Part shown: positions 1 through 36,568 of the stretch, piece by piece
Numbering within the stretch: position 1 is the stretch's first letter
Layout of the letters: each line of letters opens with the position of its first letter
The notes under the pieces: model-generated
Seen by the model: only the letters and a program-made list of their open reading frames with translations
Databases searched by the model: none
What the model was told of the DNA's origin: nothing
Source of the DNA: Alphaproteobacteria bacterium
GTDB taxonomy: Bacteria > Pseudomonadota > Alphaproteobacteria > Rickettsiales > JABCZZ01
Assembly: GCA_013288985.1 (NCBI GenBank)
Contig: JABDAT010000014.1
Span: forward strand, 1 to 36,568
Direction of reading: 5' to 3'
DNA length: 36,568 nucleotides
Program-made: the position numbers and the translations under genes

Positions 1-257
1 ACGACGGAGAATAGAATCATAACGCCGCCCATGGTGGGCGTGCCTTTCTTGGTAAGCAGGTGCGATTCGGGACCGTCTTCGCGTATGGGCTGGCCTTCGC
101 GCTGTTTGGCTTTAAGCCATCGTATAATAGCAGGGCCGCAGAGGAAGGTCATAACCAGGGAGGTAAGTACTGCGCCGCCGCTTCGGAAAGTAATATATTT
201 AAAAAGGTTGAAAGGTTCAAAATCATGCGCAAGCGGATAGAGCAGATTATAGAGCAT
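1..257 (-). CDS. mraY: MraY, phospho-N-acetylmuramoyl-pentapeptide transferase (N-terminal part, cut by window edge)
   Basis: MraY is the integral membrane enzyme that moves phospho-MurNAc-pentapeptide from UDP onto undecaprenyl phosphate to make lipid I. Only the first 85 residues are in the window. Translation of the minus strand from the ATG at 257 gives a start MLYNLLYPL, a first hydrophobic segment (about residues 27-40, [16 protein letters not shown]) and then the family signature KKGTPTMGG at about residues 69-77, which is diagnostic. The start codon lies inside the end of murF (11-bp overlap), so the two are translationally coupled. It is the seventh gene of the mraZ-led operon and presumably depends on the promoter near 6910. 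The gene continues beyond position 1. Confidence 0.95.
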
Positions 258-1671
258 CAACGGATTCCTTTGTATTATGATGCGTTAGTGTTAACAGGGC
301 ATCGCGGACAATATCCATATGGCTGCCACGCGATCCTTTGATAAGCACGATATCATTCTCTTGTAACGCACCTGATACTGCATCCACAAGCAAATCCGCA
401 GTCTTTGCATGCGCTCCCTGCATGGAAGCGGGCACAATATCATACAAATGCTTCATTAAGGGACCGGCCGCATATAGTTTATCGATACTATACTGCTCCA
501 ATATTCCGAGCAATCCTTTATGCAAATCTACGGACGCCACACCGAGCTCCAACATATCGCCAAGCACCACAATTTTACGCGATGCGCCACCGTTATGCGC
601 ATACAGCTCTGCCAGCTTCGCAATGCCCGCTCCCATGGAACTGGGACTGGCATTATAGCAATCGTCAATCAAGGTGATAACCCCTTTGGCAAGCGCTACG
701 CGGTGCAGTCTCCCGCGCCCGTCGGGCTCGTGGAAATGGGTTAATGCCGCCGCCGCATCGGCCAAATCGGCACCCGCAGCCGTAACCGCCGCAAGCGCTG
801 CAAGCGATGTCAATGCCCAGTGGCGGCCCATCGTTCCCAAACGATAGGTAATCGCAGTGCCGCCGATATTTGCTTCCGTCTGAGAGCCAAATTCCGTAAG
901 CGCATAATCTATTAAACGGCATTGCGCTTTCTCATGCGCGCCAAATGATATCACGTTCTTAATGCCGTGCGTGCCTGCGTGCCCTAACAACCGATCATAA
1001 AAACGATTATCGCGATTTAAAATAATAACACCGTCCTTGGGCATGCCTTCCATGATTTCAGCCTTGGCGTCGGCAATCGCATCAACATTGGCAAAAAATT
1101 CCAGATGCACCGCCTCCACATTGGTTATTACAGCAATATCAGGACGCAGGATGCGCGTAAGAAACGATAATTCCCCGGCATGATTCATCCCCAGTTCAAA
1201 AACACCATAAGGTGATTCTCTGGGTAAATTGGCAAGTGATAATGGCAGGCCAATGTGATTGTTAAGATTACCCTGGGTGGCATAGACGCTGCCCGTTCCG
1301 GCCAGCGCCGTACGGATGGCTTCTTTGGTGCCGGTCTTGCCGACGCTGCCGGTAACCGCAATAATTTTTGCATGTGTACGTTTGCGTGCTGCAACCGCCA
1401 TATCCACCAGCGCCTTATACGTATCAGGCACGACAATCAAAGATGATGCAGGGTGAATGCCTTCAGGCACGCGGTGCACCAAAGCCGCCACCGCGCCGCG
1501 CGCTAACGCGTCCTTCACATAATCATGACCATCGACGCGGTCGCCTTTAAGCGCCACAAAAAGTGCGCCCTGCTGCAATTTGCGGCTGTCAATCGTGACA
1601 GAAGACGCCTCAAAAGCAGCGCCCTGCAAGGTGCCGTTAGTTACTTCTCTGATTTCGTTGCTTTTCCACAT
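247..1671 (-). CDS. murF: MurF, UDP-MurNAc-tripeptide--D-Ala-D-Ala ligase
   Basis: MurF is a cytoplasmic Mur ligase that adds D-Ala-D-Ala to UDP-MurNAc-tripeptide with ATP, completing the pentapeptide precursor used by MraY. The 474-residue length is normal for the family. The N-terminal Mur domain contains [15 protein letters not shown] (about 29-43), the P-loop is TGSVGKTG (107-114), the central domain has ELGMNHAGE, and the C-terminal domain begins around [11 protein letters not shown], a typical MurF stretch. The ATG at 1671 shares one base with the murE stop (TAATG), which fixes the start. Position in the operon, directly after murE and before mraY, is the canonical order. Confidence 0.97.
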
Positions 1672-3155
1672 TACTTTGTTCTCTGCTCACATAATTTAAC
1701 CGCATAACGTGCGATCTCAGCATCATCGAAAGGCAATATTTTATCTCCGACAATCTGGGTTTTTTCATGCCCCTTGCCTGCAATTAACAGCACATCGCCT
1801 TTGTGCAGCGACTTAATCGCAACCGCGATAGCTTCTGCCCTCTCGCCCACATTTTTAGCACCCGGCGCACCCATCAATACTTCATTGCGAATCTGGGCCG
1901 GGTCCTCGGTGCGCGGATTATCATCGGTCACAATCACTTCATCAGCCAGCTCAATTGCGGCTTTTCCCATTTCCGACCGTTTACCTTTATCGCGATCGCC
2001 ACCGCAGCCAAAAACCACCACAAGCTTGCCTTTGGTATGTGGACGCATTGTTTTGAGCACATTGGCAAGCGCTGCAGGCGTATGGGCATAATCGACAAAA
2101 ATAGCGGCGCCGCTGGGATGATTGGCTACTTTTTCCACGCGTCCCGGCACGCTATGCAGATGCGGCAAATGCTTTAATCCGTCTTCAATGCTGCCGCCGC
2201 ACCCCACATATAAACCCAGTGCTGCAAGCGCATTCATGGCCTGGAAGGCACCCACCATATGCAACATGAAATGCTGCGACTTGCCCATAATCTCGGCCTG
2301 GATCGCAAGCCCTTCGAGCGTCGGCGTTATTTTCATGATGCGGTATTCGGTACCGTTATGGCCGTAACTGATCACATTTATATTGCGATCAGAGCATGCT
2401 TTTTTCAACCTGCGGAATTTAGCATCATCGGCATTGAGCACGGCAGTGCCCTGCACGGAAAGTATTTCAGTGAATAAGCGCATCTTTGCGCGGAAATACG
2501 CTTCCAGCGTATGATGATAATCAAGATGATCGCGCGTTAAATTGGTAAATGCGGCAGCGCGCAACTGCACCCCATCAAGACGGTATTGATCGAGCCCATG
2601 ACTGGATGCTTCAAACGCCACATACGGACATTGCTCTCCTGCAAGCGATTGCAATATCTGGTGCAGCTGCACGGGATCCGGCGTGGTGTTAATGGCCGGA
2701 AAGTTTGCGCTTTTAAGCGATCCAAGCACGCCAAGCGTGCCGATGGATGCCGCCTTCTGGTAACTCATCTGCCAGAGCTGGCGAAAGAAATCTGCAGTGG
2801 ATGTCTTGCCGTCTGTTCCCGTTACGGCAGCAATATAAGGAGGCTGCGGCACATAAAACGCGCCCGCCAATCTGGCAAGTGCCAGGCGCACATTTTCCAC
2901 TTTGATAAGCACTACGGATTTGGGTAATACAAGCTTACTGTCATAATTGGCTACTACTGCAACCGCGCCCTTCTTGACAGCGTCCATGGCATAGGCGCTG
3001 CCATCCGCATGCGATCCACGCACCGCCACAAACAAGGCTCCGGGCGTTACCTGCCTGGAATCCGCCGTCACCGACGCAATCGGCAATTGCTCAGCATTGC
3101 CGTCCATTGATAAAGCGCCGTGATATGCAGCTAATAATTCAGTAAGAAACGGCAT
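1671..3155 (-). CDS. murE: MurE, UDP-MurNAc-L-Ala-D-Glu--meso-diaminopimelate ligase
   Basis: MurE is a cytoplasmic Mur ligase that adds the third stem-peptide residue. The 494-residue protein has the N-terminal substrate-binding domain (ADSRQVTPGALFVAVRG, about 31-47), an ATP-binding P-loop TGTDGKTS (112-119), the TTPDP stretch of the central domain and a C-terminal domain with DNPR at 412-415. DNPR is the signature of enzymes that use meso-diaminopimelate rather than lysine, so the peptidoglycan is expected to be of the DAP type. The start overlaps the ftsI end by 17 bp and the stop overlaps the murF start by one base, which indicates tight translational coupling. Confidence 0.97.
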   Translation of the reverse strand: MPFLTELLAAYHGALSMDGNAEQLPIASVTADSRQVTPGALFVAVRGSHADGSAYAMDAVKKGAVAVVANYDSKLVLPKSVVLIKVENVRLALARLAGAFYVPQPPYIAAVTGTDGKTSTADFFRQLWQMSYQKAASIGTLGVLGSLKSANFPAINTTPDPVQLHQILQSLAGEQCPYVAFEASSHGLDQYRLDGVQLRAAAFTNLTRDHLDYHHTLEAYFRAKMRLFTEILSVQGTAVLNADDAKFRRLKKACSDRNINVISYGHNGTEYRIMKITPTLEGLAIQAEIMGKSQHFMLHMVGAFQAMNALAALGLYVGCGGSIEDGLKHLPHLHSVPGRVEKVANHPSGAAIFVDYAHTPAALANVLKTMRPHTKGKLVVVFGCGGDRDKGKRSEMGKAAIELADEVIVTDDNPRTEDPAQIRNEVLMGAPGAKNVGERAEAIAVAIKSLHKGDVLLIAGKGHEKTQIVGDKILPFDDAEIARYAVKLCEQRTK

Positions 3156-4911
3156 GTAAAAATCTTTGGTTTGCGTTGTTGACCCAATATTGGTTCACGG
3201 CGTCTTCAGGTACATCAAAAACAGGGCGAATGCCATACATAGGCGCCATGCGGCTGATAATATTTCCGACGATTGGCGCGGCAATCCAGCCAGCGGTGGC
3301 AAATCCGTAGGTTGATTTATTGCCATGCGGCTCATCTATCATCACGAGCACAATATATTTGGGATCATCGACGGGAAATGTGGATAAGAATAATGCAAGA
3401 TTGGCATGGCGGCTATAACCACCGCCATCGGCCACTTTTTCCGCCGTGCCGGTTTTGCCGCCTACGCGATAGCCTGGAACGTCGGCCTTTTTACCGGTAC
3501 CGTATTCCACCACCATGCGCATGAGACGGCGCATCTGGCGCGATGTTTTTTCGCTGATAACGCGTGGCCACTCGCCCTTATCGCTATTGCCATCTTTGAC
3601 CAGGGTAAGCGGCTCAAGCAGCCCACCGTTTATAACCGAGGCAAAAGCGCGCACCAGATGCAGCGGCGTTACCGACATGCCATGGCCATAGGCAATCGTC
3701 ATGGTATTGATCTCGCGCCAGTCGCTGGGGTAATGCGGCAATGCCACTGCCGGCAATTCAATTTTCAGAGGATCCATCAAACCGACTTTGCGCAGGAATT
3801 GCTGCTGGCGTTCGGTGCCGATATCCATTGCCATGCGCACCGTGCCGATATTGGATGAATAGGTATAGATTTCGGGAATCGTAAGCCAGCGGTTCTGAGC
3901 ATGCTCATCACGAATGGTGAAATGGGAATATTCAATCGGGTGCGTGGCATCGTAACTGTCGTTGAGATTGGCAACTCCGTAATCGAGCGCCATGGCGGTG
4001 GTGAACGTCTTAAAGGTCGAGCCCATTTCATACGTGCCGCTTGATGCGCGGTTAAAGCGCGCATTATCAGGAGCATTGCCAGGCTCGTTGGCGTCGAAAT
4101 CAGGCAGGTTGGCCATAGCAAGCACTTCACCGGAATGCAGATCGAGCACTATGCCTGTAGCGCCAATGGCATTGAATGCCTCCATACCTTGTTTCACTTC
4201 TTCATGGACGATATTCTGCACCCTTAGATCGAGCGAGAGCTTCAATGGTTCCTTCTGTTCTTTTGTATCGCGCAGCCGTTCATCAAAATAGCGCTCTATC
4301 CCGGCAAGCCCCTTATTATCAATGCCGACAAAACCCACCACATGCGACAGCAGATTGCCGTAAGGGTAAATGCGCTTCTGTTCGGATTGAAAGTAAAGCC
4401 CCGGAATTCCCAGATTATTGGCGGCGTGCTGCTGCTTGGGCGTCAGATTGCGCTTTATCCAGACAAAATCGGCATCGCGCTTAAGCTTCCTGGCTAAATC
4501 CTTGGCATCGAGCTCTGGGAATGTTTTGCTGATTCGCACTGCCGCTTCGTCCGCATCCGGTATATCGCGCGGATTGGCAAATAACGATTCGGTGGAAAGC
4601 GAGGTGGCAAGCACCAGGCCATTCCTGTCGACAATATCATTACGCGCCAGTTTAAGAGGAGCAGACAGATCTTCCAATGTCTGGTCATCGGCGCTGCTTG
4701 CGGGAACGCTGACCAAAGCATTATCGTCACTGTGATGCAGCACCATTATTTCGATAAGGCGGCAACCGATGCCAACGAAAAACAGGAAAAAGAATGCGGT
4801 AATACAGAAAAGACGGATATGGCTTTGGTCGATGAGTTTCTTACCGCTGCTTTCGCGTTGTATAATATTTTTTCTGCGTGATGCCTGTCCGCGCACGATG
4901 TCATCGGACAT
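3139..4911 (-). CDS. ftsI: FtsI, septal peptidoglycan transpeptidase (PBP3)
   Basis: FtsI is the class B penicillin-binding protein that cross-links septal peptidoglycan in the divisome. I chose the ATG at 4911, giving 590 residues; a TTG 18 bp upstream is in frame but has nothing to favour it. A single N-terminal membrane anchor lies at about 32-56. A dimerisation/pedestal domain follows (RNDIVDRNGLVLATS). The transpeptidase motifs are all present: STFK with the catalytic Ser (298-301), SSN (352-354) and KTGT (486-489). The gene overlaps ftsL by 11 bp upstream and murE by 17 bp downstream. It could in principle be another class B PBP, but position between ftsL and murE settles it. Confidence 0.96.
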   Translation of the reverse strand: MSDDIVRGQASRRKNIIQRESSGKKLIDQSHIRLFCITAFFFLFFVGIGCRLIEIMVLHHSDDNALVSVPASSADDQTLEDLSAPLKLARNDIVDRNGLVLATSLSTESLFANPRDIPDADEAAVRISKTFPELDAKDLARKLKRDADFVWIKRNLTPKQQHAANNLGIPGLYFQSEQKRIYPYGNLLSHVVGFVGIDNKGLAGIERYFDERLRDTKEQKEPLKLSLDLRVQNIVHEEVKQGMEAFNAIGATGIVLDLHSGEVLAMANLPDFDANEPGNAPDNARFNRASSGTYEMGSTFKTFTTAMALDYGVANLNDSYDATHPIEYSHFTIRDEHAQNRWLTIPEIYTYSSNIGTVRMAMDIGTERQQQFLRKVGLMDPLKIELPAVALPHYPSDWREINTMTIAYGHGMSVTPLHLVRAFASVINGGLLEPLTLVKDGNSDKGEWPRVISEKTSRQMRRLMRMVVEYGTGKKADVPGYRVGGKTGTAEKVADGGGYSRHANLALFLSTFPVDDPKYIVLVMIDEPHGNKSTYGFATAGWIAAPIVGNIISRMAPMYGIRPVFDVPEDAVNQYWVNNANQRFLHAVSY

Positions 4912-5269
4912 GGGCAACACCGCTGGCAAGCGTTAAACCGTCCGTCTGCGGCGCTTCATCTTCGCGTTCATTGGCCTGCTGAGATGCTGCTGTTCGCTGA
5001 CTATAAGGAAAGCTTGCAAAATCGGCAATCTGCTGGGCGTGGGCGGGCTTCACATCAAGGTATTTGGCTGACAGCTGGCGCAGGCGATCCGGCCTGTTAA
5101 GATAGGTCCATTCCGCGTCGAGTACATGCAGGTTTTTCTTTTCTTCACGCAATTGTTTTTCGGTTACCGCCACTTCGGTACGAATGGCCTGTACTTTATA
5201 TTTCACCATATAAAGGCCCAGCGCGCCCACCAGGAATAATACGCCCCACAATATGGTTGAGCGCATCAT
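4901..5269 (-). CDS. ftsL: FtsL-like cell division protein
   Basis: This is a 122-residue bitopic membrane protein. It has a short cytoplasmic start, one hydrophobic span (about residues 5-24, TILWGVLFLVGALGLYMVKY) and then a periplasmic heptad-rich helix (about 28-55, with EVAVTEKQLREEKKNLHVL). FtsL forms a coiled-coil complex with FtsB and FtsQ and activates FtsW/FtsI at the septum. FtsL sequences are poorly conserved, so the call rests mainly on topology, size and position between rsmH and ftsI. The motif AEWTYLNRPDRLRQLSAKYL after the coil is the usual alphaproteobacterial FtsL end of the helix. The start ATG overlaps the rsmH stop by 4 bp (ATGA). Confidence 0.88.
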   Translation of the reverse strand: MMRSTILWGVLFLVGALGLYMVKYKVQAIRTEVAVTEKQLREEKKNLHVLDAEWTYLNRPDRLRQLSAKYLDVKPAHAQQIADFASFPYSQRTAASQQANEREDEAPQTDGLTLASGVAHVR

Positions 5270-6249
5270 GCCGCCACCTCTGTGCGAATGGCGCAGCGTA
5301 ATTTAGCGGAACGCGCGCGCGGGTTGATACGTGCTTCGGACTGACTGGCCAAAACCGGTTTTCTCTGAGGGAGAAAAAAAGTGGGGAGGCGGTAAGCGGC
5401 TGCCTTTTGAGTTGCCTCAACAGGCGGCAGATGACGCGACCCTCCCCTAGTTTCGCCAGAACGCGACTGGAAAAATTGTTTAACGATGCGGTCTTCAAGT
5501 GAATGGAACGTCACCATCACAAGCCGTCCGTCTTTAACGAGCAGCTGTTCTGCGGCGCCAAGCGCCCGCTCTAATTCGCCAAGCTCGTCGTTTACTTTGA
5601 TGCGCAGCGCCTGGAAACTGCGCGTGGACGGATCAATGCCGTCTTTGCCGCGCACAATGCGGCGGATGATATTGGCCAGTTCGCTCGTGCGCATAATCGG
5701 CGCTTCCAAACGGGCTTTAACAATCGCGCGCGCTATCTGGCGGGATTGGCGTTCTTCACCATAATAATAGAGTATATTGGCGAGTTCTTCTTCATCTGCA
5801 TTATTGACGATATCGGCCGCCGATTCGCCCTGCCCGCTCATGCGCATATCCAGCGGACCATCATTTTTAAATGAGAAGCCGCGCTCGGCATTGTCAATCT
5901 GCATGGACGACACGCCGATATCAAGCACCACGCCGTGGATGGATTTTACACCTTTGGCTTGCAGCAACTGCACCATGTCGCTGAAACTGCCCAGCAGCCA
6001 GAAAAACCGGCCCGGAAAAGCTTCTGCCAGTTTTTCCGCCAGCGCCTTCACGCTGGGATCGCGGTCAATGGCGTAGACTGTGCATTGTGCTGCTTCAAGC
6101 AACGCACGGCTATAGCCGCCTGCGCCAAACGTGCCGTCCAGATATATTTCGCCGTCCGTGGGCTGCATGGCCTCCAGCACCTCGGGAAGCATGACAGGAA
6201 TATGCCGCGCGTTTTCCCTGCTCTTCGCTGCTCGCTCCCCGCCACTCAT
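5266..6249 (-). CDS. rsmH: RsmH (MraW), 16S rRNA (cytosine-1402-N4)-methyltransferase
   Basis: RsmH methylates N4 of C1402 in 16S rRNA, in the ribosomal P site, using S-adenosylmethionine. The 327-residue protein opens with RHIPVMLPEVLEAM, followed by the SAM-binding loop LDGTFGAGGYSRALL (about 38-52) and the family blocks VLDIGVSSMQIDNAERGFSF and GPLDMRM. Near the C terminus come the blocks FHSLEDRIVKQFF and INPRARSAKLR. Length and motifs are normal. It overlaps mraZ by 4 bp (ATGA) and ftsL by 4 bp, so it is the second gene of the coupled operon. Confidence 0.97.
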   Translation of the reverse strand: MSGGERAAKSRENARHIPVMLPEVLEAMQPTDGEIYLDGTFGAGGYSRALLEAAQCTVYAIDRDPSVKALAEKLAEAFPGRFFWLLGSFSDMVQLLQAKGVKSIHGVVLDIGVSSMQIDNAERGFSFKNDGPLDMRMSGQGESAADIVNNADEEELANILYYYGEERQSRQIARAIVKARLEAPIMRTSELANIIRRIVRGKDGIDPSTRSFQALRIKVNDELGELERALGAAEQLLVKDGRLVMVTFHSLEDRIVKQFFQSRSGETRGGSRHLPPVEATQKAAAYRLPTFFLPQRKPVLASQSEARINPRARSAKLRCAIRTEVAA

Positions 6250-6716
6250 GATGCACCGCCTTCACCGCGCAAACGCAGACGCTTCTCACGGGCAAGCTCA
6301 CGGGCGCGGGCAGCATATTCCGCAAATGCACGCGGCTCCCATATCTCAAATGTTTCGCCTTTGCCGATAAATACCGCCATTTCAGTGATGCCAGCCACTT
6401 CAATCAGCGCTTCGGGCAGCATTACGCGCCCTTCGCCGTCAAAGGATAATTGCTGGCTGCCGCCCAGGATGGTGGTCGCAAATGCGTCGCGCTCTTCCGA
6501 AAAAGGATCGAGCAGTTCAATACGGTTTGATAGCTTGCGGATGCGCTCAATACCGCAGGCCTCGACGCAGTGGTTGATAAAAGAGGCATAGGCAATAATG
6601 CCCGAAAATTCTTCACCCTTGGGAGTGACTTTGGCAAGCGCTGAACGAAACGTCGCAGGCACGGAAACCCGGCCCTTCTTGTCGACTTTGTTCTGGTATG
6701 TGGAGAGGAAAAGCAT
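6246..6716 (-). CDS. mraZ: MraZ, transcriptional regulator of the division/cell wall operon
   Basis: MraZ is a double SpoVT/AbrB-fold DNA-binding protein that represses its own operon by binding TGGG direct repeats. From the ATG at 6716 it has 156 residues. It begins MLFLSTYQNKVDKKGRVSVP, the standard N terminus with the first DxKGR(V)xxP loop. The second half carries the repeat DGEGRVMLPEALIE at about 105-118. The frame is open a further 34 codons upstream to 6818, but that extension has no MraZ similarity, while the 6716 ATG has a GTAAGG ribosome-binding site, so I use the shorter form. The matching operator array is found just upstream at 6853-6896. Confidence 0.95.
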   Translation of the reverse strand: MLFLSTYQNKVDKKGRVSVPATFRSALAKVTPKGEEFSGIIAYASFINHCVEACGIERIRKLSNRIELLDPFSEERDAFATTILGGSQQLSFDGEGRVMLPEALIEVAGITEMAVFIGKGETFEIWEPRAFAEYAARARELAREKRLRLRGEGGAS

Positions 6717-6852
6717 TGCCTTACTTTCAAAATTACTTCGCTTCAACCTGTCGACTTCGCACTCGCACTCTCTCAAGCATCCGAAGGTGCACCGCACCTG
6801 CAGCCGCTTGCCCAGCAAATATCAACGCCCCTTATCCTTTCAATCTCATTTA

Positions 6853-6896
6853 TGGGATAGAATGGGATAAAATGGATAATTTTGGGTCTTAATGGG
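6853..6896. promoter_or_regulatory. MraZ operator: 10-bp-phased TGGG repeats
   Basis: On the plus strand TGGG occurs at 6853, 6863, 6883 and 6893, with TGGA at 6873, which is an exact 10-bp period over five positions. A further TGGG at 6914 is out of phase. MraZ is known to bind TGGG-type direct repeats separated by 5-6 bp in front of its own gene. The array begins right after the -10 box of the mraZ promoter, so bound protein would cover the transcription start. Confidence 0.88.
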
Positions 6897-6925
6897 AAAA
6901 TATTCCTATCGCATGGGATGGTCAA
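6897..6925 (-). promoter_or_regulatory. Predicted sigma70 promoter of the mraZ operon
   Basis: On the minus strand TTGACC (6920-6925), a 17-bp spacer and TATTTT (6897-6902) form a good -35/-10 pair. Transcription would start near 6890, inside the MraZ operator array, leaving a leader of about 170 nt before the mraZ ATG. The remainder of the 6717-7066 gap shows only AT-rich sequence and a weak direct repeat (ACAATAAA) near 6990 and 7055. Confidence 0.7.
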
Positions 6926-7066
6926 GTATAATAAGAGCAGAAAAACATAAATAATTCGGAGTACCAACAGTCATCAACCGCTGGAATTCACAATAAAATC
7001 AATATTAATTAATAAGTTGATTAGGAATTGGCGAGTAACAGCCGCCAAAAAATTCCACAATAAATT

Positions 7067-8518
7067 CTACACTGCGAGCGTGAGCGGTTTTTTCTCAGAC
7101 GCTTTGCTGACAAAGGATGTTTGAGCGGCAGAAGTGAGATTACTGTACTTCTTATCGTTTATCGCAAATGTCTTAGCGGGAGTTTCTGCCGTTATCACCT
7201 GCGGTGGCAAAGCCTCTTGCGTAGATTCTGTGGTGTTGGCTTTAAACCAGGGATTTTCATAACGCGATCTGTTTATTTCCTCACGCAGCAGCGTGTTTAT
7301 TTTTTCGCGTGAATCTTTGAATTCCACTCTCTCGCCCAAGAAATTAACAGTGGTTTGAATGGCAGCTTCGCGCTTGTCCTCAGGCACATGGTTTAAGACC
7401 TGGGCAGCCAGGCCATATACATCCTTTATCAAATCACCTTCAGTAATACTTCCGCCGGTCGTTTTATTGGAAAGCGCATAGAGGTTATTGCCCACAAGCA
7501 TGGAACTCGCCGTTGCCAGATCATATTTATAGAAATTACTGCTGGGGTCTTTCTTTCTCTCTTTAAACGCGCCGATGGTTGTGAATAACGTATTGGAAAG
7601 ACCAGACCAGCCGCCAATCCTCAAGGGTTTTTCCTGCACAAAAGCCCAGGCCTTTTCCAAAGGTCCGGCAGTTTTTAGTTTTTCAGGATCGGGCTTCTTT
7701 TCTTTTATGAATAAAGTAGAGCCAAACCCTAAACTGAAAATAACAGCTGTCGCCCGTTTCCAGGGATTTTTCTGATCTATGCCAGCCTTGAAATACGAAA
7801 CGCCGCCGGCCACTTCAGCCAAGGCTTTGATAGCACTTATATGCTCATGAATAAAATCATGCGCCTTTTCTAACAATCTGCCTTTGCCGGATCGCGTCTC
7901 TGCATTGAGAGCGGAACCGGAAGGTATTTCAATACCGTCATCTTCCAGATGATTTTTGAGTTTTTTAAGAAGCGACTTGAATTGCCTTTTGTCATCCTTA
8001 TCGCCGAATAAAGCTATCAGCAAATCACTGGATGAAAATGCAATGCCCGTTGCTATCTGTCCCCAATCTTTTTTGCCCGAAGCCTTATTGCGCGCAATGC
8101 CGGAGATAATATAAAGCGCATTGCCAATGGTGTAAAATATGCCTGCTCCCTTGAGGCTGTTATTCTTTATAGCATCCATCGCATTTCTGGATTCAGATTT
8201 ACCCGAATCATTGCTGGAGATGGCGGGCACGCCTTGCGCATATCCTCCCTCTTGCAGAATATTCACAAGCTCATTCGCATCTTTAATACCGGTGAGGCGC
8301 AATACAGGTTTTCCGTTGCGCGTGTCTGAAGAGCTCGCCCAACCTTTTTGCTTAAATATTTCACGCAACTCATGCAGCCTTGAATATTGCTCGGATGCAT
8401 TTTCAGATGCATAGATATAAGCTACAGCATTGCCTTTATCCTGTACGCGCACATCCATCTGCGCAACAAGCGATGGGCTGTTCCACTGATAGGTTTTTAC
8501 AAATGACGTCTTCGCCAT
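7067..8518 (-). CDS. Unknown membrane-associated protein, 483 aa
   Basis: I do not recognise this protein. Residues 1-95 look like a compact alpha/beta domain (strand-rich start, then LHELREIFKQKGW and a closing VLRLTGIKDANELVNILQEGGY). The rest contains several weakly hydrophobic, glycine-rich helices: GAGIFYTIGNALYIISGIA (about 124-142), ATGIAFSSSDLLIALFG, ALAEVAGGVSYFKAG, ATAVIFSLGFGSTLFI and GLSNTLFTTIGAF. There is no N-terminal signal peptide. The C-terminal 80 residues are polar and probably disordered, ending KKPLTLAV. It stands alone, divergent from the 8794 gene. Its upstream region carries the 11-bp-phased GTAAC promoter shared with other unknown genes in this window. An envelope or secreted substrate role is possible but is inference. 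Confidence 0.8.
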   Translation of the reverse strand: MAKTSFVKTYQWNSPSLVAQMDVRVQDKGNAVAYIYASENASEQYSRLHELREIFKQKGWASSSDTRNGKPVLRLTGIKDANELVNILQEGGYAQGVPAISSNDSGKSESRNAMDAIKNNSLKGAGIFYTIGNALYIISGIARNKASGKKDWGQIATGIAFSSSDLLIALFGDKDDKRQFKSLLKKLKNHLEDDGIEIPSGSALNAETRSGKGRLLEKAHDFIHEHISAIKALAEVAGGVSYFKAGIDQKNPWKRATAVIFSLGFGSTLFIKEKKPDPEKLKTAGPLEKAWAFVQEKPLRIGGWSGLSNTLFTTIGAFKERKKDPSSNFYKYDLATASSMLVGNNLYALSNKTTGGSITEGDLIKDVYGLAAQVLNHVPEDKREAAIQTTVNFLGERVEFKDSREKINTLLREEINRSRYENPWFKANTTESTQEALPPQVITAETPAKTFAINDKKYSNLTSAAQTSFVSKASEKKPLTLAV

Positions 8519-8558
8519 AATTAGGATTTTTCCCTTAATACCCTCTATAACATTCTTA

Positions 8559-8592
8559 TTTATAGCACGTATTGGTTACGGAAATGTTACAG
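8559..8592 (-). promoter_or_regulatory. Pho-box-like promoter of the 7067 gene
   Basis: In gene direction CTGTAAC (8592-8586), four bases and CCGTAAC (8581-8575) form two half-sites 11 bp apart, followed after exactly 10 bp by TATAAA (8564-8559). No good sigma70 -35 hexamer is present. The predicted leader is about 35 nt. Confidence 0.65.
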
Positions 8593-8716
8593 TTTCATCA
8601 TTTTTATATTATTTCTTTGGGAAGCAAATAGGCCTGAATCATGCCAAGAAGAATATACACATTAAGATGTTGATATTTAACCAAATGGCTTGTGTTCTTA
8701 AAATAAGCAACAACAA

Positions 8717-8762
8717 ACGTAACATAATCTTAACTTTAGTTAAACCATCGCCATGGTAAGCT
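8717..8762 (+). promoter_or_regulatory. Pho-box-like promoter of the 8794 gene
   Basis: Three half-sites on the plus strand, ACGTAAC (8717), TCTTAAC (8728) and GTTAAAC (8739), have an exact 11-bp period. A weak -10 (TAAGCT, 8757-8762) lies 11 bp after the last one. This is the only member of the set on the plus strand, and the repeats turn with the gene. Confidence 0.58.
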
Positions 8763-8793
8763 GAAAGCCTATTTCCTATAGGGTTAAGTGTAT

Positions 8794-11700
8794 ATGGCAG
8801 ACCAAAAACATTTCATCATCTCCGATAAATGTTCTTTGCCCCAACGCAAAGTCTTTGAAGCAATCAATCGCGGTCTTGATGAATTTGGCATTTCACCGGA
8901 GGAATTTGATAATGCCTTCCGCATCCAGCTCATGAAGCAATGCCTTATGGTTCCTGTCACATCACGAGTATCTTTTATAGATAAACTTGATGCCAAATCA
9001 CAAAGAGAGTTTTTTAACTATAAACCTGAAATAAAGCATACTAATGAAGACAACCGCAGACGCTATATGCATGTGATGGGCGGAACTAGGGATCATTTTA
9101 TAGAAACCACATTACCTGAGACTTATTATACTCCCCAAGAAGCGTACAGAATCCTCGAAAATATTGAGGGGCCGTCGGTGACTGCTTGCAGAACGAAAAT
9201 GATCGAGGGTTTTAATAAGATAGCGGGACCCTTTCAAGATATTAATCCGGAAACTTTCTCTCCATCTGCCCGGCAATTATATGATAATTTTTTCCAAGAA
9301 GCCGATCCCAAATTTAAGCCCCATTATACAGAACATGGATACCGTAATATTGTACAGCAATATGCAGATGGCAAAATGCTTGATGATAGGAAAGGTGATT
9401 ATTGGGAATGGGATGTCTTCGGCTCTCAAAATAAACGCGCTCATTTTGAAACAGCTCCATTTAACTATTACATTACCAACGCCGTTATAAATGCATTGAG
9501 AACAGCAATCGTAGCTAAAGAAATTAATATATCTGTTTATGAAAGAAAGGCTGAGCAGATCAACAAAGACATTCTCATAGCGATGCACACTGTAACGGGC
9601 CATATGTCAACGGAGGATTTTGGAGCCTATCTGGCCGAGCAAGAAGCTGCCAAACGGGCTGTTGAGCAGGCCGCCATTGCAGCTGCGTTAAAAGCGCAAC
9701 AGGAATTGGAGGCAGCTGCGCAAAGAGCTATTGCCGCCACTCAATTGCAAGAAGAAGGGCTACTTAAACATTCTCCTTACGGCGTTATGCCCGGCTTGCG
9801 CGGCATTGCCGATCGTGCCACACGAACCACCTCGCCGCCAGAAATAACCTTAAGGGAAACATGGCAACAGATTGAGCCTTTATGCGCCGAATTAAACCGG
9901 AATTTTACCCCTCATCTGCGTTTAGGAAATGCATTATTCAAAGACAAAGATAGCGAAATAGTACGTATCCTGGATTACATTGGTACGGGCAAAAACAAAG
10001 GGACGCAGTATAAAATTTTACCTAACGATATAGATTTGGCAAAACGCGCAGAAGCGTGCAATGCCATGCTGGACATACTCGCCACCCCCATAGAACAACT
10101 AGCCCCCGAACTCAAAACCGCAGGCATCAGAGAACAATTGATTGAAAATAATCGGCTATGCCACGAAGCAGTTATGCATGGATTACCTAAAGCTCCCATC
10201 CTTGTAATCGCTGCATTGGGTAATAAAGGAATAATTGATGATGCGCGGGCCTGGCAGGATATGCTCTTTCCGGCAGATGTGAAAAATGCTCCTTCTGAGA
10301 CTGAAGCGCACGAATACAGAAAAGAACTGGAAGTGCTGGCCGCACAATCATTGGAAAACGCATTTCATGAAACGGGAAGAGCAATTCCTCCCTCCCTGGC
10401 ATCCGTAATAGAGGATATGAAAGCTCCACTTCCCGAACCACTGTTACCGGTAAAGCCTACTGTAACAGAGAGAGTGAAGAAACCTGTTATCATTGGCGAT
10501 GCCCGCGCTTGGGATGAGATACGCGCATCAGCCGATAAATTCGTCGATGAAAATTTAGCGCAGCAACCTCCTTATGACATGTTCAAATGTTCCCTGGGAA
10601 TGCAGCCCGGTCATACATTAACGTTGAGTCTTTCCCGTTGGGTGGGGAATAATGGGCAGCGTCACAGTGAAGAGCATAGTTGTACCTTGCAATTGAAAGA
10701 ACCTAGTCTGGAAAATGCCCTTGCAATGAAGAAGCAATTGCAGAGCCATATTTTTAATACAAAACCCATCGTTGAATATCGCCGTCTGCATTCAGGCAAT
10801 TATATCTCTAATGACGATAATTTCTTACCCAAACTTTCTCCAACTCCTGATCCTATACGGCCTGAACCGGATGGAACTGCAGGGCGAATTATCAAGCGTG
10901 ATGGAGTATATTGCACAAAATTTATTTTTCCTGCTGCTGAAAATACGGCAGAAAAAATTGAAACAATCATACCTTTGGGCGTTTCCCAAAGCGGTGATTT
11001 CAATGATGCCGATAAACGCCGCTTACAGGTGCTTGATTATCTTGCGGAAGCCAGAGCTGATAATGATCATGTCACCTCGCAGGATCTACGCATGCGATTG
11101 CAAGACACCGTCATTGCCGGACAAGGTCAATGGCAACGGGCAGACACTATTGACTTGAAAGAACATGAAGAAATAGCGCGCGTTATCACTGTAAGATTTC
11201 CTTATTCAGAAAGCAAAGAAAGCACCACGCTAAACGTAAAAAATCCGGAATTGCAAGGCACGCCAACGCCTTTTTGGACTATTCCTGTTTCAATTCGTAT
11301 GGACGGAAAAGAAATAGCGCAAACAAGAGTCAATACCCATATTGTCGATACGGATATGGCCATGAATCGTATTGCGGAAATTACCAATCACCTGAAATCC
11401 GGGTTAGAAAAATATGCGGCAGACCACCCTGATTCCACATGGGAAATGGGTTTGAATCAAAGGCTGGCGCAATTGAAGGAAGTGGAGCTTAACGCAACCG
11501 ATAATATCGACTGGACACGGCTGGATCGGATTAAAGATGAGCTCGGATATGTCCGCCAGCTTTCGGTGCATCTCTCTGAATCTCAGAATATTGCCAATGG
11601 TCAGGCAGAATTTTCATTAAGCATACGGCGCGCGGATGGCTCGCCGTTTTTTGAAGAGCGCGACGGAGTACGCCATGCAGAGCCTGTGGAACGGAAGTTT

Positions 11701-12093
11701 TTTACTGGCGCGTCGTCTATAGATGCCGAAACGTTTCGCAGCCAGGTGCATGCCCGGTTCGTTACAGCGATGGAAGAAGCCTATCGCCCCGATCGCGATC
11801 CGGCATTTGAAACTATTGCAAGTGATACTCCCCTTCGAAAAGCCCTGGAACAATATAATGCGCGTTCCATTACCAATATGTTTGATGGCGCAGTGCGTGA
11901 CGTATCCGCTCAAGTTAATGCCGCCGGGCAGACCATTACAAAATTGTCTAAAGCTTCAGAAAACATAATTAAGTCTGCAGGAAATGTAGGCCTCGCCAAT
12001 GAGGAAGCGCATCATCATCTGCCTTTCTCGCAAAGATATGCTGCTTCTTTGGAACACCACAGAAATGGCGGCAGCAAATCATTCTCTATTTAA
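8794..12093 (+). CDS. Unknown large protein, about 1,099 aa
   Basis: I do not recognise this protein. The ATG at 8794 is preceded by an in-frame GTG at 8788, and a weak AGGG lies upstream. It has no signal peptide and no clear transmembrane segment. Residues 1-280 are mixed alpha/beta, rich in Tyr, Phe and charged residues. About 280-325 is an Ala/Glu/Gln-rich helix (AKRAVEQAAIAAALKAQQEL), a likely coiled coil. The C-terminal half appears to hold several degenerate beta-rich units of about 100-150 residues, each with a strand pair such as TLTLSLSRWVG, WTIPVSIRMDG or AEFSLSIRRADG followed by a helix. It ends in a His-rich segment (EEAHHHLPF). Size, soluble character and regulation shared with the membrane proteins would suit an exported or effector protein, but no secretion signal is visible. 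Confidence 0.82.
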   Translation: MADQKHFIISDKCSLPQRKVFEAINRGLDEFGISPEEFDNAFRIQLMKQCLMVPVTSRVSFIDKLDAKSQREFFNYKPEIKHTNEDNRRRYMHVMGGTRDHFIETTLPETYYTPQEAYRILENIEGPSVTACRTKMIEGFNKIAGPFQDINPETFSPSARQLYDNFFQEADPKFKPHYTEHGYRNIVQQYADGKMLDDRKGDYWEWDVFGSQNKRAHFETAPFNYYITNAVINALRTAIVAKEINISVYERKAEQINKDILIAMHTVTGHMSTEDFGAYLAEQEAAKRAVEQAAIAAALKAQQELEAAAQRAIAATQLQEEGLLKHSPYGVMPGLRGIADRATRTTSPPEITLRETWQQIEPLCAELNRNFTPHLRLGNALFKDKDSEIVRILDYIGTGKNKGTQYKILPNDIDLAKRAEACNAMLDILATPIEQLAPELKTAGIREQLIENNRLCHEAVMHGLPKAPILVIAALGNKGIIDDARAWQDMLFPADVKNAPSETEAHEYRKELEVLAAQSLENAFHETGRAIPPSLASVIEDMKAPLPEPLLPVKPTVTERVKKPVIIGDARAWDEIRASADKFVDENLAQQPPYDMFKCSLGMQPGHTLTLSLSRWVGNNGQRHSEEHSCTLQLKEPSLENALAMKKQLQSHIFNTKPIVEYRRLHSGNYISNDDNFLPKLSPTPDPIRPEPDGTAGRIIKRDGVYCTKFIFPAAENTAEKIETIIPLGVSQSGDFNDADKRRLQVLDYLAEARADNDHVTSQDLRMRLQDTVIAGQGQWQRADTIDLKEHEEIARVITVRFPYSESKESTTLNVKNPELQGTPTPFWTIPVSIRMDGKEIAQTRVNTHIVDTDMAMNRIAEITNHLKSGLEKYAADHPDSTWEMGLNQRLAQLKEVELNATDNIDWTRLDRIKDELGYVRQLSVHLSESQNIANGQAEFSLSIRRADGSPFFEERDGVRHAEPVERKFFTGASSIDAETFRSQVHARFVTAMEEAYRPDRDPAFETIASDTPLRKALEQYNARSITNMFDGAVRDVSAQVNAAGQTITKLSKASENIIKSAGNVGLANEEAHHHLPFSQRYAASLEHHRNGGSKSFSI

Positions 12094-12114
12094 TGTCTCT
12101 AATATCTTGAGTTT

Positions 12115-12502
12115 ACCAGATGGCCTGTAAGCCGGGTTTTGTCTTTCACCCTTTGCAGGGCGGAGATGGTTATTCATCTGGGATGATTGTCACCAATCAC
12201 CTCGTGCGACCTACCCGGACTGCTCAGCGCGGAAAACCCCTGCCGGGATGTTGCCATCCCGACGCGCAGCCCCTATTTGGTCTTGCTCCCGGTGGGGTTT
12301 ACCCTGCCACTTCCGTTGCTGGAAGCGCGGTGCGCTCTTACCGCACCATTTCACCCTTACCCGTCACGAATGACAGGCGGTATCATTTCTGTGGCACTTT
12401 CCCTGGAGTCGCCTCCGGCGGGCGTTACCCGCCACCGTTTTCCGTGGAGCCCGGACTTTCCTCCAAATACTTGCGTATTCAGCAACCATCCGGCCATCTG
12501 GT
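12115..12502 (-). ncRNA. rnpB: RNase P RNA, type A
   Basis: This is the catalytic RNA of ribonuclease P, which trims the 5' ends of pre-tRNAs. On the minus strand the 5' region carries GAGGAAAGTCCGGGCTCC (around 12446-12463). The middle has GGTGCGGTAAGAGCGCACCG and the P4-side block ACAGAAATGATACCGCC. The 3' end reads GACAAAACCCGGCTTACAGG (around 12124-12143). The outer helix P1 is formed by ACCAGATGGCC at the 5' end and GGCCATCTGGT-type sequence at the 3' end, which set the boundaries to within a few bases. The length of about 388 nt is usual. A -10-like TATTCT (minus strand, 12514-12509) sits six bases before the predicted 5' end. An open frame on the opposite strand through this gene is a shadow. 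Confidence 0.97.
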
Positions 12503-12508
12503 AGGAAT

Positions 12509-12514
12509 AGAATA
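12509..12514 (-). promoter_or_regulatory. -10 box of rnpB
   Basis: TATTCT on the minus strand lies 6 bp before the P1 start of RNase P RNA, the right distance for a -10 element. The -35 region (TGGCTT, about 17 bp upstream) is poor and falls in the last codons of the amidase gene. Confidence 0.5.
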
Positions 12515-12520
12515 CAGAAA

Positions 12521-13243
12521 TCAGGCGCCAGAAGCCAGAAGTATAAGCGATTCAAGGCGCGACGCGCACTCCACGTCCCATTCTCCGCTGATGTTATTTG
12601 GCCGGAAATGCCGCTGGAAGGCCATTACCACCTTTTTTGTGTATTCGTCCCATACGCCATTGACCGGCACTTCATAGCCATAATAGGCAAGCTTTTCCTG
12701 TATTTCCTGCAGCTCCTGATCCCTGTCCCCTGTCCCCTGATCCCCAACCTCAGGCCAAAGCCCGACTCCTTGTGACGCAAGCCATTGCCAGTTAAATAAC
12801 TCACCTGGGTCTTCCTTGCGCACAGGCGCTATATCGGAGTGGGCCACCACATTACGCATGGGGATTGAATTACGGGAAAGAATATCAGCGCTTAGCTCTG
12901 CCACCGCCTCCATCTGAATGTCAGGAAACGGGCGGTATCCCCACTCATGGCCTGGATTTACGATTTCAATGCCAATCGAGATTTTATTCACCCCCTGATT
13001 GCCGCGCCAGGCGCTCACGCCTGCATGCCAGGCACAATCAGATTCACTCACCAGCGAATAAACTGCACCGTCTTCCTCCACCACATAATGCGCGCTCACC
13101 TGTGCCGCCGCATCGCAAAGACGATCAAGAGCAGCCTTACCCGACTGCATGCCGGTATAATGCATCACCAGCATGGAGATAGGCGCACCGCCGCGGCTGC
13201 CGAAATTGGGCGATTGGAAATCTTGCCGGGCAGGCAACCTCAT
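12521..13243 (-). CDS. N-acetylmuramoyl-L-alanine amidase, AmpD/AmiD type with C-terminal peptidoglycan-binding domain
   Basis: This zinc amidase cleaves the MurNAc-L-Ala bond of peptidoglycan or of anhydro-muropeptides. The amidase_2 domain covers about residues 20-160: LVMHYTGM supplies the first zinc His, SAHYVVEEDGAVYSLV is the core strand, IGIEIVNPGH holds the catalytic-site Glu, and VVAHSDIAPVRKEDPG holds the second His and the Asp. A PG_binding_1-like domain follows at about 175-235 (QEIQEKLAYYGYEVPVNGVWD, VMAFQRHFRP). That layout matches AmiD. No signal peptide or lipobox is visible in this 240-residue form, which would place it in the cytoplasm unless the true start lies elsewhere. 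It follows the 13258 gene by 14 bp. Confidence 0.92.
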   Translation of the reverse strand: MRLPARQDFQSPNFGSRGGAPISMLVMHYTGMQSGKAALDRLCDAAAQVSAHYVVEEDGAVYSLVSESDCAWHAGVSAWRGNQGVNKISIGIEIVNPGHEWGYRPFPDIQMEAVAELSADILSRNSIPMRNVVAHSDIAPVRKEDPGELFNWQWLASQGVGLWPEVGDQGTGDRDQELQEIQEKLAYYGYEVPVNGVWDEYTKKVVMAFQRHFRPNNISGEWDVECASRLESLILLASGA

Positions 13244-13257
13244 CCATCAGCACTCAA

Positions 13258-13668
13258 TTATATAGGCAGATGAAGAATGCCAAGCACGATTGCCGCCAAG
13301 CCCATTATCTGCTGATAGGCAGCGAGCTGGAGACGGAATCCTTCCAGTTTTGTAAGAAATTTTGTGTTAGGATCTTTCAGCTGGCTGCGTATTAAATCCA
13401 TGCTGAATATAATTCCCAAACCAACCAGCACAATAGTAGTAACAATTGCCAGAATAATCTGGAAAGGAGTTGTGATCGTATAACGCAGCACAAGAATCCA
13501 TGCCGCCAGTGACACCAATCCAATAAGCAGTCCTGCAAGGCCGATAGGCTCTTTATAGTGATTCAATTTATCTAAGAAATTGCGGCTTGCCGGCAGTTTT
13601 CCAATAATTAAATCTTTGGCACCGAGCAAACCCAATGCAATCAGCAGCAAGCTAAATATGAATCCCAT
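13258..13668 (-). CDS. Small membrane protein, unknown, four predicted spans
   Basis: I do not recognise this 136-residue protein. I chose the ATG at 13668 because GGGAGAG lies 6 bp upstream and because the product then starts directly with a hydrophobic span (MGFIFSLLLIALGLLGAKDLI). Further spans are PIGLAGLLIGLVSLAAWILVL, PFQIILAIVTTIVLVGLGIIF and a C-terminal QQIMGLAAIVLGILHLPI. A short basic/polar loop (KDPNTKFLTKLEGFRLQ) separates the last two. It lies between the J-domain gene and the amidase on the same strand and is probably co-transcribed, which may hint at an envelope role. Confidence 0.8.
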   Translation of the reverse strand: MGFIFSLLLIALGLLGAKDLIIGKLPASRNFLDKLNHYKEPIGLAGLLIGLVSLAAWILVLRYTITTPFQIILAIVTTIVLVGLGIIFSMDLIRSQLKDPNTKFLTKLEGFRLQLAAYQQIMGLAAIVLGILHLPI

Positions 13669-13748
13669 GGAACTCTCCCTGTTGTTATCTATTATCAACT
13701 ATTTATATAGTATCAGCCTGTATTACAAAAAGAAATGTTTTTTAGAGG

Positions 13749-14498
13749 TCACTTCATCTTACGCTTGCGCGCGATTGTATTATAGGCTTCGTTAATAGCA
13801 GCAAGCGCACCGTCCGCTGCCACCACTTCGGAAATAGCATATCCCCCGGCAATCAACCGGTCAGGATGGTATTTACGAATGCGCTCGCGGTACACGCGTT
13901 TGATCTCATTGTTAGACATTTTGCGCGATGCGCCCAGCACCTTATAAGGATCATCCGCCGATAAAGGAAATTGCGGTGGCAACGAAGCGCGGATAGCATC
14001 TTTGCTTACTCCCAATCGTTCGGCAATGTTTTCAAGCAGCTGTCTTTTTGCCTGCCCTACACGTCCGCCCGCATTGCTAAATCTGCCTAAGCGTTCCACG
14101 AGGTCTTGCAAAAGTTCGGGGCGATCGGGAAACAGGCGCGCGATGCGCCGTGCATAATGCCCTGCATCGGTTTGCTCCTTTGCCGCCATCATAAAAAGTT
14201 TATATATCTTTTCATGTTGCATTGCCGACATGGAAAACACATCGCAAAATGCCAGGAACTCTTCGCGGGTCACCCGGCCACCCACGCGGGAAAGTTTGGC
14301 GGCAAGCGCAATAACCGCAAATGTAAAATTGAGCTGGCGGAAATTATTGTCTTCGACATGAAGCTGGAATTCCCGCTCTTTTCCACGCCTGGAAGAAGTT
14401 TGCTTCAATAGCGCCGCGGGCAAAAAACGTGAAAAATCCTGGCGGCAGAATGTAATCACATAAGAAACCAAACGAAATTGTGCGATACTGGCAATCAT
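13749..14498 (-). CDS. DjlA-like protein: TerB domain plus C-terminal J domain
   Basis: This 249-residue protein carries a TerB-like helical domain (about 50-165, with VIALAAKLSRVGGRVTREE and FLAFCDVF) and a C-terminal DnaJ domain (about 185-249). The J domain has DPYKVLGASRKMSNNEIKRVY and the HPD motif needed to stimulate DnaK ATPase (KYHPDRLIAGG). The J domain ends ALAAINEAYNTIARKR. This arrangement is that of DjlA-type co-chaperones. E. coli DjlA has an N-terminal membrane anchor; here the N terminus (AQFRLVSYVITFCRQDF) is only weakly hydrophobic. In alphaproteobacteria such genes often sit next to an AmpD-type amidase, as here. It is divergent from the flagellar operon. Confidence 0.9.
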   Translation of the reverse strand: MIASIAQFRLVSYVITFCRQDFSRFLPAALLKQTSSRRGKEREFQLHVEDNNFRQLNFTFAVIALAAKLSRVGGRVTREEFLAFCDVFSMSAMQHEKIYKLFMMAAKEQTDAGHYARRIARLFPDRPELLQDLVERLGRFSNAGGRVGQAKRQLLENIAERLGVSKDAIRASLPPQFPLSADDPYKVLGASRKMSNNEIKRVYRERIRKYHPDRLIAGGYAISEVVAADGALAAINEAYNTIARKRKMK

Positions 14499-14545
14499 GC
14501 CTTTACCTTAGCAAAACTATACGACAAATTGTAGATGTAAAACGC

Positions 14546-14574
14546 ATGACAGGTTTCAAGCTACGTGCTATACA
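14546..14574 (+). promoter_or_regulatory. Predicted sigma70 promoter of the fliL-fliM operon
   Basis: ATGACA (14546-14551), a 17-bp spacer and TATACA (14569-14574) lie about 50 bp before fliL. The promoter looks like the vegetative type rather than a sigma54 or sigma28 flagellar promoter. Confidence 0.55.
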
Positions 14575-14623
14575 CAATATAAATTTATAAAAGTTGCAAT
14601 GATAACAACAGGTAGAGTGCATC

Positions 14624-15274
14624 ATGGCGAATAAAAAAGATGACGATGATGAAGATAAGGACGCCACTGAAGAGGGCGCTGAAGGTGCGGAGGGCGATGG
14701 TGAAGCGGAAGCAAAACGTAAGAAAAAGCGCAAGCTGATCATTATTGCGGCGATTGCAGCCTTGCTGCTGGGCGGCGTTGGCGGGGGCGTTTATTACGCC
14801 ATGTTTGCCGGAGCCAGTAAAGTCGAGGCGCCTAACGGCAAAAAAGTAAAAAAGAAAAAAGGCGGCGGTGAGGAAGCGGAACGCGGCACTACCGGCTCAA
14901 GCGTCAAGAGCGTAAAGCAGAATCTCAATGAATGGGTGCCGGGCTTGGTGCCGGGACATGAAACCGATGATGTTATATATTATAACCTGCCGGAATTCCT
15001 GGTGAATCTTAATACTGGCAGCAAACAGACCAGCTTCATCAAAATGAAAATAACTCTTGAGGCAGCAACCGACGGAGACGCGGATGCAATTGATAACCGC
15101 ATGCCGCGCATCACCGACAGCTTCAATACCTATCTGCGCGAACTGCGCACCAGCGACATTGCCGGATCAGCGGGGCTATATCGTCTGCGTGAAGAATTAT
15201 TGCTGCGGGTCAATAAGACAATTTACCCAAGCAAGGTCAATGATATATTATTCAGAGAAATCATCATTCAATAA
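14624..15274 (+). CDS. fliL: FliL, flagellar basal body-associated protein
   Basis: FliL is a single-pass inner-membrane protein that surrounds the stators and supports motor torque. The 216-residue product has a highly charged cytoplasmic start (Asp/Glu-rich, then a Lys/Arg stretch), one membrane span at about 38-62 (IIIAAIAALLLGGVGGGVYYAMF), a Lys/Gly linker and a periplasmic FliL domain. That domain has YYNLPEFLVNLNTG at about 120-133, FIKMKITLEA, and the C-terminal RDSFNTYLREL-like segment ITDSFNTYLRELRTSDI, and it ends INDILFREIIIQ-like (VNDILFREIIIQ). The long charged N terminus is larger than in enterics. It is the first gene of the operon; fliM starts two bases after its stop. Confidence 0.95.
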   Translation: MANKKDDDDEDKDATEEGAEGAEGDGEAEAKRKKKRKLIIIAAIAALLLGGVGGGVYYAMFAGASKVEAPNGKKVKKKKGGGEEAERGTTGSSVKSVKQNLNEWVPGLVPGHETDDVIYYNLPEFLVNLNTGSKQTSFIKMKITLEAATDGDADAIDNRMPRITDSFNTYLRELRTSDIAGSAGLYRLREELLLRVNKTIYPSKVNDILFREIIIQ

Positions 15275-15276
15275 TC

Positions 15277-16365
15277 ATGGCTGAAGAAAACACCTCAGAC
15301 GCAGACGCCGCAGCGGCAGCTGAATGGGAAAAACAACTGGCAGCAGAGGAAAGCGCGTCAGCCGCCGCAGGCGGTGACGCCAAGGCCGGGGAAGCGCCTC
15401 CGCGCGTGCTCAATCAGGACGAAATTGATATACTGCTGGGCTTTGATTCCAAGGACGAAAAAAGCAATAACTCCGGCATTCTTGCTATTCTTGATAAAGC
15501 CCTCTCCGGCTTTGAGAAGATGCCGATGCTCGAAGTGGTGTTTGACCGCCTGGTACGCATGCTGGCATCGAGCCTGCGCAATTATACATCGGAAACGATG
15601 GAAGTCAGCCTGGTCTCCATTACCTCCTTGCGTTTTGATGATTACCTCAACTCTATTCCCCTGCCCGCGCTTCTGATTGTTTTTAGAGCCCTGGAATGGG
15701 AGAATTTCGGCATTCTGACGATTGACAGCTCGCTCATTTATTCCACGGTGGATGTATTGCTGGGAGGCCGCCGTTCTGCACGCCCCATACGCATTGAAGG
15801 CCGCCCCTACACCACGATTGAACAGGATATTGTTAAGCGCATAGCAGAAATTGTACTGACGGATTTAAGCACCGCCTTTGATCCCATAAGCCCCGTCACT
15901 TTCCAGTTTGAGCGCTTGGAGACAACCCCGCGCTTTGCCACTATTACACGCCCCAATAATCCGGCATTGCTGGTGCGCCTGCGCGTCGATATGGAAGAAC
16001 GCGGCGGCGGCGTGGAAATCCTGTTCCCGCATGTAACGCTGGAGCCTATACGTGAACTGCTGCTGCAGATGTTCATGGGTGAAAAATTTGGCCAGGACGT
16101 AATGTGGGAAAAGCATTTCAGCAAAGAAGTGCGGCAAACGGAAGTAGACATCGAAGTAGTGCTCGACGAAAAGAAAATCGCTCTGGGCGATGTCTTGCAA
16201 TTTAAAGTGGGTAATACATTACTTTTAGATCGCGCACCGGATGATCAGGTGATGGTCAAATGCGGCGGCATTACGATTAGCACTGGAAAAGCCGGAAAAA
16301 TGGGCGATAATATCGCCGTATCGCTGGATGAACCGGTGCGTAAAAAAATTAAGGAGCAGATATGA
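15277..16365 (+). CDS. fliM: FliM, flagellar motor switch protein
   Basis: FliM forms the middle of the flagellar C-ring, binds CheY-P and sets rotation direction. The 362-residue protein has an Ala/Glu-rich leader of about 40 residues and then LNQDEIDILLGF, the conserved CheY-binding helix. The CheC-like middle domain follows, with VFDRLVRMLASSLRNYTS, EWENFGILTIDSSLIYSTVDVLLGG and RIEGRPYTTIEQDIVKRI. The C-terminal SpoA/FliN-like domain starts near residue 280 (TEVDIEVVLDEKKIALGDVLQFKVGN). All are typical. The ATGA overlap with the next gene suggests translational coupling. Confidence 0.97.
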   Translation: MAEENTSDADAAAAAEWEKQLAAEESASAAAGGDAKAGEAPPRVLNQDEIDILLGFDSKDEKSNNSGILAILDKALSGFEKMPMLEVVFDRLVRMLASSLRNYTSETMEVSLVSITSLRFDDYLNSIPLPALLIVFRALEWENFGILTIDSSLIYSTVDVLLGGRRSARPIRIEGRPYTTIEQDIVKRIAEIVLTDLSTAFDPISPVTFQFERLETTPRFATITRPNNPALLVRLRVDMEERGGGVEILFPHVTLEPIRELLLQMFMGEKFGQDVMWEKHFSKEVRQTEVDIEVVLDEKKIALGDVLQFKVGNTLLLDRAPDDQVMVKCGGITISTGKAGKMGDNIAVSLDEPVRKKIKEQI

Positions 16366-16982
16366 CCAATCTGTTGCTGACATTGCTTTTTGACTTTCTT
16401 CTCGCAGTACTGCTGATTGTTACCATCAATTATTGCTCCAAACTGAGCCGCCGCATCCGCATGCTGCAAGACAGCCGCAGCGAGCTTGCAGGCATGATCA
16501 CACAGTTTGACACGGCAACGGAACGCGCCATGGCATCGTTGGCGGAACTGCAGACGGTCAGCAAACGTATTACTGATGCGCTGCAGATGAAGATCGAGAA
16601 GGCAAATTTTCTTGCCGACGATCTTGCGTTTCTTATCGAAAAAAGCTCCAAGCTGGTAACCCAGCTGGAACACACCAAAACACCGCACAAGGAAACCACC
16701 GTCAACAAGCCCAAGCCTATTTTTGAGCCCAAAGCATTGTTTGAAAAGCCAGGCCAGCAATTTGTCACGCCCAGGACGGGGTTGCCCCCAAGATTGGCAG
16801 AGGAAGACCTTACTCCCTCTCAGGTGGCGTCTTCGCTGGAAGCCGTTCTTCAGCGGCTTACCGCCTCAACATCCTCATCGTCTTCGCCAAAATCCTCCCT
16901 TCCTCAGCCCGCTATGACGCAACCGGCTCTGCGCACGGACGCTGAGCGCGAGTTACAACAAGCACTTAAGTCAGGCCGGTAA
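16362..16982 (+). CDS. DUF6468-like flagellar-cluster membrane protein
   Basis: This 206-residue protein has an N-terminal membrane span (about 3-23, NLLLTLLFDFLLAVLLIVTI), then a helical region with RRIRMLQDSRSELAGMI and FDTATERAMASLAELQTVSKRI, then a Pro/Ser-rich disordered tail. The helical core resembles the alphaproteobacterial DUF6468 domain, usually found next to fliM and a motE-like gene. I make that assignment from memory of the family and rate it moderate. The function is unknown; position inside the fliL-fliM operon (4-bp overlap with fliM) implies a role in motor or stator assembly. Confidence 0.75.
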   Translation: MTNLLLTLLFDFLLAVLLIVTINYCSKLSRRIRMLQDSRSELAGMITQFDTATERAMASLAELQTVSKRITDALQMKIEKANFLADDLAFLIEKSSKLVTQLEHTKTPHKETTVNKPKPIFEPKALFEKPGQQFVTPRTGLPPRLAEEDLTPSQVASSLEAVLQRLTASTSSSSSPKSSLPQPAMTQPALRTDAERELQQALKSGR

Positions 16983-16999
16983 TATAGAATGCTTCATCC

Positions 17000-17848
17000 A
17001 TGCTGAAATCATTCCGGCTTCTTCCCCTGACCATGGTGGTGGCGTTTCTGCTACTTGGCCTTAAAGTAGGCGAAGTAATGCATGATGGGCGCAAGCTTAT
17101 GCTCTCCTTTACAGGTGATGCACAGGCGCAGGCACAAGACACTAAGCCTACAGACGCACTTACCCCGCCGCCCGCAGATGCTAAAAAACCTGAGACTGCA
17201 GCTCCAGCTGCTGCCGATAAACCCGCAGATAAAAAAGATGTAAAGCAGGAAGGCGAGCCCAAGGTAAATCCTCCGTCGACCGATGCACCCAGCGATTCAG
17301 AAGAGATTGAACCGCCCAAACATGAATTTTCACAGGTCGAAGTGGACCTTCTCCAGAGTCTGGCCAAGCGCCGCCAGGAACTCGACGACTGGGCCAAACA
17401 AGTTCAGCTTAAAGAAAACATGCTGATTGCCACCGAGGCGCGCATCAATGAGAAAATCGTAAACTTGCAAAAAATGAAAAAGGATATTGAGACGCTGCTA
17501 GCCCAATATAATGAGCAGGAAGACACTAAAATTCGCAGCCTGGTCAAAATCTACGAAAATATGAAACCCAAAGATGCCGCCCGGATTTTTGAAGAGCTGG
17601 ATATGCCTGTTCTTCTGACCGTAGTAGATCGCATGTCGGAACGCAAAGTTGCTCCCATCCTGGGCCTCATGAACCCCACTAAAGCCAAAGATCTCACTAT
17701 TCAGCTTGCCGAGCAGCGGAAACTGCAGAAACCACGGGCCGGAGGCGCAAATAGTGGCGATGCAGCGGCCACAGCGCCAGCAAACCCAGACTCAGCCTCA
17801 CCAACTACCCCGCCTTCCGCCACTCCCGCACCTGCAAACAATCGATAG
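17000..17848 (+). CDS. MotE-like flagellar protein with MgtE-N-type domain
   Basis: This 282-residue protein has an N-terminal signal/anchor (about 5-25, FRLLPLTMVVAFLLLGLKVG) and a Pro/Ala/Lys-rich linker (about 45-105). A long coiled coil follows (about 110-180, QVEVDLLQSLAKRRQELDD to LLAQYNEQE), then a helical domain IYENMKPKDAARIFEELDMP...VAPILGLMNPTKAKDLT (about 185-235), and a Pro/Ala/Thr tail. This is the layout of MotE, the periplasmic chaperone of MotC in rhizobia, whose C-terminal part resembles the N domain of MgtE and FliG. No motC is visible nearby, so the partner here is unknown. It is the last gene of the flagellar operon. Confidence 0.82.
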   Translation: MLKSFRLLPLTMVVAFLLLGLKVGEVMHDGRKLMLSFTGDAQAQAQDTKPTDALTPPPADAKKPETAAPAAADKPADKKDVKQEGEPKVNPPSTDAPSDSEEIEPPKHEFSQVEVDLLQSLAKRRQELDDWAKQVQLKENMLIATEARINEKIVNLQKMKKDIETLLAQYNEQEDTKIRSLVKIYENMKPKDAARIFEELDMPVLLTVVDRMSERKVAPILGLMNPTKAKDLTIQLAEQRKLQKPRAGGANSGDAAATAPANPDSASPTTPPSATPAPANNR

Positions 17849-17882
17849 TAGTTAATTCATAATTAATTATTTATTAATTTCT

Positions 17883-17898
17883 TTGTACTATTGTACAA
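17883..17898. repeat. Inverted repeat TTGTAC-N4-GTACAA upstream of the 17909 gene
   Basis: A perfect 6-bp inverted repeat with a 4-bp spacer ends ten bases before the ATG at 17909. The size and position would suit a dimeric repressor operator. No T-run follows, so it is not a terminator. Confidence 0.5.
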
Positions 17899-17908
17899 TT
17901 AGCACAAA

Positions 17909-18205
17909 ATGCAATCTAAGAGGGTCGTCTCGCTTATGGGTACGGCAAAATATAATACGTATAATACGCGCCTGCTGGCAGTAAAGAACCTGCTCTATGC
18001 ACTATCGTATGCGCCGGGGAACAGTGAAAGAATTTATTATTTTTTATTGGTGGATTCTGATAAAGAGCAGGCCTTCAGGGAAGTGCTTAATGGAAGCGAT
18101 CCTTTTAACATCAAAGACTATGCTACCGTGATTGCGTCAGGATATGGTGAACCGCCCGAAGATCTTAAAGAACAGATGCGCATCAAATATAACGCTATAT
18201 TGTAA
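17909..18205 (+). CDS. Small unknown protein, paralogue of the 35596 gene
   Basis: This is a 98-residue hypothetical protein, or 89 residues if the ATG at 17936 (preceded by AAGAGGG) is used. The C-terminal part reads YYFLLVDSDKEQAFREVL, then DYATVIASGYGEPPEDLKEQ and MRIKYN. That matches the product of 35596-35934 in order and spacing (YAYVAVRADKLESFMEAQ, DFGVIVEAGEGEPSEEIRKK, METEYGF). So two diverged members of one family are present. No catalytic motif is evident; the conserved G-x-GEP turn is the best landmark. It sits between the flagellar operon and prmA. Confidence 0.72.
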   Translation: MQSKRVVSLMGTAKYNTYNTRLLAVKNLLYALSYAPGNSERIYYFLLVDSDKEQAFREVLNGSDPFNIKDYATVIASGYGEPPEDLKEQMRIKYNAIL

Positions 18206-18210
18206 TCACC

Positions 18211-19122
18211 GTGTCTATTAGCGCTATTAAAGCCAATCCTTTTTACCAACCCTCCCGTCAATGGCAGATTCGCATCTTTGTTGAACGTGAAATGGCGCCC
18301 GCCATGGAAGAAACGTTTGAAGATATCGCGCTTGCCACTTCTATTTTTGAAATAAACGAAGCGGCGTCTGAGTGGGTGCTGGAAATTTTGACGGAAACTT
18401 CGCCTGAAGCACTGGATATGAAGGCCCGCATAGCATTGGTTTCCGGATTGCTTGCTATTCCCATGCCACGATTTGAAATTTCACTGCTAGAACCCAAGGA
18501 TTGGGTGATCGAAGTCGAGCGCAGTTTTACGCCGCTTCATATCGGCCGTTTCTATGTCCATGGGTCGCATGTGGGCACGAAGCCGCCACAGAGCAAAATA
18601 GCGCTGCAGGTCAATGCGGGAGCAGCCTTTGGCAGCGGCGAACATGCTACCACCAGCGGCTGCCTGCTCGCGCTCAGCAACCTAGCCAAACGGCGTAAAT
18701 TTCTAAAGCCTCTGGATATGGGTTGCGGTTCCGGCATCCTCGCCATCGCCATGGGCAAACTCTGGAACGTGCCGGTGATTGGAACCGATATCGATCCGGT
18801 ATCTATTGACGTGGCGCGCGGGAATGCTTTGCGCAACCAAGCACAAACTCTTTCCCAATTTGCGGCGGGCGACGGGTATAACTGCAACCTCGTGCGCCGC
18901 AATGCTCCTTTTGATCTTATCGTCGCCAATATCCTCGCGCGTCCCCTCATGAAAATGGCGCCCGATTTGGCGGCAAATCTTGCACCCGGCGGCATCGCCG
19001 TGCTTTCGGGCTTGCTTCAATCCCAAGAACGCATGGTACTGAGCGCCCACCACGCCCAAGGATTAACGTTACTTTCACGCATTCACCAAAATGGCTGGAG
19101 CGTGCTGGTGCTTACGCAATAA
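18211..19122 (+). CDS. prmA: PrmA, ribosomal protein L11 methyltransferase
   Basis: PrmA trimethylates ribosomal protein L11 with S-adenosylmethionine. The 303-residue protein starts with GTG at 18211. The N-terminal substrate-recognition domain spans about 1-110. The catalytic domain has the family block GAAFGSGEHATTSGCLLAL (about 132-150), SAM motif I LDMGCGSGILAIAMGKL, acidic motif VIGTDIDPVSIDVAR, and the NPPF-like motif represented by FDLIVANILARPL, as in all PrmA. It ends with NGWSVLVLTQ. Its stop overlaps the convergent PIN-toxin gene by 11 bp. Confidence 0.93.
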   Translation: MSISAIKANPFYQPSRQWQIRIFVEREMAPAMEETFEDIALATSIFEINEAASEWVLEILTETSPEALDMKARIALVSGLLAIPMPRFEISLLEPKDWVIEVERSFTPLHIGRFYVHGSHVGTKPPQSKIALQVNAGAAFGSGEHATTSGCLLALSNLAKRRKFLKPLDMGCGSGILAIAMGKLWNVPVIGTDIDPVSIDVARGNALRNQAQTLSQFAAGDGYNCNLVRRNAPFDLIVANILARPLMKMAPDLAANLAPGGIAVLSGLLQSQERMVLSAHHAQGLTLLSRIHQNGWSVLVLTQ

Positions 19123-19516
19123 AATGAGAAGGACTAACAATCTCCAGTCCGCGGTAAGGCGCAAGCGCCAGAAGATCCTTATCGCCCGTGATAAGCATAT
19201 CTGCCTGTCCGTTAACGGCAAGTTCCAGAAACATATCATCTTTAGGATCACGGCATTTCTGGATTTGATGAATTATGTTTATCCGGTCCCATGTGCGGTG
19301 AATACGGGCAAGCAAGCCTTCCACATCATCAGGAGTAATATAGCGCAAGAATTTTGGGCGCAAAAGCACCTGCGAGAATTCGGCAAGTGTTGCATAGGAA
19401 TATAAGATTGCTCCTTGCGCTTCCGCTTTCTTCAGGGCGGCGGCAGGTACGCCGTTTTCGATCAGCACCGCACTTATCAAAACATTCGTGTCCAATACGA
19501 AGCGCGGCTTAATCAT
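19112..19516 (-). CDS. PIN-domain toxin of a type II toxin-antitoxin pair (TIGR00305-like)
   Basis: PIN-domain toxins are Mg-dependent ribonucleases. This one begins MIKPRFVLDTNVLISAVL, with the first active-site Asp. It has EFSQVLLRPKFLRYI (acidic position 2) and the signature CRDPKDDMFLELA followed by ADMLITGDKDLLAL, which carries the C-terminal Asp residues. Together these are typical of the family annotated as putative toxin component, PIN family. I use the ATG at 19516 (134 aa); an in-frame TTG at 19534 is possible. The gene overlaps the antitoxin stop by 8 bp, the usual coupling. All acidic active-site positions that I can see are intact, so it looks functional. Confidence 0.88.
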   Translation of the reverse strand: MIKPRFVLDTNVLISAVLIENGVPAAALKKAEAQGAILYSYATLAEFSQVLLRPKFLRYITPDDVEGLLARIHRTWDRINIIHQIQKCRDPKDDMFLELAVNGQADMLITGDKDLLALAPYRGLEIVSPSHFIA

Positions 19517-19757
19517 CACGCAGAAGTGTTTCAAGAATATCCGGGGTCAGGCCGCGCGCTTTTGCTTTCCTGGCGATTTCCTTGCGGAATTCTTGAAATT
19601 CCTCAAGATTTAGTCGTGTCAGGCGCTCATACTCAGCCAGTGAAAGTACAACAGCGACATCACGCGCCTGCTTGGTAATGGTGACGGGCTCACGTTGCGC
19701 TTTTTCAAGAAGCAGCGAAAATGTCTGTTTGGCATCGGTTGCAGAAATATAATGCAT
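19509..19757 (-). CDS. Phd/YefM-type antitoxin
   Basis: This is a small antitoxin of about 82 residues. It starts MHYISATDAKQTFSLLLEKA, then has EPVTITKQARDVAVVLSLAEYERL, the standard Phd/YefM fold sequence that binds operator DNA as a dimer. The C-terminal helix (LEEFQEFRKEIARKAKARGL) would neutralise the toxin. The frame is open to an ATG at 19784, but a TATAAT -10 box lies between 19784 and 19757, so the shorter start is more likely. With that start the -10 box ends 7 nt before the ATG and the mRNA would be leaderless or nearly so. It is co-transcribed with the PIN toxin. Confidence 0.85.
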   Translation of the reverse strand: MHYISATDAKQTFSLLLEKAQREPVTITKQARDVAVVLSLAEYERLTRLNLEEFQEFRKEIARKAKARGLTPDILETLLRDD

Positions 19758-19759
19758 AA

Positions 19760-19793
19760 TGTCTATTATAGACAAAATGGACATTTATTACAA
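19760..19793 (-). promoter_or_regulatory. Promoter and palindromic operator of the toxin-antitoxin pair
   Basis: On the minus strand TTGTAA (19793-19788), a 17-bp spacer and TATAAT (19770-19765) form a strong promoter. The -10 box lies inside the perfect palindrome TGTCTAT-T-ATAGACA (19760-19774). A related half-site (TGTCCAT) occurs just upstream. This is what autoregulation by the antitoxin would look like. Confidence 0.78.
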
Positions 19794-19839
19794 GCATTGT
19801 TTCATAGATATCGCCAAGCCGAACCAGCAACAGGTGAAA

Positions 19840-21459
19840 TCACATCCCCGAATAATTAGGCCCGCCGCCGCCTTCGGGCGTGGTCCAGACGATATTCTGC
19901 GATGGGTCTTTAATGTCGCAGGTTTTGCAGTGCACGCAGTTCTGCGCGTTAATCTGGAAGCGCTCCGCACCCTCCTCACGCACAATCTCATAAACACCTG
20001 CCGGGCAATAACGCTGGGCCGGTTCCGCATACAGAGGCAAATTATATTCCAGAGGCGTGGCCGCATTTTTAAGTTTTAAATGCGCTGGCTGGTCTTCCTC
20101 GTGATTAGTGTTTGATATATACACCGACGACATACGGTCAAAAGTGATCTTGCCGTCAGGTTTGGGATAGGCGATGGGACGGCATTCGCTTGCCGGCTTG
20201 AGTGAGGTATAGTCAGGCTTATGGTGCAATGTCCAAGGCGCACGGCCACGCAACACATACGTATCAAGCGCCGCATGCAGCATTCCCGCCCATAATCCTT
20301 TATGAAATCCCGGGCGGATGTTGCGTACCTGATATAATTCCGTGTGAATCCATGAATCTTTCAGTCGCTGTGTATAACTATCCAGCGGAGTGTTTTGCAT
20401 AAGATGATCAAACGTAGCTTCTGCTGCAAGCATGCCTGATTTCATTGCCGTATGCGTGCCTTTTACCTTGGGCACATTCATAAAACCAGCTGAACAGCCA
20501 GCCAATAAACCTCCTGGAAAAGCAAGCTGAGGGATGGATTGGAAACCTCCTTCGTTAAGTGCGCGCGCGCCGTAAGATATACGTTTTCCACCCTCCAGCA
20601 CCCCACTAATCAACGGATGTGTTTTAAACCGCTGGAATTCCATGAATGGATCCAGATAAGGATTTTCATAATCAAGCCCAATCACAAATCCTATCGAAAG
20701 CTGGTTGTTATCCAGGTGATACATGAACGAGCCGCCATAGGTTTTACTGTCCATCGGCCAGCCGATGCTATGCATCACATGCCCTAACTTATGTTTGGCG
20801 GGGTCAATCTGCCAGAGTTCTTTAATGCCGATACCGTAAGTCTGCGGGTCAGCATTCACCCGCAAGCCGAATTGCTTCATGAGCCGCTCAGACAGCGACC
20901 CCCGGCAGCCTTCCGCCAGCAGTGTGACTTTTGCTTTAATGGCAATACCCTGCTGATAGGATGCTTTATGGCTGCCATCCTTGGCCACACCGAAATCGCC
21001 GGTGATGATGCCGGTAAGCCTGCCGTCTTCAATGATAATATCAGCCGCCGGAAAGCCAGCGAAAATCTGCACGCCAAGCGCTTCGGCCTCTTTCCCCAGC
21101 CAGCGGCAGACATTGCTCAAGCTCACAATATAATTGCCATGATTATGCATTTGCGGCGGAGTCGGCAGGCGCAGCGAATGTTTGGGAAACAGTAGCCGGA
21201 ATTCATCCTTGGCTGCTGCAACGTTAAGCGGTGCGCCGCGTGTTTTCCAATCCGGGAGCAATTCATCAAGCGCGCGCGGCTCTAAAACCGCGCCAGAGAG
21301 AATATGCGCTCCCACTTCCGAGCCTTTTTCGACGATGCAGACAGAAAGTTCCTTGCCCTGCTTTATGGCCAGCTGGCGCAGCCTTATGGCCGCGCTCAAG
21401 CCCGCCGGGCCTGCGCCTACAATCACTACGTCGAAGTCCATCTGTTCGCGTTCAGCCAT
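19840..21459 (-). CDS. Electron transfer flavoprotein-ubiquinone oxidoreductase (ETF-QO)
   Basis: ETF-QO is a monotopic inner-membrane flavoprotein that passes electrons from reduced ETF, produced by acyl-CoA and other dehydrogenases, to ubiquinone. The 539-residue protein has the FAD-binding motif VVIVGAGPAGLSAAIRLRQL (about 11-30) and the ETF-QO blocks SVCIVEKGSEVGAHILSGAV and FLLAEGCRGSLSERL-like (VTLLAEGCRGSLSERL). A C-terminal ferredoxin-like 4Fe-4S site has NCVHCKTCDIKDPSQNI and ends GGGGPNYSGM, as in the family. No etfAB or dehydrogenase gene is in the window. It is divergent from the glycosylase gene with 49 bp between starts. Confidence 0.96.
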   Translation of the reverse strand: MAEREQMDFDVVIVGAGPAGLSAAIRLRQLAIKQGKELSVCIVEKGSEVGAHILSGAVLEPRALDELLPDWKTRGAPLNVAAAKDEFRLLFPKHSLRLPTPPQMHNHGNYIVSLSNVCRWLGKEAEALGVQIFAGFPAADIIIEDGRLTGIITGDFGVAKDGSHKASYQQGIAIKAKVTLLAEGCRGSLSERLMKQFGLRVNADPQTYGIGIKELWQIDPAKHKLGHVMHSIGWPMDSKTYGGSFMYHLDNNQLSIGFVIGLDYENPYLDPFMEFQRFKTHPLISGVLEGGKRISYGARALNEGGFQSIPQLAFPGGLLAGCSAGFMNVPKVKGTHTAMKSGMLAAEATFDHLMQNTPLDSYTQRLKDSWIHTELYQVRNIRPGFHKGLWAGMLHAALDTYVLRGRAPWTLHHKPDYTSLKPASECRPIAYPKPDGKITFDRMSSVYISNTNHEEDQPAHLKLKNAATPLEYNLPLYAEPAQRYCPAGVYEIVREEGAERFQINAQNCVHCKTCDIKDPSQNIVWTTPEGGGGPNYSGM

Positions 21460-21508
21460 ACTATCTATATACTTTGTTTTTTATGCAGAGTCTTCTATTG
21501 TATAACGT

Positions 21509-22324
21509 ATGAGAGAAGAAGCTGCACTATTACAATGGTATATCGACGCCGGCGTGGACGAAGCCATAGAGGATTCACCGCGTAATTATTTTGCTTCTAT
21601 ACAGGCAGAGCCGCAGCTTCCAGCAAGCATGCCTGCCCCTAAAACGCCTGCGTCTGTTGAGTTCAAGCAAGCTTCTACGCCTGCTGCCTTGCCGCTGCAT
21701 CATTCGCTTGCCGCCGCCATTGCCGAGGCGCGTAAACTTGCCGACGCTGCTGATTCGCTTCAAGCGCTGGAAAAAGCCGTGCGCGAATTTGAAGGTTGCG
21801 CGATTAAGCGCACCGCGACCAATACCGTATTTTGCGACGGCAACCCTGCCTCGCGTTTTATGCTTATCGGCGAAGCCCCTGGCGCCCAGGAAGATGCACA
21901 AGGCATTCCGTTCTGCGGCCCCAGCGGCCAGCTGCTCGATAAAATGCTAGCCGCCATCGGCCACAATCGCACCAACAGCTATATCACCAACACACTGTTC
22001 TGGCGCCCGCCCGGCAACCGCCAGCCCAATCCTGAGGAGCTCGCCATCTGCCAGCCTTTTGTGCAGAAACATATTGCATTGGTAGACCCGGTGCTGCTTG
22101 TGCTGGTGGGCGGCACGGCGGCCAAAGCGATACTCGGCACCGAGCAGGGCATCACCCGCCTGCGCGGCAAAAATTATACCTACCGTACGCCTTACAGCGA
22201 CAAAGAATATCCCGTAGCAATCGTTTACCATCCCTCCTACCTGCTGCGCCAGCCCGCTCAGAAACGCGCCACCTGGCAGGATTTGCTGGCGATAAAGTCA
22301 TTATTAAGCAGCTTTGAACGGTAA
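21509..22324 (+). CDS. Uracil-DNA glycosylase, family 4-like, with incomplete Fe-S cysteines
   Basis: This enzyme removes uracil from DNA in base excision repair. The 271-residue protein has an alphaproteobacterial N-terminal extension (EEAALLQWYIDAGVDEAI and a Pro/Ala-rich region to about 65). The glycosylase core has motif A GEAPGAQEDAQGIPFCGPSG (about 120-139), NTLFWRPPGNRQPNPEE and the C-terminal motif YHPSYLLR. Classical family 4 enzymes ligate a 4Fe-4S cluster with four Cys (a CxxC pair, then KCRPPGN and a Cys about 15 residues on). Here the first CxxC is FEGC and the KCRPP position is FWRPP, so two of the four are missing. I infer that the cluster is absent. It is not UDGX (motif A is GEAPG and no KRRIH insert is seen). 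Confidence 0.9.
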   Translation: MREEAALLQWYIDAGVDEAIEDSPRNYFASIQAEPQLPASMPAPKTPASVEFKQASTPAALPLHHSLAAAIAEARKLADAADSLQALEKAVREFEGCAIKRTATNTVFCDGNPASRFMLIGEAPGAQEDAQGIPFCGPSGQLLDKMLAAIGHNRTNSYITNTLFWRPPGNRQPNPEELAICQPFVQKHIALVDPVLLVLVGGTAAKAILGTEQGITRLRGKNYTYRTPYSDKEYPVAIVYHPSYLLRQPAQKRATWQDLLAIKSLLSSFER

Positions 22325-22346
22325 GATAATTGTTTCACTCTCTCTG

Positions 22347-22432
22347 TTGTCATTCCCGCGCAGGCGGGAATCTTAGTTAAGAAAGCCCCCAGCCGGAGTT
22401 TATCCTCGCGAAGGCGGGGACGAGGGTGACAA
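22347..22432. repeat. Palindromic intergenic repeat, about 86 bp
   Basis: The element is bounded by TTGTCA and TGACAA. It contains the stem ATTCCCGC-GCAG-GCGGGAAT (22352-22371) and a second, less regular arm with TCGCGAAGGCGGGGA. The first stem recurs at 23738-23757. It fills the gap between the glycosylase and hflX. Confidence 0.75.
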
Positions 22433-22460
22433 AATTAAGGCAACAAATAAAAAAACTCGC

Positions 22461-23717
22461 ATGAAAACCATAGTCCTCCATCCGTATCTTAAAAAAGACC
22501 ATACTGCCCGCCGCTCGCCGGAAGCGCGTCTCGAAGAAGCCGTGCGCCTTACCGAAGCCATTGATCTGGAAGTAGTGCAGATGCTGCTGGTGCCGCTTGC
22601 CAGTTACCGCTCGGCTACGCTCATGGGCCAGGGCAAAGCGGAGGAAATTGCAGCAATAATTGCCGAAGACGAAATAGGCCTTGCCGTGGTTGATGGTTCA
22701 CTAAGTCCCGGCCAGCAGCGCAACCTGGAGAAAGTCTGGAAATGCAAAGTCATCGACCGCACCGCCCTCATCCTCGAAATATTCGGCGCCCGTGCCCGCA
22801 CTTATGAAGGCAAATTGCAGGTGGAACTGGCGGCACTTGAATACCAGAAAAGCCGCCTGGTGCGTTCATGGACCCATCTGGAGCGCCAGCGCGGCGGCTT
22901 CGGGTTTCTAGGCGGCCCCGGTGAATCACAGATTGAAATCGACCGCCGCCTCATTCGCGACCGCATCGCCAAAATCAAACGCGAACTTGAAGGCGTCACC
23001 CGCACGCGCGGCCTTCACCGCAAAACGCGGCGCGAAACGCCCTACCCTATCGTTGCGCTGGTGGGCTATACCAACGCCGGCAAATCCACATTATTTAACC
23101 GCCTGACCGGAGCTGACGTGCTGTCGATGGATAAGCTTTTCGCCACGCTTGATCCCACATTGCGCGGCATAAAACTCCCCTCCGGCCTGAAGGTGATCCT
23201 CTCTGATACGGTGGGCTTCATTTCTGAACTTCCCCATGAGCTGGTCGCCTCGTTCCGAGCGACGCTGGAAGAGGTGGTGGAGGCACAGCTCCTGCTGCAT
23301 GTGCGCGATATTTCCCACCCCGACAGCGCCGCGCAGAAGGAAGATGTGCTGAAGGTGCTAAACAGCTTGCTTAGCGAAGAACATCTGGCCAGCCAGATGA
23401 TAGAAGTCTGGAACAAGATTGATCAGTCACCCGATATACTGCCCGGCGCCACAGCGGAAAACGGCAGCATCGCTGTGTCTGCACTTACGGGCGCTGGCAT
23501 GGATACGCTGCTTGCTGCGATTGACAATCACCTGAAAGACGCTTTCATGACCACGCTCAGCCTTACCCTGCCCGCCTCCGATGGCAAGAACCTCGCCTGG
23601 CTCTATAGCCACGGCAGCGTGCTATCGCAAAAGGAAGATGAGGGAATGCTGCAGGTAAAAGTCCGCCTCACCCATGAAAATGCGGCAAGGTGGGAAAAGG
23701 CAAAAAAGGAAATTTAA
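22461..23717 (+). CDS. hflX: HflX, ribosome-associated GTPase
   Basis: HflX is a GTPase that binds 50S subunits and splits stalled ribosomes. The 418-residue protein has the HflX-specific N-terminal subdomains with LMGQGKAEEIAAIIAED (about 54-70) and the coil/loop RSWTHLERQRGGFGFLGGPGE (about 135-155). The GTPase domain has G1 GYTNAGKS (202-209), G2 region ATLDPTLR, G3 DTVGF (249-253) and G4 NKID. The C-terminal domain is short. In many proteobacteria hflX follows hfq; here the preceding sequence is a palindromic repeat instead. A second copy of that stem follows the stop. Confidence 0.96.
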   Translation: MKTIVLHPYLKKDHTARRSPEARLEEAVRLTEAIDLEVVQMLLVPLASYRSATLMGQGKAEEIAAIIAEDEIGLAVVDGSLSPGQQRNLEKVWKCKVIDRTALILEIFGARARTYEGKLQVELAALEYQKSRLVRSWTHLERQRGGFGFLGGPGESQIEIDRRLIRDRIAKIKRELEGVTRTRGLHRKTRRETPYPIVALVGYTNAGKSTLFNRLTGADVLSMDKLFATLDPTLRGIKLPSGLKVILSDTVGFISELPHELVASFRATLEEVVEAQLLLHVRDISHPDSAAQKEDVLKVLNSLLSEEHLASQMIEVWNKIDQSPDILPGATAENGSIAVSALTGAGMDTLLAAIDNHLKDAFMTTLSLTLPASDGKNLAWLYSHGSVLSQKEDEGMLQVKVRLTHENAARWEKAKKEI

Positions 23718-23730
23718 ATATTTATAATAT

Positions 23731-23757
23731 GTGTGTCATTCCCGCGTAGGCGGGAAT
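23731..23757. repeat. Short copy of the ATTCCCGC palindromic repeat
   Basis: ATTCCCGC-GTAG-GCGGGAAT (23738-23757) is preceded by GTGTGTC. It lies between the convergent hflX and 23810 genes and may act as a transcription barrier for both, although no T-run follows. Confidence 0.7.
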
Positions 23758-23809
23758 CCATCTTAACTCTGAATAATCTCTGATTAACCCGAAAACACTA
23801 TGTTCTAAG

Positions 23810-24718
23810 TTATTTTTCCATTGGGCCAATGCCTGGACGTGCAGAGCCCGGTGAACCTGCTGCTCCGTCATTTCTTACCAAGCCATGCGCTAACTTTACA
23901 GCATCATCTACTCTAGTTTTTACTCCATCAGGAAGCCTATCTTTAAGATCATTTAACCTATCACGTAAATCACCGAATATATTTGTCGTAGTTTCTCTAA
24001 GTCCCTGCATACGTTCTGAATTTATAAATTCCGTTGCCGTCTGCTTAACTCCATCCAATGATACATCTATACCCGCTTTATCAGCCTGGGTAGCAAGCGT
24101 ATCAAGCGCTTTTCCTAATTGTTCGGCAATTACCGGAACAATTATACCACCCGATTTTCCTGTAAAAGGCATAAAATGGCCTTCAAGATCAATAATAGTC
24201 TTTGCAGCATTACGAAGGGCGGAAACACCAGGTAAACCATTGATAAAAGGTAAGCTTGCAACGCCATGGGCTGCTGCCAATCCCCCTATACTTAGACCCG
24301 CAGCTTTATCTGCAAGTCCTCTAAGTCCTTTTTCCTGAGCAGCTTGGGGTCTTGAAGCCAACTGTGCATCTATCGCTTCCTGTATTTCTTTTGCATCACG
24401 CAAACCATTACAATAAGTCTCGAATTGTGCCATTGCCTGCTCTTCACCCGCCTGGCCAACATACATAACAGCCCACTCATTCACTTTCTTCTTAACTACA
24501 TCAGCATCTAGCTCAGGAGCAAATGCAAGCAGACGTTCTGTTAATTCTCCTGCAAATTTTGCGACGCTTTTTTTAGGTTCTGCGGCAGTCACAACAGGAA
24601 CGGATTCAGGCGGATTGGATATAATGGTATGCCCGGTCGAAGTTTGATTAACATCTACCGCACTGGGTGCACCAGGAATAATTATCACCTGGGCTTCGGC
24701 TGGCTTATCTGCAATCAT
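23810..24718 (-). CDS. Unknown protein, 302 aa, with glycine/alanine-rich hydrophobic helices
   Basis: I do not recognise this protein. The ATG at 24718 is chosen because AAGGA lies 8 bp upstream. The first 60 residues are polar and Pro/Val/Thr-rich, with no signal peptide. About 60-140 is helical and acidic (AGELTERLLAFAPELDADVVKK, AMAQFETYCNGLRDAKEIQEAI). About 145-215 has weakly hydrophobic Gly/Ala helices (GLSIGGLAAAHGVASLPFIN, GGIIVPVIAEQLGKALDTLA). The C-terminal part has an amphipathic repeat DLRDRLNDLKDRLPDGVK and a Gly/Pro/Ser tail. It is a single-gene unit with a Pho-box-like promoter, like the unknown genes at 27-35 kb. Confidence 0.8.
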   Translation of the reverse strand: MIADKPAEAQVIIIPGAPSAVDVNQTSTGHTIISNPPESVPVVTAAEPKKSVAKFAGELTERLLAFAPELDADVVKKKVNEWAVMYVGQAGEEQAMAQFETYCNGLRDAKEIQEAIDAQLASRPQAAQEKGLRGLADKAAGLSIGGLAAAHGVASLPFINGLPGVSALRNAAKTIIDLEGHFMPFTGKSGGIIVPVIAEQLGKALDTLATQADKAGIDVSLDGVKQTATEFINSERMQGLRETTTNIFGDLRDRLNDLKDRLPDGVKTRVDDAVKLAHGLVRNDGAAGSPGSARPGIGPMEK

Positions 24719-24754
24719 AACGCATCCTTTAAAAAACAATTTTCCTTATCTCTG

Positions 24755-24799
24755 ACCTTAGCAGAAAATTGTTACCGTTTTATTAATGTTGTGTGACGA
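24755..24799 (-). promoter_or_regulatory. Pho-box-like promoter of the 23810 gene, three half-sites
   Basis: In gene direction TCGTCAC (24799-24793), CATTAAT (24788-24782) and CGGTAAC (24777-24771) have an 11-bp period. TAAGGT (24760-24755) follows after exactly 10 bp. The outer part is nearly identical to the site at 35539-35556. Confidence 0.68.
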
Positions 24800-24985
24800 A
24801 TACATGAAAATCGTGGATTGTCAGCAAAGGTCGTCATATCAAACATATGGCTGATATACCTACATAATCATCATTTTATTTCCCTTGCCTGCATAAAGCA
24901 TAACCCTCTAAAAATTATTCAGCCCGTCCATTTTTGCTTAACATCGGGTATTGAAATAGGGATTATTCCCTGATATAGTTTATTC

Positions 24986-25144
24986 GTCACCAGCGAGCGG
25001 ACAACGTGAGCGCGGCAATTTAGTCTATTCCATTGTCACCCCGCACTCGTTACGGGGTCTACTTCAGTAGCAGGAGATGCCGCAACAAGTGCGGCATGAC
25101 AGGAAGACTGGATTGCTTCGTCGTCTCCGACTCCTCGCAATGAC
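24986..25144. repeat. Palindromic repeat (GTCATTGCGAG family), interrupted by a second element
   Basis: The left arm (24986-25034) resembles the intact copy at 25323, with GCGAGCG and GTGAGCGCGGCAAT. The right arm (25101-25144) has CTGGATTGC and CTCCTCGCAATGAC. The two arms are split by a different palindromic element at 25035-25100. It lies in the 24740-25833 gap, which otherwise holds no convincing gene. Confidence 0.75.
25035..25100. repeat. Second palindromic repeat nested in the first
   Basis: This 66-bp element starts GTCACCCCGCACTCGTTACG and ends AACAAGTGCGGCATGAC. Its ends are inverted (GTCA...TGAC) and CCGCACT pairs with AGTGCGG. It sits inside the GTCATTGCGAG-type repeat. Confidence 0.75.
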
Positions 25145-25200
25145 AGAAATAGAGGAACAGGCAGGAGCCTATATTAAAGATGTTATACTTCTATATTAAA

Positions 25201-25272
25201 GTGTCATCCTCGGGCTTGACCCGAGGATCTATCTTAATGATGGATTCTCGTGTCGGAGCACGAGAATGACAC
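25201..25272. repeat. Third palindromic repeat type, two hairpins, GTGTCAT ends
   Basis: The 72-bp element is bounded by GTGTCAT and ATGACAC. It contains the stem CCTCGGG-CTTGA-CCCGAGG and the stem TTCTCGTG-TCGGAG-CACGAGAA, joined by ATCTATCTTAATGATGGA. This has the look of a small non-autonomous mobile repeat. Confidence 0.75.
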
Positions 25273-25318
25273 AAACCATAATAAATCGAGGAACAACGTA
25301 TTATGCCATTTTGGGACA
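25271..25318 (+). repeat. Direct repeat copy 1: leader with ribosome-binding site and MPFWD start
   Basis: This 48-bp sequence is repeated at 25513-25560 with four mismatches. It contains GAGGAAC and then ATG CCA TTT TGG GAC. The frame from the ATG at 25303 runs on to 25506, but that stretch is made of palindromic repeat, so I do not call it a gene. Confidence 0.8.
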
Positions 25319-25322
25319 CCCC

Positions 25323-25413
25323 GTCATTGCGAGCGAACATCGTGAGCGCGGCAATCCAGCCGATAAGCAAGCACTGGATTGCCACGTCGGCCGATGGCCT
25401 CCTCGCAAAGACG
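25323..25413. repeat. Intact GTCATTGCGAG palindromic repeat
   Basis: The 91-bp element runs from GTCATTGCGAG to CTCGCAAAGAC, inverted with one mismatch. The inner stem is GGCAATCCAG (25350-25359) and CTGGATTGCC (25374-25383), with a 14-base loop. Repeats of this type are common between genes in some host-associated alphaproteobacteria and gammaproteobacteria. Confidence 0.8.
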
Positions 25414-25482
25414 AGATATGCACCAGTACGCGAGGAGGAGTCCTTCACGACGACCCCGGCGAAGCCGAGGGGGAGCGGTAGC

Positions 25483-25502
25483 GGGGGCGATATTTCGCCC
25501 CC
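25483..25502. repeat. Perfect 8-bp hairpin GGGGGCGA-TATT-TCGCCCCC
   Basis: A GC-rich stem of 8 bp with a 4-base loop is followed by TTAACAA only. It could be a weak terminator or the end of the repeat block. Confidence 0.55.
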
Positions 25503-25512
25503 TTAACAATTA

Positions 25513-25560
25513 ACAAAACATAACAAATCAAGGAACGACGTATTATGCCATTTTGGGACA
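25513..25560 (+). repeat. Direct repeat copy 2 of the MPFWD leader
   Basis: 44 of 48 positions match copy 1 at 25271. The 242-bp offset between copies equals the repeat unit plus 194 bp of palindromic and GC-rich sequence. Confidence 0.8.
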
Positions 25561-25604
25561 TATTGAGTCCAGGAGGCCAAGCCTTTAGTCGCCGGAGGCG
25601 TTAG
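25545..25604 (+). other. Possible 19-codon ORF starting MPFWD
   Basis: This ORF begins at the ATG of leader copy 2, with AAGGAAC 8-9 bp upstream, and ends at a TAG at 25602, product MPFWDILSPGGQAFSRRRR. It could be a short peptide, or the surviving start of a longer gene broken by repeats. I cannot tell which. Confidence 0.3.
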
Positions 25605-25703
25605 ATTCATTGTGAGTTCAGTAGAACGAACGGGAATAATTAAAAAACTCAACAAAATAAAACCCAAACGCTGACCGCCTGTGAGCCTGCGCTACCGCTA
25701 ATT

Positions 25704-25735
25704 GTGCAGTGCAATAATATTAATGGTGCAGTGCA
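25704..25735 (+). repeat. Direct repeat GTGCAGTGCA, two copies 22 bp apart
   Basis: Two identical 10-mers (25704-25713 and 25726-25735) lie two helical turns apart, just before the promoter of the lipoprotein gene. They could be a regulator binding pair. Confidence 0.5.
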
Positions 25736-25744
25736 GCATTTTGC

Positions 25745-25773
25745 GTGACTTTGCCCCCCTGCTCTGCTATACT
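25745..25773 (+). promoter_or_regulatory. Predicted promoter of the lipoprotein gene
   Basis: GTGACT (25745-25750), a 17-bp C-rich spacer and TATACT (25768-25773) lie about 60 bp upstream of the GTG start. The leader contains a perfect hairpin TCAGGA-AA-TCCTGA (25792-25805). Confidence 0.5.
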
Positions 25774-25833
25774 GTGCTTAATGAAATAGGTCAGGAAATC
25801 CTGATCTAGTTTCAAGGAAAGAAGGTAAATACG

Positions 25834-26235
25834 GTGCGTCGCTTAAGACGCCTTAAGTTAATGCCTAAACGGGGCTCAAACATTTGCATCATGGCTTTCC
25901 TGCTTCTTACAATGGTTGCCTGTTCGCTGCCGGACGTAAGAATAGATAAGAAACCCAAAAATGCAGACAATGCCCAAAGCTCCTTATTCTCTAAAGCAGA
26001 CAATACGTCGCCATCGGGTCAAGGACATGTGGATAAAGGATATCTTGCCACAGTCCATGTCCGGTTCTCGGATTCCAAAGATGCGGTGCCAATCAATTTT
26101 GACATCAGCAAAAAGAAAACCGAGATGGTGACATTCACGATGTGGGAGGAAAAGGAATCAAACTCCGTAGTACATCTGGGCTATACCCATAGTACGGGAG
26201 GCGTGGCAAGCATTAAACTCACCTGGCGATTTTAA
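25834..26235 (+). CDS. Putative lipoprotein, unknown function
   Basis: This is a 133-residue product from a GTG start, chosen for the AAGG about 9 bp upstream; an ATG at 25861 is an alternative. The N terminus is strongly basic (RRLRRLKLMPKRG), then a hydrophobic stretch CIMAFLLLTMVAC ends in a Cys at about residue 29. This fits a lipoprotein signal, though the lipobox (MVAC) lacks the usual Leu at -3. The mature part starts with a polar, Ser/Asn/Asp-rich linker and ends in a beta-rich domain (YLATVHVRFSDSKDAVPINF, VVHLGYTHSTGG, SIKLTWRF). I do not recognise the domain. It probably forms a unit with the 26286 gene. Confidence 0.72.
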   Translation: MRRLRRLKLMPKRGSNICIMAFLLLTMVACSLPDVRIDKKPKNADNAQSSLFSKADNTSPSGQGHVDKGYLATVHVRFSDSKDAVPINFDISKKKTEMVTFTMWEEKESNSVVHLGYTHSTGGVASIKLTWRF

Positions 26236-26285
26236 GACAACCGTATCCTTCTTTTTAAACCATTTTTGAGAAAGGACTAACGTTT

Positions 26286-26534
26286 ATGGATTCATTATTT
26301 GGTATGATTGGCTATGTAGGTCTTGTGTTCCTTTTACTGAGCTATTTTATGCTTGTAATAGGCCAGGTAAAAGTAACGGATACACACTACATTTTGCTTA
26401 ACCTGCTTGGTGCTTTGTTTGTAGTGATTACACTGCACACCGGCGGAACTTTACCGATATTCTATACTGTAGTCGGTTGGTTGTTTATCAGCCTGTTTGG
26501 CTTCTATAAGCACCATATTGCAACTACAAACTAA
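26286..26534 (+). CDS. Small membrane protein, CBU_0592-like
   Basis: This is an 82-residue protein with three hydrophobic segments (about 5-25 MIGYVGLVFLLLSYFMLVIG, 36-52 ILLNLLGALFVVITLHT, 56-74 IFYTVVGWLFISLFGFY). The pattern GYVGxxxxLxSY near the start and LNLLGA in the middle recalls the CBU_0592-like membrane protein family; I am moderately sure. Function is unknown. AAAGGA lies 9 bp upstream of the ATG. A strong terminator follows the stop by about 20 bp. Confidence 0.75.
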   Translation: MDSLFGMIGYVGLVFLLLSYFMLVIGQVKVTDTHYILLNLLGALFVVITLHTGGTLPIFYTVVGWLFISLFGFYKHHIATTN

Positions 26535-26552
26535 ATAGAATTTCTTGTTGAG

Positions 26553-26581
26553 GAGGGAGGAGAAATCCTCCCTCTTTTTTT
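26553..26581 (+). terminator. Rho-independent terminator
   Basis: A perfect 9-bp stem GAGGGAGGA / TCCTCCCTC closes a GAAA tetraloop and is followed by seven T. It ends the lipoprotein/small membrane protein transcript just before the convergent DUF2335 gene. Confidence 0.93.
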
Positions 26582-26583
26582 GC

Positions 26584-27081
26584 CTAGCTTTTGGACCGGC
26601 GGTCGACGTAGACGCCCTTGCCTTCAGTATCCAAATCCTTCTCAGGGCGGAAATGCGCGCGCATGGCGGGACGGGCAAAAAGCGGGCGCTGGCCCATGCT
26701 TTTGGCATAGACCCACACCAACCCTGCCATGACGACAATCGCAAGACCAAATACCCAGATAAAGGCCGCTGTCGTGCTGTTGCCATGAATGCCTATTACG
26801 GCTGCCGATATAAACACGGTTGCCGCAATACAGAAACCCAGGACTTGTCCGAGAATAGTGCTGAACGTGTGGGTTTTGAGCGCATTGGCTTCCCATTCAT
26901 GACGGTGTTTCTGCTCCGCTTCAAACATGGTCAGAATGCGCGCGGCAGAACCTTCCACCACATAATCATAGCCTTCGAGAAGTTCCGGACTTGGCAGAAA
27001 GTCAGAGCGCGCGCGGCCGCTCGCACCGCCACGGTTCTTCTGTCCCCCGCTATCCCGATCGTCGTTATTACGATTGCTCAT
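26584..27081 (-). CDS. DUF2335 membrane protein
   Basis: This is a 165-residue protein from the ATG at 27081, chosen because AGGAGGAG lies 8 bp upstream. It has a polar Asn/Arg/Gly-rich start, then the block PSPELLEGYDYVVEGSAARILTMFEAEQKHRHEWE (about residues 30-64), which matches the DUF2335 pattern of a PPxxLxxY...PGxAxRIL...EQxHR segment. Two membrane spans follow (about 80-100 VLGFCIAATVFISAAVIGI and 105-125 TAAFIWVFGLAIVVMAGLVWVY), then a basic tail. Function is unknown; such proteins are often near mobile or host-interaction genes. It overlaps the end of the small 27068 gene by 14 bp, so the two are probably translated together. Confidence 0.86.
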   Translation of the reverse strand: MSNRNNDDRDSGGQKNRGGASGRARSDFLPSPELLEGYDYVVEGSAARILTMFEAEQKHRHEWEANALKTHTFSTILGQVLGFCIAATVFISAAVIGIHGNSTTAAFIWVFGLAIVVMAGLVWVYAKSMGQRPLFARPAMRAHFRPEKDLDTEGKGVYVDRRSKS

Positions 27082-27268
27082 CTTCTGCTTCTCCTCCTGC
27101 ATTTGCTCCCTCGAAACTCTGGGTAGCAGCTTCGATGTCGCCGCCAATACGTTTCCAGTCGCTGCGGAAAGCCTCCAATGTATTACGGTAAGGGTAGCGG
27201 TAAAGCGGTGGGCTTGTCACTGTCAAAGCAGAGACTATGCCGTACATAAATCCTTTTACCATGCTCAT
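27068..27268 (-). CDS. Small unknown protein upstream of the DUF2335 gene
   Basis: This is a 66-residue product. The ATG at 27268 is preceded by AGAGGTG at 7 bp; an in-frame GTG lies 9 bp earlier. It begins MSMVKGFMYGIVSALTVTSPP, a weakly hydrophobic start, then YRYPYRNTLEAFRSDWKRIGGDIEAA and an acidic tail. Overlap with the DUF2335 gene and the strong ribosome-binding site argue that it is real. The leader carries a perfect 7-bp inverted repeat (27293-27311). Confidence 0.62.
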   Translation of the reverse strand: MSMVKGFMYGIVSALTVTSPPLYRYPYRNTLEAFRSDWKRIGGDIEAATQSFEGANAGGEAEDEQS

Positions 27269-27292
27269 AATTATCACCTCTTGCTGCGCATA

Positions 27293-27311
27293 TTTTCACC
27301 TTTAGTGAAAA
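27293..27311. repeat. Inverted repeat TTTTCAC-N5-GTGAAAA in the leader of the 27068 gene
   Basis: A perfect 7-bp inverted repeat lies about 25 bp before the start codon. It could be an operator or a leader hairpin. No T-run supports termination. Confidence 0.5.
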
Positions 27312-27388
27312 AACGCAAAAGCTTTGTTGTCTGAAATCCCTGGCGAGCCAAAATAGAGCAGGAGCGTGTCTTACGAGTTTGGAGGGAT

Positions 27389-28537
27389 TTATCCTACACG
27401 GCCGTATGTCCGCGCAGGAGGAGTATTGAAGTGGGTATCGACTTTGCTCACAATAAGCTTATTGCCAATGGTGATAGGAGGCCGGGCATTCTGCGGTGCG
27501 CCGGAATTAAATTTTGTATTCTCTTGATTTGCACCAGCATTTCCCTGCAACTGCAATGCCGCCATTTGTTGCTTAAATACCTGCACGCGCTCCAATACTT
27601 CCGCAGGGCGCAATTTGGCCTCACAACATTGCCTTGCAAACATATAAACCCGATTTTCATCGGCATCCCTGCCAATAAATCCGGTTATGAGCCCCTTATA
27701 CGTCTCCAGACTTGCCGCTCCTGATTGCGCGAACTCATTATGCAGCTTGCTATAGGATGAAAGCGCCGTATTGCCTGCGGTAATAGCGCCTGCAGCGGCA
27801 TTGGTACCCATACCAAGCACTAGAGATCCAATCATTCCCCACCCGCCATTACCCCGACCTGAAAGTAAAAGAATGGAGTTGGCAATAGTGCCCCCCACCT
27901 GCAGAAAAGTAGCTAACCCTGCCTTGGCACCACTGACTTCCTGACGTGCTGCTTTCACGATGGGGTGCAAATTATTGCTCCACCGCGCTTCCGAGGCAGA
28001 AGGCATTGTACCGGTAAGATCAAACTGCATCTGCCTGAGTGCCTGTATGCGCTGCGTTAAGGTAAGGGTGGTGTTTACCATTTCGCCCACCACCATCGTT
28101 CCCGATATGATGGTATTGGCTACAGTATTTTGTGCCAAGGTGTTTGTAACTTTTGGTCCAAGCCTCTGATTAGCAAATTCAGTAAGAGTGATACTGCTGT
28201 TTTTTACAAATTGCGAAGCGGTCTGAGCAACCTTGCTTTCACCCACTGCAGCAGCGAACGCATCGGAGAATTCTGCAACCGTTGCATTAGGCAATTGAGC
28301 TATATTCACCGCTTTCTGCATGGAAGGAGCGGCTTTTGCAAATGGCTTTTTATCTGCAAAAAAACCAATGGCTGCGCCTATCATTGGGCCAATGAATGCC
28401 AACGAAGACAGGCTGCTGGAAAAACGTCCAACCCCAGCAAGTGCGCTATCCACAGGCGAACTGGAAATCACCACATTACGGGGAGCCGCTCCTGTACGTC
28501 CAATAGTAGGTGTTTTCAATGCTACGCCCGCTGGCAT
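27389..28537 (-). CDS. Unknown protein, 382 aa, with FNSGAP-type C-terminal motif
   Basis: I do not recognise this protein. AAGGAT lies 9 bp before the ATG. It has no signal peptide. A hydrophobic glycine-rich segment lies at about 43-62 (LSSLAFIGPMIGAAIGFFAD). A long Thr/Asn/Ala-rich helical region follows, and then two more Gly-rich hydrophobic stretches at about 215-260 (LQVGGTIANSILLLSG, WGMIGSLVLGMGTNAAAGAITAG). The C-terminal 70 residues are polar and contain NTKFNSGAPQNARPP, which resembles the NIRFNSGPPP and NTRFNIGPPP motifs of the next gene. A short helix with RPAEVLERVQVFKQQMAAL precedes it. The upstream promoter is the best Pho-box-like example in the window. Confidence 0.8.
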   Translation of the reverse strand: MPAGVALKTPTIGRTGAAPRNVVISSSPVDSALAGVGRFSSSLSSLAFIGPMIGAAIGFFADKKPFAKAAPSMQKAVNIAQLPNATVAEFSDAFAAAVGESKVAQTASQFVKNSSITLTEFANQRLGPKVTNTLAQNTVANTIISGTMVVGEMVNTTLTLTQRIQALRQMQFDLTGTMPSASEARWSNNLHPIVKAARQEVSGAKAGLATFLQVGGTIANSILLLSGRGNGGWGMIGSLVLGMGTNAAAGAITAGNTALSSYSKLHNEFAQSGAASLETYKGLITGFIGRDADENRVYMFARQCCEAKLRPAEVLERVQVFKQQMAALQLQGNAGANQENTKFNSGAPQNARPPITIGNKLIVSKVDTHFNTPPARTYGRVG

Positions 28538-28598
28538 GACACTTAATCCTTATGATAACTCATTCAATCCCTTACAGTATAAAGGCCTGTAAGCATAA

Positions 28599-28632
28599 AT
28601 TATAGCCTAGTTTGGTTAATTATTTATGACGA
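28599..28632 (-). promoter_or_regulatory. Pho-box-like promoter of the 27389 gene
   Basis: In gene direction TCGTCAT (28632-28626), AAAT, AATTAAC (28621-28615), 10 bp and a perfect TATAAT (28604-28599). The 11-bp half-site period and 10-bp gap to the -10 match the other members of the set. Confidence 0.72.
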
Positions 28633-28658
28633 TTGGGGGTTAAAAAAGGCTTAAAAGC

Positions 28659-29984
28659 CTACACAGCCCTAGTATAAGGCTCTTTCTGAGCTGCTTTTTC
28701 CACCTTCGAAGCGGGCGGAGGGCCAATATTAAAGCGTGTATTGCGGGTATCGCCCAATTGGGCGGCGAAATCAGTTTTATCCTGCATATTTATGGTGGAA
28801 TCGGCTTGGGATGACGGAGGGGGACCACTATTAAATCGGATATTCTGGGGTTCACTCCCCTTCTCAACTTCCTTTGCAACCGGTGATGTCATCATGACCG
28901 GAAATTGCTGCAAAACATCTTCCAGTTTTGCACCCTGAGCCAGCGCCTGCGTCATTTGCTTGACGGCATTCATGCCATAACGATTGGCAATTTCAACATA
29001 GGCCAGATTCTGCTCCGGCTGTTCTTCTTTAATTAACCCCATTCCCAAAAGATAAAGAAGTTTGGGCACGGTAAAATTGGCCTGTTCTTTGTCAGGAGTA
29101 TTACCGTAGGTCTGGTTCATCAGCTCCGCCATACGTCCAAATAATACCTTGTCATTTTGCGCGGATGCGGAGTTCACGTCAAAATACGTGGGTTGGCCAT
29201 TGCTCATGCCATTATCCCGCAAATGTATCTCATAAATTTTGACAAGCTCATCGGCAGTTACAGGTTCCTTTACCCGGTTCTTCTGCTGGTTCAGTTTAAG
29301 ATCAATAAATTTCTGCAACGCTTCAAAGAATGTTTCCTTGCGGGAAAGCCAGTCTTTTACAAGGTAAGCACCCGTTACACCCGTACCAAGATCCACGGAA
29401 TTATAAATGCTCATTCCGCCCTTGCCATTCTTCCATTCCAATACTCCCGGAATAAGAAAATTGAAGAAAGGTAGGCTCGTAAAAGCAAGACGGTTGATAT
29501 TATATTTAACGAAGTTATTAGCCGTCGTATTGATAATGGCGTTTTTGCTTTCCTGCATATCACGCAACGATATGTTGGCAGGCGCTTTATCGTATCCATT
29601 CTCCCATCCCAGCATTTCGGAAAATACGCGCTGCATATCATTCATAGTGTGCTTGGCATAAAAGCCGGTAACACCTGCCATTACCACTCCGACAATAATG
29701 CCGTAAAAATTCTTTATGAGAGGCTTGATGAAATTGAGACGGCCAAGGTCTTTACTGAAATCTTCAAACCTCAATAAATTGGAAACCCAGCGTCCGAGAT
29801 AACGCGTCGATAGCATGGGAATGGCAAGCTGCCAGAATCCCGATTGATATTGGCCAAAACGGCTAGTTATAGTGGTATGGTCCAAATTCTTTTTTTCCGC
29901 AGGCATAGATTGGCCTGCCGCCAATCCCTCAATGGGACCAGCAAGATCAGGAGTTCTATTTTTATTATCCGTTTCTAATGCCAT
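28659..29984 (-). CDS. Unknown membrane protein, 441 aa, paralogue of the 30138 gene
   Basis: I do not recognise the family. It has a polar N terminus without signal peptide. A membrane segment lies at about 95-112 (FYGIIVGVVMAGVTGFYA), a second hydrophobic block at about 168-185 (LAFTSLPFFNFLIPGVL), and possibly a third near 205 (DLGTGVTGAYLVKDWL). The block ISLRDMQESKNAIINTTANNF aligns with ISLKDMVTSENPLIQTAMNRF in the 30138 product, and similarity continues through LVKIYEIHLRDNG / LVDIIQKNRKEHG. The C-terminal 60 residues carry two copies of a motif, NIRFNSGPPPSS and NTRFNIGPPPAS, separated by about 30 residues. The product ends PYTRAV. Confidence 0.82.
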   Translation of the reverse strand: MALETDNKNRTPDLAGPIEGLAAGQSMPAEKKNLDHTTITSRFGQYQSGFWQLAIPMLSTRYLGRWVSNLLRFEDFSKDLGRLNFIKPLIKNFYGIIVGVVMAGVTGFYAKHTMNDMQRVFSEMLGWENGYDKAPANISLRDMQESKNAIINTTANNFVKYNINRLAFTSLPFFNFLIPGVLEWKNGKGGMSIYNSVDLGTGVTGAYLVKDWLSRKETFFEALQKFIDLKLNQQKNRVKEPVTADELVKIYEIHLRDNGMSNGQPTYFDVNSASAQNDKVLFGRMAELMNQTYGNTPDKEQANFTVPKLLYLLGMGLIKEEQPEQNLAYVEIANRYGMNAVKQMTQALAQGAKLEDVLQQFPVMMTSPVAKEVEKGSEPQNIRFNSGPPPSSQADSTINMQDKTDFAAQLGDTRNTRFNIGPPPASKVEKAAQKEPYTRAV

Positions 29985-30043
29985 GCGATTTAGCGTCTTT
30001 AAAAAGATTCTTACGCTTCTATTTTGCCTGTTTCGATACCACT

Positions 30044-30077
30044 ATTACAGCAGAACTTTATGAAGATTTGATTACAA
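30044..30077 (-). promoter_or_regulatory. Pho-box-like promoter of the 28659 gene
   Basis: In gene direction TTGTAAT (30077-30071), CAAA, TCTTCAT (30066-30060), 10 bp and TGTAAT (30049-30044). The half-sites are weaker but the spacing is the same as elsewhere. Confidence 0.55.
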
Positions 30078-30137
30078 AACGGGAGGTTATGGGGCAGACA
30101 GCACGAAAATGGGTATTTAATGATAAATATCAGCCTA

Positions 30138-31244
30138 TTAATAAATTCCCGCACCAGCAGCATAAGATGGTGTTTCCGGCTTTAAAACAGGCTGCTTAGG
30201 ACCTTGTGCAAGAATTTCCTTAATATTCTTGGGAGTTTCCCTTACCGCATCTCCTTGCATGGCATTGGAAGAGGGCACGGATGCCCCTGCCTGCTTCAGG
30301 CTGGCGATTCCTGATAACCCATGGGTTTCTACATTTTCATAGGCCTGCATTGCTTTTTGAGGCTGCGCCGGCTCTTTTATGACCTGGCCAAGCACATGCA
30401 CGGTCTCTGAAAAACCCCATTTCTTTTCTATCAGCCTATCCGCTACTGCGTTTAGCAACGGCATATATTTTTCCATTTCCTGCACCTGGATAGCAACTGC
30501 GCCATGCTCTTTGCGATTCTTCTGAATGATGTCTACAAGCTGAGAAGTAAGGCCGTCATGCGACCATGTTCCCCACTGATTATTACCTATTTCCTTGGTC
30601 AATTTCTCCAGTAATTCAAAAGAATTCTTCTCGAAATAGGCTGCGCGTTCGCCGACAATTTCAACTACCGTAGTCGTTACACCAAGCCTTAACCCCCAGA
30701 GGAAAGTAAGCGGCTGCAGGAACCGCAGCGCATAAAGGCTTTTGAAGCGATTCATTGCGGTCTGTATAAGAGGATTCTCACTAGTAACCATATCCTTCAA
30801 GGAAATATGGCTTCGATCTTTACCGCGCTCCGCAGCAACAACATCATTGAGCTCATTGTGATATTCTTTGCGATCACGGGTAAAGGCAATCAAAGCAACG
30901 CCCAAGAATAAAGCGGCTTCTATTGAATTTACAATCATGCGCGGCACACTCTTCCAATCAGGCTTCAACAGCTCAGGATGAAACCCGGGCTTTTCGGCTA
31001 AATGCTGCCATTTATCCGAAATATGGCGCTGCAATTCTGAATAATAGCCTTCCGCTAAATAGCCTACCAAACGAAAGCTATTGTAAAAATCATCAAAAAT
31101 ACCGGTAAAGAATTTCTTGATGTTATAAAGTGTTCCCGGATTTTTCTCCAACGGCGCAGAGCCGACGGGCAAAGGCGCAGCGGCAGCGCTTGCCATCTTG
31201 GCAGCACTTTCTATTTGTTGGGCCGCTAGCGCTTCATTTACCAT
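30138..31244 (-). CDS. Unknown membrane protein, 368 aa, paralogue of the 28659 gene
   Basis: I do not recognise the family. It begins with an Ala-rich helix (ALAAQQIESAAKMASAAAAP). After an aromatic amphipathic region (FFTGIFDDFYNSFRLVGYLAE) comes a membrane span at about 108-124 (IEAALFLGVALIAFTRD), the block ISLKDMVTSENPLIQTAMNRF shared with the 28659 protein, and a second hydrophobic region YALRFLQPLTFLWGLRLGV. The central part (LVDIIQKNRKEHGAVAIQVQ, AVADRLIEKKWGFSETVHVL) parallels the paralogue. The tail is polar and Pro-rich and lacks the FNSGPPP motif. It is a separate transcription unit with its own Pho-box-like promoter. Confidence 0.82.
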   Translation of the reverse strand: MVNEALAAQQIESAAKMASAAAAPLPVGSAPLEKNPGTLYNIKKFFTGIFDDFYNSFRLVGYLAEGYYSELQRHISDKWQHLAEKPGFHPELLKPDWKSVPRMIVNSIEAALFLGVALIAFTRDRKEYHNELNDVVAAERGKDRSHISLKDMVTSENPLIQTAMNRFKSLYALRFLQPLTFLWGLRLGVTTTVVEIVGERAAYFEKNSFELLEKLTKEIGNNQWGTWSHDGLTSQLVDIIQKNRKEHGAVAIQVQEMEKYMPLLNAVADRLIEKKWGFSETVHVLGQVIKEPAQPQKAMQAYENVETHGLSGIASLKQAGASVPSSNAMQGDAVRETPKNIKEILAQGPKQPVLKPETPSYAAGAGIY

Positions 31245-31313
31245 AAATCACTCGTAATAAATCACGCCGTAGTTGCAAATCCATGCGATAATGATCTGCT
31301 TCCACCATGCTTA

Positions 31314-31347
31314 ATTCTAACAGAGAAATGTGACAGTTTTATGACGA
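31314..31347 (-). promoter_or_regulatory. Pho-box-like promoter of the 30138 gene, closest to the classic Pho box
   Basis: In gene direction TCGTCAT (31347-31341), AAAA, CTGTCAC (31336-31330), 10 bp and TAGAAT (31319-31314). It matches 16 of 18 positions of the classic Pho box CTGTCATAWAWCTGTCAY. Confidence 0.75.
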
Positions 31348-31371
31348 AAATAAGATAAGACTGTTAAGACA

Positions 31372-33339
31372 TTATCTATGTACGTATTCTTCGCTGGTAT
31401 CGCGGTCAGAGGATTTGCGTACATAATCGCTGCCTCTTTTAGGCTCGCTTCTATCTAACCTGTTTCCGCCTATCTGATCTATATCGGATAATATGCTTTT
31501 GGACACCCCGTCTACCCCGCCCGTATTAATTTCCTGGGGTCCCTGCTCCTTGCCCTTGCCCACCAATTCACGCCAGAAGTTGGGATTATTTGAAGCAATG
31601 CCCGCTTTGGCTACTGCTTTGGATACTTCGCGCTGATGTTTCTCCACATAATTTTCGACTTCACGCTCGCCGTATTTGGAGGATTCGGATAAATCCTCGG
31701 CAACAGATAATAGTGCTTTAGCAGCATCTTCAGGAACGCCGTACTTTTGCTTCAATTCTTCCGACGACATATCTTTCACGCTTATAAGAGCCTGCGCCAG
31801 CGTCCCGATAAATTCATCACGGTTGGATTTGCGGATTTTGGCAAGTTCCTGGCGATTGATGCCCTGCTTTTCCAGAATTCCGGGCGGAAACAGCATCACG
31901 AAGAAACTGCGTTCTTCTGCGCCCATTCCATTATAAATCTTGCCCAAATCTTCTGGCTTGATGCCCAAGTCTTTATAAAATTCTTTGTTATCCACCTTAT
32001 CGGTATATTTGGTTAGTTCCTTTTCCATCACTTCGGCGCGCTCATGCGTGGAAGTAAATACAAATTCGCCCTTGCTGTATTTCACCAGCTTGTCGCCGCC
32101 TATCAAATCAACCAGTGCGTAAGGGTTAAGCTCGCCGTCCATAATAGCGCTGGCGACTTCGTTGCAGACTTTATTGAGCTTCTCATTATTTTTCTGGCTC
32201 AGATCTTTGGTATTGCCGCAATCTTTGAATTGCTGTTTGAACAAACTATAGATTTGCTCTGTCAGTTCGGCGTGATCTTCCGGCGGATTTTTCTTCAGTT
32301 GCTGCGCGAGCATCCCTGCTTTAATAACGGCAAAATCTTCCAGGCTGCGGCTATCGCGTGTTACCAGTTTCTCACGTAGAAACTGCGAAATAAATCCGCC
32401 AAATGCAGGGGCAAAATTAAATAATCTAAGATTCAATTCCAATTCGTTGGCATGTTTTGGCTTAAAGATTTGCGTAAAGATATCTTTAGCATTACCGCTG
32501 CCAGTCAATTGATTCCATACTTGCATCGGACGCGTTTGAATTAAAAATTGAAGAGGCTCACCTCCATGATTGGTGCGCTGCCACTTTATAAAATCCGCAT
32601 CTTGTTTGATATCCGATGAAAGTCGATCAAGCCTGCCCAACGCATTATTCTCGCCACTTGTATTAGGTTCTTTTAGAGCTTTAAGTTCTTCAATATGCGC
32701 ATCAGCCTTTGCACTATCGGCTGGATCATACGCATCTCTAAAGCGCTCATGATTATTAATATCATCCAATTTGCGCTGCCAATGAATCAACATTAACGCA
32801 GGAATTTTTGCCGTGAAGTCTGCAAAATTTGCCATCAAGGAATTTTTGGATCTCTTGGCAATATAAGCACGAACATTTTGCACACCGCGGTTCGAATCCG
32901 ACATAAAGGCGGTTATGCCGGTATTCATATTGTGATTGGCAGCAAGATACGGGCTCAATAATTCCCGTACCTTCGCTCCTTCATCATATCCGGCTTTAAT
33001 GCTTTTATGAACGTTAAGACTTGTATCGGCAATGGTGGGGCCAAACTGCCAGGCAAATTCCGCTATACGTGCTATCCCGTAAGCAAGAGGATTGCTGGCA
33101 CCAAATTTTTTGGGTAGCTCATAACCATGCTTGAAAGCAACGCGACCGCCTTCCACAGCAATGGTTTTGAGAATCTGATTGTAAAAAGGCGCCACCACTT
33201 GCGCAATTGCGGGAGATACTTTGAGACCGTAACCAAAAATCTGTACGGTGCCTGATTTTACGTCAACACCACCACCTGACAGCATTTCACTGGCGTCTTT
33301 TACATGTGTAGATTCATCGTTATAATATTCGTCACTCAT
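31372..33339 (-). CDS. Unknown protein, 655 aa
   Basis: I do not recognise this protein. The frame is open to 33378, but the -10 box of the predicted promoter covers that codon, so I use the ATG at 33339 (MSDEYYNDE). About 40-105 is weakly hydrophobic and helical (GYGLKVSPAIAQVVAPFYNQ, GIARIAEFAWQFGPTIADTS). The segment NMNTGITAFMSDSNRGVQNVRAYIAKR is similar in style to the ISL-DM...N block of the 28659 and 30138 products; common ancestry is possible but uncertain. From about 200 it is polar, helical and highly charged, and the last 50 residues are Ser/Arg/Asp-rich and disordered. No signal peptide and no enzyme motif are seen. Confidence 0.8.
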   Translation of the reverse strand: MSDEYYNDESTHVKDASEMLSGGGVDVKSGTVQIFGYGLKVSPAIAQVVAPFYNQILKTIAVEGGRVAFKHGYELPKKFGASNPLAYGIARIAEFAWQFGPTIADTSLNVHKSIKAGYDEGAKVRELLSPYLAANHNMNTGITAFMSDSNRGVQNVRAYIAKRSKNSLMANFADFTAKIPALMLIHWQRKLDDINNHERFRDAYDPADSAKADAHIEELKALKEPNTSGENNALGRLDRLSSDIKQDADFIKWQRTNHGGEPLQFLIQTRPMQVWNQLTGSGNAKDIFTQIFKPKHANELELNLRLFNFAPAFGGFISQFLREKLVTRDSRSLEDFAVIKAGMLAQQLKKNPPEDHAELTEQIYSLFKQQFKDCGNTKDLSQKNNEKLNKVCNEVASAIMDGELNPYALVDLIGGDKLVKYSKGEFVFTSTHERAEVMEKELTKYTDKVDNKEFYKDLGIKPEDLGKIYNGMGAEERSFFVMLFPPGILEKQGINRQELAKIRKSNRDEFIGTLAQALISVKDMSSEELKQKYGVPEDAAKALLSVAEDLSESSKYGEREVENYVEKHQREVSKAVAKAGIASNNPNFWRELVGKGKEQGPQEINTGGVDGVSKSILSDIDQIGGNRLDRSEPKRGSDYVRKSSDRDTSEEYVHR

Positions 33340-33376
33340 CGCAACACCCGCGTAAGAGAACAATTTCTCAATTATC

Positions 33377-33410
33377 AACCTAACACCAAATTGTTACAAT
33401 ATTATGAAGT
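33377..33410 (-). promoter_or_regulatory. Pho-box-like promoter of the 31372 gene
   Basis: In gene direction ACTTCAT (33410-33404), AATA, TTGTAAC (33399-33393), 10 bp and TAGGTT (33382-33377). Transcription would begin near 33370, about 30 nt before the MSDEY start. Confidence 0.65.
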
Positions 33411-33499
33411 TTTGCTTATTTTTTAGCTTTTTTGCATATATTAATAAAAAGTTCATCTTAGGATGACCTGTTGAAATTCAACCATAACACACCAAACGG

Positions 33500-34255
33500 A
33501 TGATGAGCCTCTTTTCCCTTTCAGCCGATCTTCTTTTCCTGGCCGCCAAATGGTTGATAATAATAACTATTTGGCTTTTTTGGCTTTGGGGTGCATTGCG
33601 CGAGGACAAACAGCTTAAAAAATGCCTTCATGATCCATCGCATTCCGCCAATACGGGTTTTATTCTCAAAGCATTTTACCGGCGCAGCAATCAGCTCGGG
33701 ATATTGATTACGCTGCTTTTACTGACCGAAGCGGCAAACGACATGCATCATACAGTATCCTCCATACAAATAAGCAACGTCCCGCCATCCAGTATTATCG
33801 CTGCCGTTGCCAGCACTGCCGCAAAAACACCCGAAAAACCGGCGATATCTGCGGGGCTTCCATTTTCCGATATTACGGAATTCAATGAAAAGGACAGTAA
33901 GGAGCAGGCCTATATCGACTGGCTGAAAGAACGTTACGAAGCATGGTTCGTAACCTATTATTACCTCCATAAATGTGCACAGAACAATGCTCAGGATTTT
34001 GATGTGATTCGCATTGCTCTTGAGCAGGAACTATTCAAGGCGCATGCGCAGAGCAATGTTGAAAACAACATCCTGCTCGCCTCCCAAGGCTCCTATAATG
34101 AGATGTACAGTGAAATCCCTTGTGACAGCAGGCATATAAATTCTACAAAAGCGACATACGATGCAAATATGCAACAACTGACTGCTTCCACCCGCCTTTT
34201 ACAGCCCTCTCAGCCTCAATTACAGGAACATCCCAAGCCCAATACCGCACAATAA
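33500..34255 (+). CDS. Unknown membrane protein, 251 aa
   Basis: I do not recognise this protein. Two ATG codons in tandem (33500 and 33503) could start it; no good ribosome-binding site is visible. The N-terminal part is strongly hydrophobic (about 7-30, LSADLLFLAAKWLIIITIWLFWLW). A second span follows at about 68-85 (LGILITLLLLTEAA). After that comes a soluble region rich in Glu, Tyr and Gln (EFNEKDSKEQAYIDWLKERYEAWFVTYYYLHKCAQ) and a polar Gln/Pro-rich tail. It is divergent from the 31372 gene and probably the first gene of a unit with 34353. No 11-bp half-site pattern is obvious on its strand. Confidence 0.72.
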   Translation: MMSLFSLSADLLFLAAKWLIIITIWLFWLWGALREDKQLKKCLHDPSHSANTGFILKAFYRRSNQLGILITLLLLTEAANDMHHTVSSIQISNVPPSSIIAAVASTAAKTPEKPAISAGLPFSDITEFNEKDSKEQAYIDWLKERYEAWFVTYYYLHKCAQNNAQDFDVIRIALEQELFKAHAQSNVENNILLASQGSYNEMYSEIPCDSRHINSTKATYDANMQQLTASTRLLQPSQPQLQEHPKPNTAQ

Positions 34256-34270
34256 CGGATGCGATAATTT

Positions 34271-34283
34271 ACTAAAAATTAGT
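34271..34283. repeat. Inverted repeat ACTAA-AAA-TTAGT
   Basis: This perfect 5-bp inverted repeat lies in the short gap between the 33500 and 34353 genes, just upstream of a TATATAA. It may be an operator, but it is short enough to arise by chance. Confidence 0.3.
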
Positions 34284-34352
34284 GATATATAAGATAGGAT
34301 GGAGCGCAAACAGCCGATTATGTGCTGTTTTGATAAAGGTGGGTCTATCAAA

Positions 34353-34778
34353 ATGTTGCGCGCGTTACCCTATATCATGGTAGGAGGGCTGGTTTATCTT
34401 ATGCTCTCGTATATGGCGAATTATCAGCCGGAGCTTTTAACTGATATTCTCCTCCAGATCGACATATACGGCATTACCCCTGAAGCGCGGCAGGAGCAGG
34501 CGCGGCTAGCTGCCATCAAAGAACTTACTATTCCTTTTGAAGAAAAAGAGGTGCTTGTTAATCGCACCGTATTCCTCGGTGCGACGCAAGAGATGGTCTT
34601 GCTGGCGCTGGGAGAACCTAAGAAAGTGGTGGAAAAACATTGGGAGGCAAAAAATCTTATTTTAACCTACTATATTTATTATCTGCCTAATGAGAAACGC
34701 CCTACTATCTTTGTGTTTCAGGAGGGTAAGCTTATTAATGCTTATAAGGATTCCGCTATTAACGTTGTAAATTACTGA
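34353..34778 (+). CDS. Unknown membrane-anchored protein with BamE/SmpA-like C-terminal region
   Basis: This is a 141-residue product from the ATG at 34353, which has AAAGGTGG about 10 bp upstream; in-frame ATGs at 34299 and 34320 are alternatives. The N terminus is a membrane anchor (LPYIMVGGLVYLMLSYMANY). The C-terminal 60 residues (VFLGATQEMVLLALGEPKKVV, then WEAKNLILTYYIYYLPNEKRP and TIFVFQEGKLINA) have the pattern of the small SmpA/OmlA/BamE fold: helix with VxxxLGxP, then beta hairpins ending FxxGKL. There is no lipobox, so it is not a standard BamE. The assignment is tentative. It is convergent with the 34784 gene (5-bp gap). Confidence 0.7.
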   Translation: MLRALPYIMVGGLVYLMLSYMANYQPELLTDILLQIDIYGITPEARQEQARLAAIKELTIPFEEKEVLVNRTVFLGATQEMVLLALGEPKKVVEKHWEAKNLILTYYIYYLPNEKRPTIFVFQEGKLINAYKDSAINVVNY

Positions 34779-34783
34779 CTCCG

Positions 34784-35449
34784 TCAACGCCCATTATGTT
34801 TTACGTTGGCATAGATGAGCGCAGCCCCGGTAGCAATAAGACCGGGGAAAGTGACATAGGTAAACGGCAGGGAGATATCTTTTGCCGCCTCTCTGTCGAG
34901 GCCTGTCACACGCTGAATCATATCCGCCAACCCATGATGCATATTTTCTGAAATCCCGGCAAACAAGGGGCTGGGGGCCAACGCTATACACCCTAGATGG
35001 GAGACACCTTCCACTATGGCTGTGCCCACAGGATGGCTATCAACTTTTAAAGAATGATTGAAGATTTTTTGTAATGCAATGGTAGCGCCAAAATCCCAGA
35101 GCAACGCGTTGGCGACCGTAACCAATGAATCAGAAATAACATACGCTTTTTTCTTGGAATCGGACCAACGGCCATCCTCCTCCAGCAGCGACTCACCACG
35201 TTTCACAAGCTCTTCGCGCTTCTTCTTATCGTGCTTTTCGTTGGCACGGCGAATACCGCTTGAAAGCGCATCAAAAATTTTGGGATTAGATTCGACAATA
35301 TTTTCAGCCACCCATGTTTTAAGGGCTTTCATTTGCTCAGGGATAAGCTTCTCAGTCCAATAGACCGCACCGAGCGTAATCGGCACAACGCCAAGGCCGG
35401 CTCCCAGGACGGATATATTAATCTTGGCTCTATCACTAAGCTCAGACAT
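34784..35449 (-). CDS. Unknown membrane protein, 221 aa
   Basis: I do not recognise this protein. AAGGG lies 6 bp before the ATG. It starts MSELSDRAKINISVL and has a hydrophobic segment at about 12-30 (ISVLGAGLGVVPITLGAVYW). A charged helical stretch follows (RRANEKHDKKKREELVKRGE, about 67-86), then LVTVANALLWDFGATIALQ (about 109-127), GCIALAPSPLFAG and a C-terminal span (TYVTFPGLIATGAALIYANV). The Gly/Ala-rich character matches the other unknown proteins of the region, although I see no alignable block. The upstream region carries the two-half-site element nearly identical to that of the 23810 gene. Confidence 0.78.
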   Translation of the reverse strand: MSELSDRAKINISVLGAGLGVVPITLGAVYWTEKLIPEQMKALKTWVAENIVESNPKIFDALSSGIRRANEKHDKKKREELVKRGESLLEEDGRWSDSKKKAYVISDSLVTVANALLWDFGATIALQKIFNHSLKVDSHPVGTAIVEGVSHLGCIALAPSPLFAGISENMHHGLADMIQRVTGLDREAAKDISLPFTYVTFPGLIATGAALIYANVKHNGR

Positions 35450-35533
35450 GGTAACCCTTTAACATTTCGCAAGGCACACTACGGGCGTAATGCCTTTTGC
35501 GACTTATCTTATCTTAGCGAATTTAAGGGGTAT

Positions 35534-35556
35534 TTCGTATGAATATTGTGTGACAA
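35534..35556 (-). promoter_or_regulatory. Pho-box-like element of the 34784 gene
   Basis: In gene direction TTGTCAC (35556-35550), ACAA and TATTCAT (35545-35539). A TACGAA (35539-35534) lies 10 bp after the first half-site. The -10 is weak, so the exact start is uncertain. The 23-bp block matches the upstream site of the 23810 gene at about 19 positions. Confidence 0.5.
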
Positions 35557-35595
35557 ATACAGCCCGTTTAGGCTTTTAGAGCAAAAGCGCCCGTT

Positions 35596-35934
35596 TTATT
35601 CATCCGTGACAGGCGGCTTTAGATTACTGGTGATTTCATGGGCTTTGTCACTGTCAGGGATATCCACCATCATCTGGTGGTTGAATCCATATTCGGTTTC
35701 CATCTTTTTGCGTATTTCTTCTGAAGGCTCGCCTTCGCCCGCTTCTACAATCACACCAAAATCCTCAGGGTAGAACATGCCGCTTTTCTGTGCTTCCATG
35801 AAAGATTCCAGCTTATCGGCGCGCACAGCCACATAAGCATAAATGGGTTGACCATCAGGATTTTCACCACGCACCAAAAGGATACAAACGGTTTTTTCAG
35901 CTATAATTTGCTCAGAGGCAGAGAGTTTGCTCAA
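35596..35934 (-). CDS. Small unknown protein, paralogue of the 17909 gene, TTG start
   Basis: This is a 112-residue product. The start codon is TTG at 35934, supported by AGGGGGA 5 bp upstream and by the lack of an in-frame ATG before residue 52. It shares with the 17909 product, in order, IYAYVAVRADKLESFMEAQ, DFGVIVEAGEGEPSEEIRKK and METEYGF. This protein is longer at the C terminus (NHQMMVDIPDSDKAHE). It is likely a soluble cytoplasmic protein of unknown role. A good promoter (TTGACA, 16 bp, TATGCT) lies at 35994-36021. Confidence 0.82.
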   Translation of the reverse strand: MSKLSASEQIIAEKTVCILLVRGENPDGQPIYAYVAVRADKLESFMEAQKSGMFYPEDFGVIVEAGEGEPSEEIRKKMETEYGFNHQMMVDIPDSDKAHEITSNLKPPVTDE

Positions 35935-35993
35935 GTGGTCCCCCTAGTTATATTTCATTAACCCCACGATAAAACAATGCTTTCCGCCCATCA

Positions 35994-36021
35994 AGCATAA
36001 GCGTCATAAAAAGACTGTCAA
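35994..36021 (-). promoter_or_regulatory. Predicted sigma70 promoter of the 35596 gene
   Basis: On the minus strand a perfect TTGACA (36021-36016), a 16-bp spacer and TATGCT (35999-35994). On the other strand the same segment contains CTGTCAA, 11 bp before a TATAAT (36033-36038) that could serve the 36108 frame. Confidence 0.62.
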
Positions 36022-36107
36022 AAAACCTTCACTATAATTTTTAGGGTAAAATAGATACAATCAGTAAGAGTTTATCTGATGATAAGTTAAGAAAGAAGTA
36101 AGAATTG

Positions 36108-36350
36108 ATGCAATTGCACACGCATATTATGGGGTATGTATCGTTCGCGGAACCTGCCAGCCAGGCAATGGAAACCGCTGAATCCGATGAGTTGAATATG
36201 CTGCGCTGCCGTTATGGAGCAAAGCCGAAGAACGAGTCTTACTGGTTGCTTCACGGCCTGTTGCCCATTGCCAAAGACACGATCCATAATCCCAATACCT
36301 TGCAGGCATTGGCTGATATTTTTCATACGACTGTTGAATTGGCCTTTTAA
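36108..36350 (+). CDS. Possible small unknown protein, 80 aa
   Basis: The frame begins with ATG at 36108, follows a TATAAT (36033-36038) and a weak AAGAAGTAAG, and ends one base before the convergent partial gene. The product (MQLHTHIMGYVSFAEPASQA, then YGAKPKNESYWLLHGLLPIAKDT) has no signal, no membrane span and no motif I know. The short intergenic fit on both sides favours a real gene, but codon evidence is thin. Confidence 0.5.
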   Translation: MQLHTHIMGYVSFAEPASQAMETAESDELNMLRCRYGAKPKNESYWLLHGLLPIAKDTIHNPNTLQALADIFHTTVELAF

Positions 36351-36351
36351 G

Positions 36352-36568
36352 CTAAAGACCCAAACTCGGCTGTTCAGGCGCCTGTGCCTGCGCATTTATA
36401 CGTTCTAAAGGAGAGGGCAGTTTTGCCATCGCTGCATTTAGCTTGGTATTATCTTCTTTCATTATGGTGTTTTCTTCCTTGAGCTTTGTATTCTCTGCAG
36501 CCAATTGCGTTTTTTCTGCGGACAAGTTGTTATATTTCTCGATGGCAGTGTTTACCTTCTTCCACCCT
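36352..36568 (-). CDS. C-terminal part of a coiled-coil protein (cut by window edge)
   Basis: The minus strand from the window edge reads in one open frame to a TAG at 36354-36352, giving 71 residues. The segment NTAIEKYNNLSAEKTQLAAE, then NTKLKEENTIMKEDNTKLNA, is a clear heptad-like coiled coil with a seven-residue spacing of xNTKLKEE-type units. The tail is Pro/Gln-rich (PLERINAQAQAPEQPSLGL). The N-terminal part is outside the window, so the function cannot be judged. Confidence 0.75.
   Translation of the reverse strand, partial: GWKKVNTAIEKYNNLSAEKTQLAAENTKLKEENTIMKEDNTKLNAAMAKLPSPLERINAQAQAPEQPSLGL

Follow-up and report, generated by a model that had tools for sequence, protein, structure and literature searches.

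What could place one short peptide motif, in more than one copy, in the C-terminal tails of two neighbouring proteins whose bodies do not resemble each other? The question arises from P1 and P2, two genes in the window (the whole stretch of DNA analysed, 36,568 nucleotides, contig C14 of a 1.31 Mb assembly, 61% complete, of a little-studied relative of Rickettsia). The original prediction described a repeated tail motif in two unknown proteins and offered a secretion signal, a protease site or a docking site for a common partner as its role. Here we examine the motif, the promoter element and gene cluster that go with it, and the explanations that have to be weighed. Gene calls are mechanical and the genome sequence was read in the stretches around matches; coordinates are collected in Table 1.

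The FN motif in the tails of P1 and P2

All four motif strings quoted in the original prediction are present in the translations of P1 and P2, and within P2 the step from NIRFNSGPPP to NTRFNIGPPP is 34 residues. AlphaFold2 confidence is low from about residue 342 of P1 and about residue 375 of P2, so that the motifs sit in tails that are probably disordered. The two bodies, said at the outset to be unlike, are indeed without detectable homology (hhalign probability <1%), and the wider proposal of homology among P1, P2 and P4 was likewise unsupported by hhalign profile comparison at <1%. With composition correction off, BLASTP weakly joins residues 295–357 of P1 with residues 334–398 of P2, motif included (E 0.004). 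At the DNA level, the pattern for FN.G[PA]P has three matches in the 1.31-Mb assembly, all of them in the P1 and P2 tails, against none for a reversed-pattern control. The motif is not a fresh DNA copy, because the two genes use different synonymous codons for it: P1 encodes the serine with TCC and P2 with AGT, and other positions differ as well.

Table 1. Positions of genes, promoter boxes and tail motifs in the window, followed by the tails of three unlinked proteins of the same genome.
Feature	Position	Strand	Remarks
Promoter box of 483-aa gene 7067-8518	8576..8590	-	gene tail reads KTFAIND...TSFVSKA
Promoter box of 1101-aa gene 8788-12093	8719..8733	+	
Overlapping promoter boxes of 309-aa gene 23810-24739	24772..24808	-	
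DUF2335 membrane protein	26584..27147	-	homologs 46-68% identical in relatives' GTA clusters
69-aa protein	27068..27277	-	homologs 37-59% identical, adjoining DUF2335 gene in relatives' GTA clusters
P1	27389..28537	-	382 aa; helical body with hydrophobic segments; low-confidence tail from ~aa 342
P1 second motif THFNTPPAR	27410..27436	-	aa 368-376
P1 IGNKLIV	27449..27469	-	aa 357-363; probable decayed remnant of ancestral VGx[HF]TxK[LIV], judged from alignment
P1 tail motif NTKFNSGAP	27494..27520	-	aa 340-348
P1 promoter box	28616..28630	-	GTCATAAATAATTAA (KTMA-N7-KTMA)
P2	28659..29984	-	441 aa; tail from ~aa 375 predicted disordered
P2 tail motif NTRFNIGPPP	28713..28742	-	aa 415-424
P2 DFAAQL	28755..28772	-	aa 405-410; retained copy of ancestral F-[TA]-x-[KRQ]-[ILV]
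P2 tail motif NIRFNSGPPP	28815..28844	-	aa 381-390
P2 promoter box	30061..30075	-	GTAATCAAATCTTCA
P3	30138..31244	-	368 aa; without FN motif
P3 promoter box	31331..31345	-	GTCATAAAACTGTCA
P4	31372..33339	-	~655 aa from ATG start; NFWRELV in tail
P4 promoter box	33394..33408	-	TTCATAATATTGTAA
Gene divergent from P4	33500..34255	+	homologs near P4 in relatives' GTA clusters
Promoter box of 221-aa gene 34784-35449	35540..35554	-	
L228 tail			RFNTQPP, then NYTDKA
L233 tail			RYNLKPP
L240 tail			QFDNNPP, then PFATNI

A shared promoter box and unlinked carriers of the motif

A direct repeat, KTMA-N7-KTMA, with an 11-bp period stands upstream of P1–P4 and of the genes at 7067, 8788, 23810, 33500 and 34784; the housekeeping genes tested in the window all lack it. 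Positions 1–6818 hold an ordinary cell-wall cluster (MurF, MurE, FtsI-like, RsmH) in which the box is absent. Across the genome there are 46 matches against 21 for the reversed pattern, from which about half of the matches are probably real. The box is also present in relatives, before P4 in 10 of 10 cases, before P1 in 12 of 14 and before P2 or P3 in 5 of 10 (all five being unlinked P2 genes), compared with 25 of 189 controls. A direct repeat of this period upstream of member genes is the arrangement looked for under OmpR/PhoB/CtrA-type control, and we take the box to resemble the pho and CtrA boxes. On these grounds P1, P2 and the other carriers would be made together under an activator of that type.

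Most candidate members of this regulon are without a Pfam family. The exceptions include a peptidoglycan-binding CHAP protein (L211:3398-4870) and an M48 peptidase (L232:274-1086; tail SSFANKHQ), both encoded behind the box and neither with an obvious N-terminal signal peptide, as well as a single 794-aa frame of nine tandem TrbC/VirB2 pilin domains, also behind the box (L217:2487-4871; G000:C5, ~44.5-46.9 kb).

The tails encoded behind the boxes were read, and three proteins unlinked to P1 and P2 (L228, L233 and L240) were found to end with a relaxed form of the motif. The relaxed pattern, [RKHQ][FY][ND]..[PA]P, is partly post hoc, having been widened after the new matches had been viewed; with it, the 49 candidate regulon proteins give 6 tail sites in 5 tails against 0.02 in shuffled tails of the same composition, with no site in the bodies of the same 49 proteins or in 125 control proteins. 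The motif lies 25–59 residues from the C-terminal end. All five genes with the FN motif (P1, P2, L228, L233, L240) have the box upstream; for L228, whose gene starts at C11:14101, it is 73 bp before the ATG. Two further pattern matches, in L228 at 2797 and in L131 at 1444, fall in short open frames and were judged spurious, and a loose FN pattern has 20 matches in the genome, mostly outside the tails of real genes. The FN form is confined to a minority of the candidate regulon. Expectation-maximisation (EM) motif search over all 38 regulon tails gave nothing above the shuffled level, and the tag is therefore claimed for a subset only.

The core of the original prediction, that co-regulated proteins have a short linear motif in C termini that are disordered, is borne out as far as the suggested pattern search combined with the promoter element could be run: matches in plausible genes are C-terminal and stand behind the shared box, with low AlphaFold2 confidence in the tails of P1 and P2, so that what was found is not the unrestricted scatter, at no more than the expected frequency, that would speak against it. 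Its description of two unknown proteins is right for P1 and P2 and too low as a total, since five proteins of the genome carry the motif.

These counts bear on two explanations that assign the motif no partner, and chance and recent DNA copying are both unlikely as its source. A chance likeness between proline-rich, low-complexity tails would draw on the shortness of the motif, on the single incomplete genome and on a relaxed pattern set after the fact, but the expectation of 0.02 sites against 6 observed in composition-keeping shuffles, together with the confinement of the strict pattern to the P1 and P2 tails genome-wide, makes it very improbable. Alternatively, the similarity might be inherited or copied, as an old common C-terminal region of P1 and P2 or by gene conversion, and have no special role. 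P1 and P2 are neighbouring genes and their tails are joined by the weak BLASTP match mentioned above; against this stand the synonymous codon differences (including the two serine codons), the profile comparison, the sister-genus orthologs of P1 and P2, which are without the FN form, and its presence on three unlinked, unlike proteins. We regard inheritance or copying as improbable, though less so than chance.

An older motif in the tails of related proteins

Among 344 genomes of the order, 43 have relatives of P2 and 23 have relatives of P1. P3 is a weak paralog of P2 (BLASTP E 0.003), placed in the same family by iterated HMM search. The FN form is known from one species, represented by one incomplete genome, and orthologs of P1 and P2 are without it; in many of them an older motif, [FWHY]-[TA]-x-[KRQ]-[ILV], occupies the corresponding place in the tail. 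In the window, P1 IGNKLIV aligns with the conserved VGxHTxK[LIV] column of the orthologs, and both tails have a common layout of FN motif, old motif (in P1 its probable remnant) and FN motif. As judged from these sequences, the FN form appears to replace the older motif, which is found across several families of the order.

EM searches recovered related patterns from the separate families. P1 tails alone, with the P1 of the window left out, gave [VIL]-G-[KD]-[HFY]-T-[AS]-[KRQ]-[LIV] (log-likelihood 112.7, with shuffled tails reaching at most 98.6). From P2 tails of families f1 and f23 came T-x-x-[DE]-F-A (76.8 against 61.3) and from P3-like tails K-[ST]-F-[AT]-[DE] (52.7 against 49.1); P4 tails alone gave nothing above the null. 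A common regex, [FHYW]T.[KRQD][ILVMY], which was written after the tails had been viewed, was scored in the last 90 residues and has 8 sites in P1 (0.20 shuffled), 3 in P4 (0.13) and 4 in P2 of f1 and f23 (0.21), with weak enrichment in P3; the same region of 399 control proteins is not enriched, with 9 sites against 10.1. The older motif is also present in three P1 tails that had not been used in its definition (GDHTAKV, GEHTARI and GKFTSKL), from a family already sampled; in families f5 and f29, neither P1 nor P2 has it.

Other tail repeats were seen in these families. P2 tails of family f29 (L046, L054, L055, L056, L058) have a different common motif, KGS[TS]xQ[LIV][DE], and two sister-genus P2 orthologs have internally repeated tails of other kinds, with KAIAEGHDN[IV]RK twice in G002 and DERNV[RK] units twice in G003 (L019:2469-3200, L028:9435-10790).

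Gene-transfer-agent clusters and the possible partner

Orthologs of P4, P3 and P1 in Rickettsiales MAGs lie inside gene-transfer-agent (GTA) clusters that resemble RcGTA, adjoining the tape-measure gene. In G249 (L099), the P4-P3-P1 run immediately precedes a tape-measure-like gene, which is followed by DUF2460, the Gp84 hub, a 72-aa gene, DUF2335, NlpC and tail genes. P4, P3 and/or P1 stand between the major-tail region and the tape measure or g12 in G249, G254, G025, G252 and others, with the GTA_TIM/Phage-tail_3 (g15) gene identified in G254 and G025, and runs of the P4-P3-P1 type occur in several further relatives. Encoding within a head-tail gene cluster, as expected of a GTA component, is thus seen in the relatives. 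In the genome of the window the P block is on C14 and the homologs of g12 and the hub are on C5, and the block is not beside GTA structural genes. Because homologs of the 69-aa protein, the DUF2335 protein and the 33500 gene are also found at GTA loci, the block looks like the relatives' cluster minus tape-measure, g12 and g13.

None of these proteins could be linked by homology to a structural protein known from GTAs or phages, whether by Pfam and PHROG searches (no family for P1–P4), by tblastn against phage records (no match for P2 or P4) or by fold searches of the PDB and viral folds (no match for P1 or P2). The sole match in a search of viral contigs was L127 (IMGVR_UViG_3300028429_000543); over the queried gene it matches the G249 cluster, from a Rickettsiales MAG, at 100% identity, and so is probably a bacterial GTA locus. 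The relatives' clusters resemble the RcGTA-like GTAs of Alphaproteobacteria in grouping P4-P3-P1 with DUF2460 (g12), the Gp84 hub (g13), NlpC (g14), GTA_TIM/Phage-tail_3 (g15) and a tape-measure-like gene. They differ in that P4 has no phage match; a sample of 386 genomes of the class yielded P4 in three genomes of the order and, weakly, in one beyond it. The known RcGTA does not, to our knowledge, include P1–P4, the 69-aa protein or the 33500-type gene.

Among the three roles first offered for the motif, docking to a common partner fits best, a secretion signal being a special case of docking. Four things can be read directly from sequence: that the motif exists, that it is C-terminal, that the carriers' genes have a promoter box in common, and that P1, P3, P4 and the genes around them are syntenic with GTA clusters in relatives. 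We put at about 0.55 the probability that the FN motif is a docking tag, carried on the flexible tails of co-produced proteins and bound by one common partner. P1, P2 and three or more unlinked proteins would expose the tag outside a helical, often membrane-spanning body, and the partner would gather or load the carriers. Several carriers in this lineage would have undergone a parallel drift of the tag, F-[TA]-x-[KR]-[ILV] giving way to F-N-x-x-P-P, presumably because they track the same pocket. The weakest step is the identity of the partner, which may belong to a GTA-related particle or to an export machine: synteny with GTA genes speaks for the assembly or loading of particles, and type IV secretion is suggested by the VirB2-array gene together with the peptidoglycan-binding member. 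C-terminal cargo and docking peptides in general are likewise short and aromatic-centred, and are borne in one or two copies on the disordered tails of proteins with unlike bodies; the FN motif is not known to match any of them.

The motif might instead be a cleavage site, at which a GTA prohead protease or a regulatory protease, for example, would free the tails or mature the proteins. A site that separates a folded body from a short tail suits tail removal, one gene in the cluster of relatives stands, to judge from its place and sequence, where a prohead protease would be expected, and the M48 peptidase gene is behind a promoter box. Two copies per tail flanking an older motif would be unusual for cleavage, however, the distance from motif to body is not fixed and the motif matches no known specificity, all of which makes this explanation scarcely more probable than chance likeness.

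A translocation signal for the type IV secretion (rvh) system, read by the coupling protein, would mean that the regulon encodes proteins for secretion. Orphan proteins that bear C-terminal tags and stand under a box of the response-regulator type recall the Icm/Dot effectors of Legionella, where many unrelated orphans with C-terminal signals are controlled by PmrA or CpxR through one response-regulator box (PMC2701608). The likeness extends to unrelated orphan proteins under one box with signals in their tails; the organism and the type of secretion are different, and here an explicit motif is present on some members only and translocation is putative. The same box precedes the protein of nine TrbC/VirB2 domains, and one candidate member is the CHAP protein; for free-living Rickettsiales, an rvh system that kills bacteria has been proposed to have peptidoglycan-binding proteins among its substrates, and no verified effector could be assigned to it (PMC9352585). 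P1 and P2 do have the motif in a C terminus that is probably unstructured, as would be expected of rvh substrates, although this is necessary and far from sufficient. Arguing the other way, P1, P3 and P4 sit in the GTA clusters of relatives and not near secretion genes, the tag is missing from most regulon tails, and many carriers have several hydrophobic segments. We consider an rvh signal unlikely, if the strongest of the competing explanations.

Extending the docking tag to the whole regulon leads to a more tentative proposal, which we think possible but doubtful: of dozens of box-controlled orphan proteins in free-living relatives of Rickettsia, a subset would be loaded by a lineage-tuned C-terminal tag onto a GTA-derived particle or a type IV secretion machine, and the wording of the tag would change in concert across its carriers as the receptor evolves. 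If the tags do bind one receptor, the parallel replacement of F-[TA]-x-[KR]-[ILV] by F-N-x-x-P-P would give a natural instance of many ligands drifting in coordination with a single partner. For the genomes of free-living Rickettsiales two handles are gained, the promoter box, which lists candidate members, and the tail motifs, which mark some of them. The lineages also have apparent GTA clusters with an accessory gene set that lacks a match in phage records. In a machine-learning survey, none of 70 Rickettsiales genomes is listed with a predicted GTA (PMC6821227). Apparent RcGTA-like clusters were seen in Rickettsiales MAGs at L099/L107/L108, L087, L091, L088 and others.
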